Origin: Candidatus Bathyarchaeota archaeon
GTDB lineage: Archaea > Thermoproteota > Bathyarchaeia > Bathyarchaeales > Bathycorpusculaceae
Direction of reading: 5' to 3'
NCBI GenBank assembly: GCA_026014705.1
Contig: JAOZHU010000010.1
Span: forward strand, 1 to 46,833
DNA length: 46,833 nucleotides
Shown here in pieces: positions 1-46,833 of this stretch. The position numbers and the translations under genes are program-made. Positions within the stretch are counted from its first letter, which is position 1. The number at the start of each line of letters is the position of its first letter. The notes under the pieces were generated by a model, which did not search any database, was not told the origin of the DNA, and saw only the letters and a program-made list of their open reading frames with translations.

Positions 1-47
1 TTGAGTCACTGTGTGTTGCTTGCGTTAAGTGGGCGCTTAGGAGAAAA

Positions 48-67
48 TTAACGTGGGGTAACGTTAA
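48..67. repeat. Short inverted repeat of unknown role
   Basis: TTAACGT and ACGTTAA form a perfect 7-bp inverted repeat with a 6-base spacer, about 45 bases before the tRNA. It could be an operator or the terminator of a gene left of the window. No coding region is visible in bases 1-109. Confidence 0.3.
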
Positions 68-109
68 GGTTTTTAGGGTGATGTGCAGTTTTGAATGGTG
101 CATGCGAGG

Positions 110-185
110 AGCCCGGTGGTGTAGTGGCCAAGCATAGGGGCCTCTGGAGCCCTTGACAAGAGTTCGAGTCTCTTCCGGGCTACCA
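110..185 (+). tRNA. tRNA-Gln (anticodon CUG)
   Basis: The sequence folds into a full cloverleaf. The acceptor stem 110-116 pairs with 175-181 (7 of 7). The D stem is 119-122 with 132-135. The anticodon stem is 137-141 with 149-153, with CTG at 144-146 in a 7-base loop. The T stem is 158-162 with 170-174 around a TTCGAGT loop. The discriminator is A182 and CCA is encoded at 183-185. The A1-U72 pair and CUG anticodon fit archaeal tRNA-Gln, which is usually first charged with Glu and amidated by GatDE. No intron is present. Confidence 0.93.
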
Positions 186-240
186 TCTTTTCTTAAGGCT
201 TATCTATAGGAACAGTTTAGTCGTGTTATCGGTGTCGTCT

Positions 241-1407
241 ATGCCGAGTTATGCTGAGCTTGCACGCCAAATAGTGGATGTGTGCTTGAACATAACGGCT
301 GGAGAGACTGTTTGGATTCACAGTTGGGATCACACTGTTGATGTTGCTGGCGAAATCGCGTTTGCATGCCGACGACGTAACGCGTACCCCTTTGTGACTT
401 TGGAGACTGAACACAACTGGCTGCGTTCACTCTGCGAAACCCCGAAAAACTTTTTGGAAACTCTTCCGCCTCATCAAGCCGCTGCATTAGAGCGCACAAA
501 CGCATTTATCTTCATGATTGGTCCCCGAAATCCGATTAAATGGAACGAGATACCGCCAGAGAAAAGAGAGTTGGTCGATTTGTGGTGTCTCGGCACCAGT
601 AAATATGTTAACAACTGGCGGAAAGTCGCTCAAGACCGTTCAGTTCGCATGCTAGGCGTTGAGTATAGCTTGGCTACGAAAGAGCGCGCACAAGCCCTAG
701 GTATAGACTACGCAATGTGGAGAAAAGTGATGCTTGCAGGCTGTGTAGCGAACCAGCGGGAAATAGCGCGGAGAGCCGCTCAGCTTGCTTGTCTAATGCA
801 GAAAGGACGAGAAGTGCGAGTTCAAACCCCTTATGGCACGAAGCTAAAATTCAAATTGGCTAAGCGCAACGCGATATTAGGTGACAGCGTAGTTAATCGG
901 GAAGACGCTGCACGATGCGTCGTGAAGTTTTTGCCTTCAGGTTTCGTGGAAGTTGCCCCAGACGAAGACAGCGCAGAGGGCACAGTGGTCTATGACACGC
1001 CGATTCCGCTTCAACAGGGCAAGAAAGTCAACGGGTTAACGTTGAAGTTTAAACATGGCAAAATAACGAGCTTCACAGCGCAAACAGGGGTTGACACATT
1101 TGAGGATTATTTGGCGACAAGTCAGGGAGACGCGGATAAATTTGGCTTCTTCGGCGTCGGTCTCAATCCAGGTTTGAAACATGGCTTCACTCAGGATGAT
1201 AAAGTATTCGGCGGAGTCACCATAGGTGTCGGAGGCAACGAGGATAAACAGGGCAAGAACAGGACAGCGGGAAATAGCCACTGGTGGGCGTCAATGACTC
1301 ACGCCACAGTCTATATCGACAAAGAACCCGTAGTTAAGAATGGCTCGGTAACTTTAGAATCGCTTGTATGTCCGCTCAAGTATGGCAGCACCGAGAGGCA
1401 CAACTAA
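241..1407 (+). CDS. M29-family aminopeptidase-like protein with altered metal-site residues
   Basis: The 388-residue protein aligns by eye with M29 (AmpS/AmpT, thermophilic aminopeptidase) proteins: an N-terminal region beginning SYAELARQIVDVCLNI and a C-terminal catalytic half with FGVGLNPGLKHG and GVGGNEDKQGKN. M29 enzymes are dinuclear metallo-exopeptidases. One family ligand, the Glu of AEGTVVYD, is kept. The ELGIG-type Glu reads FFGVG and the HxD motif reads HWW, so two expected ligands appear to be missing. GTG codons at 223 and 232 are also in frame. ATG241 is preferred because a TATA-like element near 199-208 puts transcription start near 230. It stands alone after the tRNA. It may be a non-peptidase relative, so the family call is firmer than the activity. 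Confidence 0.62.
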   Translation: MPSYAELARQIVDVCLNITAGETVWIHSWDHTVDVAGEIAFACRRRNAYPFVTLETEHNWLRSLCETPKNFLETLPPHQAAALERTNAFIFMIGPRNPIKWNEIPPEKRELVDLWCLGTSKYVNNWRKVAQDRSVRMLGVEYSLATKERAQALGIDYAMWRKVMLAGCVANQREIARRAAQLACLMQKGREVRVQTPYGTKLKFKLAKRNAILGDSVVNREDAARCVVKFLPSGFVEVAPDEDSAEGTVVYDTPIPLQQGKKVNGLTLKFKHGKITSFTAQTGVDTFEDYLATSQGDADKFGFFGVGLNPGLKHGFTQDDKVFGGVTIGVGGNEDKQGKNRTAGNSHWWASMTHATVYIDKEPVVKNGSVTLESLVCPLKYGSTERHN

Positions 1408-1599
1408 GCGCAAAGGCCACGACCCATTTCTCCAGCATCTCTTGAAATACGCATAAGCAAGGTATAACCTGAATTGCTCTAACGGAAAAGCTGCTGCCAA
1501 CTGCGCAAACGTTTGATTATTGCTTGTCTTAAAGAAACTTTATGCAGAGCGAGGAAATGCTATTAAGTCAGCTGAACGCTAAGTACTTTGGGGATATTT

Positions 1600-1887
1600 A
1601 TGAGCAGCAAAAATAGCCGAGCATACGTGCTGGCGGTTATTCAACCTGGAAAAGAACGCGAATTCGCCAACGAAGTCGTGTCAAGAGGCTGGATTCTAGA
1701 TTCTAAAGTTGAAAAAATGGACTTCGTCCACGGCTCCTTCGACTTCATCATCATCCTCACAGGAAGCACACATGACATAGACTGCAGAATCCTAGAACTG
1801 CGACAGCTACCCTACGTGCGAAGAACAGAAACCTTGATTCCGTTTGAAATGCTCAATTGGGACGACATCTCCGCCGCAGTAAAGTAA
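1600..1887 (+). CDS. Lrp/AsnC-type ligand-binding (RAM) domain protein without HTH
   Basis: The 95-residue protein matches the effector-binding half of Lrp/AsnC regulators: RAYVLAVIQPGKEREFANEV, then VEKMDFVHGSFDFIIILTG, then the LPYVRRTETLIPF strand. There is no helix-turn-helix, so it resembles stand-alone archaeal RAM proteins that bind amino acids or pair with full-length Lrp proteins. ATG1600 follows GGGGATATTT. An in-frame TTG at 1588 would add only four residues. It is monocistronic. The ligand cannot be read from the sequence. Confidence 0.7.
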   Translation: MSSKNSRAYVLAVIQPGKEREFANEVVSRGWILDSKVEKMDFVHGSFDFIIILTGSTHDIDCRILELRQLPYVRRTETLIPFEMLNWDDISAAVK

Positions 1888-2111
1888 ACCTTCCTGAAAA
1901 ATACTCTAATATTGAGAAAACACGCAAAACAGCGCAAAAGTAGCCGAGACTACCTAAATCGTGACCGAGCCAAGACATATTCACGCCCAGCAGCGTCACC
2001 TTTTCGGCAAGACAACACAGGGTAAATAATCAAGAATCTATGGAAAAATGAATTGGCGCCGTTTGCCAAACCAAGCCTCTTAGCTGCAGCGCTTCAACAC
2101 TCGGAGATAAA
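1888..2111. other. Intergenic stretch, nothing recognised
   Basis: Between the RAM protein and the end of the ABC permease gene I see no plausible coding region on either strand and no repeat of note. Confidence 0.5.
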
Positions 2112-2126
2112 CAACCTTATTGGTTG
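2112..2126 (-). terminator. Possible hairpin terminator of the ABC exporter operon
   Basis: CAACC-TTATT-GGTTG forms a 5-bp hairpin directly after the minus-strand permease stop codon and is followed on that strand by TTTAT. It is short, so the call is tentative. Confidence 0.25.
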
Positions 2127-2127
2127 C

Positions 2128-2877
2128 TCATACGCTGGCTTTCTTCAGGGCAACGATGCATCCTATGAAGAAACCAATCCCAAAGCCCAATAGAGCCAGA
2201 AAAGACAGCCATGGGAAAGGCTGTCCTAAAGCTGCTGCTCGCACGGACTCGCTTGAGTGAGTAAGCGGCAAAACATATAACATAGCTTTTGCCGCCTCAG
2301 GCAACTGGCTTAGAGAGAAGAAGGTTCCGCATAGAAAAGTCATGGGCAGCATAACCAAGTTGCTGAAAGTGCTCATACCCTGATGCGAATTAATCACCAA
2401 TGCAATAAGCACGCCGAATAATGCAAAGACAAAGCACGAAGTAAACAAAACTAGTAATAAAAGCGGATTTACCATTAATGTAGGCGAAAGAATGAAACCA
2501 ACTAGCAGTATGGCGCCAGAGCTGATTAAACCACGCACCACGCCGATTAAAGCCTTGCCGACAACTATGGAATAGAGACTTACAGGCGACATCAAAAACT
2601 CATCGAAGCTCTTATAGAAGAATCTGTCTACCTGAAGCTTCGACGCAGCACCATTAAAGCTAGCTGAAAAAGAGGTCAATGCAACAATGCCTGGAATAAC
2701 AAATGCCAGATAACTAACGCCGCCAACATTGATACCTCCGCCCAAACCGTAACCAAAAGCTACCAAGTAAAGAATGGGCTGCACAAGGCTCGTTGCAAGG
2801 GTCGAGCGCCAGTGCCTTCTAAGATTCCGCAAATCCACCCACAAAACAGAATAGACATCCTTCAAAGCGTTCAGCAT
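2128..2877 (-). CDS. ABC-2 type transporter permease
   Basis: This 249-residue integral membrane protein has about six hydrophobic segments. The N-terminal region (LWVDLRNLRRHWRSTLATSLVQPILYLVAFGYGLG) is typical of DrrB/NodJ-type ABC-2 permeases, with the conserved central stretch around SFNGAASKLQVDRFFYKSFDEFLMSPVS. Its ATG directly follows the TGA of the upstream ATPase gene, so the two are surely cotranscribed. The pair would export a lipid, drug or polymer; the substrate cannot be assigned. It is not obviously related to the adjoining cobalamin genes. Confidence 0.85.
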   Translation of the reverse strand: MLNALKDVYSVLWVDLRNLRRHWRSTLATSLVQPILYLVAFGYGLGGGINVGGVSYLAFVIPGIVALTSFSASFNGAASKLQVDRFFYKSFDEFLMSPVSLYSIVVGKALIGVVRGLISSGAILLVGFILSPTLMVNPLLLLVLFTSCFVFALFGVLIALVINSHQGMSTFSNLVMLPMTFLCGTFFSLSQLPEAAKAMLYVLPLTHSSESVRAAALGQPFPWLSFLALLGFGIGFFIGCIVALKKASV

Positions 2878-3741
2878 TCAAGCACCACCAACCTTTTCGC
2901 CAGTCTGTTCAACAAAAACGTCCTCCAAATTTGAATCACGAATTATGACGGTTCCAGCATTAGGAGGCAACGTTTGCACGTAGCGTGCAGCCGCGGCGCG
3001 GTCGGCAAAAAACCGATAACGCGTTTCTTTATTATCAACAAGCGTCTCCACAGCAACAGCCCCCAATTTCTTGCGTAAAGCCTCAGGGGTATCCAGAGCA
3101 ATCAGATGCCCATGATGCATGATACCCACACGGTGACACAAAGCTTCTGCCTCTTCAATATAATGAGTCGTGAGAAAAATCGTGGTGCCATCCAAATTTA
3201 GGCGACGCACTAGGTCCCACAAGCGGCGACGACCTTGAGCGTCCAGTCCTACAGTAGGCTCATCTAAAAACAACACTTTAGGTTCATGCAGCAAACTGCA
3301 AACAATTGCCGCCCGCTTTTTCATACCACCCGAAAGCGTATCTACCATGCGGTTTGCGCAATCCGCAAGTTCAACATACTCAAGCAACTCAGATATGCGT
3401 TTTTTGCGCTCAGCCGCTCCAAGGTGGTGCAGTCTAGCGTGAAACTCCATGTTTTCTCGCACAGTCAAATCACGGTCCAAACTCAAATGCTGCTGCACTA
3501 CTCCAATTACGTTCTTCACTTTATCCGGTTCGTTCACCACATCAAAGCCATTTATCCTCACGGAACCAGAAGTCGGTTTGGTTAAAGTAGTCATGACACG
3601 AATTGTCGTGGTCTTGCCCGCCCCGTTAGGTCCTAAGAACCCAAATATTTCTCCTGAATGTATCTGCAGGTCCAAATCTTGGACAGCCTGAACAGTACCA
3701 TAGAATTTGGTGAGTTTCTCAGTGACTATAAATTCTCCCAA
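2878..3741 (-). CDS. ABC-2 type transporter ATP-binding protein (DrrA/CcmA-like)
   Basis: This 287-residue ATPase energises the permease encoded next to it. Visible motifs are Walker A GPNGAGKTTTIRV, signature LSGGMKKR, Walker B VLFLDEPTVGLD and the H-loop TTHYIEE. The C-terminal extension after about residue 215, ending NLEDVFVEQTGEKVGG, is typical of the DrrA group. The start is TTG3741, preceded at good distance by AAGGGGGGAG; a nearby ATG at 3746 is out of frame. Confidence 0.88.
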   Translation of the reverse strand: MGEFIVTEKLTKFYGTVQAVQDLDLQIHSGEIFGFLGPNGAGKTTTIRVMTTLTKPTSGSVRINGFDVVNEPDKVKNVIGVVQQHLSLDRDLTVRENMEFHARLHHLGAAERKKRISELLEYVELADCANRMVDTLSGGMKKRAAIVCSLLHEPKVLFLDEPTVGLDAQGRRRLWDLVRRLNLDGTTIFLTTHYIEEAEALCHRVGIMHHGHLIALDTPEALRKKLGAVAVETLVDNKETRYRFFADRAAAARYVQTLPPNAGTVIIRDSNLEDVFVEQTGEKVGGA

Positions 3742-3848
3742 CGCATGGCTCCCCCCTTAAAGCCCAAGGTGATGTCCACAGTAATTTGCAATCATTACTG
3801 CACAGAAGAAGCACTCGTCATTCATTCTGTCGCGTCTCCAACTTGTAA

Positions 3849-4580
3849 TCAAGCAGCACCATCATTTTTCTTCAGTGCCTCAGTTACCGCCTTCTTCGCC
3901 GAAAAACCAATTAACTCACCCATCTTAGTATGCCCGCTGGTCAGAAGCAGCGCCTTGCCACCTTTTCCAGATACCACAATCATGTTATCAGTCCCTGTGC
4001 CTGTTGCTTGATTTTGAGAGTAAGTGCTTCTAACATTCAAATCTTGCAGCGCTGCAGTCTTTGCTTCCGTAGCAGTAATAAGAGCGCGTGCCATGGCGCC
4101 GCCGCTCAGAGTTGCATTCGTAAGAAGAAGAATGTTAATAGTCCCGGGAGCTGCGATGAATTTTCTGTTTCTCTCTACGTAACTTGCCTTGTCTACACCT
4201 GTCCTTAACGCGTTGCCCTTTGCTCCTGCAGTGGCAAGACAACACACTCTAAACTCTTCATAAGACTCCTCGCATACAGCCATATTGTCCATGTTAACGC
4301 CAGTGCTCAAGAAAGCTATTTCTCTAGGTTTTATCCCCAAGGATAAAGGCAGTTTTCGCTTGAATTTTTTGTAGTTTCTCATTGTGCGTTCTGAAAGCTG
4401 GAGGGGAGTATAATTGTTGCCTACGAACTTCACGGTTCGGTATCCATGAAAAGTTGAGAGAACCCTGCGTGTTTCCCCAAATGCAACAATCAAGGTGTTA
4501 AGATCAAAACCTTCATACGCATGGTAGACTATTTTTGCTTCAATTCCCTCTAGCTTAAGATTTATTTTCCTTTCTCTCAT
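3849..4580 (-). CDS. cbiZ: Adenosylcobinamide amidohydrolase CbiZ
   Basis: CbiZ cleaves the aminopropanol (nucleotide loop) side of adenosylcobinamide to give adenosylcobyric acid, letting archaea salvage and remodel imported corrinoids. The 243-residue protein carries the family pattern: FLSTGVNMDNMAV near the middle, TAGAKGNALRTG, then INILLLTNATLSGGAMARALITATEAKTAAL, and a C-terminal TGTGTDNMIVVSG. It starts 3 bases after the cobN stop and is the last gene of the chlID-btuF-btuC-btuD-cobN operon. Sitting behind a corrinoid ABC importer matches a salvage role, with CbiB (encoded at 16283) rebuilding the side chain. Confidence 0.88.
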   Translation of the reverse strand: MRERKINLKLEGIEAKIVYHAYEGFDLNTLIVAFGETRRVLSTFHGYRTVKFVGNNYTPLQLSERTMRNYKKFKRKLPLSLGIKPREIAFLSTGVNMDNMAVCEESYEEFRVCCLATAGAKGNALRTGVDKASYVERNRKFIAAPGTINILLLTNATLSGGAMARALITATEAKTAALQDLNVRSTYSQNQATGTGTDNMIVVSGKGGKALLLTSGHTKMGELIGFSAKKAVTEALKKNDGAA

Positions 4581-4583
4581 TTC

Positions 4584-7500
4584 CTATTTCTCCTTATTTT
4601 CGGTTCTTTCGCTTGCGCCCTCAAGTAATCCTTCAACGTTCAAGTATAGGCTCTGCAGTTCCTTCTTCATTTCCGCCGTTGCTTGCCACAGGTTACGCTC
4701 TATAGCTTCTAAGAGCCGCTCGATCATGTTCTGCAGAGCGTAAGGGTTCACCTCTTTCAGCCAATCCTGCATCTTTTTGTCAAGAATGTACTTCTTGGCT
4801 AGGTCCTCATACATCCAGTCCTCAACAACCTCGACCGTGGCGTCCCAGCCCACAACGAAATCAAATGTTCTGGAAAAGTCGCCGGCAGCCTCGTAGCCAT
4901 GACGCATCATGCTGTTAATCCATTTGGGGTTTAGAATGCGCGAGCGGAACACATGGCAAGTCTCCTCAGCGGTGCTTCTGACTTTTACCCGGCTAGGATC
5001 AGAGCTGTCTCCGCAAAAAGAACGCGGGGCTTCGCCTTTTAGGGTCCTGACAGCGTTAATCATCCCGCCGTGAGAATCATACCAGTCATCACCGTCTAGT
5101 ATATCGTATTCACGAGAATCCTGATTTTTCACTGTTACGTTAATGCTGCTTAATCGTCGTTTGAACTGTTCTGGAACGGAACAACCGTAGGTCTTTCGGC
5201 TATAAGCGTAACTTCCCCACGTGATGTAAATGTCGCTTAGGTCTTTTTGATCTTTCCAATTCTTTGCGTCTATTGCTTCGCTGACGCCGCATCCATAGGC
5301 ACCTGGGCGATCACCAAAAATCCTGTAATATGCTTCCTCTTTCGCCTGCTCTAGATCAGCTCCCTGATCCACGCGTTCCTTTACTTCGGTTTCCACATGT
5401 TTTGCAATAAAATTTTTCTCAGCAGGCTCTTTAAGGCCAGCCACTAGCGCTACTGCTTTATCAATGATATGCACTATATTGGGGAATGTGTCTCTGAAAA
5501 GTCCACTAATTCGAACAACGACATCTATCCGTGGGCGCTTTAACGTTTCAAGCGGAATAGCTTCAATGCCTACAACTCTTCCGCTGGTTTCTTCCCACAC
5601 AGGCTTTACGCCCATTAGATAGAGTATTTCAGCGATGTCGTCGCCTTTTGTTTTCATAGTATCAGTAGCCCAAATGATAATACCCACACTTTCAGGATAC
5701 TTGCCTTCTTCCTCCAAGTACCGCTGAAGCAAGGCATCGCCCAAAGCAACACCTACACGCCAAGAAGCCTGTGAGGGCACAGCACGAGGATCAACAGAGT
5801 AAAAATTCCTGCCCGTAGGCAAAATGTCAGCCATGCCCCGAGTTATGGAGCCCGAAGGACCAGGGGGAACATACTGACCCACACAACCCGCCAATGTATT
5901 AGCTAACTCATCTGTAGTCGCCTCCAAGGCAGGAACGAGAAAACTTCCGATGTAGGATAGGCACTGGCGAACAGTGGAGCTAATTCCGCCTAGAACGTCT
6001 TGCATCACTGAATCAGTATGCTGCTGTTTGAAGCCACTGGTATGAAATTTCTGTATTAGCTCGAAGGATAGATTATGCAATTCTCTGAGAACGTCGCCGT
6101 TAGTTCTGCCATCACTATTCAACTTGCCTCTATTAGCCAGCAAGTCCTCATAGTCGTAACCCTTCATGTCGGCAATTGACTGCCTCAAGGAAGGAACAGA
6201 ACCGTTGCTCAACCTAGTCAAGTTGACAATAAACTCCTCCAAACGTGAATCAGTTGGAGGCACACCCAACGTGTGCAATCCATCGCGGATCTGAGCGTCG
6301 GATAATTCATGTATGTAAGCGTGCAGTTTCTCCAAGAATGCATCAAAGTTGGAGAAAGCAGCTTCCTCAGTGACTCCAAGATCGTGATCTAGTTTAGCTT
6401 GGACGACGTTTTCCCAAATAAGCTTTTGAGAGATTTTCAGTTTGCCTTGATCAGTGGCTTTGGTGTGGTAGTATTCTTGTAATTGGACTTCCAGCTTTGC
6501 CAGTTCTTCATAAGTGTCTGCGTTATGCATTACTGGCACTAAATGCTCGATGATGCAGCAGTAGCTTCTTCGTTTTGCCTGTGTGCCTTCGCCTGGATTG
6601 GTGATGACATAGGGATAAATGTTAGGCAAATCCGAGATGGTTATGTCGGGAAGACAGGAGCCAGAGAGTCCGACAGCTTTGCCAGGCAACCATTCCAAGG
6701 TGCCGTGTGTACCAATATGCATGATAACGTTAGCTTTGAACACGTCTCGAATCCAACGGTAGTAAGCGTAATAGTGATGCGGCATTGAGATGTCTGGGCT
6801 ATGGTAAATGCTGGACGGTTTTTCTAAAAAGCCGCGCGGAGGCTGCAGCCCGATGAAAACGTTGCCAGTAAGTATTCCAGCAACCAGCAACTTGTTTTTG
6901 TGCGCGAAAAGTTTGCCTGGAGGTTCTCCCCAGTCTTTCTTCATCTTTGCTTGGACATCTGCGGGCAACTCATTAAACCATTTGGTGTACAACTCGCGAG
7001 AGATTTTTGCGATTGCTCTTTCTGCAAGTTCATCAGGACTTAACCACCGCTGGTCGTTTGTCAAACCGTTTATTATTATTTCGATTAATTTTTGTCCGTT
7101 CTCTGGCAGTTTATCCAGCTTGTATCCTGCATCTTTTAGGGCGCAGAGAATATTGTGAACTGAAACCGGGGCATCCAGCCCGAAAGCGTGTCCGATGGTG
7201 TCGTTTCGAGGAGGATAATTATGCAAGATTATTGCGACTTTCTTTTCGCTATTTGGAATATGGCGTAGCTTTGCCCAGTTTATGCTGAGACTAACCAGTT
7301 TGGTGACTCGTTCAGGAATAGGTTCATACTGAATTATTTGTGTCCCTGTTGAAGGATTAGTTTGGGAAAAATCCATTGAGGCGATGGGCACAGTAATCAA
7401 AAGCCCATCAAACTCAGGCATCGCTATGCTCGAGGGTATATCGAGGATGCTGAGACCCTGCATCGTGTCACGCCATTCTTCATAGGTATTGCAAGTCAGA

Positions 7501-8345
7501 ATTGCCTTTATTATTGGCACACCAAGCTTCTTCAAAACTGCAGTCGAAGTTGAGCCTGATAGCGATGTCGAAAGAGTGAAAGATAAAGCACTTATGACGA
7601 CGTCAACTAAGGGCTTTCTGTCCTTCATGAAGAAATGCTCGATCACCCACTCCAAGCCTTTAATTCCCAACGCTTCATCCTTGGCACTAGTGAAGAAAAC
7701 TGGAAGGGCATTCGCGCCTTGCCGTTCTATTTCCCTGATTAGGCTGTCTATGAAACCCGTGTTTTCACCTTGCCATTGAGCATGATGGAACCATATGCCG
7801 ATTGTAGGTTTACCAGCCACAATTTTCTTTGCTACGTACTCTTCTATAGTTGGCGTGCACTCAAATTCAGGGTGGTATATGCCCTCCCACGGCGATTGCT
7901 CAGGCCCCCTGACTTCGTAACTTGCACCAGTGAAACGATTTGCCAAAAAAAGCAAAAGGTTCTCGATGTTCTTTTTTCCACCGTAGTTCAAATATCTGAA
8001 AATCGTCTCATAATCTTCCTTCGCAACAGTAGAAATGCGCTGATACTCTGCGTTCTTACCGAAATAAGATGTCGAAACAAACAGGGGAACTTGCGCGGCT
8101 TTCAACGAAGAGACGAGTTTATCCAGTTCGGGGAGGTTACCCATCAGGTGTATGATGGTTACGTGGGCTTTCTGGGCGAACTGGATAAACTCGTCTAGGG
8201 TGCCGAAGTCTCTGAAGTCGCCTCCTGTTTGAATGTGTGCTTTTATGGTGTCGCCTGTTTTTTCGTTTATGGATTTGACTGCGGCTATGAATGGTGCAGT
8301 GTCACTGGGAATTGTTGTGATGAAAGCTATTTTTGTCTGCCTCAT
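4584..8345 (-). CDS. cobN: Cobaltochelatase subunit CobN (CobN/BchH family)
   Basis: At 1253 residues this is a normal-length CobN/BchH large chelatase subunit, the corrin-binding and metal-inserting part of the three-subunit ATP-dependent chelatase. Conserved blocks include MHIGTHGTLEWLPGK, SDLPNIYPYVITNPGEG, GIIIWATDTMKTKGDDIAEILYLMG, the YGCGVSEAID region and WGSYAYSRKTYG. Its AAA+/vWA partners are supplied as one fused ChlI-ChlD protein in the same operon. Unlike chlorophyll BchH it sits among B12 genes and beside a corrinoid importer, so cobalt is the likely metal. Since a CbiX-type chelatase is also encoded in the window, CobN may act on salvaged or late intermediates. That is inference. 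Confidence 0.9.
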   Translation of the reverse strand: MRQTKIAFITTIPSDTAPFIAAVKSINEKTGDTIKAHIQTGGDFRDFGTLDEFIQFAQKAHVTIIHLMGNLPELDKLVSSLKAAQVPLFVSTSYFGKNAEYQRISTVAKEDYETIFRYLNYGGKKNIENLLLFLANRFTGASYEVRGPEQSPWEGIYHPEFECTPTIEEYVAKKIVAGKPTIGIWFHHAQWQGENTGFIDSLIREIERQGANALPVFFTSAKDEALGIKGLEWVIEHFFMKDRKPLVDVVISALSFTLSTSLSGSTSTAVLKKLGVPIIKAILTCNTYEEWRDTMQGLSILDIPSSIAMPEFDGLLITVPIASMDFSQTNPSTGTQIIQYEPIPERVTKLVSLSINWAKLRHIPNSEKKVAIILHNYPPRNDTIGHAFGLDAPVSVHNILCALKDAGYKLDKLPENGQKLIEIIINGLTNDQRWLSPDELAERAIAKISRELYTKWFNELPADVQAKMKKDWGEPPGKLFAHKNKLLVAGILTGNVFIGLQPPRGFLEKPSSIYHSPDISMPHHYYAYYRWIRDVFKANVIMHIGTHGTLEWLPGKAVGLSGSCLPDITISDLPNIYPYVITNPGEGTQAKRRSYCCIIEHLVPVMHNADTYEELAKLEVQLQEYYHTKATDQGKLKISQKLIWENVVQAKLDHDLGVTEEAAFSNFDAFLEKLHAYIHELSDAQIRDGLHTLGVPPTDSRLEEFIVNLTRLSNGSVPSLRQSIADMKGYDYEDLLANRGKLNSDGRTNGDVLRELHNLSFELIQKFHTSGFKQQHTDSVMQDVLGGISSTVRQCLSYIGSFLVPALEATTDELANTLAGCVGQYVPPGPSGSITRGMADILPTGRNFYSVDPRAVPSQASWRVGVALGDALLQRYLEEEGKYPESVGIIIWATDTMKTKGDDIAEILYLMGVKPVWEETSGRVVGIEAIPLETLKRPRIDVVVRISGLFRDTFPNIVHIIDKAVALVAGLKEPAEKNFIAKHVETEVKERVDQGADLEQAKEEAYYRIFGDRPGAYGCGVSEAIDAKNWKDQKDLSDIYITWGSYAYSRKTYGCSVPEQFKRRLSSINVTVKNQDSREYDILDGDDWYDSHGGMINAVRTLKGEAPRSFCGDSSDPSRVKVRSTAEETCHVFRSRILNPKWINSMMRHGYEAAGDFSRTFDFVVGWDATVEVVEDWMYEDLAKKYILDKKMQDWLKEVNPYALQNMIERLLEAIERNLWQATAEMKKELQSLYLNVEGLLEGASERTENKEK

Positions 8346-8358
8346 TTTTTAGGCTCCT

Positions 8359-9180
8359 TTAGGATTTTGCAGCTATTTCTGCGGGTAATTTTAAGTCTCT
8401 AATTCCGTTGAACTCGGATATTAGTGGTGTAACTTGAGGTTTGCCTATTACGGAATCTGTTACGCGTGCTTTAACGCCGTAGACTGATTCTATGTTTTCT
8501 TCTGTTAGCACGGATTCTGGAGTGCCTACGGCGAATATGCTACCTTTCTTAAGCATGAGCAGTCTGTCTGAGAATCGGCTTGCTAAGTTCAAATCATGCA
8601 TTGATAATATTACGGAGCAGTTTTTGGTTTGAGCCAGACTCTTGAGAATGCATAGTATCTCCAGTTGATGTTTGATGTCCAGAGAACTGGTCGGTTCATC
8701 TAGAAGCAAAATCTGCGGTTCCTGAGAGAGTGCACGGGCAACTATAACTTTTTGTTGCTCTCCACCACTGAGTTCATTAAAGTGGCGCATAGCTAACTCT
8801 CCGATGCCTAAGAAAGCCAGCGTATCTGCAACTATCGCATAATCACGTTCACCCAAACTCCAGTGAATATAGGGCTTCCGCCCCATCAAAACAACATCAA
8901 AAACTGTAAATGGAAAAGTACTATTCGAACTTTGGGGAACATACCCCATAATTTTGGACAACTCTTTAAGATTAATGCCGCTTATGTCTTTGCCGTCCAC
9001 TAGCACCGTATTCTGCTTGGTTTTCAGAATTCGATTAATACACCGTAAAAGTGTGCTCTTTCCTGACCCATTAGGGCCAACGATGCCCAGAACCTCGCCG
9101 ACGTCTACGGCAAAGTTTACGTCTCTCAATACTGGAAAGCTCGTGTAGTTGAAAGAGAGTTTATTTATTGTGAGTTTCAA
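8359..9180 (-). CDS. btuD: Corrinoid ABC transporter ATP-binding protein (BtuD-like)
   Basis: This 273-residue FecE/BtuD-type ATPase has Walker A GPNGSGKSTLLRC, a Q-loop in MGYVPQSS, signature NELSGGEQQKV and Walker B ILLLDEPTSSLD followed by the SMHDLNLA H-loop. The start overlaps the permease stop by 4 bases, implying translational coupling. FecE and BtuD families cannot be separated by sequence alone. The corrinoid assignment rests on linkage to cobN and cbiZ and on the shared operon with two BtuF-like proteins. Confidence 0.85.
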   Translation of the reverse strand: MKLTINKLSFNYTSFPVLRDVNFAVDVGEVLGIVGPNGSGKSTLLRCINRILKTKQNTVLVDGKDISGINLKELSKIMGYVPQSSNSTFPFTVFDVVLMGRKPYIHWSLGERDYAIVADTLAFLGIGELAMRHFNELSGGEQQKVIVARALSQEPQILLLDEPTSSLDIKHQLEILCILKSLAQTKNCSVILSMHDLNLASRFSDRLLMLKKGSIFAVGTPESVLTEENIESVYGVKARVTDSVIGKPQVTPLISEFNGIRDLKLPAEIAAKS

Positions 9181-10253
9181 CGCCAGGTTCGCCTCTTTTT
9201 GCTCATTAGCATGTAAATGAAGAATGGCACACCGAGCAGGGATGTTACTATGCCCACTGGAAGTTCTGTAGGCTGAAGCACAAGCCTGCCTACCGTATCA
9301 GAACACAAGAGCAATAAAGCGCCTACAACGGCGCTGCAGGGTATGAGAAACCGATGATCATTACCTATTAACATTCGTGAGATATGCGGAGAGATTAAGC
9401 AGATGAAACCGATGACGCCTGTAAAAGCGATTATGCTCGCTGTCGCCAAAGTTTCTAGAATCATGGTTATTGTTAATACTCTTTTTGTGTGAACCCCTAG
9501 ACTTGTTGCCACTTCCTCGCCCATGCTTGTAACATTGATGTTCCAAGACTGCTGAACCATGAAAACAAATGTAACGATGACTATGGGGAAAACTGCAAGA
9601 ATACTTTCCCAAGTTGCTGAGTTAAGACCACCCATAAGCCAGAAAACCACCGCCCGCACAGCTTGATGCTCAGGTGCAACATACTGGATCAAAGATAAAA
9701 GTGCGGAAAAGAGGTAGCCAACAGCGACCCCTGCTAAAATTACGGTTTCAGTAGTTATTCCACGCAAGCGAGCAATGCCATACACCAATACCATAGCAAG
9801 CATGCTGAAGACAAAGGCGTTAATAATCATCAAGTACTTGCCGTATCCCTCTATTACGCCTATTCCGAAAACGATGGCTAATGCTGCACCGAAACCTGCA
9901 GCCGCAGAGATGCCCAAAATATAAGAAGAGACCAGAGGGTTACGCAGCACGCCCTGCATCGTAGCACCAGAAGCAGCTAACCCTGCTCCTGCGATTATTG
10001 CCATAACTATGCGGGGAAGCCTCAAATCCAAAACTATCGTTTGAGTTAGAGTGGGACCAGGATCAATTTGGAGAAAAGGAAACAGTCTCGCAAGGATAGC
10101 TTGCATGGCTTCGTTAAATCGAGGTGAGCCAGCACCAAGACTGACTGAAACCACAACAGCTACGAGCAGCGCTAAAAAAATGAAGAGTATGGCAAGAATT
10201 TTGCGTTTCTTGCCTTTCTGATAGAGTTTCTTAAGTTCAGCAGCCGTGCTCAT
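9177..10253 (-). CDS. btuC: Corrinoid ABC transporter permease (BtuC/FecCD family)
   Basis: This 358-residue polytopic membrane protein has about ten hydrophobic segments in FecCD order: LRLPRIVMAIIAGAGLAASGATMQGVLRNPLVSSYILGISAAAGFGAA, the TVILAGVAVG region, and near the end GFICLISPHISRMLIGNDHR followed by ELPVGIVTSLLGVPFFIYML. It forms the channel of a BtuCD-type importer. It overlaps the binding-protein gene and the ATPase gene by 4 bases each, so BtuF-C-D form one tightly coupled unit. Confidence 0.88.
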   Translation of the reverse strand: MSTAAELKKLYQKGKKRKILAILFIFLALLVAVVVSVSLGAGSPRFNEAMQAILARLFPFLQIDPGPTLTQTIVLDLRLPRIVMAIIAGAGLAASGATMQGVLRNPLVSSYILGISAAAGFGAALAIVFGIGVIEGYGKYLMIINAFVFSMLAMVLVYGIARLRGITTETVILAGVAVGYLFSALLSLIQYVAPEHQAVRAVVFWLMGGLNSATWESILAVFPIVIVTFVFMVQQSWNINVTSMGEEVATSLGVHTKRVLTITMILETLATASIIAFTGVIGFICLISPHISRMLIGNDHRFLIPCSAVVGALLLLCSDTVGRLVLQPTELPVGIVTSLLGVPFFIYMLMSKKRRTWR

Positions 10254-11440
10254 GGATACACAAATACTCCTGTTAATTCAGCGCCGAAGAACCTGCGGAT
10301 ATATTCTCTATGTACCGCCGTGGGATCTATGTCTTGGAAAATACTTGGGTGCTGCCACTTTGCAAAATAGAGCAAACCGATTACTTGCCGCTCAACCAAA
10401 AGCGCACTCTTAATCACGTAGACTCTGCCTTCTTTGACCGCCGTAGTCCCGCTTAATGCTGTTCGAGTGAGCATGTCGTCTCTTAAATTCTGGAACGCGA
10501 CTAAATTTTCGCCATCCAAGTAGGTTAGCATTCGGATAATTACCGCTGGATTTGCCTCAGCCACGAACTCTGCACTCAACTGGGGAGAACTGACTGTGGC
10601 GTTTTCAGCAATGTTTATGCCGCCTGCTGCGACTATCATCTCAGTATACGAGCCGCCTGGACCAGTGCTAAACCACTGTTTATACCACTCAAAAAAGACT
10701 AAGGGCTTCGCACTTCTCGCCAGCCCCGCAGTACGCGTATTTACTAGATTCACGTAATACTGCTCATACGCGATGAGCTCCTCAGCTTTTGCATCTGCTT
10801 GCAGAATTAAACCCAAGTTTCGTATGCAGTCGTTCCGCCTTGGCCACGTTAAGGTATCCTCTATCACCGCTACACCAGCGTTTTCGAGTTTCTTCCTGTT
10901 GTCATCAGAGAGTCTCTGACTTGCAAGCACTAAGTCAGGCTGCAGCTCTAGAATCAGTTCCAAATTTGGAGCCATATCTGTGCCTACATCACGTAACGAT
11001 GTTAACAGTGAAGAGGGCAGCACAGCGGCGGTGTCGGAACTCAATTTTGCATCGTATTCTACAATTCTGTCGCCAGCACCTAAGAGGTACACAGTTTCAA
11101 TCATGGTGAGACAAATTATGCGCTTCACTGGAAGAGTAACAGTTACCTTAGCCCCGTTTTTGTCTACTACAGTTATTTCCATTGGAACGTGTGTATTCTG
11201 TGGCAAACTTGGTTGTAGTGGACTCGGTGATTGCGTGGCGTTTGAACCGGCAGTCGAAGAGGAAGAAGGAGTTGGAGTTGGTGAAGACGGTGTTTGGCTA
11301 GGCGTTGACGCAGGAGATTGAGATGGAGTTGGTGACAAGGAAGGCGCCGCTGAGAAGCTAGTCAGACTATAGGCTCCGTAGACTGAAACAATGACGATTA
11401 TACCGATTACGAACAATGCAGCAATTAGGTTTGTTCTCAT
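10250..11440 (-). CDS. btuF: Membrane-anchored corrinoid-binding protein (BtuF-like), copy 2
   Basis: This 396-residue protein has an N-terminal hydrophobic segment (about residues 5-25) with no lipobox cysteine, a Pro/Ser/Thr-rich tether (about 30-85) and a periplasmic-binding domain of the FecB/BtuF fold: VKRIICLTMIETVYLLGAGDRIV, LELILELQPDLVLA, AAGGINIAEN and AEFVAEANPAVIIRM. It would capture corrinoids outside the cell and deliver them to BtuC. It is paralogous to the gene just upstream, sharing the AGGINIAEN and EFV-E-NPAVIIRM blocks and an RFFG...YP terminus. The 88-base gap between the two copies holds an SD-like GAAGGATGTGA but no clear TATA box. Confidence 0.85.
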   Translation of the reverse strand: MRTNLIAALFVIGIIVIVSVYGAYSLTSFSAAPSLSPTPSQSPASTPSQTPSSPTPTPSSSSTAGSNATQSPSPLQPSLPQNTHVPMEITVVDKNGAKVTVTLPVKRIICLTMIETVYLLGAGDRIVEYDAKLSSDTAAVLPSSLLTSLRDVGTDMAPNLELILELQPDLVLASQRLSDDNRKKLENAGVAVIEDTLTWPRRNDCIRNLGLILQADAKAEELIAYEQYYVNLVNTRTAGLARSAKPLVFFEWYKQWFSTGPGGSYTEMIVAAGGINIAENATVSSPQLSAEFVAEANPAVIIRMLTYLDGENLVAFQNLRDDMLTRTALSGTTAVKEGRVYVIKSALLVERQVIGLLYFAKWQHPSIFQDIDPTAVHREYIRRFFGAELTGVFVYP

Positions 11441-11528
11441 GGCGTTTCACATCCTTCACTACTAACGGTTCCATTGTCACGAGTGCACATGGCCTTGTTA
11501 TCAAGCATTTTTAATTCAGTTGTCGTGA

Positions 11529-12734
11529 TCATGGATACGCAAATGTCCCCCCGACGGTTATTCCGAAAAACCTTTGATATAGTTCAGCGTTGACTGCAGC
11601 TGGATCTATGTCTGCAAACAGAGTAGGCTGACACCACTTTGCCCAGTAAAGGTAGCCGACTACGCTAGTGATTCCACCTCTAATATTCCAATCACAGATG
11701 TAGACTCTACCATTTTTAATGGCGTCTACATTGCTCAATGCAGTTCGACCTAAGATTTCATCTCTGGCAGCTTTGAAATCCGCTTCAGCATGTGTTAAAC
11801 TGCTTTCCATGCGGATTATAACTGCAGGGTTCTGCTCAATCACAAATTCAGCGCTAAGCAGAGGCGCATAGACTGTTTGGTTTTCAGCAATGTTGATTCC
11901 GCCAGCTTGGTCCAATCCAGGAGTGACAAAAGTGTAGTAGGGCTGGTACCATTCAAGCATAACTTTAGGTCTCTGCGTCGGGCTCAAAGTAGCAATGCGC
12001 TGCTTCACGAGGTTGTTGTAGTATTGGACGTAAGTTACGTATTCGGTAGCTTTAGCTTGGTTGCCTACTATCGAAGCCAATTTACTCAACAAGTCGCAGC
12101 TAAAGTCTACCACTGTAGAATTAGAATGCTTCGTCGGTTCAGGATCAGTCGGATCCGAAATGAAAATCGGTATACCTGCATTTGCAAGTTGACCCATAGC
12201 TACGGTGTTATAAGGCAGCATAGAATCAGCAAATATCACATCAGGCTTCAGCTCCAAGATCAATTCAACATTCGGGTCGTATGAGCTACCGCCTACAACG
12301 GTTACGTTCAAAACAGAAGGCGGCATAGTTGAACTCTGATCGCGCCCCACAAGCTTATTCTGTACGCCTAAGGCGCAGAGCATTTCCGTTAAGCCAGAAT
12401 TGATGCTTACAATGCGGTTTATTGGAACAGTCAAGGTGACGTTTCTGCCAGCGCCGTCCACAACCGTGATGTTTGTAGGTCCAGGCGTTGGAGTTGGCGT
12501 AGGCCCAGACGCGGCTGGTGTTGTATGAGTTGGTGTGGGCGTTGGTGTTGATGTGCTGCTTGGTGTAGGCGTTGCTAAAGATGGCGAAGGTGAAGCCGTT
12601 GGATTTGAAGATGGAGAAGCGGATGGCGACGGCGATATCGAAGGCGTAGGCGCTGCGGGCAGAGAAGTATAGACAGCGGCTGTTGCAATCGTAGCAATTA
12701 TAAGTGCAGCTAGAACAATTGTCAATTTATTCAT
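11529..12734 (-). CDS. btuF: Membrane-anchored corrinoid-binding protein (BtuF-like), copy 1
   Basis: This 401-residue protein has an N-terminal membrane segment, a long Pro/Thr/Ser tether (about residues 25-90, a likely glycosylated spacer) and a BtuF/FecB-type domain with NRIVSINSGLTEMLCALGVQNKLVG, NVELILELKPDVIFAD, QAGGINIAEN and EFVIEQNPAVIIRM. ATG12734 is chosen over the in-frame GTG at 12743 because AAGGAGGTGA, which contains the TGA of chlID, lies six bases before it. It is a tandem paralogue of the next gene downstream; the loops differ enough that ligand preference may differ. Whether it binds cobalamin, cobinamide or a metal chelate cannot be told from sequence. Confidence 0.84.
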   Translation of the reverse strand: MNKLTIVLAALIIATIATAAVYTSLPAAPTPSISPSPSASPSSNPTASPSPSLATPTPSSTSTPTPTPTHTTPAASGPTPTPTPGPTNITVVDGAGRNVTLTVPINRIVSINSGLTEMLCALGVQNKLVGRDQSSTMPPSVLNVTVVGGSSYDPNVELILELKPDVIFADSMLPYNTVAMGQLANAGIPIFISDPTDPEPTKHSNSTVVDFSCDLLSKLASIVGNQAKATEYVTYVQYYNNLVKQRIATLSPTQRPKVMLEWYQPYYTFVTPGLDQAGGINIAENQTVYAPLLSAEFVIEQNPAVIIRMESSLTHAEADFKAARDEILGRTALSNVDAIKNGRVYICDWNIRGGITSVVGYLYWAKWCQPTLFADIDPAAVNAELYQRFFGITVGGTFAYP

Positions 12735-12739
12735 GCTTT

Positions 12740-14758
12740 TCACCTCCTTAACTCATGATTCGCAAGTTCGGAGTCATGAGGTAAGTTGCCATAAACTGCC
12801 GAAATCATAGATGTGGCGTTCAATTCTTCCAACCGCAGATATTTTCCACTCAGTTCGGTGCTTATCTGCTTTACCAAACCAAATGAAATAAAATCGCGTT
12901 CGGTATCAATTGCAATCGATTTGATGCCAGCCGAATTTATCGCACGAGCCGCTGCCTTTGCGTCCTCCACGGGGTCTCCACCGTTGAGAGGAACATTTGC
13001 CCGACCATCAGAGACCAGCACCATAAGCGGAATCATCTCTTTGTCTCTTCTCACATGCTCCTTAACAGTCTCCAGCCCGAGGTTTAATCCATGAGCCATA
13101 GGGGTGCGTCCACCCGTAGGCAGTTTGGCCAAACATCTCTGAGCGAGCTCCACACTATTAGTGGGAGGTAGCACCAACTCAGCCGTGTTTTTTCTGAATG
13201 CAATCATTCCCACGCGGTCTCGTCGCTGATAGGCATCAAGCAAAAGGGAAACGATTGCGCCTTTCGTTGCTGTCATCCTCTCTTCGGCAGCCATAGAGCC
13301 GCTGGCATCAACCACAAACACGATTAAATTGCCCACTTTCCTTTCCCGCACCTTCTCTCGCAAATCAGAATTTTCTATAAGTAATGCACATGCGCTGCCT
13401 GATTCTTTCTTGCGCCGATTTTGAAATGGTGCAGCTGCTCTCAAAGTAGCGTCAAAAGCCAAATCCGACACCTTCCCTTTAGGGATAGCACTAGCTACAT
13501 AGCGCCCAGTCTTGGAGCTGCTCCTGCTTTTTGACCTGCGCCCGCGGTTGCTGCGTTTCATCTGATCTAGAACAGGCGTAGCAAGACGCTTTACAGGATA
13601 TGGAGAAGCTGCTTCAAATACCTGCTCGGTTTCAGGCTCCTCTTTTTCCTGCGAATTTTCAGCGTTATTATCTTTGGGAGAATTCTGTTCGGAAGGTGGT
13701 GATTGCTGCTTTTCTCTGTTTTGGTCCCATCTTTGAATACTCTCCTGAAGCTGTTGCTGTTCCAGTTTCGGCTCCTCAAAAGGTTGACGACGGCGACGAT
13801 GAGGAAGCGCCAACTCGGCTGCCTCTTTAATGTCATCTTCGATGACTTCTGTGCGTCCCTTGAAAGCCGCGAGGGTGCAGGCAGTTTTGTAAATTGTGAT
13901 ATCAGCTCTGTGTCCATCAACAGCGAAGTCTATGCAGATTTGAGTGATTAGGTTCAGCATCGCATCGCTTAGTGTCACTCTATGTAAAAGTTTGCTGGCT
14001 TCAACGATTTTGTTACGCATCTGTTTTTGGCTGTCACGGTATGCGGCAATAAATGCGGCAGGATTAGTTTCAAAAGCGACGCGCCTTCGCACTATTTCCG
14101 CTCTAGCCTCTCGATAAGGAATGCCTTTGACTTCAACCGAGAGGGCGAAGCGATCTAAAAGTTGAGGGCGCAATTCACCTTCTTCCGGGTTCATTGTGCC
14201 CACTAAGACGAACTGCGCAGGGTGACTGAAAGAGACTCCTTCGCGCTCCACATAATTTACGCCCATTGCGGCAGCATCAAGTAGAACATCAACGAGATGG
14301 TCATCCAGCAAGTTCACTTCATCAATATACAGGATGTTCCTGTTGGCTTCTGCAAGAATTCCCGGTTCAAAATGCCTTTCTCCAGTTTTAATTGCCCTTT
14401 CGATGTCGATGGTGCCTACCAACCTGTCTTCGGTAGCCCCAATTGGCAGCTCCACCACTGATACAGGTCTCTTGGTAACGGGGAGTTTTTTGCCATTAGC
14501 TAATTTTGAACTGCATTCATCACACAGTTCTTTCGGGTGTTCAGGATCACAGTGAAATGGGCAATCGGCTACCACATTTAATTCTGGGAGAAGATTAGCT
14601 AAAGCACGTACGATCAAGGATTTGCCTGTTCCTTTTTCACCTCGAAGGAGAACGCCGCCGATTTTCGGATTTATGACGTTAAGAATAAGCGCCGTTTTCA
14701 TTTTTTCTTGCCCAACAACAGCGCTAAAGGGATAAACGGTTTTAGCTCGCCAATGCAT
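12740..14758 (-). CDS. Fused ChlI-ChlD chelatase ATPase (CobN partner)
   Basis: This 672-residue protein joins both auxiliary subunits of a CobN/BchH-type chelatase. The N-terminal AAA+ domain (about residues 8-320) has Walker [16 protein letters not shown], Walker [21 protein letters not shown] and [22 protein letters not shown] Gln/Glu/Pro-rich acidic linker (about 325-385) follows. The C-terminal vWA domain has the MIDAS motif [14 protein letters not shown], then [10 protein letters not shown] and LVSDGRANV. In Mg-chelatases the ring drives metal insertion and the vWA domain docks on the large subunit. It is the first gene of the operon ending in cobN-cbiZ, which argues for a cobalt function. 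ATG14758 lies about 13 bases after the predicted transcription start. Confidence 0.88.
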
Positions 14759-14773
14759 GCATGTTTCCCACTT

Positions 14774-14822
14774 GGCTGGATTATCCAGCTTGCTATATAA
14801 ATGTTCGTTTAACTGAAGTTAA
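14774..14822 (-). promoter_or_regulatory. chlID operon promoter with two flanking palindromes
   Basis: On the minus strand the order is: a TTAAC-TGAA-GTTAA palindrome (14809-14822), a TATA box TTTATATAGC (about 14793-14802) preceded by the BRE-like CGAACA, and a perfect 15-base palindrome GCTGGATTATCCAGC (14775-14789). The predicted start of transcription is near 14771. The second palindrome therefore lies between TATA and +1, where a repressor would block polymerase. The same three elements in the same order precede cbiM. Confidence 0.75.
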
Positions 14823-14894
14823 ATTCAGGTTGAATAAACATCAGCACTTAACAGTCATTAAGACAAAATCATGCAGACGTTGCAAAAATGCCGC

Positions 14895-14930
14895 TTTGGT
14901 TGGATTGTCCAGCCAAATGCTTATATGAAC
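14895..14930 (+). promoter_or_regulatory. cobD promoter with B12-regulon palindrome
   Basis: Bases 14895-14917 form an inverted repeat with nine of eleven pairs perfect, centred on 14906; its core TTGGATTGTCCAG matches the palindromes before chlID and cbiM. It is followed by CTTATATGAA (about 14920-14929), with AAAT upstream as a BRE. Here the palindrome covers the BRE side of the TATA box rather than the start site. If this TATA is used, a leader of about 135 bases precedes cobD. I saw no cobalamin riboswitch features in that leader, only a 28-codon open frame at 14992. Confidence 0.6.
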
Positions 14931-15084
14931 TCATTCCTAAACAATGTGCGTAATGATGCTGCATAATAGGCTCTGATAGAAGATTGGGAGGATGCGAAGC
15001 AAATTGGTTACCAGCGTTTCTGCGTCGAACCATGCTATAGCGGTGACAATTGACTATTCTGAAGTTGCTGGTAGGTGATTGGTA

Positions 15085-16227
15085 GTGAATTCGGCTATAA
15101 GTATGATTCGGGAGAAAAACAAGAATCTTAAGCCGTGCATTCATGGAGGTGCGGTTTGGGAAGCCGCAAGCATGGCAGGTTTTAGGCGAGAAGAAATTTT
15201 GGATTTCAGTTCAAGCGTTAACCCTCTTGGACCTTCTCCTAACGCGCTTGAAGCAATGAGAGGCAGTTTTGGGCAAATTGCCAGTTATCCAGATTCGAAT
15301 TCTACACAATTGCGCAAGGTCATTGCTAACCATTTTAAAGGAATCAGCGGGGACAACGTGATCGTCGGTAACGGTTCTACCGAGCTCATTTATTTGTTTG
15401 CGGAGACTTTTATGGAAAGAGGTGATTTGGCGCTTGTTCCTGCGCCTACATTTAGTGAATATGAGAGGGCGGTGAGAAAAGCAGAGGGAAGGCTTAAATT
15501 CGTAAAGTTGGATTCGAGGTTTCATGTTAACCCAAACGCTTTTGCACGTGCGTTGAAGGGCAGCAGGGTTGCGTTTTTCTGCAATCCGAACAATCCCACC
15601 AGTGTTCTCACGCCAGCCGAGCGTTTGACTGCAATTGTCGAGAGGGCGCTTGAGGAGAACGCCTTTGTTTTTCTCGATGAAGATTTCCTTGAGTTTGTTG
15701 ATGAAGGAGAGCGCTTTTCGTTAATAAGCAAGATACGCTTATACGCTAACCTTTTTGTTTTGAGGTCGTTCACAAAGATTTTTGGGTTAACGGGGCTTAG
15801 AGTAGGCTACGGAATTGCTTCTGAGGAAATCATCAGTCTCATGCTGGATGCCAAGTTGCCTTGGAATGTTAACTGTTTAGCGCAGTCTGCTGCCGTAGCA
15901 GCGCTGGCAGATGAGGAGCATTTGAAGAAGACGCGTGAACTTATCAGGGGCGAAAAAGCATTTTTGACGCATGGTTTAAAACGGATTAAAGCTTTTAAGG
16001 TGTTTCCAGCTGACGCAAACTTCATACTCATGGACGTTAGGCAGTCAGGTTATACAGCTGCTCAAGTTGCGGAGAAGCTGCTGAGGAAGGGGATATTGAT
16101 ACGTGACTGCAGTTCATTCAGAGGACTTGATGAATATTACGTTCGCGTGGCGGTTAAAACTCGGCGTGAGAATGAACGGTTGTTAGAAGCTTTCGAGGAG
16201 ATTGTGGGCGAGAATTATGGTGAGTAG
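15085..16227 (+). CDS. cobD: CobD-like PLP enzyme, probable L-threonine-O-3-phosphate decarboxylase
   Basis: This 380-residue class I/II aminotransferase-fold protein resembles CobD and HisC. It has the N-terminal HGG motif, LDFSSSVNPLGPSP, NGSTELIYLF, FCNPNNPTS, LDEDFLEFVD, the PLP-lysine motif LRSFTKIFGLTGLRVGY and a C-terminal RDCSSFRGLDEYYVRVAV. CobD makes (R)-1-aminopropan-2-yl phosphate, the side chain attached by CbiB, whose gene follows 55 bases later. HisC activity cannot be excluded by sequence, but the linkage to cbiB and the HGG start favour CobD. GTG15085 is chosen because AGGTGAT ends five bases before it; TTG15079 and ATG15103 are alternatives. Confidence 0.82.
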   Translation: MNSAISMIREKNKNLKPCIHGGAVWEAASMAGFRREEILDFSSSVNPLGPSPNALEAMRGSFGQIASYPDSNSTQLRKVIANHFKGISGDNVIVGNGSTELIYLFAETFMERGDLALVPAPTFSEYERAVRKAEGRLKFVKLDSRFHVNPNAFARALKGSRVAFFCNPNNPTSVLTPAERLTAIVERALEENAFVFLDEDFLEFVDEGERFSLISKIRLYANLFVLRSFTKIFGLTGLRVGYGIASEEIISLMLDAKLPWNVNCLAQSAAVAALADEEHLKKTRELIRGEKAFLTHGLKRIKAFKVFPADANFILMDVRQSGYTAAQVAEKLLRKGILIRDCSSFRGLDEYYVRVAVKTRRENERLLEAFEEIVGENYGE

Positions 16228-16282
16228 CCTTCTTTTCAAGTGAAGTTGCTTGGTTTCAAATGGGCGGGTTTGAGCAGGAAAT

Positions 16283-17254
16283 ATGCTTGTGATTGAGAGC
16301 GGTTTTTTTGTTGATTCGCTGCTGATTTTTGTGTTGGCTTTCTTGATTGATGTTGTTTTCGGCGAGTTTCCAGACAGAGTTCATCCAACGGTTGGGATAG
16401 GCAAAGCGATAGCTTATTTCAAGCCTATATTCAAAAATGCGAATCCGAGAATAGAAAAAGCGAATGGCATCATTTTCTGCGTGCTTATCATAGTGCTTGT
16501 TACAGTACCTATTGGTCTTCTGCTTTTCGGCATTAGGCATTTCCTAGGCTGGATACCGTACATTGTCGTGTCTGCAATTTTGTTCAAAACCACCTTTGCA
16601 ATCAAATGTATGAGACAGTACACTGGTTCAATCGCTGGGGCATTGAAAAGTGGGGATTTGGACAAGGCTAGGCGATGGTTGCGTTATGTTGTGAGGCGTG
16701 ACCCAGCTAACCTAAACGAGCAGCAAATTGCCTCTGCGGCGATTGAGTCTATTGGAGAATCGACAACTGATGGAATTACTTCGCCTTTCTTTTTCTTTGC
16801 GTTGTTCGGTGTTCCAGGCGCTTTTGCGTTTCGGGTTGTTAACACGTTGGATTCGATGGTGGGGTATAAGGATAGAGAACATGTGAACATTGGTTGGTTT
16901 TCAGCGAAATTGGACACGATAGCTAACTATGTTCCGACAAGGTTTACAGCTGTGTTGATGGTTGTGGCAGCGGCGCTTTTGGGAGAAAGGTGGCGTGAGT
17001 CTTGGAGGATTCTGCAGCGAGACAAAGCAAAAACCAGCAGCGTCAACGCTGGGTGGACGATGTCTGCTATGGCTGGAGCCTTGGGCGTTCAATTGGAGAA
17101 ACCTGGGCATTACGCGTTAGGAGACAAAGGGAACATTTCGCCAGAACATATTAGGAGAGCGTTGCGAATAATGGATTTGACTGCGGTTTTGTTTGGTGCC
17201 GTGGTGGTTTGTCCGATTTTGGCGGCAGAAGCGCTGGTGCTATGGTTAGTTTAG
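16283..17254 (+). CDS. cbiB: Adenosylcobinamide-phosphate synthase CbiB
   Basis: CbiB joins the aminopropanol (phosphate) linker to adenosylcobyric acid at the membrane. The 323-residue protein begins with a hydrophobic segment followed by LAFLIDVVFGEFPDRVHPTVGIGKAI, the family signature. It also has ARRWLRYVVRRDPANLNEQQIASAAIESIGESTTDGITSPFFFF, the VNTLDSMVGYKDREHVNIGWFSAKLDTIANYVPTR block and AMAGALGVQLEKPGHYALGD. It follows cobD in the same direction and is likely cotranscribed. With CbiZ it can also rebuild salvaged cobinamides. Confidence 0.93.
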   Translation: MLVIESGFFVDSLLIFVLAFLIDVVFGEFPDRVHPTVGIGKAIAYFKPIFKNANPRIEKANGIIFCVLIIVLVTVPIGLLLFGIRHFLGWIPYIVVSAILFKTTFAIKCMRQYTGSIAGALKSGDLDKARRWLRYVVRRDPANLNEQQIASAAIESIGESTTDGITSPFFFFALFGVPGAFAFRVVNTLDSMVGYKDREHVNIGWFSAKLDTIANYVPTRFTAVLMVVAAALLGERWRESWRILQRDKAKTSSVNAGWTMSAMAGALGVQLEKPGHYALGDKGNISPEHIRRALRIMDLTAVLFGAVVVCPILAAEALVLWLV

Positions 17255-17295
17255 AAACTGATGCGTGGAAAAACATATAGCCCCCCTATTTAAAG

Positions 17296-17883
17296 GTGGA
17301 ACTTGTAGAATTGACTCAAGACGTGAAGCATGCGATGGCGTACCCAGTTGAGTGGGAAACCGTATTCACAGCGAAAAATGGCAGAATCCTGCATTTTCGA
17401 CCAGAAAAATCTAGTGACACTGAGATGCTTTGGGCAATGTTTTCAACCCTTTCTGAGGCAACCGTGTCGAACTTGATTCCGCCGTTCACCCGGGAAAGAA
17501 TAGAAGGTTGGACGAGCAACATAGACTACGATGATGTTCTAGCTATTGTTGCAGTCACAGAAGAGGAAAACGCGCAGCGAATTGTTGGTTCGGCATCACT
17601 GAAATTCCAGCCACAGGGAGTCTTCAAACATAAAGCTGAATTGGGGCTTACGGTGCATGACGACTACCAAAATTTAGGCATAGGCGCAGCGTTACTGAAA
17701 CATTTGCTTAACATTGCCAGAAAAAAGAAACTAACAAAAATCTTTCTCACTGTAAATACCATGAACGCAAAAGCTATTCATCTATACCAGAAAGCAGGTT
17801 TTGAAATTGAAGGAATCCTGCGCAAGGAGATGCTTCTGAAAGGTAAATTTTTAGATGAGTACCGAATGGCGCTCTTTCTATGA
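17296..17883 (+). CDS. GNAT-family N-acetyltransferase
   Basis: This 195-residue protein has the GNAT fold: an N-terminal segment beginning RILHFRPEKSSDTEMLW, the acetyl-CoA loop in LTVHDDYQNLGIGAALLKHLLNIARKK (about residues 115-140), then FLTVNTMNAKAIHLYQKAGFEIEGI. The acceptor could be a protein lysine, an amine or an antibiotic; sequence alone does not say. GTG17296 is used. ATG17332 would also leave the domain intact and fits a TATA-like element near 17270-17280. It follows cbiB by 41 bases, but no B12 role is known for this group. Confidence 0.8.
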   Translation: MELVELTQDVKHAMAYPVEWETVFTAKNGRILHFRPEKSSDTEMLWAMFSTLSEATVSNLIPPFTRERIEGWTSNIDYDDVLAIVAVTEEENAQRIVGSASLKFQPQGVFKHKAELGLTVHDDYQNLGIGAALLKHLLNIARKKKLTKIFLTVNTMNAKAIHLYQKAGFEIEGILRKEMLLKGKFLDEYRMALFL

Positions 17884-17945
17884 ACACGCTGAGTAAATAT
17901 TCAGAAAACTTTATGCTAAAATAATCAAAAGACCACGCCGGATAG

Positions 17946-18788
17946 TTAAGTTATTCTTCCATCTTTAACCTCGTAGGTAATTTCGATAGCGCTTTTCATG
18001 TTTGTTGCATCTATCTCTTCGATGACGCGGTTAACCATTCTTCCAACAACGAGCACAAGAACGTTTAGCCCTCTCGAAGCGGCGATGGCGGCGGCGCGGC
18101 TGATTCCGAATTCAATGTCAGCTTTGAGGCGGAGCTTATTCAAGACGGCTCTTCCAACAGCGCCCATAACGCCTATCCTGTCGGGTTTGAACTCGTCATA
18201 AAAAGCGCGAACCTTGCCCAAATCAACGGCTCTGGAGCCACCTTTCCGTATGCTCGGCAACTTGACGATTAAGATTTTTCCTTGCCGTAACTTCAGTTTA
18301 CCCTGCAGGTCTTTCAATCCTACATCTTCTCCCCGGCTGGCGTCCGTTGTGGCGATGCCGAATGCCTCAGCATCAGGGCTGCTTTCAGCTACTGCATACA
18401 AAACGCCTTTCTTCACGGTCAGCCCTACTCTTTCTCCTGTCTTAATTGGCTTTGTTGCCATAGCTGGAAAATTGGGCTCAGTTTTTATTTCGTGTTTGAT
18501 TCGGGTGACGTAGCGCTCCAAGTATTTTATGTCTTCGCCTAGTTTTTCAACCGCTTTTTGGGTAAGCCTGTAGTCTGCTCTTTCCGAGCCAGCTTCCAAC
18601 AAGCCTTCATGCGTTAGTTTCTTGAAGTATTTTGAGACTGCTTGTATCGTAATGCCTAGCGCATCGCTTATGTCCTTCTGCTTAACGTGTGGCTGGTTGC
18701 GCATTACTTCAAACAGGATTTGGAACTTGGTAAACTCGCCCTTGTCCCGTAAAAGGTTGTTGGATAATGTTCTATGCAAACAATTCAA
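17946..18788 (-). CDS. Winged-helix regulator with a C-terminal sensor-like domain; candidate cobalt/B12 regulator
   Basis: This 280-residue protein has an N-terminal winged helix (about residues 20-90: FTKFQILFEVMRNQPHVKQKDISDALGITIQAVSKYFKKLTHEGLL). A short linker is followed by a domain (about 108-275) with GERVGLTVKKGVLYAVAES and a Rossmann-like part DRIGVMGAVGRAVLNKL...IEFGISRAAAIAASRGLNVLVLVVGRMVNRVIEEI. I do not recognise a characterised homologue; similar two-part predicted regulators exist in other archaea. It is divergent from cbiMNQO across a 70-base gap holding both palindromes found before chlID. That makes it the best candidate for their binding protein. No ATG is available near the N-terminus; TTG18788 is used, about 7 bases after the predicted start of transcription. 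Confidence 0.75.
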   Translation of the reverse strand: MNCLHRTLSNNLLRDKGEFTKFQILFEVMRNQPHVKQKDISDALGITIQAVSKYFKKLTHEGLLEAGSERADYRLTQKAVEKLGEDIKYLERYVTRIKHEIKTEPNFPAMATKPIKTGERVGLTVKKGVLYAVAESSPDAEAFGIATTDASRGEDVGLKDLQGKLKLRQGKILIVKLPSIRKGGSRAVDLGKVRAFYDEFKPDRIGVMGAVGRAVLNKLRLKADIEFGISRAAAIAASRGLNVLVLVVGRMVNRVIEEIDATNMKSAIEITYEVKDGRIT

Positions 18789-18795
18789 CCTTGAC

Positions 18796-18845
18796 TTAAC
18801 TAAGGTTAAATAAATGTTTATAAACCTTCGGCTGGATTATCCAAC
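18796..18845. promoter_or_regulatory. Divergent regulator/cbiM promoter with two palindromes
   Basis: TTAAC-TAAG-GTTAA lies at 18796-18809, a symmetric TATA box TTTATAAA at 18817-18824 and GCTGGATTATCCAAC at 18831-18845. Reading towards cbiM, the order and spacing nearly copy the chlID promoter (palindrome centres 36 versus 34 bases apart). Transcription of cbiM should start near 18846 and that of the regulator near 18795, both from the one TATA element. An 11-base half-site, TGTTGGATAAT, recurs inside the regulator gene at 18758-18768. Confidence 0.75.
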
Positions 18846-18858
18846 AGAGAGGGATTGA

Positions 18859-19548
18859 ATGCACATAATGGAAGGCTTCCTACCACACCCTTGGTGGGAA
18901 ATTTGGTTCGCAATCTCAGCCGTAATCGTAATCTTCGGCATCTACAAACTTTCAAAACTCACCAAAAAATTCCCCGAAGCCAAACCACTTCTCGCAGTAA
19001 TGGGCGCATTCATCTTTGTACTTTCAGCCCTCAAACTTCCCTCGGTAACAGGCAGCTGTTCACACCCAACTGGCTCAGGCTTAGCGGCTGTAGTGCTCGG
19101 ACCCGCGATAGCCTCAGTCCTTTCGACAATCGTCTTGCTTTTCCAAGCGTTGCTGCTAGCGCATGGAGGCTTAACCACACTCGGCGCAAACATATTCTCA
19201 ATGGGCATAGTAGGACCCTTCGTAGGCTATGCCCTATGGATCGCCAGCAAAAAGGCGCGGGTACCAACTTCTGCAGGAGTTTTCCTCGCTGTCGCCCTCG
19301 CAGATTTAAGCACCTACGTAACCACATCGGTGCAACTTGCACTTGCTTTCCCCGGAACAAGCTTCGCGGATTCTTTCATAACGTTTGGATCAATTTTCGC
19401 CGTAACCCAAATCCCATTAGCCATTGGTGAAGGCATTTTAGCCATATTTCTGTTTGATTTTCTAGCCAAGTACAAGGGAAAGCTGCTTAGCTCAATGAAC
19501 GTAATTGGCTTGCGCGTTGGCTCGCAGTCTTCGGAGGATGCAGAATAA
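18859..19548 (+). CDS. cbiM: Cobalt ECF transporter substrate-specific component CbiM
   Basis: This 229-residue membrane protein begins MHIMEGFLPHPWW. The conserved N-terminal Met-His and the following His are the metal-binding signature of CbiM, which is why this start is certain. GAGAGGG precedes it. Other family blocks are ALKLPSVTGSCSHPTGSGLAAVVLGP, FQALLLAHGGLTTLGANIFSMGIVGPFVGY and the C-terminal FGSIFAVTQIPLAIGEGI. CbiM binds Co2+ and works with CbiN, CbiQ and CbiO, which follow in order. It is the first gene after the divergent regulated promoter. Confidence 0.95.
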   Translation: MHIMEGFLPHPWWEIWFAISAVIVIFGIYKLSKLTKKFPEAKPLLAVMGAFIFVLSALKLPSVTGSCSHPTGSGLAAVVLGPAIASVLSTIVLLFQALLLAHGGLTTLGANIFSMGIVGPFVGYALWIASKKARVPTSAGVFLAVALADLSTYVTTSVQLALAFPGTSFADSFITFGSIFAVTQIPLAIGEGILAIFLFDFLAKYKGKLLSSMNVIGLRVGSQSSEDAE

Positions 19549-19824
19549 ATGCAGACAAAAATCAAATACACAATTTTGATTGCAGTGATGCTGGCGCTTT
19601 TCGTCACGCCCTTTATCATTGCACCATCAGCAGAATATGGCGGTGCAGACGGCGCCGCTGAAGAAGCAATCAGCGGGCAGGGCTATGAACCGTGGTTTAC
19701 TCCGATTTGGGAGCCTCCCAGCGGCGAAATAGAAAGCTTGTTATTCGCGCTTCAGGCAGCAATCGGTGCCCTAATAATCGGCTATTTCGTTGGGTATGAG
19801 AGAGGGAAAAGAGTAAAGAAATAG
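19549..19824 (+). CDS. cbiN: Cobalt transporter auxiliary component CbiN
   Basis: This 91-residue protein has two membrane segments (about residues 8-26 and 64-84) joined by an extracellular loop with GADGAAEEAISGQGYEPWFTPIWEPPSGEIESLLFALQAAIGA, the CbiN hallmark. CbiN loads metal into CbiM. It starts at the first base after the cbiM stop, as expected for a tightly coupled pair. Confidence 0.92.
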   Translation: MQTKIKYTILIAVMLALFVTPFIIAPSAEYGGADGAAEEAISGQGYEPWFTPIWEPPSGEIESLLFALQAAIGALIIGYFVGYERGKRVKK

Positions 19825-19861
19825 GCTGCACATACCCTGCATATGGTAGGATACTGTAGAG

Positions 19862-20659
19862 ATGAGCCACGTCAAATTATCCGCGGAAATCGATAGGTAC
19901 GCCTACACAAACGCGTTATCAAAAAGTAGCCCAACAACAAAACTTTTCCTCGCACTCTCACTGCTGCTATTAAGCGTCATGTCCCCATCACCAATAGTGC
20001 CCATAAGCATATTTCTAACAAGCACTGTTTTGTTATTGTCCTTCGCTAAAATCCCTTGCCGCTTCTACTTAAGGCTACTATGGTATCCGATTATAATTGT
20101 TGCTGTAACCTGCGTCATCATTGCATTTTTCTTTGGCTACCAAGAACCTTTCACAGAGGTAAATCTGCTGGGATTAAAATGGACAGTTTTCAAGGATGGC
20201 ATAACACTGGGTTTCACTACGTTCTTTAGAGTATTAGGGGCACTTTCAAGCCAGTTTTTCCTTGTGCTAACAACACCCATGACGAGCATAATTCTAATCC
20301 TCCGAAAAGCCCGCGTCCCCAAAGTGCTAATCGAAACATCCTTACTGATCTACAGGTACATATTCGTCTTCAGCGAAGTCATGGAAACAATGCATATTGC
20401 TCAGGATCTCCGCCTTGGATATTCAGGTTGGCTGAAAAAGCTTCGATCAATGTCTATGCTCATTGGGAACCTTTTCATACGAACCTTAGAGCAGGGAGAA
20501 CGCACCTTCACCGCCATGAATGCCAGAGGATACGACGGCAACATCCGCGTTCTTGAAGACCAACCTAAGCCCAGCAAAACTGCACTAGCAGCAATCACAC
20601 TTTTCACAGTTGCACTTGCAATCGCTGCCTACTTGACAATGAACATAAGGATTGTGTAA
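19862..20659 (+). CDS. cbiQ: ECF transporter transmembrane component CbiQ
   Basis: This 265-residue T-component has four to five membrane segments. Its cytoplasmic coupling region near the C-terminal half includes MHIAQDLRLGYSGWLKK and NLFIRTLEQGERTFTAMNARGYDG. The last, an A-R-G motif, inserts into the ATPase. It couples CbiO hydrolysis to CbiM movement. It starts 37 bases after cbiN. Confidence 0.9.
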   Translation: MSHVKLSAEIDRYAYTNALSKSSPTTKLFLALSLLLLSVMSPSPIVPISIFLTSTVLLLSFAKIPCRFYLRLLWYPIIIVAVTCVIIAFFFGYQEPFTEVNLLGLKWTVFKDGITLGFTTFFRVLGALSSQFFLVLTTPMTSIILILRKARVPKVLIETSLLIYRYIFVFSEVMETMHIAQDLRLGYSGWLKKLRSMSMLIGNLFIRTLEQGERTFTAMNARGYDGNIRVLEDQPKPSKTALAAITLFTVALAIAAYLTMNIRIV

Positions 20660-20665
20660 CTCAAA

Positions 20666-21541
20666 ATGCTGTTTAGACTGGAACACCTGTCACACTGCTA
20701 CTCGGATGGCACCCTCGCCTTAAATGACGTAACCTTAGATTTCGCGAAGGGAGAAAGAATAGCCCTTCTAGGCACTAACGGTTCAGGAAAAACCACGCTG
20801 TTGCATCATTTGAACGGCATATTGAAACCCACTTCTGGAAGGGTCTACTTCGAAGACGAGCCGTTAAAGTACGATTCCAAATCGTTGCTTGATCTTAGAA
20901 GGAAAGTGGGCTTCGTTTTCCAAGATCCCAACGATCAACTCTTTGCGCCCACTGTGAAGCAGGACGTTGCGTTTGGACCATTGAACCTCGGGCAACCCGT
21001 AGAGCAAGTTAAAAGAGTCGCAGATGAAGCGCTTAGAACAGTGGGCATGGCTGAATACGCTGAGAAACCTCCACATTTCTTGAGCCTAGGGCAAAAGAAA
21101 CGTGTGGCGCTGGCAGGAGTCCTCGCGATGCAGCCTCAAGTGCTCATCATGGATGAGCCGACCTCAAATTTAGACCCAAGAGCCACAAGTGAAATACTAC
21201 ATCTGCTTCTCCGCCTAAACAAGGAGTACAAAATCACCCTTATACTGGCTACACACGACGTAGACATGGTACCCCTATTTGCAAAAAAGCTATACATTTT
21301 AAGCAAAGGCAAACTTGTATCAGAAGGCTCACCTGAGGAATTATTCGCGAACGCGGAGCTTATTCGAAGCGTCAGCTTGCGCTCGCCCAGAATAGCGCAC
21401 CTTTTTGAAGTGCTTAAGAAAGAAGATAACCTTCCCATAAACCCACGGTTCCCGCTCACAATAAGCGAAGCAAGAAAAGAAATACTCAGGCTTCTAGGCT
21501 ACAGAAATGAAAATGAAGAGAAAGAGACGAGCAATAGATGA
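20666..21541 (+). CDS. cbiO: Cobalt ECF transporter ATP-binding protein CbiO
   Basis: This 291-residue ATPase has Walker A GTNGSGKTTLLHHLNG, Q-loop GFVFQDPNDQLFAPTVKQDVAFGP (typical of ECF ATPases), signature LSLGQKKRVALAGVLA, Walker B VLIMDEPTSNLD and the H-loop ATHDVD. Its stop overlaps the ATG of the NicO-like gene by 4 bases. Confidence 0.93.
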   Translation: MLFRLEHLSHCYSDGTLALNDVTLDFAKGERIALLGTNGSGKTTLLHHLNGILKPTSGRVYFEDEPLKYDSKSLLDLRRKVGFVFQDPNDQLFAPTVKQDVAFGPLNLGQPVEQVKRVADEALRTVGMAEYAEKPPHFLSLGQKKRVALAGVLAMQPQVLIMDEPTSNLDPRATSEILHLLLRLNKEYKITLILATHDVDMVPLFAKKLYILSKGKLVSEGSPEELFANAELIRSVSLRSPRIAHLFEVLKKEDNLPINPRFPLTISEARKEILRLLGYRNENEEKETSNR

Positions 21542-22239
21542 GCACCTTTGAACCCGCACTAATTGGTGTTATCGCCATAGGTTTACTGCACGGGCTAGAG
21601 CCAGGTCACGGTTGGCCAATCGCCCTCCTATACGCCGCAAGAACAACAAAGCCTACAATCTACGCGTTCATAAGTTCAGGCGTCATCTCGCTTTTCCACT
21701 TCATCTCCTCGATAACCGTAGTAGTAATCTACGTTGTAGCAAGCTCTTTGATAGACTTCACAAGCCCAATTCTCAAGTACATTTCCTTCGCAGCCTTGGT
21801 GCTACTCGCCATCAAGCTTTTCACCGAAAAAGTTGAATCCGAACTGGAAAGCCAGCATGGGCACTTCCACGACAACGCTGAAGAACTGCAGCATGAACAC
21901 GAACATGAGCATCCAGAAACTGGTTTCCATGCGCACATGCATTTTCACCCGAAACGAACTAACCTCAACCTATGGAAGATAGCGAGCTGCGCCTTCCTCC
22001 TAGGCTTTGCTCATGAGGAAGAATTCGCTCTTCTCGCGCTCGTAGTAGGCGGAGTTAACCCACTCTTGCTGATGGTAGCCTACGGATTAGCAGTAACCGC
22101 AGGCTTAGTAGGCATAACTGTTCTCGGAGTAAAAATGTACGAGAAGCTTAAGGCAAAAATCAGCCGCTACGAGAAATACATACCCAAAATCAGCGGCATA
22201 GTCCTACTCACACTGGCATTCGGGCTACTAGTAAGCTAA
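21538..22239 (+). CDS. NicO/RcnA-like nickel/cobalt permease with His-rich loop
   Basis: This 233-residue protein has about six membrane segments. The first carries GLLHGLEPGHGWPIALLYAAR, the family metal motif, matched by LGFAHEEEFALLALVVGG in the second half. Between them (about residues 105-142) lies a cytoplasmic or periplasmic loop with about a dozen histidines, a likely Co/Ni-binding region. Family members import or export Ni2+/Co2+. Translational coupling to cbiO puts it in the cobalt uptake operon, so it may supplement uptake or relieve excess. Direction cannot be told from sequence. Its stop is two bases from the convergent cbiH stop. Confidence 0.82.
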   Translation: MSTFEPALIGVIAIGLLHGLEPGHGWPIALLYAARTTKPTIYAFISSGVISLFHFISSITVVVIYVVASSLIDFTSPILKYISFAALVLLAIKLFTEKVESELESQHGHFHDNAEELQHEHEHEHPETGFHAHMHFHPKRTNLNLWKIASCAFLLGFAHEEEFALLALVVGGVNPLLLMVAYGLAVTAGLVGITVLGVKMYEKLKAKISRYEKYIPKISGIVLLTLAFGLLVS

Positions 22240-22241
22240 GC

Positions 22242-23069
22242 TCAAGACAAGTCATAGCCCCGCGAAGTTACCAGTCTATTACCAACAACACGAGTTGCCG
22301 AGTTCCCCACGATAACAGTGGTAACCATGTCTACCTCAGCAGCCACCACCTCCTTAAGCGTAGTAATTGCCGCGTGCTCACCTTCTCGCCCCGCTAGCCT
22401 AACAATACCCACTGGCGTCGCAGGACTCCTGTACCTAAGCAGAATCTCATGAGCTTTCGCCAACGGCTCCCTTCGCCCCACGCTTTGAGGATTATACAAA
22501 ACCACTACAAAGTCAGCCTCAGCCGCAGCCACCAGCCTTTTCTCTATCACGCTCCAAGGCGTCAAAAGGTCACTAAGGCTAATCACTGCGAAATCACCCA
22601 TCAAAGGCGCACCAAGCTTCGCCGCTGCAGCCGTGGCAGCTGTTACGCCGGGAACAATCTCGATTGAAACATCAGCGTTTTCATGTGCAGCAACTTCTAG
22701 AACCACCCCAGCCATGCCGTAGACGCCTGAGTCGCCGCTGCTGATAACCACTACATGCTTGTTCTTCAAAGCTTGCGCCACCGCAGTTCGGGCACGTTCA
22801 ACCTCGCACCCCATCCGACCGCTTATCACTTCAGCATCAGACCTGACAATGGACCTAACCAGCTTCACGTACGACACGTACCCCACTACCACATCAGCAC
22901 ATTCTATTTCTCGCATGGCTTTGGGCGTCATGTGCTCAAGGGCGCCAGGTCCGATGCCGACTACGCTTATTCGCCCTCGGCTACTGCCACCGTCACGCCG
23001 TTCTGTTTCATCTTTTTCAACATCAAAACTGCATTTCTTCCCGCAATTATTAACGCCGCGCGTTCGCAT
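22242..23069 (-). CDS. cbiH: Cobalt-factor III / precorrin-3B C17-methyltransferase CbiH
   Basis: This SAM-dependent tetrapyrrole methylase performs C17 methylation with ring contraction. Motifs are ISVVGIGPGALEHMTPKA, VVISSGDSGVYGMAG, EIVPGVTAATAAAAKLGAPLMGDFAVISLSD and FVVVLYNPQSVGRR. The homologous region begins about 34 residues after ATG23069. That ATG, preceded by AGGGGG, is the only usual start codon in frame, giving a 103-base overlap with cbiG. There is no ATG, GTG or TTG where CbiH normally starts. See the finding on a possible frameshift fusion with CbiG. Confidence 0.9.
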   Translation of the reverse strand: MRTRGVNNCGKKCSFDVEKDETERRDGGSSRGRISVVGIGPGALEHMTPKAMREIECADVVVGYVSYVKLVRSIVRSDAEVISGRMGCEVERARTAVAQALKNKHVVVISSGDSGVYGMAGVVLEVAAHENADVSIEIVPGVTAATAAAAKLGAPLMGDFAVISLSDLLTPWSVIEKRLVAAAEADFVVVLYNPQSVGRREPLAKAHEILLRYRSPATPVGIVRLAGREGEHAAITTLKEVVAAEVDMVTTVIVGNSATRVVGNRLVTSRGYDLS

Positions 23070-24049
23070 ACGCCCCCTACCCCAATTTTTTCCTCAACTA
23101 ATCTCGAATCAGGAGAAAGACCCCCATGCTCAACCGACCGCAAAGCCTCAACATTAACAAAGTCAATGGGCAAACCCAGTTTCTCAGCGGCACTAAGCAC
23201 ACTTTGTGAGGCTTTCTTGATATCCACCGTTGCTAAGCGGTCTATACGCTCCAAAGGCAAGTCTACCCGCGCCAGCGCCGAATTCACCGCCGCCACTATT
23301 TCACTTGCACTTGAATTTTTCCTTGCACCGATGCCTACGATTACCTTTTTAGGCACCAGAATCGCAATTGTTCTGAGCAACTTCGTTGACGCCGGTTTTT
23401 CAGTGATTATGGCGCCTGCATCAAAATTCTTCAGCGCGTCCACTGCCTCTTTCACAGTATTTGCATGTTTAACATCGTAGCCAAAAATCATGTTTACAGG
23501 GATTCTCACGCCGCCCACTAAGAACAAACCCACGTGTTTTTCGTTCACTAAAGCTGAGTTAACCGCAACGAGGCTGCTTGGGTTTTGGATTTTGCAGTGC
23601 AGAAGCCTAGCAACTTCATCGATGCTCATCTTTCCCATAACCTCAGACGCCGTGGTAATAACGGGTATGGCGCCTATTTCCCTTGCAATAATCCGCGTTA
23701 ACTCGTTTGCGCCGCCATGATGCCCAGACAGCAAGCTAATAGCGAAGCGCCCAGAAACGTCAACACATACCACGGCAGGGTCTGAGAGTTTGCTTCTTAG
23801 GCAAGGGGCGATGGTTCTCACAACAATGCCCGTCGCCATTACGCTTATTATAGCGTCAACTTTTCCGAAGATTTCTTTGATGAATTCGCCCAGTCTCATG
23901 TCCAAGGGCATTGTTCCAGATGGGACGCACTGTTCCGGTGAGAAAACATTGTTCTTAATTTCTTGTCTTTCCAGTGCAGCGCTGATTTTGGTGGCGGTTT
24001 CAACCCCTTTTTTTGTTAGGGCGATTACGGCGATGCCTTTAGAGAACAT
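22967..24049 (-). CDS. cbiG: Cobalt-precorrin-5A hydrolase CbiG
   Basis: CbiG opens the delta-lactone of cobalt-precorrin-5A and releases acetaldehyde. The 360-residue protein has the N-terminal IAVIALTKKGVETATKISAAL, the central DAIISVMATGIVVRTIAPCLRSKLSDPAVVCVDVSGRFAISLLSGHHGGANELTRIIA signature and the C-terminal VIVGIGARKNSSASEIVAAVNSAL with STVDIKKA-type residues. ATG24049 is preferred over upstream ATGs because GAGGCGAT lies just before it. It overlaps cbiF by 11 bases. Its 3' end overlaps the open frame of cbiH. Confidence 0.92.
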   Translation of the reverse strand: MFSKGIAVIALTKKGVETATKISAALERQEIKNNVFSPEQCVPSGTMPLDMRLGEFIKEIFGKVDAIISVMATGIVVRTIAPCLRSKLSDPAVVCVDVSGRFAISLLSGHHGGANELTRIIAREIGAIPVITTASEVMGKMSIDEVARLLHCKIQNPSSLVAVNSALVNEKHVGLFLVGGVRIPVNMIFGYDVKHANTVKEAVDALKNFDAGAIITEKPASTKLLRTIAILVPKKVIVGIGARKNSSASEIVAAVNSALARVDLPLERIDRLATVDIKKASQSVLSAAEKLGLPIDFVNVEALRSVEHGGLSPDSRLVEEKIGVGGVCERAALIIAGRNAVLMLKKMKQNGVTVAVAEGE

Positions 24050-24812
24050 TTTTATCGCCTCTGCGGAAGCCATGCGTGAAAGATGGGTCGTAGAGCTTAG
24101 AGTAATCATAAGCCGCTGGGTCCAAGACGTTTCCTACGAAAATCAACGCGGTCTTTGTTATTTCCGCGGCTTGAGCTTTCTCGACTATATTGTCTAATGT
24201 GCCTTGGACTATTTTCTGTTCTGGCCATGTGGCTTTGTAAACCACTGCGGCGGGTGTGTCTTTCGGGTAGCCTCCTTCTTTGAGTTCTTTGATAACTTCG
24301 CCGATGTGCTGGGCGCCTAGAAAAATCACCATAGTTGCTTGATGCCTTGCCAGTTCTCTGATGCGCTCGGCTTCTGGCACTGGCGTCCTGCCTTCAGGGC
24401 GTGTTATTATGACTGTCTGGGAAATGTTCGGTAACGTTAGTTCGCGGTTTAGGGTTGCTGCGCCGCCCTGCAAGCAGCTTACTCCCGGGATTCGCATGTA
24501 CGGTATCTTTTCTCTGTCGAGAAAATCCATTTGCTCCTGAATGGCTCCAAAGAAGCTCGGGTCTCCATCGTGCACTCTTGCCACGAGTTTGCCTGCTTTC
24601 ACGCTTTCAGCCATTACTTTGAAGACTTCTTCCCTGTTCATGGTGGCGCTGTCGTAAAGTTCAGCGTTTGGTTTAGCGTATTTGAGAATTTCAGGGTTCA
24701 ACAACGAACCAGTATAGATGACCACGTCGGCTTTTTCAAGCCATTTTTTCCCTTTAAGCGTTATCAGCTCGGGGTCGCCTGGTCCTGCGCCGATAATGAC
24801 AACTTTGCTCAT
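24039..24812 (-). CDS. cbiF: Cobalt-precorrin-4 C11-methyltransferase CbiF
   Basis: This 257-residue SAM-dependent methylase has VVIIGAGPGDPELITLKGKKWLEKADVVIYTGSLLN, VARVHDGDPSFFGAIQEQMDFLD, IPGVSCLQGGAATLNRELTLPNISQTVIITRPEGRTP and a C-terminal TWPEQKIVQGTLDNI. The TGS-LN and R-EGRTP stretches separate CbiF/CobM from the other methylases of this operon. Its ATG overlaps the cbiL stop. Confidence 0.93.
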   Translation of the reverse strand: MSKVVIIGAGPGDPELITLKGKKWLEKADVVIYTGSLLNPEILKYAKPNAELYDSATMNREEVFKVMAESVKAGKLVARVHDGDPSFFGAIQEQMDFLDREKIPYMRIPGVSCLQGGAATLNRELTLPNISQTVIITRPEGRTPVPEAERIRELARHQATMVIFLGAQHIGEVIKELKEGGYPKDTPAAVVYKATWPEQKIVQGTLDNIVEKAQAAEITKTALIFVGNVLDPAAYDYSKLYDPSFTHGFRRGDKNVL

Positions 24813-25573
24813 GGTACATCACCCTGTTTTCTGCTAATTGGAAGTTCACTCCTTCTTACTATTGCCATAGAAAAATAATCTTCAGGTATCGCCCAGTTCT
24901 TTACGTCACAGATTCGCCCCACAATCACTTTCTCCTCAGGCATAGTGCACCGCCTCACTAACGCGACGGTGGAGTTTTCTGTGAAGCTGGACTTCTCCAA
25001 GATTGGAACAAGGTCTTTAAAGCGATGAGCACACTTCATGAAAACCAAGTTATCCGCATGCTTAGCGGTTTCTTCAATGAGCGCGGAATCAAGGTCTGAA
25101 GGGATAATCGCCACCACCTCTTCCTTTTCAGCCAGAGGAACCTGAGCGCTCGCTGCACAAGCAGTTAACGCGGTCACGCCAGGAATTATCTCCACTTTCA
25201 CTTCAGGATAATCCTGTCTTAAGCTTCGGAAAAGGTAAATGAATGTGCTGTAAAACATGGGGTCGCCCAATGTAATGAAAGCAGCAGCCTTGCCATTTTT
25301 AGCTTTCTCGGCGACGAGACTCGCATTTTTAGCCCATAACCTTTGAACTTCGCTCTCATTTTTTGTCATTGGAAAAACCAATTCAAGCACTTCAGGCGGT
25401 TCTGTCCGTTCCGCTAGAATGTGCTTGATCATTCCAAGCGCAATACTCGGCGTGTTAGCATGCGCCTTTGGCACAAAAATGACATCCACAGTCTTCAAAG
25501 CGTTAACTGCCTTAACGGTGATAAGTTCAGGGTCACCAGGACCCACACCGATGCCGATGAATTTGCCAGCCAA
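24809..25573 (-). CDS. cbiL: Cobalt-factor II / precorrin-2 C20-methyltransferase CbiL
   Basis: This 254-residue SAM methylase has FIGIGVGPGDPELITVKAVNALKTVDVIFVP, FITLGDPMFYSTFIYLFRSL and IIPGVTALTACAASAQVPLAEKEEVVAIIPS. The FVPKA and P-Y-ST-Y patterns fit CbiL/CobI, which acts at C20 before cbiH. TTG25573 is the start, with AGGTGAG about seven bases upstream. It lies 11 bases after cbiT. Confidence 0.9.
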   Translation of the reverse strand: MAGKFIGIGVGPGDPELITVKAVNALKTVDVIFVPKAHANTPSIALGMIKHILAERTEPPEVLELVFPMTKNESEVQRLWAKNASLVAEKAKNGKAAAFITLGDPMFYSTFIYLFRSLRQDYPEVKVEIIPGVTALTACAASAQVPLAEKEEVVAIIPSDLDSALIEETAKHADNLVFMKCAHRFKDLVPILEKSSFTENSTVALVRRCTMPEEKVIVGRICDVKNWAIPEDYFSMAIVRRSELPISRKQGDVP

Positions 25574-25584
25574 AACGTTCTCAC

Positions 25585-26178
25585 CTACACTTTTGTAGCG
25601 GATACTATTGTAATCGGGTTTCTTGCCAGCATCATCGTTCCCGTGTTCACTTCTTTGCCCTTAGCCACAGAAACCGTTATCACGTCCACTTCGCTGAAGC
25701 CCAATTTTCTAACTTCATCTAACGCCGCGTAACCTGTCTCCAAAAGTATCGCGTTAATGACAATTCGTCCATTTTTCTTTAGTTTTTTGTGAACTGCCCT
25801 TATCACTTCTCTTAAGGCATGGCTTCCTCCTACCAAGACAGCGTCCAGTTGCGGCAGGTTTGATAGGGCTTCGGGCGCTTTCCCTAGCATGAGTTGAACT
25901 GTTTGCTGCACGCCAAATCTCGATGCGTTTTCGGCAGTTAACTTGACAGCTTCTGCGTCTTCATCGATAGCGAAGACTTTGCCTGTCGCTGTCACCTGGA
26001 GGGCTGCCTCAACCGTTAAGCCGCCCGTGCCGCAGCCAACATCTGCCACCACTGAGCCTTCCCGTAGACGTGCCTTCGAGATGGACAAAACGCGTATTTC
26101 CTCTTTAGTAGGTCCTATAACGTCATCTTTCTGCAGGAACAGCTCATCTGGTATTCCGGGGGTTCTACAATTCCACAT
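25585..26178 (-). CDS. cbiT: Cobalt-precorrin-6B C15-methyltransferase/decarboxylase CbiT
   Basis: This 197-residue Rossmann-fold methyltransferase has SAM motif I VADVGCGTGGLTVEAAL, the acidic VFAIDEDAEAVKLTAENA and LDAVLVGGSHALREVIRAVHKKLKKNGRIVINAI. CbiT methylates C15 and decarboxylates the C12 acetate, partnering CbiE, encoded just upstream. ATG26178 (MWNCRTPGIPDELF) is chosen over ATG26187 because AAAGGTGA then lies nine bases before the start rather than touching it. Confidence 0.9.
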   Translation of the reverse strand: MWNCRTPGIPDELFLQKDDVIGPTKEEIRVLSISKARLREGSVVADVGCGTGGLTVEAALQVTATGKVFAIDEDAEAVKLTAENASRFGVQQTVQLMLGKAPEALSNLPQLDAVLVGGSHALREVIRAVHKKLKKNGRIVINAILLETGYAALDEVRKLGFSEVDVITVSVAKGKEVNTGTMMLARNPITIVSATKV

Positions 26179-26187
26179 TTTCAACAT

Positions 26188-26859
26188 TCACCTTTTTTGT
26201 CTCTGATTTAATTTGATGAACAGGACGCTGAGCGTATCACAATCAAGATTGAAAACCTGTGCCAAGGTGCTTTCCAAAACTCTTTCGTCACTCAAAGTGA
26301 GGCGTTCACACACGAAAACAGGTGTCTCTTTCGCTAACCCTGCCTCAACGAGAAAATGGGCAATTTCACGCAGAGAAAAAACTTTAGGGTCAGGAAGAAG
26401 CATTATGTCTTTTCCTTCTTTGACAGCCTTCGCCAACTGTGCCTTCTTCTCAGCAGTTGCCCCTTTATGAAAACTGAACAAGCTCATTTCATCCCAGCAC
26501 ATGCGAAGGCGAGCCGCACAGGCTTGAATCGAACTCACAGCAGGAATAACAGTCAAATCCACATCTCTGCCCTTAACAATCTCCAAAATTGGACGCAAAA
26601 GCCCCGAGAAGCCAGGGTCGCCTGTGGATAGTAGCGCTACCGTCTTTCCCTTTTCCGCAGACTCAGCAGCGTAATTCAGAAGCGCAGTCACGTTCTGGGC
26701 TGTCAAAGCCACTGCTTCTCCTTTAATGTCCTTCCGGAACAGACGTAAGCTTCTTTCGGCGCCGATGACGACAGCGGCGCTGCGCACGGCTTTTCTCGCG
26801 GCTGGCGTCACGTAATCCAGCGAGCCTGGACCTATCCCGACTACGTTGAGCTTAGCCAC
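26188..26859 (-). CDS. cbiE: Cobalt-precorrin-7 C5-methyltransferase CbiE
   Basis: This 223-residue tetrapyrrole methylase has LNVVGIGPGSLDYVTPAARKAVRSAAVVIGAERSL, VALLSTGDPGFSGLLRPI and VIPAVSSIQACAARLRMCWDEMSLFSFHKG, all typical of CbiE. With CbiT it performs what fused CobL does elsewhere. GTG26859 is the likely start, with AAGGTG about nine bases upstream and an 8-base overlap with cbiD; GTG26871 is an alternative. Confidence 0.9.
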   Translation of the reverse strand: MAKLNVVGIGPGSLDYVTPAARKAVRSAAVVIGAERSLRLFRKDIKGEAVALTAQNVTALLNYAAESAEKGKTVALLSTGDPGFSGLLRPILEIVKGRDVDLTVIPAVSSIQACAARLRMCWDEMSLFSFHKGATAEKKAQLAKAVKEGKDIMLLPDPKVFSLREIAHFLVEAGLAKETPVFVCERLTLSDERVLESTLAQVFNLDCDTLSVLFIKLNQRQKR

Positions 26860-27940
26860 TGTTCTGCACACCTTGGGTTTTGTCCATTCCGAGAATTGCT
26901 CCGTCCAGCGAGACTATGATTACGCTTACTTTGGCTTTTTCCTTTATTCGCTCCATCACGCGCGTTCTGACCCTTTCAGCTATGCCATTAAATGTTGCTT
27001 GCGATAGGTTCGCCTGCTGGAGAAGACTAGCGGCTTCTTCGGTGGTATTCGACTTCAATATGCGCTTGATAAGCTGTGAGTCTGCACCGGCAGCGCCAGC
27101 ATAGGCAGCGATAACTTCAGCCCGGGCATCGCCCATCTTATGATGCGTATTGAAGATTCCTGCCGCTAACTTTGTCAGCTTGCCAGGATGCCCAACCAAG
27201 ACGATTTCTTTTACGCCTTTTTCAACCGTTTTATCCAGCATGTAGCCCATGAAGTCTCCTGTTTGAACTATCGCGTCATCAGGCGCTTTGAACAGTTTTT
27301 TCGTTATTCTTTCACCGATGTTGCCAGGCACCATAAATATTCGTTCATAGCCCTTGGCGAGGGCAACGTCGATTTGAGGAACAAGGGAGCGCCTGCAAGC
27401 CTCCATCGACAAAGGCTTCACTACGCCGGTTGTGCCGAGAACCGAGACACCGCCAACTACACCTAATTTGGCGTTAAGCGTCTTCTTAGCCACTTTTTCG
27501 CCTTCAGGGATTTCTATCACAACTTCGGCGCCTCTACCTGTCGGCAACGCTTCTTTAGCCGCCTCAATTATCATCTTTCGCGGCACTGGATTGATGGCGG
27601 GTTCTCCAACGGCAACAGCTAAGCCAGGCTTCGTGACTATTCCGATGCCTTTGCCACTTTTTATTGTAACTTCACTGTCGCCAGTCAACTTTACTGTAGC
27701 GGAGATTTCAATTTTGTCCGTAGCGTCGATGTCGTCTCCCGCGTCTTTTACCACCACCGCTACTGCCGCATCATCGGAGAGCCGTTTGCTTTCTTTCACG
27801 GGAATTTCAAAACGAATGCCTATGGGCGTAGGTATAACAACTCGGTCCACTGGATTATTAACTAAAGCAGTCACTGCGGCTTTGGCTGCAGCGGCGGCGC
27901 ACGCGCCAGTTGTTATGCCATATTTTAAAAATCGTGGCAT
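26852..27940 (-). CDS. cbiD: Cobalt-precorrin-5B C1-methyltransferase CbiD
   Basis: This 362-residue protein begins MPRFLKYGITTGACAAAAAKAA, the CbiD N-terminal signature, and continues with VVKDAGDDIDATD, GKGIGIVTKPGLAVAVGEPAINPVPRKMI, VSVLGTTGVVKPLS and GDFMGYMLD followed by VGHPGKLTKLAAGIFNTHHKMGDAR. CbiD belongs to the oxygen-independent branch and has no counterpart in the aerobic path. Five bases separate it from the preceding cbiX-cbiC gene. Confidence 0.95.
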   Translation of the reverse strand: MPRFLKYGITTGACAAAAAKAAVTALVNNPVDRVVIPTPIGIRFEIPVKESKRLSDDAAVAVVVKDAGDDIDATDKIEISATVKLTGDSEVTIKSGKGIGIVTKPGLAVAVGEPAINPVPRKMIIEAAKEALPTGRGAEVVIEIPEGEKVAKKTLNAKLGVVGGVSVLGTTGVVKPLSMEACRRSLVPQIDVALAKGYERIFMVPGNIGERITKKLFKAPDDAIVQTGDFMGYMLDKTVEKGVKEIVLVGHPGKLTKLAAGIFNTHHKMGDARAEVIAAYAGAAGADSQLIKRILKSNTTEEAASLLQQANLSQATFNGIAERVRTRVMERIKEKAKVSVIIVSLDGAILGMDKTQGVQNSG

Positions 27941-27945
27941 GCTAA

Positions 27946-29010
27946 TTAGTTCCTTGAAGGCTTAAGCTCCGTTTCTTTTTCAGCCATGGTTAGCAACGCG
28001 TTGAAGACTGCTACAGCGATGGGGCTCCCGCCTTTGCGTCCTCTGGAAATTATAAATGGTACAGGTAAACCAGCCACAGCCTCTTTTGACTCGGCGGCTC
28101 CAACATAACCTACGGGAACGGCTACTATCAACGCGGGCTTAGCTGATTTTTGTTTCACGGCTTTAACCAGTTCCAACGCCGCGGTAGGCGCGTTTCCAAT
28201 AAGCACAATGGCGCCATCTAAGCCGTCGTTTACTGCTAAACGCATGCCAGCCGCAGCCCTTGTTAGCGATTCATCGTTAGCTAACTTGACTGCACGTTCA
28301 TCGTCAACATACGTGAGAATTCTCGCTCCGAACCGTTTCAGCCTTGCCCCGTTTATGCCCGCCTTAACCATTTTCACGTCGGTCACTATTTTCGCGCCAG
28401 CCTTGATAGCTGCAACTCCTGCCTCAACGGCTTTTTTGCTGATGACTAATAGCCTAGCGAATTCAGGGTCGGCGGTTGTATGAACGACTCGTTCGATTAT
28501 TGGGACATGAGCAGGTGGCATGTTTTCCAAAAAATCTCCGAGTTCTTGCCTGATGATGCTCATGCTGGTCTCAACAATTTTGCCTGAGGCGACAATTGCA
28601 TAAGCGTCGGTTATCGGCTTTGTTTCGTGACCAAGCGCCTTCAAGGCTTTCTCCTCTATTATCTCTGCTATCCGTTCATCAGCACCCAACGGTTCGCCGT
28701 ACACAAGCTCTATTCCACGTTCTTTCAGCAAGGGTTCTTTTTCCTTTAACTCTATGAGCTCCGGAATTTCGCGTGTAGTATGCACGCCCGGTGCCAAGAA
28801 AGCAGGAACCAGAACGATCTTTGACACGCCTTTTTTAGCGAGGGTTTCGATTGCTTCGGGGATTGTGGGTCTGTTTCTCACCATGAAAGAGATTTCGATT
28901 GTCTTGAATGTGGATCGCCTTCGCAAGATATCAGCTAGTTTCTCCAAGTTTTCCTTGTTGTGGGGAAGTTTGCTGCCGTGTCCAATTATGATTAGTCCTG
29001 TTTTATCCAT
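27946..29010 (-). CDS. Fused sirohydrochlorin cobaltochelatase (CbiX short) - cobalt-precorrin-8 methylmutase (CbiC)
   Basis: The 354-residue protein joins two steps far apart in the pathway. Residues about 1-125 are a short-form CbiX with catalytic histidines in LIIIGHGSKLPHNKENL and FLAPGVHTTREIPELI; it inserts Co2+ into sirohydrochlorin. Residues about 140-350 are CbiC, which moves the C11 methyl to C12: DAYAIVASGKIVETSMSII, the catalytic His in ERVVHTTADPEFARLL, and IVTDVKMVKAGIN, then GNAPTAALEL and VGYVGAAESKEA. ATG29010 has GTGA six bases upstream; ATG29016 is in frame. It follows hemA by 15 bases. Separate short CbiX proteins act as homodimers, so the fusion may fix dimer geometry. 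Confidence 0.9.
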   Translation of the reverse strand: MDKTGLIIIGHGSKLPHNKENLEKLADILRRRSTFKTIEISFMVRNRPTIPEAIETLAKKGVSKIVLVPAFLAPGVHTTREIPELIELKEKEPLLKERGIELVYGEPLGADERIAEIIEEKALKALGHETKPITDAYAIVASGKIVETSMSIIRQELGDFLENMPPAHVPIIERVVHTTADPEFARLLVISKKAVEAGVAAIKAGAKIVTDVKMVKAGINGARLKRFGARILTYVDDERAVKLANDESLTRAAAGMRLAVNDGLDGAIVLIGNAPTAALELVKAVKQKSAKPALIVAVPVGYVGAAESKEAVAGLPVPFIISRGRKGGSPIAVAVFNALLTMAEKETELKPSRN

Positions 29011-29025
29011 AAACATTCACATTGC

Positions 29026-30309
29026 TCAAATTGGTTCCAGACCGAACAGTTTGATTGCAACTTCTATCAGATGCTTGTCATCATCCTTAGCGGCTTCTCG
29101 CAGGTTTTCGACGATGGGAACATAAGTCTGCTTAAGCAGGATGAACGTCAAATCTTCGATTATCTTCTTCTCTTTCTCGTCGACATGCCCCATCATTTTA
29201 AGAGCCTTGCTGAGTTCTCTTTGCCGTATTTCCTCGGCATGCGAGAACAGCAGTGAAACAATATCTCTAACGGACTGAATTTTTACATCTCTATTTAGCA
29301 GAATCAGTTCCTTTTCTATAATTTCGGAAGCCTTTTCGATGCTCCTCTGTCGTTTTTGCTTGTTTTTTTCAGCTATTAATTGAAGGTCATCTATGTCGTA
29401 AAGTTTTACTTTTTCTACTTCCCGCGTTGCTTGCTCGACATTCCGAGGATTAGAAATGTCAATAATTACCAGATCATTCTTGTTTTGGCGTTGCTTCATG
29501 AATCTAGAAACCAAGTCTTTAGTTAACAGATAGTGCGGTGCAGCAGTGGAGCAAATAACCACATCTGCATCTGCAACGTTTTCTTCAAGCTTATCAAACT
29601 TTATTGCTTTGCCGGAAAGGCTCTCAGCCAATTTTACCGCTCGGTCATATGTCCTGTTAGCAATAAAAATGGGCTTAAGACAGCGTCTAGCTAATGCCTT
29701 AGCTACGAGAGTTCCCATTTCCCCAGCGCCCACAACTACAATACTCTTTTGATCCAGCTTGCCTAACAAGGACTCAGCCAGCTCAACTGCCGCAGAACCG
29801 ATTGACACAGCTCCCTTGTTGATGCCTGTCTCTTTTCGTACGCGCCTTCCAACGCTCACTGCTCTCATAAACAAATGCTTAAGGATTATCCCAGCAGCCT
29901 TCGCAGACTCGGCTTCTAAATAAGCTTCCCAAACCTGATTAAGAACCTGATCTTCACCTATAACCATCGACTCTAGCCCAGATGCGAGGCGCAGAATATG
30001 CCTAAGGGAATCACCATTCAAAGAACACTCGATGGCGTTAGATGCCTCCTCAGCTAACGCGCCTGCCCTCTTAGCCAAAAAATCCTTTGCTCTCCTGGCT
30101 ACATTCTCCCCTTCCTCGCTTACAATGTAAAATTCTATTCGGTTGCAGGTTTGAAGTAGAACGCACTCATCAACATTACCCAATGAGCGGAGGGCTTTTA
30201 ATGCATTCGTCTTGTCCTTGAACGCCACGGCTTCCAGCAAGGGAACACGCGCCGTTTTATGCGTGATCCTCACATTGATGATGCTGATGTTCCTAGCCGA
30301 GGAATACAT
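29026..30309 (-). CDS. hemA: Glutamyl-tRNA reductase HemA
   Basis: HemA reduces Glu-tRNA to glutamate-1-semialdehyde, the first step of C5-type tetrapyrrole synthesis. The 427-residue protein has the catalytic cysteine in VLLQTCNRIEFYIV (about residue 55), HILRLASGLESMVIGEDQVLNQVWEAY, the NADPH-binding VVVGAGEMGTLVAKALA and a helical C-terminal dimerisation region. ATG30309 is preferred over ATG30324 because a TATA element at about 30329-30341 places transcription start near 30311, giving a leaderless message. It leads the operon running down to cbiH. Confidence 0.94.
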   Translation of the reverse strand: MYSSARNISIINVRITHKTARVPLLEAVAFKDKTNALKALRSLGNVDECVLLQTCNRIEFYIVSEEGENVARRAKDFLAKRAGALAEEASNAIECSLNGDSLRHILRLASGLESMVIGEDQVLNQVWEAYLEAESAKAAGIILKHLFMRAVSVGRRVRKETGINKGAVSIGSAAVELAESLLGKLDQKSIVVVGAGEMGTLVAKALARRCLKPIFIANRTYDRAVKLAESLSGKAIKFDKLEENVADADVVICSTAAPHYLLTKDLVSRFMKQRQNKNDLVIIDISNPRNVEQATREVEKVKLYDIDDLQLIAEKNKQKRQRSIEKASEIIEKELILLNRDVKIQSVRDIVSLLFSHAEEIRQRELSKALKMMGHVDEKEKKIIEDLTFILLKQTYVPIVENLREAAKDDDKHLIEVAIKLFGLEPI

Positions 30310-30341
30310 GGTTGGATAAACCATGCACCTTAAATATAAGC
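30307..30341. promoter_or_regulatory. Divergent hemA/cbiA promoter with a 19-base palindrome
   Basis: TTAAATATAAGC at about 30330-30341 can serve as TATA box in both directions, predicting starts near 30311 (hemA) and 30361 (cbiA), each directly before an ATG. Bases 30307-30325 form CATGGTT-GGATA-AACCATG, with perfect 7-base arms, exactly over the hemA start site. It contains GTTGGAT, a half-site of the palindrome at the chlID and cbiM promoters, but not the full site. Confidence 0.55.
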
Positions 30342-30365
30342 TTTGCCCAAACTAACCGAGAGAGG

Positions 30366-31943
30366 ATGCTTGGACAAGAAGTGAAGCATAAAATCGGACT
30401 GGTCTACCTGCCAGGCGCATTACCCTGCTTCGAAGACTTCGGAAACCTGCCAACACACATAGTCCGCCAAGACGGTCAGGTAAACGGGAAACCCGCTTCA
30501 GAAATACTCAACATGATAATAATCCCCGGCGGCAGCCTTGTGGAATCCCAGAGCATGCAGGACATCCTCCTACAAGAAATTTTAAAAATGGCTGAATCGG
30601 GCAGATTCGTGCTCGGAGTGTGCTCAGGTTTTCAGATGCTTGCCAAAAAAACAGATATTGGGCGTCTATCATCCGTGCCCATCACGCGACAAGGTCTTGG
30701 TTTACTGGACGCCGAGTTTAAACCATTAATATGCACCGACCGCGTCAAAGCCACCATCACCGACACGAGCTTCATTACCAAAGAAGTCGGCGCAGAAGTC
30801 ACAGGTTTTCACTGCCATACCTACGGCAAAGTTGACGTGGGCAAAGACTCGAAAACCATACTCGTTTCGCACGTTTCGCGAGTCAACTACCACAAGGCAC
30901 CTCAGGAACTTATCTCAGGAATAGCGAATAAGGAAGGCAACGTGGTCGGAGTATCTTTACATGCATTAATTGACCGAAACCCAACAATCATGCAAAGCAT
31001 CTTGAACGCGCTGGGCATAAAGCCAGCGGAACTGAGAGAAATCAAAGCAGCAAACGCAAAATTACTGGAGAAAATAAAAGCCGAAATAGGCATCTCGACA
31101 AACGTCATTTCACAAGAAAGAGTAATTCAAAAAAACAATAATCCAGCACTCCTTTTGATAACTGCTCCCAGCAGCAGTTCAGGAAAAACCCTCATCGTAA
31201 CCGGCGTCGCTGGCGCACTAAAGAAAAGAGGTTTCCGCGTCGGAATCCTGAAGGTTGGCGGAGACATACGCGACACGGTGCCAGCGCTCTACCTCATCAA
31301 GGAACCGATTAAGGATTTCTCCTCAATAAAAATAGGAGAAAGCGGCTGGACCGCACTCTTCGACGCCGTGAAAGATGCAGGTAAAAACTATAATTTCCTA
31401 ATAATCGAGGGGGCAATGAGCGTTTTCACAGGACTCTTAAACGAGAACGCGCAACGACCCGCCTCAACAGCAGAAGTGGCAGCAGCGTTAGGCGCACCCA
31501 CAATCGTTGTGGTCGGTTGCGAAAAAGAAGGCATAGAAGGCGCTTTAATGAACACCCTAAACCACGTAAACATCATGAGAAAACTCGGGGTAAACACAAA
31601 AGGGGTAATCTTGAACAAGGTACGCACCAGCTATTTGACGGACGAAAACAAACTTACAATTAAACGTGCCCTTGAAAACGTCGGCGTGAAATTGCTGGGC
31701 ATAGTTCCGCGCTTGGAACTGGAAGGAAGAGGCACGATTCCAGAAGTCGAAATAAAATACGAAGAATTCGGCGCCAAAGCAGTTGAAGCCGTAGAAGACT
31801 CCGCAGATATAAACCTGTTGACGGAACTTGCCGCGCCTTTAATTGAAAAACGCGTAAACTATGAAGCAGTTTCAAAGAAATTCAAAAACCTACTCACAAA
31901 CGCTAACTCTAACACGCTCAAGGGTGACTGCAAAACTTGTTAA
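30366..31943 (+). CDS. CobB/CobQ-family corrinoid amidase with reversed domain order (candidate CbiA)
   Basis: CbiA and CbiP use glutamine and ATP to amidate the corrin carboxylates. In this 525-residue protein the glutamine amidotransferase domain comes first (about residues 10-230: IIIPGGSL, nucleophile Cys86 in VLGVCSGFQMLAKK, TGFHCHTYGKV, VVGVSLHALID). The ATPase domain comes second (about 262-500: P-loop at 267-275 APSSSSGKT, ILKVGGDIRDTVPALYL, FLIIEGAMSVFTGL, RPASTAEVAAALGAPTIVVVG). Known CbiA/CobB and CbiP/CobQ have the ATPase first. No separate CbiP gene is present here, so a,c-diamide synthesis, the b,d,e,g amidations or both are possible. ATG30366 lies at the predicted transcription start; an in-frame ATG at 30312 lies upstream of the TATA box. 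Confidence 0.78.
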   Translation: MLGQEVKHKIGLVYLPGALPCFEDFGNLPTHIVRQDGQVNGKPASEILNMIIIPGGSLVESQSMQDILLQEILKMAESGRFVLGVCSGFQMLAKKTDIGRLSSVPITRQGLGLLDAEFKPLICTDRVKATITDTSFITKEVGAEVTGFHCHTYGKVDVGKDSKTILVSHVSRVNYHKAPQELISGIANKEGNVVGVSLHALIDRNPTIMQSILNALGIKPAELREIKAANAKLLEKIKAEIGISTNVISQERVIQKNNNPALLLITAPSSSSGKTLIVTGVAGALKKRGFRVGILKVGGDIRDTVPALYLIKEPIKDFSSIKIGESGWTALFDAVKDAGKNYNFLIIEGAMSVFTGLLNENAQRPASTAEVAAALGAPTIVVVGCEKEGIEGALMNTLNHVNIMRKLGVNTKGVILNKVRTSYLTDENKLTIKRALENVGVKLLGIVPRLELEGRGTIPEVEIKYEEFGAKAVEAVEDSADINLLTELAAPLIEKRVNYEAVSKKFKNLLTNANSNTLKGDCKTC

Positions 31944-32641
31944 TAGATTTAAAGTTAGGCGGAAAGTACATTGTCGTGGTCGGAGGAGGCGCGGAAGGAT
32001 ACAGAAAGATACTAAACTTTGTCGACTCAGGCGCAAAAATCGTGGTCATGAGCAAAACTTTCTCAAGCGCGCTAAAGAAACTGCAACGAACTAACAAAGT
32101 CAGCCTGCTAGAGACAACAGTAGCTAACGCAGAAAACTTTGTTAATAGCCTCAACCCTAAGCCAGATTTACTCGTGGCAGTCACAAACGACCATGAACTT
32201 AACTCAAAGTTGGTTAAACATGCCAAGGCAGCAGGCTGCATAGTGTACGCAGCAGATAATCCCGCTATCAGCGATTTTGTGCTCCCAGCCATAGCAAAAG
32301 TGGGCGAGGTGAGAATAGCTATATCAACTTCTGGAAAGAGCCCGGCAATGGCTAGAGCCTTGAGGCAGAGAATTGAGAAAACAATCACCGAGGAGGATTC
32401 GCTGCAAATTGAACTGCAGACTTATGCCCGAACCTTTCTTAAGCAACGCGTCTCGGATCACAAAACTCGGAGACTACTTCTCTACAAAGTAATCAGGAAT
32501 AAGCAGATACTACAGCTTTTGAAGGAAGGAAAATCTGATGAGGCTCAAAAAATTACACTGCAACTTATTGAAAACTGGATTAAGACTTCAATCGGAAAAG
32601 GAAACTCCACTGCAATTAACTTAGATCTTCAGGAGACGTAA
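31937..32641 (+). CDS. sirC: Precorrin-2 dehydrogenase (SirC/Met8/CysG N-terminal type)
   Basis: This enzyme oxidises precorrin-2 to sirohydrochlorin with NAD. The 234-residue protein has the dinucleotide loop IVVVGGGAEGYRKILNFVDSGAKIVVMS, then DLLVAVTNDHELNSKLVKHAKAAGCIVYAADNPAISDFVLPAIAKVGEVRIAISTSGKSPAMARALRQRIE. It lacks the C-terminal methylase of CysG, which is separately encoded (cobA, 35841). Whether it also chelates metal, as Met8 does, is unclear. TTG31937 overlaps the previous stop by 7 bases and has AAGGGTGA upstream. Confidence 0.9.
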   Translation: MLIDLKLGGKYIVVVGGGAEGYRKILNFVDSGAKIVVMSKTFSSALKKLQRTNKVSLLETTVANAENFVNSLNPKPDLLVAVTNDHELNSKLVKHAKAAGCIVYAADNPAISDFVLPAIAKVGEVRIAISTSGKSPAMARALRQRIEKTITEEDSLQIELQTYARTFLKQRVSDHKTRRLLLYKVIRNKQILQLLKEGKSDEAQKITLQLIENWIKTSIGKGNSTAINLDLQET

Positions 32642-32643
32642 AA

Positions 32644-33624
32644 ATGAGTTTTCCTCAGGTAAGAATGCGGAGACTGCGGCAGACACCATCATTACGAGAG
32701 ATACTGAACAAAGTTAGAATAGACCCACGTAATCTTTGCTACCCAATTTTTGTCGATGAAAACATAGAAACTCCTATGTCAATAGAATCCATGCCCAAAA
32801 TTCCCCGGTTGCCCCTGCGACATGTAACGGATGAAGTTCAATCAGCAATGGAACAAGGCGTAAAAACCATAATCCTCTTCGGCATACCCTCAAAGAAAGA
32901 CGAAAACGGTTCCCGCGCGTACGCCGTGGACGGCATAGTCCAGAAAGCAATCCGCAACCTGAAAAAAGAATTCGGCGATGACCTTGTCGTCATGTCTGAT
33001 GTGTGCCTTTGCGAATACACGGTTAATGGACATTGCGGCATAGTGAAAAACGGCAAGATCATGAATGACCAAACTCTTGAAATTTTGCAGAAGATAGCAG
33101 TCAGTCAAGCGGAGGCTGGAGCCGATGTCGTGGCGCCGTCCGCCATGATGGATGGTCAAGTACAATTTATCAGAAACGCCTTAGACGACGCAGGTTTTAA
33201 CCACACGTTGATCATGGCTTACTCGGCAAAATTCGCTTCCAGCTTTTACGGTCCCTTCCGTGACGCGGCTGAATGCGCGCCTAAATTCGGCGACAGAAAA
33301 AGCTACCAGATGGGCTACGGAGACGCAGATGAGGCATTACGAGAGATGGAGCTAGATGCAAACGAGGGCGCCGACATTCTCATGGTTAAACCAGCGCTTG
33401 TCTACTTGGACATTGTGCACCTTGCGAAGTCGAAGTTCAAGCTTCCCATAGCAGCATACAATGTAAGCGGGGAATATGCGATGGTGAAAGCGGCTGCCCA
33501 AAAAGGGTGGATAGATGAACGGACCGCAGCGCTTGAACTTTTGACAGGAATCAAACGAGCCGGCGCGGATCTTATTATAACATATTTTGCCAAGGATGTA
33601 AAAAAATGGTTGAGCCAAAATTAA
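32644..33624 (+). CDS. hemB: Porphobilinogen synthase HemB
   Basis: HemB condenses two 5-aminolevulinates. The 326-residue protein has MRRLRQTPSLREIL at the N-terminus, a zinc-type metal site with three cysteines in SDVCLCEYTVNGHCG, and Schiff-base lysines in MAYSAKFASSFYGPFRDA and DILMVKPALVYLDIV. The cysteines mark it as Zn-dependent rather than Mg-only. It starts two bases after sirC and overlaps hemL by 19 bases. Confidence 0.95.
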   Translation: MSFPQVRMRRLRQTPSLREILNKVRIDPRNLCYPIFVDENIETPMSIESMPKIPRLPLRHVTDEVQSAMEQGVKTIILFGIPSKKDENGSRAYAVDGIVQKAIRNLKKEFGDDLVVMSDVCLCEYTVNGHCGIVKNGKIMNDQTLEILQKIAVSQAEAGADVVAPSAMMDGQVQFIRNALDDAGFNHTLIMAYSAKFASSFYGPFRDAAECAPKFGDRKSYQMGYGDADEALREMELDANEGADILMVKPALVYLDIVHLAKSKFKLPIAAYNVSGEYAMVKAAAQKGWIDERTAALELLTGIKRAGADLIITYFAKDVKKWLSQN

Positions 33625-34919
33625 GCAGCAAGTCAAAAGAGCTTTTCGAGAGAGCCAAGAAAGTCTTGCCGGGAGGAGTGAACAGTCCTGTCAGGGCGTT
33701 TGAGCCGTATCCATTCTTCGTCAACCGCGCAAAGGGCTCGCGACTTTATAGCGTCGATGGTGACTCGTTCATAGATTATTGCATGGCTTATGGCGCCCTG
33801 TTGCTTGGGCACGCCTATTCTGAAGTTGTGAACGCGGTGGAGGCTCAGTTGCGGAAGGGCACGCTTTACGGTGCGCCCACAGCGCTGGAAATCGATCTTG
33901 CAGAACTTGTCCAGAAAGCCTCTCCGTGCGTGGAAATGCTCAGGCTGGTTAACTCTGGCACAGAAGCTACCATGCACGCGATAAGAGCCGCTAGAGGCTT
34001 CAGCGGGAAGAAAAAAATCATTAAATTTGAAGGATGTTACCACGGAGCTCACGATAATGTCCTCGTCAAGGCAGGTTCAGGAGCCACCACATTTGGGAGC
34101 CCAACCTCGCCCGGCATCCCTGAAGAAACTACTCAAAACACCATAGTCATACCTTACAATAATTTCCAAGCACTGGAGGAAACAATCAAGCGCGAAAGCC
34201 ATGATGTTGCCGCGGTGATTATTGAACCAGTTTTAGGTAACGCGGGACTTATCCTGCCAATGAAAGATTATTTAAGGTACCTTAGGAAGTTAACAGAAGA
34301 ATATGGCATAATTCTAATTTTCGACGAGATTATCACAGGCTTCCGACTTGCTGTCGGTGGTGCTCAGGAATATTACAACTTGAAGGCTGACATGGCAACT
34401 TTGGGCAAGATACTCGGAGGCGGCTTTACAATTGCAGCTTTCGGCGGTCGAAAAGAAATAATGCAAAACATGTCGCCTTTAGGTAAGGTGTACCAAGCAG
34501 GAACCTTCAGCGGCAACCCTGTTTCTGCGATTGCAGGCTGCACAACACTGCAAGCGCTAATTCGTGGAAAAAATGAGATTTATCCAAAGCTTGAAAAGAA
34601 CTGCACATATCTCAAAAAAACTCTTGCAGATTTAGCTGTTGACTATTGCGTAGAAGCGCAAGTGCACAGCATAGCCTCGATGTTCCAAGTATTCTTCTCT
34701 TCGCAGCCAGTTGTTGATTACGCAAGCGCCAAGCTATCCGACACCAAGAGGTTTCAAGCGTACTTCCAAGAACTTCTGAGGCAAGGCGTCTTCATTCCTC
34801 CATCACAGTTTGAAACTTGCTTCGTGGCAACAGCCCACACCGAAGAAGATTTGGCGCATACAATTAACGCTTTTGACAAAGCGTTGCATGCGGCTTCAAC
34901 CATAAAAAGGACTGATTAA
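33606..34919 (+). CDS. hemL: Glutamate-1-semialdehyde 2,1-aminomutase HemL
   Basis: This PLP enzyme makes 5-aminolevulinate from the HemA product. The 437-residue protein has the N-terminal VLPGGVNSPVRAFEPYPFFV, RLVNSGTEATMHAIRAARGFSGKKKIIKFEGCYHG, the acidic LIFDEIITGFR and the PLP lysine (about residue 268) in ATLGKILGGGFTIAAFGG. The 5' end overlaps hemB. ATG33606 begins MVEPKLSSKSKELFERA, a normal family N-terminus. Confidence 0.95.
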   Translation: MVEPKLSSKSKELFERAKKVLPGGVNSPVRAFEPYPFFVNRAKGSRLYSVDGDSFIDYCMAYGALLLGHAYSEVVNAVEAQLRKGTLYGAPTALEIDLAELVQKASPCVEMLRLVNSGTEATMHAIRAARGFSGKKKIIKFEGCYHGAHDNVLVKAGSGATTFGSPTSPGIPEETTQNTIVIPYNNFQALEETIKRESHDVAAVIIEPVLGNAGLILPMKDYLRYLRKLTEEYGIILIFDEIITGFRLAVGGAQEYYNLKADMATLGKILGGGFTIAAFGGRKEIMQNMSPLGKVYQAGTFSGNPVSAIAGCTTLQALIRGKNEIYPKLEKNCTYLKKTLADLAVDYCVEAQVHSIASMFQVFFSSQPVVDYASAKLSDTKRFQAYFQELLRQGVFIPPSQFETCFVATAHTEEDLAHTINAFDKALHAASTIKRTD

Positions 34920-34921
34920 AA

Positions 34922-35854
34922 ATGATCTTGAGAGTTGGCACTAGAGGCAGCAAGCTTTCCATAATGCAAACAGAGGCGCTCTTACGTGAAATTCAATCTG
35001 CCTATTCCAACGTAGAGTTTAAAGTAAGAATCATCAAAACTTTAGGGGATTGGGAACGAAAAAAACCTCTCTTTACCATCGATAGCAAAGGCATATTCGA
35101 AAAAGAAATCGACCAAGCAATCCTGAGAGGCGAAATTGACTTAGCCGTGCACAGCCTAAAAGATATCCCAATACTGGAATTACCCGACACTGTAATAGCA
35201 GCTATCCCGAAGAGAGGTTCCCGACGCGACGCACTTATTTCAAAAGATAAAATACCGCTCAAAGAGCTGCCTAGAGGCGCAACAGTTGGAACTGGCAGCC
35301 TGAGGCGCCTCGCACAGGTCAAATTCCTTCGACCAGACTTGGAAGTCAAACCTATCAGAGGCAACATAGACACCAGAATCCGCAAGGTCAAGAAAGGCGA
35401 GTTTGACGCAATAATAGTGGCTGAAGTTGCGCTGGAAAGGATGGAACTGAGGGATGAAATTACAGAACGGTTTCCGCTGGAACAGTTTTCACCATCCGCT
35501 GGACAAGGCGCCTTAGCCATAGTCACAGCTAAAAACAATGATGAAGTGATAGAACTGGTGCGAGTTGTGGATGACGCTCAAACGAGGGCAGAAGTCACGG
35601 CTGAAAGGAGTCTGGTGATGCATCTCGAAGGCGGTTGCCGCGTGCCCATTGGCGCCGTTGGATGCGCTGAGGGCGACAGACTTTCGCTTCAAGCTTGCAT
35701 GTTCTCACTTAATAGCCGAAGGAAAATTTCTTCTTCTGCAGAGGGTACACTCAGCGAAGCCCGCGAAATAGGGAAGCAAGCTGCCCAAAACCTTCTGAAG
35801 CAGGGAGCGAAAGAGTTAGAGAATGAGTGGAGAGAGAAATATGGTGCGTGGTAA
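34922..35854 (+). CDS. hemC: Hydroxymethylbilane synthase HemC
   Basis: HemC polymerises four porphobilinogens. The 310-residue protein begins MILRVGTRGSKLSIMQTEALL and has FEKEIDQAILRGEIDLAVHSLKDIP, RRDALIS, GTGSLRRLAQ and the dipyrromethane-cofactor cysteine (about residue 239) in MHLEGGCRVPIGAVG. It starts two bases after hemL. Confidence 0.96.
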   Translation: MILRVGTRGSKLSIMQTEALLREIQSAYSNVEFKVRIIKTLGDWERKKPLFTIDSKGIFEKEIDQAILRGEIDLAVHSLKDIPILELPDTVIAAIPKRGSRRDALISKDKIPLKELPRGATVGTGSLRRLAQVKFLRPDLEVKPIRGNIDTRIRKVKKGEFDAIIVAEVALERMELRDEITERFPLEQFSPSAGQGALAIVTAKNNDEVIELVRVVDDAQTRAEVTAERSLVMHLEGGCRVPIGAVGCAEGDRLSLQACMFSLNSRRKISSSAEGTLSEAREIGKQAAQNLLKQGAKELENEWREKYGAW

Positions 35855-36596
35855 AGTATTCCTTGTCGGCGCCGGACCAGGCGACCCGAAGTTGCTGACG
35901 ATAAAGGCTGCGGAGCTGCTGAAGACAGCTGAAGTCGTAGTTTATGACCGATTGGTTAACACTTCGATTCTGAAGCTGGCATCTGAAAATGCTGAAAGAA
36001 TGTATGTTGGAAAAAGAACAAGCAAACATGAAGTTCCTCAAGAAAAAATCACAGAATTACTGATTGAAAAAGCTCGCGAGGGAAAAAGAGTTGTTAGGCT
36101 TAAAGGCGGAGACCCGTTTCTTTTCGGCAGAGGCGGAGAAGAAGCAGAGGCATTAGCTGAGAACAAAATCGACTTTGAAGTGGTGCCCGGGGTTACGTCT
36201 GCTATAGCGGTTCCTGCTTACGCGGGCATTCCATTGACACATAGGGATTATGCCTCCTCGGTTATCATAGTCACAGGGCACCGAGCTGGCGACAGCAAGA
36301 GAAGTGTTGATTGGGGCAAGATTGCAGATGCGGCGGATACAATTGTCATTCTCATGGGTGTAGAATCATTCGAGACCATAGCTGCCAAGCTTGTTGAAAG
36401 CGGTTTAAGCCCAAACACGCCTGTTGCTGTCATAGAGCAGGGAACATTGAAGCAGCAGAAGAGCATTATCGGCAAAATAGGCACAATCGCTGAAGAGACA
36501 AAGGCGAGAAATGTTAAGCCGCCTGCAGTAATTGTTGTAGGTGAAGTTGTTAACCTCAGAGGGAAGATTGCGTGGTTCAAAACTCTCAGGCGCTGA
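35841..36596 (+). CDS. cobA: Uroporphyrinogen-III C-methyltransferase (SUMT)
   Basis: SUMT adds methyl groups at C2 and C7 of uroporphyrinogen III to give precorrin-2, committing the flow to siroheme and B12. The 251-residue protein has [56 protein letters not shown] and the [34 protein letters not shown] signature. ATG35841 is preferred over ATG35823 because GGAGAGA lies six bases before it. It overlaps hemC by 14 bases and hemD by 25. Confidence 0.95.
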
Positions 36597-37411
36597 AGGG
36601 AAGAACAATAGCTGTAACGAGACCCTGCGGGCAGACAGCAGAAGCAGCGGCTTTGATTGAGAAAATGGGGGGAAAGCCCTATTGCGTACCAACCATAGAG
36701 ATCAAGGCGCTCACTGACCTTTCGCCTGTAAGTCAGTTCATAGACGAGTTGGCGAGCGGTAAAGTTGATTATGTCATTTTTATGAGCGTCAACGGCGTAA
36801 GGTACCTGCTTAGCGCCGCTGAAGACTTAGACATGAAAAACAAAATAACAAATGGTTTAGAGAAAACCGTAAATGTGGCTGTTGGTCCAAGAACCGCACA
36901 GGAGCTTAAAGCCAATAAAATTCACGTTAACTTGATTCCTGAAAAATACACTTCAGAAGGAATAACGGAAAGCTTTCAACAGCTACGTATTTCGGGTAAA
37001 CGCATCTATATACCGAGAACGAATGCCGCGTCTACCACGTTAAAGGAGAGACTTGAGAGTCTGGGTGCTTCGGTGAAGGAAGTTTACGTCTACGAGTCAA
37101 AAATTCCAGTTGACGAGCACATAGCAAAGAATTTCTCTAAAGATTTGAGCGCATTGAAGATTCACGCCATAGTTTTCGGCAGTTCATTATGCGTCAAAAA
37201 CATGTTCAAAATGCTCGCCAAGCACATTGCACCGCGGAGGCTCTGCAACTTGCTGAACAAACACATTACGGTTGTAGCAATTGGTCCAATAACCGCTGAA
37301 ACCCTCGTTAAAATGGGCGCCAATGTTGATGTAATGCCAGAAACGCATTTGTTTAAAGAAGCGTTAGAAGCCTTAGCGATGCACTGGAATAAGGCGCATC
37401 ATAACGCTTAA
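36572..37411 (+). CDS. hemD: Uroporphyrinogen-III synthase HemD
   Basis: HemD closes hydroxymethylbilane with D-ring inversion. The 279-residue protein has the two-domain HemD pattern: GRTIAVTRPCGQTAEAAALIEKMGGKPYCVPTIEI, DYVIFMSVNGVRYLL, VGPRTAQELKANKI, IYIPRTNAASTTLKERLESLGASVKEVYVYES and VVAIGPITAETLVKMGANVDVMPE. GTG36572 follows GAGGGAAG. The last residues overlap the open frame of a recombinase fragment, so the final four to seven residues may be recombination-derived. The core is complete. Confidence 0.9.
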   Translation: MVQNSQALKGRTIAVTRPCGQTAEAAALIEKMGGKPYCVPTIEIKALTDLSPVSQFIDELASGKVDYVIFMSVNGVRYLLSAAEDLDMKNKITNGLEKTVNVAVGPRTAQELKANKIHVNLIPEKYTSEGITESFQQLRISGKRIYIPRTNAASTTLKERLESLGASVKEVYVYESKIPVDEHIAKNFSKDLSALKIHAIVFGSSLCVKNMFKMLAKHIAPRRLCNLLNKHITVVAIGPITAETLVKMGANVDVMPETHLFKEALEALAMHWNKAHHNA

Positions 37412-37928
37412 CGAGCCTGAGAAAGGCTCCAACCCAAGAAAGTGGAAAGTCAGTTCAACCCTAATTGAAATGCTCAACGCATTGCCAAAGCAAAGCGAAC
37501 AAGTTTTCAGCAGCACTCTGAGGTCAATGAAGACAACCTTCCAAAAGACGCGAAGACGCCTTGCGAACACGCTTCAAAACCCACGACTGCTCAGAATACA
37601 TTTCCACACGTTCAGGAATTGGAAAGCAACGATGCTCTATCACCAGACAAAAGACCCCTACTACGTAATGCATTTCCTTGGGCATAAATCGCTGAAATCC
37701 ACCGAGATATACATAAACATCGAACACACACTCTTTGAAGCTGGCGCCAACGACGAATTCACCGTAAAAATCGCTGAAAAACCTGAAGAAATCAAAGAAC
37801 ACCTAGAAGTAGGCTTCGAATACGTCTGCCAAAAAGATACGTTAATATTCCTAGGAAAAGAAAATGATAACGAAACCAGGAACAACGCGGTAGTCGAAGT
37901 GTTCCAAAATGTGGCCGAGGTGAGGTAG
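37377..37928 (+). pseudogene. Truncated tyrosine recombinase (archaeal integrase) remnant
   Basis: The C-terminal half of a phage-type integrase is recognisable. The stretch IITLNEPEKGSNPRKWKV is followed by a helix linker, then HFHTFRNWKATMLYHQTKD (H-x-x-R box), VMHFLGHKSLKSTEIYINI (second His and the putative nucleophile Tyr) and a typical archaeal tail with VGFEYVCQKD. The N-terminal core-binding domain and the first catalytic Arg are absent. The frame is open from just after a TAG at 37374-37376, inside the end of hemD, and has no start codon before ATG37470. It is a deletion remnant joined directly to hemD; translation from 37470 would not give an active recombinase. Confidence 0.75.
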
Positions 37929-38111
37929 ATACTCATTCGGTGGCGATGTCGCCAATTGCTTTTTTCTCCGCAACCTCTCCCTTTTTTAGAGGCACACGAT
38001 TTGCTTAGAATCATAGGGAAATAGGAAAAGTTCAGCGCTATTTTACTCGTAGCCACCGCAGTGAATTTATCAAGCAAAGCTTTTTATCGCGTTTTACAAT
38101 ACCTTGGAGAT

Positions 38112-38540
38112 ATGCCCTCAGTTAAAAAGATGTTTTTGGATTGGCAGGGTAACTATCGTTTGGCTGCTAGGAATGAAAAGGGGCTTTCTGTCAATTTTGA
38201 TGCGCCGATTGTTTTTGGAGGAGAAGAGACTGCTTTGTCTCCAATGGAGAACGTTCTTGCGAGCCTGGCTGCCTGCAGCAGTTTTCACGTGCTCACAATA
38301 CTAAAGAAAAAAAGACAGAACGTTTCAGGGTACTCTGTTGAGGTTACGGCAGAAAGAAGAGATGAGTCGCCGCGAGTTTTCACCAAAATCCACATCAAGT
38401 ACATTGTTAAAGGCCAAAACATTTCGCCAGTTGCAGTTGAAAGCTCAATAAAACTGTCTGAAGAAAAATTCTGCTCGGTTGGCGGAATGCTCAAGAAAGC
38501 TGTAGAAATTAGCTCTTCCTACGAAATAGTAAAGACATAG
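38112..38540 (+). CDS. OsmC-family peroxide-resistance-like protein
   Basis: This 142-residue protein has the OsmC fold with the two redox cysteines in place: SLAACSSFHVLTILKKK and SEEKFCSVGGMLKKA. OsmC/Ohr proteins reduce organic hydroperoxides; archaeal members are often of uncertain substrate. ATG38112 has GGAGAT directly upstream; an in-frame GTG at 38061 would add 17 residues of poor quality. It stands alone. Confidence 0.82.
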   Translation: MPSVKKMFLDWQGNYRLAARNEKGLSVNFDAPIVFGGEETALSPMENVLASLAACSSFHVLTILKKKRQNVSGYSVEVTAERRDESPRVFTKIHIKYIVKGQNISPVAVESSIKLSEEKFCSVGGMLKKAVEISSSYEIVKT

Positions 38541-38694
38541 CAAGAGTGCACGCGCCCTGCCTACTCTATGCTTGACGCGAGCGGTTTTCACAGCTCAGCT
38601 CCGTTCTGCAGTTCATTTCCTGATTGCAGTTACGGCTTATAAGAAAAGTTAAATATTGCTATAGACTAGGGGTTTTTGGCTGGGGGTTGTGTCT

Positions 38695-39342
38695 ATGAGT
38701 CTTGGATGGAAGGATTGGAGCCGAAGTGACATCCTCTGTGGAGTCATAGCGCCTCTTATTGTGGTGCTTGTTATAATTGGTCTTTCGTTTATTGGTCCTT
38801 TTTTGATGAGGCAAGGAGGTATGGGTGGCTCCATGGGGATTGTAATTGGAATAATAAGTGAGATTGAGGAAATACTGATTGTTGTGGCGATTCCGCTTTT
38901 GTTGGGTTTGGTTTGGAATAGGTGGGCAGGTGGCACCTCTGGTTTTCTGCTTGGAAGCATTTATGCCATGTGGTGGTATGTCAAGTACATCCCGTACGCT
39001 GGCTCTGGTGGATACTCGCGCGGGGCATTGGGTGGTTTTGGTCCGATGCTTCTTGGTTGGGTACTCACTGCTATGTTGATTGGGTATATGGCTGGAGCGC
39101 TAAATAGAGGGTCTGAGAATTTTCGGAGGATGGTTATTGTGGGAGTGGTCTCTGCAACTGTCGGTGGGCTGCTGCTTTTTTGGCTTTTGCAGCTTTCGCC
39201 TTCGAACGTGGTAGATGGGCTTGATGGATTCTTGCTCACTGTGCTTTCTCGAACAGCTGCTGGAGTAATAATACCCATTATAGCTAAAGTCTTCATGTGG
39301 TATGGAGTAGCGATGAACAAGAAGCCAGACTCTGGCTCTTAG
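38695..39342 (+). CDS. Membrane protein of unknown function, paralogue of 42733-43338
   Basis: This 215-residue protein has five to six hydrophobic segments. I do not recognise the family. It is clearly paralogous to the protein at 42733-43338: SDILCGVIAPLIVVLVIIGLS versus VDIIYGIVIPSIVALLIIGVS, the block IPLLLGLVWNRWAGGTSGFLLGS, the block AMLIGYMAGALNRGSENFRRM and a Leu/Arg-Ala-Gly-Val-Ile-Ile-Pro end. The repeated small-residue GGxxGFLLG segment recalls ECF-type S components, but that is only an impression. ATG38695 follows GGGGGTTG; a GTG at 38689 is possible. A TATA-like TTAAATATTGC lies near 38650. Its last 4 bases overlap the convergent ferredoxin gene. Confidence 0.75.
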   Translation: MSLGWKDWSRSDILCGVIAPLIVVLVIIGLSFIGPFLMRQGGMGGSMGIVIGIISEIEEILIVVAIPLLLGLVWNRWAGGTSGFLLGSIYAMWWYVKYIPYAGSGGYSRGALGGFGPMLLGWVLTAMLIGYMAGALNRGSENFRRMVIVGVVSATVGGLLLFWLLQLSPSNVVDGLDGFLLTVLSRTAAGVIIPIIAKVFMWYGVAMNKKPDSGS

Positions 39343-39650
39343 CGTGTTTTAGTGGCAGCGGCTTTAGGCTTTCGCTTCTTTAGTTTCCGGATTAGCTTTT
39401 GGGTTTCTTTTTCTGAAGGGTGTGTGATGGCGCCGACAGGGCAGACGTCTTCGCAGCCCCTGCAGAGCACTACACAGTTGTTTGGGTTTTTTACCACAGT
39501 TCTCTTCTTTCCGTCTTTTTCTTCAAATTCGAAAACTCCCTTGTGGCAATAGTCTACGCATTTTCCGCAGGTGATGCATTTTTCATAGTCTATTATTGGA
39601 TACCACGGAATCTTGTTTCGAGGTAACCCTTCATATGTTTCTTCTGACAT
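39339..39650 (-). CDS. 2[4Fe-4S]-type ferredoxin-like protein
   Basis: This 103-residue protein carries YEKCITCGKCVDYCHKG and a second, non-standard group NCVVLCRGCEDVCPVGA, where the first two cysteines are four apart (C-x3-C-x2-C-x3-CP). A basic tail follows (KLIRKLKKRKPKAAATK). It would carry electrons to an unidentified partner. GAGGAG lies nine to ten bases before ATG39650. The promoter overlaps an almost perfect palindrome shared in part with the divergent arsR promoter, so metal- or arsenic-responsive expression is likely. Confidence 0.85.
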   Translation of the reverse strand: MSEETYEGLPRNKIPWYPIIDYEKCITCGKCVDYCHKGVFEFEEKDGKKRTVVKNPNNCVVLCRGCEDVCPVGAITHPSEKETQKLIRKLKKRKPKAAATKTR

Positions 39651-39692
39651 TCTTTTGTTGTCTCCTCATTTGCTTAGTATAGGAATCAAGTT

Positions 39693-39718
39693 AATAACAA
39701 TATTTAAATCTTGTTATT
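39693..39718 (-). promoter_or_regulatory. Ferredoxin promoter with ArsR-type operator palindrome
   Basis: AATAACA (39693-39699) and TGTTATT (39712-39718) flank a TATA-like TATTTAAAT; over 26 bases 12 of 13 pairs match. Bases 39694-39709, ATAACAATATTTAAAT, recur exactly at 39771-39786. The TATA predicts a start near 39679, leaving a 29-base leader. Confidence 0.6.
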
Positions 39719-39770
39719 TTATTTCGCGGAAATTCATAATGCATCACAGCTAAAGCTGGCTAGCCCATAT

Positions 39771-39790
39771 ATAACAATATTTAAATATTT
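39771..39790 (+). promoter_or_regulatory. arsR promoter with repeat of the ferredoxin operator half
   Basis: ATAACAATATTTAAAT is an exact 16-base copy of the element at 39694-39709. It contains the perfect palindrome ATATTTAAATAT (39778-39789), acting as TATA box. Transcription should start at about 39810, the ATG of the gene itself (leaderless). Confidence 0.6.
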
Positions 39791-39810
39791 ACTTCGCCTA
39801 TTCTCTGATA

Positions 39811-40134
39811 ATGTCATCGCGAATAGACAACAAAAATAAGTTCAAAGCCAAAATCTTCAAGGCGCTGTCAGACCCAGTTCGGCTAAGCATAATGGATTTT
39901 CTGCGCGACGGAGAAAAATGCGTCTGCGAAATCATACCACACGTAAAGTGTATCCAACCAGTAGTCTCCCGGCACCTAAAAATCCTTAAGGACAGCGGGA
40001 TAGTAATTGACAGAAAAGAAGGAAACAGAAGACTCTACTCAATAACAGACCCACAAATATTACGAATCATCGATGGAGTAACCCTCGAGCTTACCAACAC
40101 ATTCACAAAAAAAATAATGGAACAAATCGCCTAA
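39811..40134 (+). CDS. arsR: ArsR-family metalloregulator, copy 1
   Basis: This 107-residue winged-helix repressor has FKALSDPVRLSIMDFLRDGEKCVCEIIPHV, where CVCE is the metal/metalloid-binding motif in helix 3 of ArsR/SmtB proteins, then IQPVVSRHLKILKDSGIVIDRKEGNRRLYSI, the recognition helix and wing. It should release DNA when As(III) or a thiophilic metal binds. It is leaderless and divergent from the ferredoxin gene. Confidence 0.9.
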   Translation: MSSRIDNKNKFKAKIFKALSDPVRLSIMDFLRDGEKCVCEIIPHVKCIQPVVSRHLKILKDSGIVIDRKEGNRRLYSITDPQILRIIDGVTLELTNTFTKKIMEQIA

Positions 40135-40171
40135 ACTGAATTCAGAACGAAGCTATTAGAAGGGGTGGTTT

Positions 40172-40333
40172 GTGGATTACCCTCCATGCGAACGAAAGAA
40201 CTGCATAAACTGGAAAGAAGGACGTTGCGCTCTAAAAGACCCAGAGAAAAACGGAGATGCCTGTCTGGATTATGAGGATGCAATGGATTTTCTCAGGCTA
40301 AAGGCAGATGCATTAAAGGGGTCACTTGGGTAG
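40172..40333 (+). CDS. Small cysteine-rich protein, unknown function
   Basis: This 53-residue open frame has a good SD (GGGGTGG) and GTG start, directly downstream of arsR. The N-terminal half has four cysteines, C-x4-C-x7-C-x11-C (CERKNC, then NWKEGRC, then NGDAC), followed by an amphipathic helix DAMDFLRLKADALKG. This resembles a small zinc- or metal-binding knuckle. I do not know the family. Its place behind arsR suggests cotranscription and a role in metalloid response. Confidence 0.6.
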   Translation: MDYPPCERKNCINWKEGRCALKDPEKNGDACLDYEDAMDFLRLKADALKGSLG

Positions 40334-40361
40334 GCACGAAGCAATCAAAAATAGTGTGCTG

Positions 40362-40520
40362 TTACCCATTGCCGCAAGTTAACCCGCCCATGGCATTAAC
40401 ATATTGCTGCTCATCTTCAAATGTTTTAAATGGTCCATAAAAATGGTCGTATTGCGGATGACTTTCTGTTGTCGGCGCGGTTTCGGACTCAAAAATTTCG
40501 GGTTTCGCTTTTTCCTTCAT
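40362..40520 (-). CDS. Possible small protein, unknown function
   Basis: This 52-residue frame starts at ATG40520 and ends 28 bases from the convergent Cys-rich gene. The C-terminal part, YDHFYGPFKTFEDEQQYVNAMGG, looks protein-like (a small alpha/beta unit), while the N-terminal 20 residues look disordered. An in-frame GTG at 40562 would extend it. It lies downstream of an arsC remnant on the same strand and could be part of that decayed region. Confidence 0.35.
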   Translation of the reverse strand: MKEKAKPEIFESETAPTTESHPQYDHFYGPFKTFEDEQQYVNAMGGLTCGNG

Positions 40521-40583
40521 CCCGGTGTAAATCCCGCTTCTTCTTCCTTCCCCCCGCCGCACATGTTATGTCCATTGAGTTTG

Positions 40584-40712
40584 TTAAGCGATTAGTTTTT
40601 GCACTCTGCGCTCGAAGCGATGATTTTGCCTTTCCGACGCTGCAAAGGCTTCTGCCATCTGGCTTCGCTCAGCATTCTCCGCACAGACAAAAAGCGTGGG
40701 CTTCGTTCTCAT
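40584..40712 (-). pseudogene. Remnant of LMW-phosphatase-type arsenate reductase (arsC)
   Basis: From ATG40712 the frame reads MRTKPTLFVCAENAERSQMA and continues EAFA. This is the N-terminal P-loop of LMW-phosphatase-type ArsC (C10-x5-R16-S17, then QMAEAF). After about residue 25 the similarity stops and the frame ends at 40584. A neighbouring frame then shows IIASSAEC (about 40593-40631), like the A-x-SAG strand that follows in intact enzymes, and is itself interrupted by a TAA. One frameshift plus stops therefore explain the sequence. No C-terminal ArsC motif is seen downstream. Confidence 0.55.
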
Positions 40713-40734
40713 CGCCAAAAATAGAGGGCATGAA

Positions 40735-40754
40735 CAACGTATTTAAATATGTTG
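40735..40754 (+). promoter_or_regulatory. arsR copy 2 promoter with palindromic operator
   Basis: CAACGTATTTAAATATGTTG is palindromic in 9 of 10 pairs and contains the TATA box TATTTAAATAT. Transcription should start near 40771, nine bases before ATG40780. The CAAC...GTTG frame around TATTTAAAT parallels the AACA...TGTT operator at the ferredoxin promoter. Confidence 0.55.
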
Positions 40755-40779
40755 CTATTGATTGTTATTCGAACGTATC

Positions 40780-41166
40780 ATGATCGAACCAAAAATTAAC
40801 AAAAGGTTAAAGCGGTTGGCAGAATCAGGAATTTGCTCTTTCGAGAGGGCTTCAGAATATGCAGATGAGTTGAAAGCGCTTGCTGACAAGGGAATTAGCA
40901 AAGAGGATGCTGAAACGACAAGTAAAATCTTTAAAGCGCTTGCTGACACCACGAGATTGAGAGTTCTTGGATTGTTAAATATTCGGGAAATGTGTGTATG
41001 TGAGGTCATGGTTTCATTGGACTTAACGCAGTCTACAGCGTCCCATCACTTAGGGATTCTAGAAAACGCGGGGTTGGTGAAAAAAAGGAAAGAGGGGAAA
41101 TGGGTTTTCTATAGAATTGCCAATCCTGAAAAATTTGAAGCTATGAGCAACATGGCGTATCAGTGA
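40780..41166 (+). CDS. arsR: ArsR-family metalloregulator, copy 2
   Basis: This 128-residue protein has an N-terminal helix extension of about 50 residues with one Cys (ESGICSFERASEYADELKALADKG), then the winged helix: IFKALADTTRLRVLGLLNIREMCVCEVMVSLDLTQSTASHHLGILENAGLVKKRKEGKWVFYRI. CVCE is the expected metalloid site; the extra N-terminal Cys could complete it. It precedes uspA, acr3 and a membrane protein in the same direction, so it likely controls arsenite efflux. ATG40780 fits the upstream TATA; TTG40762 is in frame. Confidence 0.9.
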   Translation: MIEPKINKRLKRLAESGICSFERASEYADELKALADKGISKEDAETTSKIFKALADTTRLRVLGLLNIREMCVCEVMVSLDLTQSTASHHLGILENAGLVKKRKEGKWVFYRIANPEKFEAMSNMAYQ

Positions 41167-41182
41167 GTTCGCATAGCAATAA

Positions 41183-41198
41183 ATTTAAATATTTAAAT
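41183..41198 (+). promoter_or_regulatory. uspA-acr3 promoter region with AT palindrome
   Basis: ATTTAAATATTTAAAT is a perfect 16-base palindrome made of two ATTTAAAT units, followed by ATATTT. It can act as TATA box for a start near 41225, just before TTG41231. It may be an operator for the ArsR encoded upstream, but it is low complexity. Confidence 0.4.
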
Positions 41199-41230
41199 AT
41201 ATTTGCTTTTCAGCTTAAGGTGTAACAAAT

Positions 41231-41617
41231 TTGGAAAAGATACTGGTAGGCGTTGATGGGTCAGGATACTCGAAAAAGGCGTTGGCGGAAGCAATCAAGA
41301 TGGCGAAGAAGTTTGAGGCTGAAGTTACTGTTGTTAATGTTTTTCACCCTGCGCCGACGCCTTCTGCTCACGAGTTTAGCCATAAAATTCTGGAAGAAGC
41401 TAAGACTCTTTTGGAAAGTGAAAGGGTTAAGTATGAAGTTGTCTCGGTTACTGGTGCAAATCCCTCTAAAGTCATTACAGATATGGCTGCACAAAGAAAA
41501 TTTGATTTAATTGTAATCGGGAGTAGAGGAGCTGGCGCTGCTCACGCTCTGGTTTTGGGAAGTGTGTGCAACAGAATATCTTGTGAATCTCCCGTAAACG
41601 TACTCATAGTGAAATAG
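41231..41617 (+). CDS. Universal stress protein (UspA family)
   Basis: This 128-residue alpha/beta protein has ILVGVDGSGYSKKALAEAIKMAKKF, then VTVVNVFHP, and the ATP-binding pattern G-2x-G-9x-G-S in GSRGAGAAHALVLGSVCNRI. It is likely an ATP-binding dimer. TTG41231 is the start. It lies 24 bases upstream of acr3 and is likely cotranscribed, implying induction with arsenite efflux. Confidence 0.9.
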   Translation: MEKILVGVDGSGYSKKALAEAIKMAKKFEAEVTVVNVFHPAPTPSAHEFSHKILEEAKTLLESERVKYEVVSVTGANPSKVITDMAAQRKFDLIVIGSRGAGAAHALVLGSVCNRISCESPVNVLIVK

Positions 41618-41641
41618 ACACAATGGCAAAGGGGCGAGGCT

Positions 41642-42691
41642 TTGACAGAGGAGCAAGCGGTTAAACATGAAGCATCTCTTGGTCTTTTTGAGAAATACTT
41701 GACGCTTTGGATAGCAATATGCATAATCGTGGGTTTACTTGTTGGGCGTTTTCTGCCACAGTTTGGGCAATTCATGGATTCGCTCAAGTTTAATCAGTTG
41801 TCAATTCCTATTGGAATCCTTTTGTTTTTCATGATGTATCCCACAGTTGTCGGGATACGCTTCAGCGACATAAAAAAGGCAGCTCACCACCCTAAGCCAT
41901 TGCTTGTCACGATAATTGCGAACTGGGTGGTGGCTCCAATTATAATGACAGTTTACGCTAACGTTCTTCTCGCTGGAAACCCCCAGTACATTGCAGGAGT
42001 GATACTTTTAGGTTTGTCGCCGTGCACTGCCATGGTCATGTGGTGGATGTTTCTGGCAAAAGGCGACATGGCCCAAGGCTTAATCAACACCGCTATTAAC
42101 GCGTTGCTTATGCTGGCGCTCTATGCTCCGCTTGCAGCTTTTTACTTAGGCGTCAGCAGCATTCCAGTGCCATGGGATTTAATTGGCACCAGCGTGCTGA
42201 TTTTCATAGCTTTGCCAGTGGCGGCAGGAGCAATTTCCCGCAAAGTAATACTGGACAAAAAGGGTGAAGGCTGGTTTAACAATACGTATATTCCTACCCT
42301 CGGGAAAATATCTATAATTGCGCTGTTAACAACCCTCATAGTCTTGTTTTCATTTGAGGGCGAAGTCATTTTGAATGATCCCCTGTTAGTGGGTTATCTT
42401 GCTGCACCGAACTTGCTTCACTATGCTACCATGATTGCGTGGACCTATCCCCTAGGTTACTTCTTGGGCTGGAAGTATGAAACAGCCATAGACACCACGC
42501 TAATAGGCAGCAGCAGCCACTTCGAAGTCGCCATTGCAGTAGCTACAACGCTTTACGGCATAGGCTCAGGCGCTGCATTGGCAACCGTGATTGGCCCCCT
42601 ATTTGAAGTACCGCTTATGCTTTCGCTTGTCAAACTCGGGCTGCGGACTAGAAAATACTTCCCAAGAAAAAAGGCGCCAAAAGCAGTTTAA
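41642..42691 (+). CDS. acr3: Arsenite efflux permease Acr3
   Basis: This 349-residue, ten-segment carrier of the BART superfamily exports As(OH)3 with a proton counterflow. It has the Acr3 signature LSIPIGILLFFMMYPTVVGIRFSD, the essential cysteine (Cys128) in LLGLSPCTAMVMWWMFLAKGD, and a C-terminal half with GSSSHFEVAIAVATTLYGIGSGAALATVIGPLFEVPLMLSLV. TTG41642 follows GGGGCGAGG. This is the only clearly intact arsenic effector in the island; the reductase and methylase genes appear broken. Confidence 0.95.
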   Translation: MTEEQAVKHEASLGLFEKYLTLWIAICIIVGLLVGRFLPQFGQFMDSLKFNQLSIPIGILLFFMMYPTVVGIRFSDIKKAAHHPKPLLVTIIANWVVAPIIMTVYANVLLAGNPQYIAGVILLGLSPCTAMVMWWMFLAKGDMAQGLINTAINALLMLALYAPLAAFYLGVSSIPVPWDLIGTSVLIFIALPVAAGAISRKVILDKKGEGWFNNTYIPTLGKISIIALLTTLIVLFSFEGEVILNDPLLVGYLAAPNLLHYATMIAWTYPLGYFLGWKYETAIDTTLIGSSSHFEVAIAVATTLYGIGSGAALATVIGPLFEVPLMLSLVKLGLRTRKYFPRKKAPKAV

Positions 42692-42732
42692 GACCGCTAG
42701 GGTATCCTAGAATAGTAAGGAGACAAAGGCAA

Positions 42733-43338
42733 ATGAAAGAATCATATGAAGCAGCTCCGAGTTGGAGAGAATGGAAACTCGTTGACATAATATACGGAAT
42801 TGTAATTCCAAGCATTGTTGCGTTGTTGATTATTGGAGTTTCAATGGTGTCTACTCCTTCTCTGATTGGTCTCAAATACCCCTTGTTGGAAGCAGTCGTC
42901 ATAGTTGGGGTGCCTATGTTACTGGGATTGATTTGGAATCAGTGGGCTGGTGGCGCCGCTGGCTTTTTGTTGGGCAGCTTTTATGCTTTATACTATGCAG
43001 ATCAGCTGTACGCGTCTCAAGGGCACGCTGACATCAGCCTCATTGGTAACTTGGTAAGCGCCATGCTAATAGGTTACATTGCAGGAGCTTTGAACAAGCG
43101 TTCAGACAATTACCGCAGAATGCTCATTGCAGGGGGTACGTCGGGAATTATGGGCTCTTTGTTTGTATTGCTGGTTGGTCAGTTTTCGCCAATTGTGGGC
43201 GAAGCAAGCGTGGGCGGTGTTGTGTTGGTTTTTCTGCCTCGAGTTCTTGCCGGAGTAATAGTTCCGCTAATAGCTAGAGCATTCTTGCGGCATGGAGCAC
43301 TACAAAATAGGCGCTATATGCCTTCTGCAGCTTCCTGA
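42733..43338 (+). CDS. Membrane protein of unknown function, paralogue of 38695-39342
   Basis: This 201-residue protein has five to six hydrophobic segments. It shares with its paralogue the N-terminal W-x-x-x-D-I-x-x-G-I-V-I-P segment, VPMLLGLIWNQWAGGAAGFLLGS, AMLIGYIAGALNKRSDNYRRM and LPRVLAGVIVPLIARAF. GGAGAC precedes ATG42733. It follows acr3 by 41 bases in the same direction, so an arsenite-linked role is possible. Its 3' end overlaps the minus-strand arsM remnant. Confidence 0.75.
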   Translation: MKESYEAAPSWREWKLVDIIYGIVIPSIVALLIIGVSMVSTPSLIGLKYPLLEAVVIVGVPMLLGLIWNQWAGGAAGFLLGSFYALYYADQLYASQGHADISLIGNLVSAMLIGYIAGALNKRSDNYRRMLIAGGTSGIMGSLFVLLVGQFSPIVGEASVGGVVLVFLPRVLAGVIVPLIARAFLRHGALQNRRYMPSAAS

Positions 43339-43449
43339 TTTGTTATATCGGAGCAACATTCACAACTGCAGCAACTCGAATTATTATATTGCAATTTTTG
43401 AATAGGCTCTTCTGATTGTATCCTTGGCTTCATTTCTCTTAATGCTCAC
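43314..43449 (-). pseudogene. N-terminal remnant of arsenite methyltransferase (arsM)
   Basis: After the HMA gene, an SD-like GAAGAAG precedes GTG43449. The frame reads MSIKRNEAKDTIRRAYSKIA and then stops at 43384. In the next frame the sequence continues NSSCCSCECCSDITN to a TAG at 43314. ArsM proteins start this way: a short helix ending R-x-Y-x-K-I-A, a Ser-rich step and a cysteine cluster before the methyltransferase domain. Here a one-base shift separates helix from cysteines, and no SAM domain follows, because the sequence runs into the 3' end of the opposite membrane-protein gene. An alternative is a 39-residue Cys-rich peptide read from ATG43430. Confidence 0.45.
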
Positions 43450-43463
43450 TTCTTCGTATTTAG

Positions 43464-43700
43464 CTAAAGAGCTTTGAGACCGCATTTATGAATTGCTTTC
43501 TTTATGTCTTCGGTTGAAACGACTGAGGGGTCGTATGATATTTTTACCCTGTTCGAAATCGGATTGATGTCAAAGCTTTTTACTCCTTTTAAGGACTTGA
43601 TTCGTTTTTCCACTATTTTTGCCTCACAAGAACAGCCCAATCCTTCAAGCTTGAAAGTTACAACTTCCGCTTTTTCGGCATTTCTTTTTGTAGATTCCAT
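43464..43700 (-). CDS. Stand-alone heavy-metal-associated (HMA) domain protein with CxC motif
   Basis: This 78-residue ferredoxin-like metal-binding domain resembles copper-chaperone domains: VTFKLEGLGCSCEAKIVEKRIKSLKGVKSFDINPISNRVKISYDPSVVSTEDIKKAIHKCGLKAL. The usual GMxCxxC loop is one residue shorter, giving C-S-C. It is strikingly similar to the N-terminal domain of the divergent P-type ATPase, which has lost its cysteines, so it may deliver metal to that pump. GGGGGTGA precedes ATG43700. A perfect ATTTCAA-N6-TTGAAAT palindrome sits at its predicted transcription start. Confidence 0.85.
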   Translation of the reverse strand: MESTKRNAEKAEVVTFKLEGLGCSCEAKIVEKRIKSLKGVKSFDINPISNRVKISYDPSVVSTEDIKKAIHKCGLKAL

Positions 43701-43716
43701 TGATTCACCCCCAACT

Positions 43717-43736
43717 ATTTCAATGGGCTTTGAAAT
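43717..43736 (-). promoter_or_regulatory. Operator palindrome at the HMA-gene promoter
   Basis: ATTTCAA-TGGGCT-TTGAAAT is a perfect 7-bp inverted repeat. On the minus strand a TATA-like CTTTAAAA (about 43750-43758) predicts a start near 43730, inside the palindrome. The same arms and spacer length recur at 43820-43839. Confidence 0.7.
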
Positions 43737-43819
43737 GCTATTGCCTGTTTTAAAGCTTTTGGGGTAGTTCAGGAAATTTTGGGCAATAAACTATAAATAA
43801 AGCATTGCACGTTTGAGGT

Positions 43820-43839
43820 ATTTCAACGCAGTTTGAAAT
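43820..43839 (+). promoter_or_regulatory. Operator palindrome at the P1B-ATPase promoter
   Basis: ATTTCAA-CGCAGT-TTGAAAT has arms identical to those of the site at 43717-43736. A TATA box CTATAAATAA (about 43790-43799) predicts a start near 43820, so the palindrome covers the first transcribed bases. A leader of about 60 bases follows. Confidence 0.7.
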
Positions 43840-43881
43840 AGCTCGCGTTCAATACCACAACTATAGTGGAGTAGGTAACGT

Positions 43882-46011
43882 TTGGAAAACGCGAATGTAC
43901 AAATTGAAGGGATGAACAGCCCAACAGAAGTTAAGTTGATTGAACAAAAAATTAACGCTCTTTCTGGAGTAGAAAGCTTCAGCATTGATATCAACACAAA
44001 GCAACTGCGCCTCTCATATAATCCTTCAATTGTAACGCTTCAAGATGTGATTAGGTCAATCTCGGAGACTGGAATGAAAGCATCACTCATCCGATCTAAA
44101 AAGGAAAAATTGAGTAGCTGGTGGAGAGAAAAACAACAAGTCGCCCTTTTAGGATGCGGTTTAACCACACTCACAACTTTTCTACTGAGCCTGTTCATAG
44201 TTCCACAAGAATATGCGTTTATAGGGTATATCCTTGCGGTTTTAATCGGCGTGTATTACCCAGCCAAAAAAGCGTTAATCGCTCTGATGAATCTGACCGC
44301 AACAATTCACCTTCTTATGCTAATAGGATCAGTCGGAGCGATGATATTGGGTTTGTGGTCTGAAGCTGCCATCCTGATCTTCGTATATTCGTTAGGAGAT
44401 GTGCTTGAATCATATGCAGTCGACAAGGCGCGAGGTGCTATCCGATCATTAATGGACTTAGCACCTAAAATGGCGTTGGTGAGAAAAGACGGAAACGAGG
44501 TTATGGTTCCAGTTGATGAAGTAAACGTTGGAGACATCGTAATTGTAAAAGCTGGCGAAAGAATCCCCGTTGACGGCACAGTGCAGACGGGTTCTTCTTT
44601 TGTAGATCAGTCCACGGTCACCGGAGAACCTATTCCGGTGACCAAGAGAGTTGGCGACGCTGTGTTTGCTGGAACAATTAACCAGAAGAGCTTCCTTGAA
44701 GTTAAGGTGGACAAGCCAGCAAGCGAAACCATGCTCTCAAAAATAATATACTCAGTGGAAGAGGCACAGGCAAATAAAATATCGTTTCAACGGTTTTCTG
44801 ACAAATTCTCTAACCTGTACACGCCTGCCATGTTTGTACTTGGAATAGCCGTTGCAGTAATACCACCCTTGCTATTCGGCGCAGAATGGATGCCTTTTAT
44901 TTTGCGGGGGTTGGTTGTTTTTGTTGTCTCCTGTTCCTGTGGTTTGGCATTGTCGGTTCCTGTAGCTGTCGTTGCAGCGATGGCAAACGCTGCGCGAAAA
45001 GGTGTAGTTTTCAAAGGTGGTGCTTATTTTGAAACAGTTCAGAAAGTCCGAGCAATTGCGTTTGACAAAACAGGCACCCTTACTATTGGCAGACCTGAAG
45101 TGACTGATGTGGTCACCTTTGGAGAGGTTTCAGAAGCTGAATTGTTGACGGTGGGGGCAAGTATGGAGTGCAAATCAGGTCATCCGCTTGCTGACGCTAT
45201 CTTAAGAAAAGCAAGAGAAAACAAGGTTTCTGTCGATGCAAAACTTGAGGATTTTGTTGAAATCACTGGAAAGGGTGTGAAGGCAAAGCTGAACGGTAAT
45301 GAATGTTTTGTAGGAAACGCCAGATTTCTTCAAGAAAGCGCAATATTACCAGAAAATATCGGAAAGCGAGTTGCAGAGTTGGAAGATGAAGGGAAAACCG
45401 TGATTCTTGTGGGAAAACAAGGCAGGTTGCTGGGTCTATTAGCTATTGCTGATGAGGTTAGACCTGGCGCAAAAGAAACTGTTGAAGTAATTCGCGAAGC
45501 GGGCTTAAAGACTATAATGCTAACAGGCGATAACGAAAGATGCGCCAAGGCCATAGCTGCTCAGGTGGGCGTTGATGAATATTTTGCTCAGCTTCTGCCA
45601 GACGACAAGGTTACGGTTGTGAAGCAGTTGAAGGAAAGGTACGGTTCGGTGGCTATGGTTGGGGACGGAGTTAATGATGCTCCTGCGATGGCTGTTTCGA
45701 ACGTTGGAATAGCTATGGGTGCTGCAGGAACAGACGTGGCCATTGAGGCTGGAGACATAGTTTTGATGTCGGATGACCTTTCAAAGATAAACTTTGTTCG
45801 AGAATTAAGTCGGAAAACTGTAAGTAATGTCAAACAGAACATTGCGGTTTCATTGGTGAATATTGCCTTCATGGTGGCTGCAGCATTGCTTGGTTATCTT
45901 GGGCTCGTCACGGGGTTGCTTCTTAATGAAATAAGCGCCCTTGTAGTGATAGGGAATGCACTGAGATTATTGACTAGCAAAAACAAATTTGATTCCAGTT
46001 ATAGGAAATAG
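43882..46011 (+). CDS. P1B-type heavy-metal ATPase with CSC membrane motif
   Basis: This 709-residue metal pump has an N-terminal HMA-like domain (1-70) with no metal cysteines (EGMNSPTEVK where CxxC is expected), then membrane helices, the actuator motif STVTGEPIPV, and the helix-6 motif C351-S352-C353 in VVSCSCGLALSVP in place of the usual CPC. The phosphorylation site is Asp395 in DKTGTLT, followed by SGHPLADAI, MLTGDNERC and MVGDGVNDAPA. The last helices have LLLNEISALVVIGNALRLL. The changed helix-6 and helix-8 residues make the metal unclear (Cu, Zn/Cd or Co groups cannot be chosen). TTG43882 is the start. It is divergent from the HMA gene and convergent with arsR copy 3. Confidence 0.92.
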   Translation: MENANVQIEGMNSPTEVKLIEQKINALSGVESFSIDINTKQLRLSYNPSIVTLQDVIRSISETGMKASLIRSKKEKLSSWWREKQQVALLGCGLTTLTTFLLSLFIVPQEYAFIGYILAVLIGVYYPAKKALIALMNLTATIHLLMLIGSVGAMILGLWSEAAILIFVYSLGDVLESYAVDKARGAIRSLMDLAPKMALVRKDGNEVMVPVDEVNVGDIVIVKAGERIPVDGTVQTGSSFVDQSTVTGEPIPVTKRVGDAVFAGTINQKSFLEVKVDKPASETMLSKIIYSVEEAQANKISFQRFSDKFSNLYTPAMFVLGIAVAVIPPLLFGAEWMPFILRGLVVFVVSCSCGLALSVPVAVVAAMANAARKGVVFKGGAYFETVQKVRAIAFDKTGTLTIGRPEVTDVVTFGEVSEAELLTVGASMECKSGHPLADAILRKARENKVSVDAKLEDFVEITGKGVKAKLNGNECFVGNARFLQESAILPENIGKRVAELEDEGKTVILVGKQGRLLGLLAIADEVRPGAKETVEVIREAGLKTIMLTGDNERCAKAIAAQVGVDEYFAQLLPDDKVTVVKQLKERYGSVAMVGDGVNDAPAMAVSNVGIAMGAAGTDVAIEAGDIVLMSDDLSKINFVRELSRKTVSNVKQNIAVSLVNIAFMVAAALLGYLGLVTGLLLNEISALVVIGNALRLLTSKNKFDSSYRK

Positions 46012-46028
46012 GCGCGGCAGGCTTTCTT

Positions 46029-46394
46029 CTAGATTGTGCGGCCCTTTTCTGTGATGGAATATATTTTCCAATTTTTTTTCTTGTATGACCGTACTAGTCC
46101 CGCTTCCTCAAGAACCGTTAGGTGATAGGACAGTCGAGAATCCGAAATATTCATCAAAACCTTGAGAACGCAGGGACACATGTCACATTGCCTAAGTGCC
46201 CGAAGAATAACCAGTCTCGTTTCGTCCGACAGAATCTTATGTAGTGCTGCGTCTGCCTTTATCTCATTAGGTCTAATAGCGCTCAGTAAGTGGTCCAGTC
46301 CTCCGGCTTCCGAAATTGCCTCTGAAACCTCTTCGGGAAGAGCAGCCTCGCTATTCTTTCGTGAAATACGAGGGTTATTACGTTGAGGCGCCAT
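46029..46394 (-). CDS. ArsR-family metalloregulator, copy 3
   Basis: This 121-residue protein has a basic, Ser-rich N-terminal arm, then LHKILSDETRLVILRALRQCDMCPCVLKVLMNISDSRLSYHLTVLEEAGLVRSYKKKNWKIYSITEKG. The helix-3 site reads C-x2-C-P-C rather than CVCE, suggesting a different metal from the two other ArsR proteins here. It sits 17 bases from the end of the P1B-ATPase gene, so it is the likely reader of the ATTTCAA-N6-TTGAAAT sites. ATG46394 is chosen over an upstream start at 46466 because a TATA-like TTTTTAGTTATGG near 46425-46437 implies a leaderless start. Confidence 0.85.
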   Translation of the reverse strand: MAPQRNNPRISRKNSEAALPEEVSEAISEAGGLDHLLSAIRPNEIKADAALHKILSDETRLVILRALRQCDMCPCVLKVLMNISDSRLSYHLTVLEEAGLVRSYKKKNWKIYSITEKGRTI

Positions 46395-46518
46395 AGTGTA
46401 TTCAACCCGAATCTTAGTGCACCCATAACTAAAAAGTTTTAGCAGAAAACATATCCGTCTATCCACTAGCTAATTGTACTTGTTGGGGATCGGTCAAAAA
46501 GCAATACAACAAGGATTT

Positions 46519-46833
46519 TTACTTCTTAGCCTCGCAATCGAAGCAGACATCGTCTACGCTGTTTGTCCAGTAGTGCTTGCCGCATACTTTGCACGTGGTC
46601 TTTCGAATCATACCTTTGTCTTCTTCCTTAACTTGGCTGAACGAGGTGTTTATTTGGGGGAAAACTATTGCCTTCCTGTGACAGAGAGGGGCACATGCTG
46701 AGCAACGTATTGTGCTGCAGTTTCCGCCGCATTTAGCTGGGTAGGCAACAATCGCTTTCCCATCTTGAAATTCGAAAACGCCGTTCGGACAAAATTCTAC
46801 ACAGCGGGGTTTTCCAGTTTTTGCGCAGCCATC
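46519..46833 (-). CDS. Ferredoxin-like iron-sulfur protein, 5' end outside the window
   Basis: A minus-strand frame is open from the window edge to a TAA at 46519-46521 (104 residues). It has CVEFCPNGVFEF, then YPAKCGGNCSTIRCSACAPLCHRKAIVFP, then a C-terminal four-cysteine knuckle C-x2-C-x12-C-x2-C (CKVC, then VCFDC). The first part resembles 4Fe-4S ferredoxins like that at 39339-39650; the tail looks like a zinc ribbon or rubredoxin-like site. The cysteine spacing (C-x3-C-x4-C-x2-C-x3-C) is irregular. Opposite-strand reading frames in this stretch are shadows. Confidence 0.75.
   Translation of the reverse strand, partial: DGCAKTGKPRCVEFCPNGVFEFQDGKAIVAYPAKCGGNCSTIRCSACAPLCHRKAIVFPQINTSFSQVKEEDKGMIRKTTCKVCGKHYWTNSVDDVCFDCEAKK

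Follow-up and report, generated by a model that had tools for sequence, protein, structure and literature searches.

The btu, cbi and cob genes are the target genes of cobalamin riboswitches. For some archaea, a DNA site named the 'CBL-box' was reportedly predicted as a cobalamin operator by Rodionov and colleagues in 2003. A predicted cobalamin regulon, with 'CblrR (unknown)' given as its regulator, is also listed in a study of Pyrococcus furiosus, and ThiR and RbkR are recorded as archaeal vitamin regulators (PMC10746257). Literature searches for COG1497, CBL-box and DUF4443 found nothing, searches on PH0730/DUF4443 found no function or operator, PH0730 appearing solely as the name of a transcription factor family, and no literature linking DUF4443 or DUF7839 with B12 was found.

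The DNA palindrome analyzed in this study, termed box B, has the same target gene classes as cobalamin riboswitches, but it is a promoter DNA element rather than an RNA aptamer and gave no Rfam match. It resembles the CBL-box/CblrR system in that a DNA operator and an unnamed transcription factor were proposed there for archaeal cobalamin genes; that system, however, was described for other archaea and is likened to box B by description, not by sequence. Beyond it, the present case has a named candidate regulator, a second box (box A) with its own regulator, and a range including Bathyarchaeia and other members of Thermoproteota. The proposed reader of box B is a member of the PH0730/DUF4443 HTH proteins (2P8T). 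Both candidate regulators are like ThiR and RbkR in that an HTH is fused to an effector domain and vitamin genes would be controlled through a DNA site, although ThiR and RbkR have effector domains akin to thiamine-phosphate synthase and riboflavin kinase, whereas DUF4443 and DUF7839 matched no enzyme domain in searches. We give a probability of roughly 0.7 to the reading that box B is a B12/cobalt operator with DUF4443 as its candidate reader, and that DUF7839 and box A form a second layer.

The window, which is the whole stretch of 46,833 nucleotides analyzed here, is contig C22 of the 1.99 Mb genome of a Candidatus Bathyarchaeota archaeon. Its relevant features are as follows.

3849-14758, minus strand: chlID, btuF-like, btuF-like, btuC, btuD, cobN and cbiZ, putative target operon
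14775-14789, minus strand: box B of the chlID promoter (exact sequence; composite-model match 14772-14835, E 1.2e-14)
14794-14801, minus strand: TATA box TTTATATA of the chlID promoter (sequence; conserved column block in alignment A2)
14807-14835, minus strand: box A ATTCAACCTGAATTTAACTTCAGTTAAAC of the chlID promoter (box-A model E 7.6e-9 in the window, 3.2e-7 in the genome)
14896-14916, minus strand: third box B, a long near-palindrome without box A (composite model matched TATA plus the box B half on the minus strand)
14920-14927, minus strand: TATA-like CATATAAG (sequence; the centre of the third palindrome is 17.5 bp away)
15079-17254, plus strand: cobD and cbiB, adjoining the third site; control by this site uncertain
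17946-18788, minus strand: HTH-DUF7839 regulator gene, proposed reader of box A (Pfam MarR_2/HTH_24 and DUF7839, E 3.8e-19)
18783-18811, plus strand: box A of the cbiM promoter (box-A model E 2e-7; conserved in bathyarchaeal relatives)
18817-18824, plus strand: TATA box TTTATAAA (sequence and alignment A2; palindromic, usable in both directions)
18831-18845, plus strand: box B of the cbiM promoter (exact sequence; composite-model match 18783-18848, E 1.2e-17)
18859-22239, plus strand: cbiM, cbiN, cbiQ and cbiO (cobalt transporter) and a Ni/Co-efflux-like gene, putative target operon

The chelatase-like chlID and cobN are grouped with two btuF-like genes, btuC, btuD and cbiZ in a single run, a context of uptake and salvage and not a de novo synthesis operon. 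A run of cbi biosynthesis genes, headed by a glutamyl-tRNA reductase gene, occupies 22242-30324 (minus strand), and its promoter gave no match to the box-A or box-B models. CbiX followed by CbiC is fused in a single gene at 27946-29016 (minus strand).

Three palindromes fitting GyTGGATTrTCCArC had been reported in the initial annotation, and all are present exactly as described: GCTGGATTATCCAGC at 14775-14789, GTTGGATTGTCCAGC at 14899-14913, which lies inside the 21-bp near-palindrome TTGGTTGGATTGTCCAGCCAA, and GCTGGATTATCCAAC at 18831-18845. They are the sole exact matches to GYTGGATTRTCCARC in the genome (1,985,986 bases, 44 contigs), for which about 0.03 matches would be expected by chance under uniform base composition. 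Two palindromes with one mismatch, C4:117191 and C24:122915, were found elsewhere and rejected as further sites because both lie within coding ORFs. A fourth promoter copy, which the initial annotation overlooked, is located at G000:C4:137959-137993 ahead of btuFCD; here TGGATAAGCCATCCA follows a TATA, between btuFCD and a cobZ-like gene (TIGR03161, E 8e-39, under the trusted cut-off).

The three window sites are all intergenic and each adjoins a TATA-like element, the distances from TATA to palindrome centre being about 15.5, 17.5 and 17.5 bp. This part of the earlier description stood; what needs correction is the orientation of the site at 14899-14913, where the order of TATA and then palindrome is found on the minus strand, towards chlID, and not on the strand of cobD. 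With the TATA-like CATATAAG ahead of it on the minus strand, and a spacing equal to that of cbiM, the third site is more readily taken as a distal promoter facing chlID, or as a shared element, than as a simple promoter for cobD. Elsewhere, cobD is preceded by box B in G218 and G053.

For the search across the class, box B was given the 19-bp form TGGATGGATNATCCATCCA with at most two mismatches, and the reversed pattern was used as control. Of the 251 class genomes, 157 contain it, mostly genomes without DUF7839, whereas the control turned up in about 7. In such regulator-less genomes the composite model mostly matched with its half made up of TATA and box B; the best of these matches lay ahead of btuF/btuC and ECF S-component genes. 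Of 29 inspected sites, 25 adjoin btuF, btuC, ECF-S with DUF4430, cobD, cbiB, a cobZ-like gene, chlID or the regulator gene. These sites were the first matches listed, with a single site taken from each genome, and they lack phylogenetic independence. We take DUF4430 to be transcobalamin-like. Outside the class, box B was identified in families f30, f34, f35, f39, f50 and f54, and in f30 it stands ahead of btuFCD-cobD-cbiB-cobZ and of DUF4430 genes. The arrangement of a CBL-box regulon, with the operator placed ahead of genes for cobalamin transport or biosynthesis, is thus seen at the 25 sites and in these further families. At 39 of 60 unique sites the box B centre has a TATA-like hexamer 12-22 bp away, compared with 5/60 and 9/60 in the control bands. 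Conservation before B12 genes in relatives, on which the initial annotation had made its proposal depend, is evident both at these sites and in the composite promoter before chlID. The proposed DNA-based B12/cobalt regulon marked by the palindrome is borne out, and from these comparisons box B is almost certainly a conserved operator with a B12/cobalt target set.

Among the pattern matches, L188 and L194 appear to be chance coding matches, and those at L206/L207 precede an asparagine-synthase-like gene. A membrane-operon partner of about 265 amino acids with no Pfam match (L147:5859-6662 and L154:2356-3144) comes after an ECF S-component behind box B, and this gene is possibly a new part of a B12 ECF transporter.

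DUF4443, which carries a CggR/PH0730-like HTH, was the one HTH family to recur when the neighbours around box B were clustered, and it is present in 196 of the 251 class genomes. In G023, G100 and G210 its gene and an ECF-transcobalamin-like operon face away from each other on either side of box B; elsewhere the gene lies inside such operons in G016 and G191, ends btuFCD operons in G031, G053 and G048, stands beside cobZ in G001, and is found between DUF7839 and cobD in G218. According to the listed coordinates, 20 of 67 genomes have DUF4443 and box B no more than 10 kb apart, where about 1 would be expected. Box B occurs in 139/196 class genomes with DUF4443 versus 18/55 without (P 5e-7), and in 90/205 versus 4/45 genomes of the phylum draw (P 5e-6), counts that were cross-tabulated by hand, with tests that ignore phylogeny and with absence confounded with genome incompleteness. 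The DUF4443 gene of the same genome lies outside the window (contig C4:24246-24896) and does not adjoin B12 genes; its product has PF14544 above cut-off (E 5.6e-23) together with an HTH, and its predicted structure (pLDDT 88.7) matches PH0730 (2P8T, E 4.6e-11). On its linkage to box B and its co-occurrence with it, DUF4443 is the best candidate and is probably the protein that reads box B. The same contig stretch (btuFCD, cobZ-like gene, DUF4443) appears to be shared by two genomes of different genera, at L150 (G001:C21) and L152 (G012:C77), probably through contamination of one assembly.

It is also conceivable, if rather unlikely, that box B is read by another regulator and that DUF4443 is a neighbour of B12 operons with a different role. 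DUF4443 is common where box B was not found, namely in families f24 and f16 of the class and in f29, f36, f42, f44 and f48 elsewhere, and therefore its presence alone does not settle it as the reader. A scan for palindromes around the DUF4443 gene in G057, G061 and G113 (families f24/f16), where strict box B is absent, found none, and operator drift or another function may account for these cases. Box B is furthermore present in 18 class genomes in which DUF4443 was not detected, most of them incomplete and two representing coding chance matches. Against another regulator stand the fact that DUF4443 is the sole recurrent HTH-like family near box B and a physical linkage far above chance.

Two of the three window palindromes, at cbiM and chlID, form part of a larger, composite promoter also found in relatives. 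In the bathyarchaeal loci, the intergenic region of the DUF7839 regulator is strongly conserved and contains box A (ATTCAACC-N5-TTAAC-N4-GTTAAA), then TATA, then box B; the same composite is also present ahead of chlID in four relatives, and where both boxes occur conservation is higher for box A than for box B. At cbiM, box A lies upstream of the TATA for cbiM, and for the divergent regulator gene it lies between the TATA and the gene start, which would be the usual position for autoregulation. Relative to the start site, the box B of chlID would occupy roughly -16 to -1.

The product of the window regulator gene contains PF25211 (DUF7839, E 3.8e-19) and an N-terminal HTH, with MarR_2 and HTH_24 above cut-off. 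A MarR fold was found in the HTH part alone, the C-terminal domain having no clear PDB match, and the fold search for a clue to the ligand of DUF7839 matched the HTH and nothing else. Structure searches gave no ligand clue for the effector domains of either DUF7839 or DUF4443, and homology between the two domains was rejected because the profile comparison aligned the HTH alone. Homologs of the DUF7839 regulator were found in 7 of the 31 genomes searched, including its own. A scan of named genomes detected 57 loci, of which the 38 bathyarchaeal ones are 59-84% identical and all adjoin cobalt/B12 genes (34 cbiM, 1 btuF and 3 chlID). Of the 31 genomes, the 7 with DUF7839, and no others, gave composite-model matches below 1e-7 (Fisher 3.8e-7), and with the box-A-only model the best values per genome range from 5.6e-8 to 1.6e-4 with the regulator, versus a best value of 0.0038 without it; the models were trained on promoters of the same and related genomes, which makes the positive side partly circular, but the clean negatives and the extra matches (cobN in G030, btuF-like genes in G012) are free of this circularity. 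The co-distribution of site and protein makes it very likely that box A is the site read by the DUF7839 regulator.

Box-A-like sites were also observed before phosphodiesterase-like and alpha/beta-hydrolase-like genes in L141 (G010:C171, 16650-19220), and box A may have targets outside B12 in G010. The methanogen homologs of DUF7839 (L082-L091 and L093-L101; Methanosphaera, Methanocaldococcus and Methanothermococcus) are 32-41% identical and lie away from cobalt/B12 genes. No cbi, btu or chlID neighbours were found in these 19 loci, except for one weak match to a cbiO-like ATPase, so these homologs were rejected as members of the regulon and likely have a different role.

The initial annotation had taken the adjacent regulator (17946-18788) as the reader of the palindrome. 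This was rejected, since most Bathyarchaeia without this regulator still have the palindrome; the regulator tracks box A instead, a motif that the initial annotation overlooked, and it is DUF4443 that is physically linked to the palindrome. A wider form of the same idea, that DUF7839 reads both boxes with GGTTGGAT and GGTTGAAT as variants of one half-site, could account for the two boxes standing on either side of one TATA at cbiM and chlID, and for the likeness of their half-sites, which have GGTTRRA-like letters in common. We nevertheless find it improbable, because box B persists in most genomes lacking DUF7839, the orientation of the half-sites differs, and box B is the more divergent of the two boxes when they occur together.

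Still harder to sustain is the idea that the palindrome is a leader RNA hairpin or a core promoter element instead of a protein operator. A short stem with a 3-nt loop can be drawn, and in some relatives a palindrome of different sequence is found at the same place, but its position, after TATA and ahead of the expected start, should keep the palindrome out of the transcript, and it is mainly confined to B12/cobalt genes and matches no Rfam family. At Rfam gathering thresholds the window gave a tRNA only and no cobalamin riboswitch, and riboswitch control of the window genes was rejected for want of a covariance-model match in the leader. That the palindromes are a chance cluster, as the small number of sites in the window might suggest, is refuted by their genome-wide rarity, their class-wide enrichment over the control and their gene-specific placement.

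As judged by comparison, box B stands just downstream of TATA, before genes for corrinoid uptake, cobalt uptake and B12. Box B (GGNTGGATNATCCANCC) is best explained as the operator of a B12/cobalt regulon acting at the DNA level in Bathyarchaeia and in part of the remaining Thermoproteota. Because it lies between TATA and the predicted start, we infer a repressor that blocks the start site: a dimer of HTH-DUF4443 would bind box B when corrinoid is plentiful and prevent use of the start. Corrinoid is suggested as the co-repressor because the targets are B12 uptake, cobalt uptake and late B12 genes. At cbiM and chlID, a second layer would be added by the divergent HTH-DUF7839 regulator binding box A beside the same TATA. 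This protein would control its own gene and both operons; its signal may be cobalt or an early corrinoid intermediate, the former being suggested because DUF7839 is often paired with cbiM. The ligand and the sign of control are guesses that may prove wrong as readily as right.

For archaea without B12 riboswitches, B12 sensing and control has had no named regulator. The analysis provides an operator, a target list, a promoter geometry and two candidate regulator families, one of which has a solved relative (2P8T). Such promoters could help to distinguish B12 transporters (btuFCD, ECF-S) from look-alike transporters of iron or other substrates in uncultured archaea. More tentatively, DUF4443/PH0730 might be the archaeal B12 regulator, one that reads box B across much of Thermoproteota and possibly the CBL-box in Thermococcales; DUF7839 and box A would then form a second, cobalt-linked layer in part of Bathyarchaeia.
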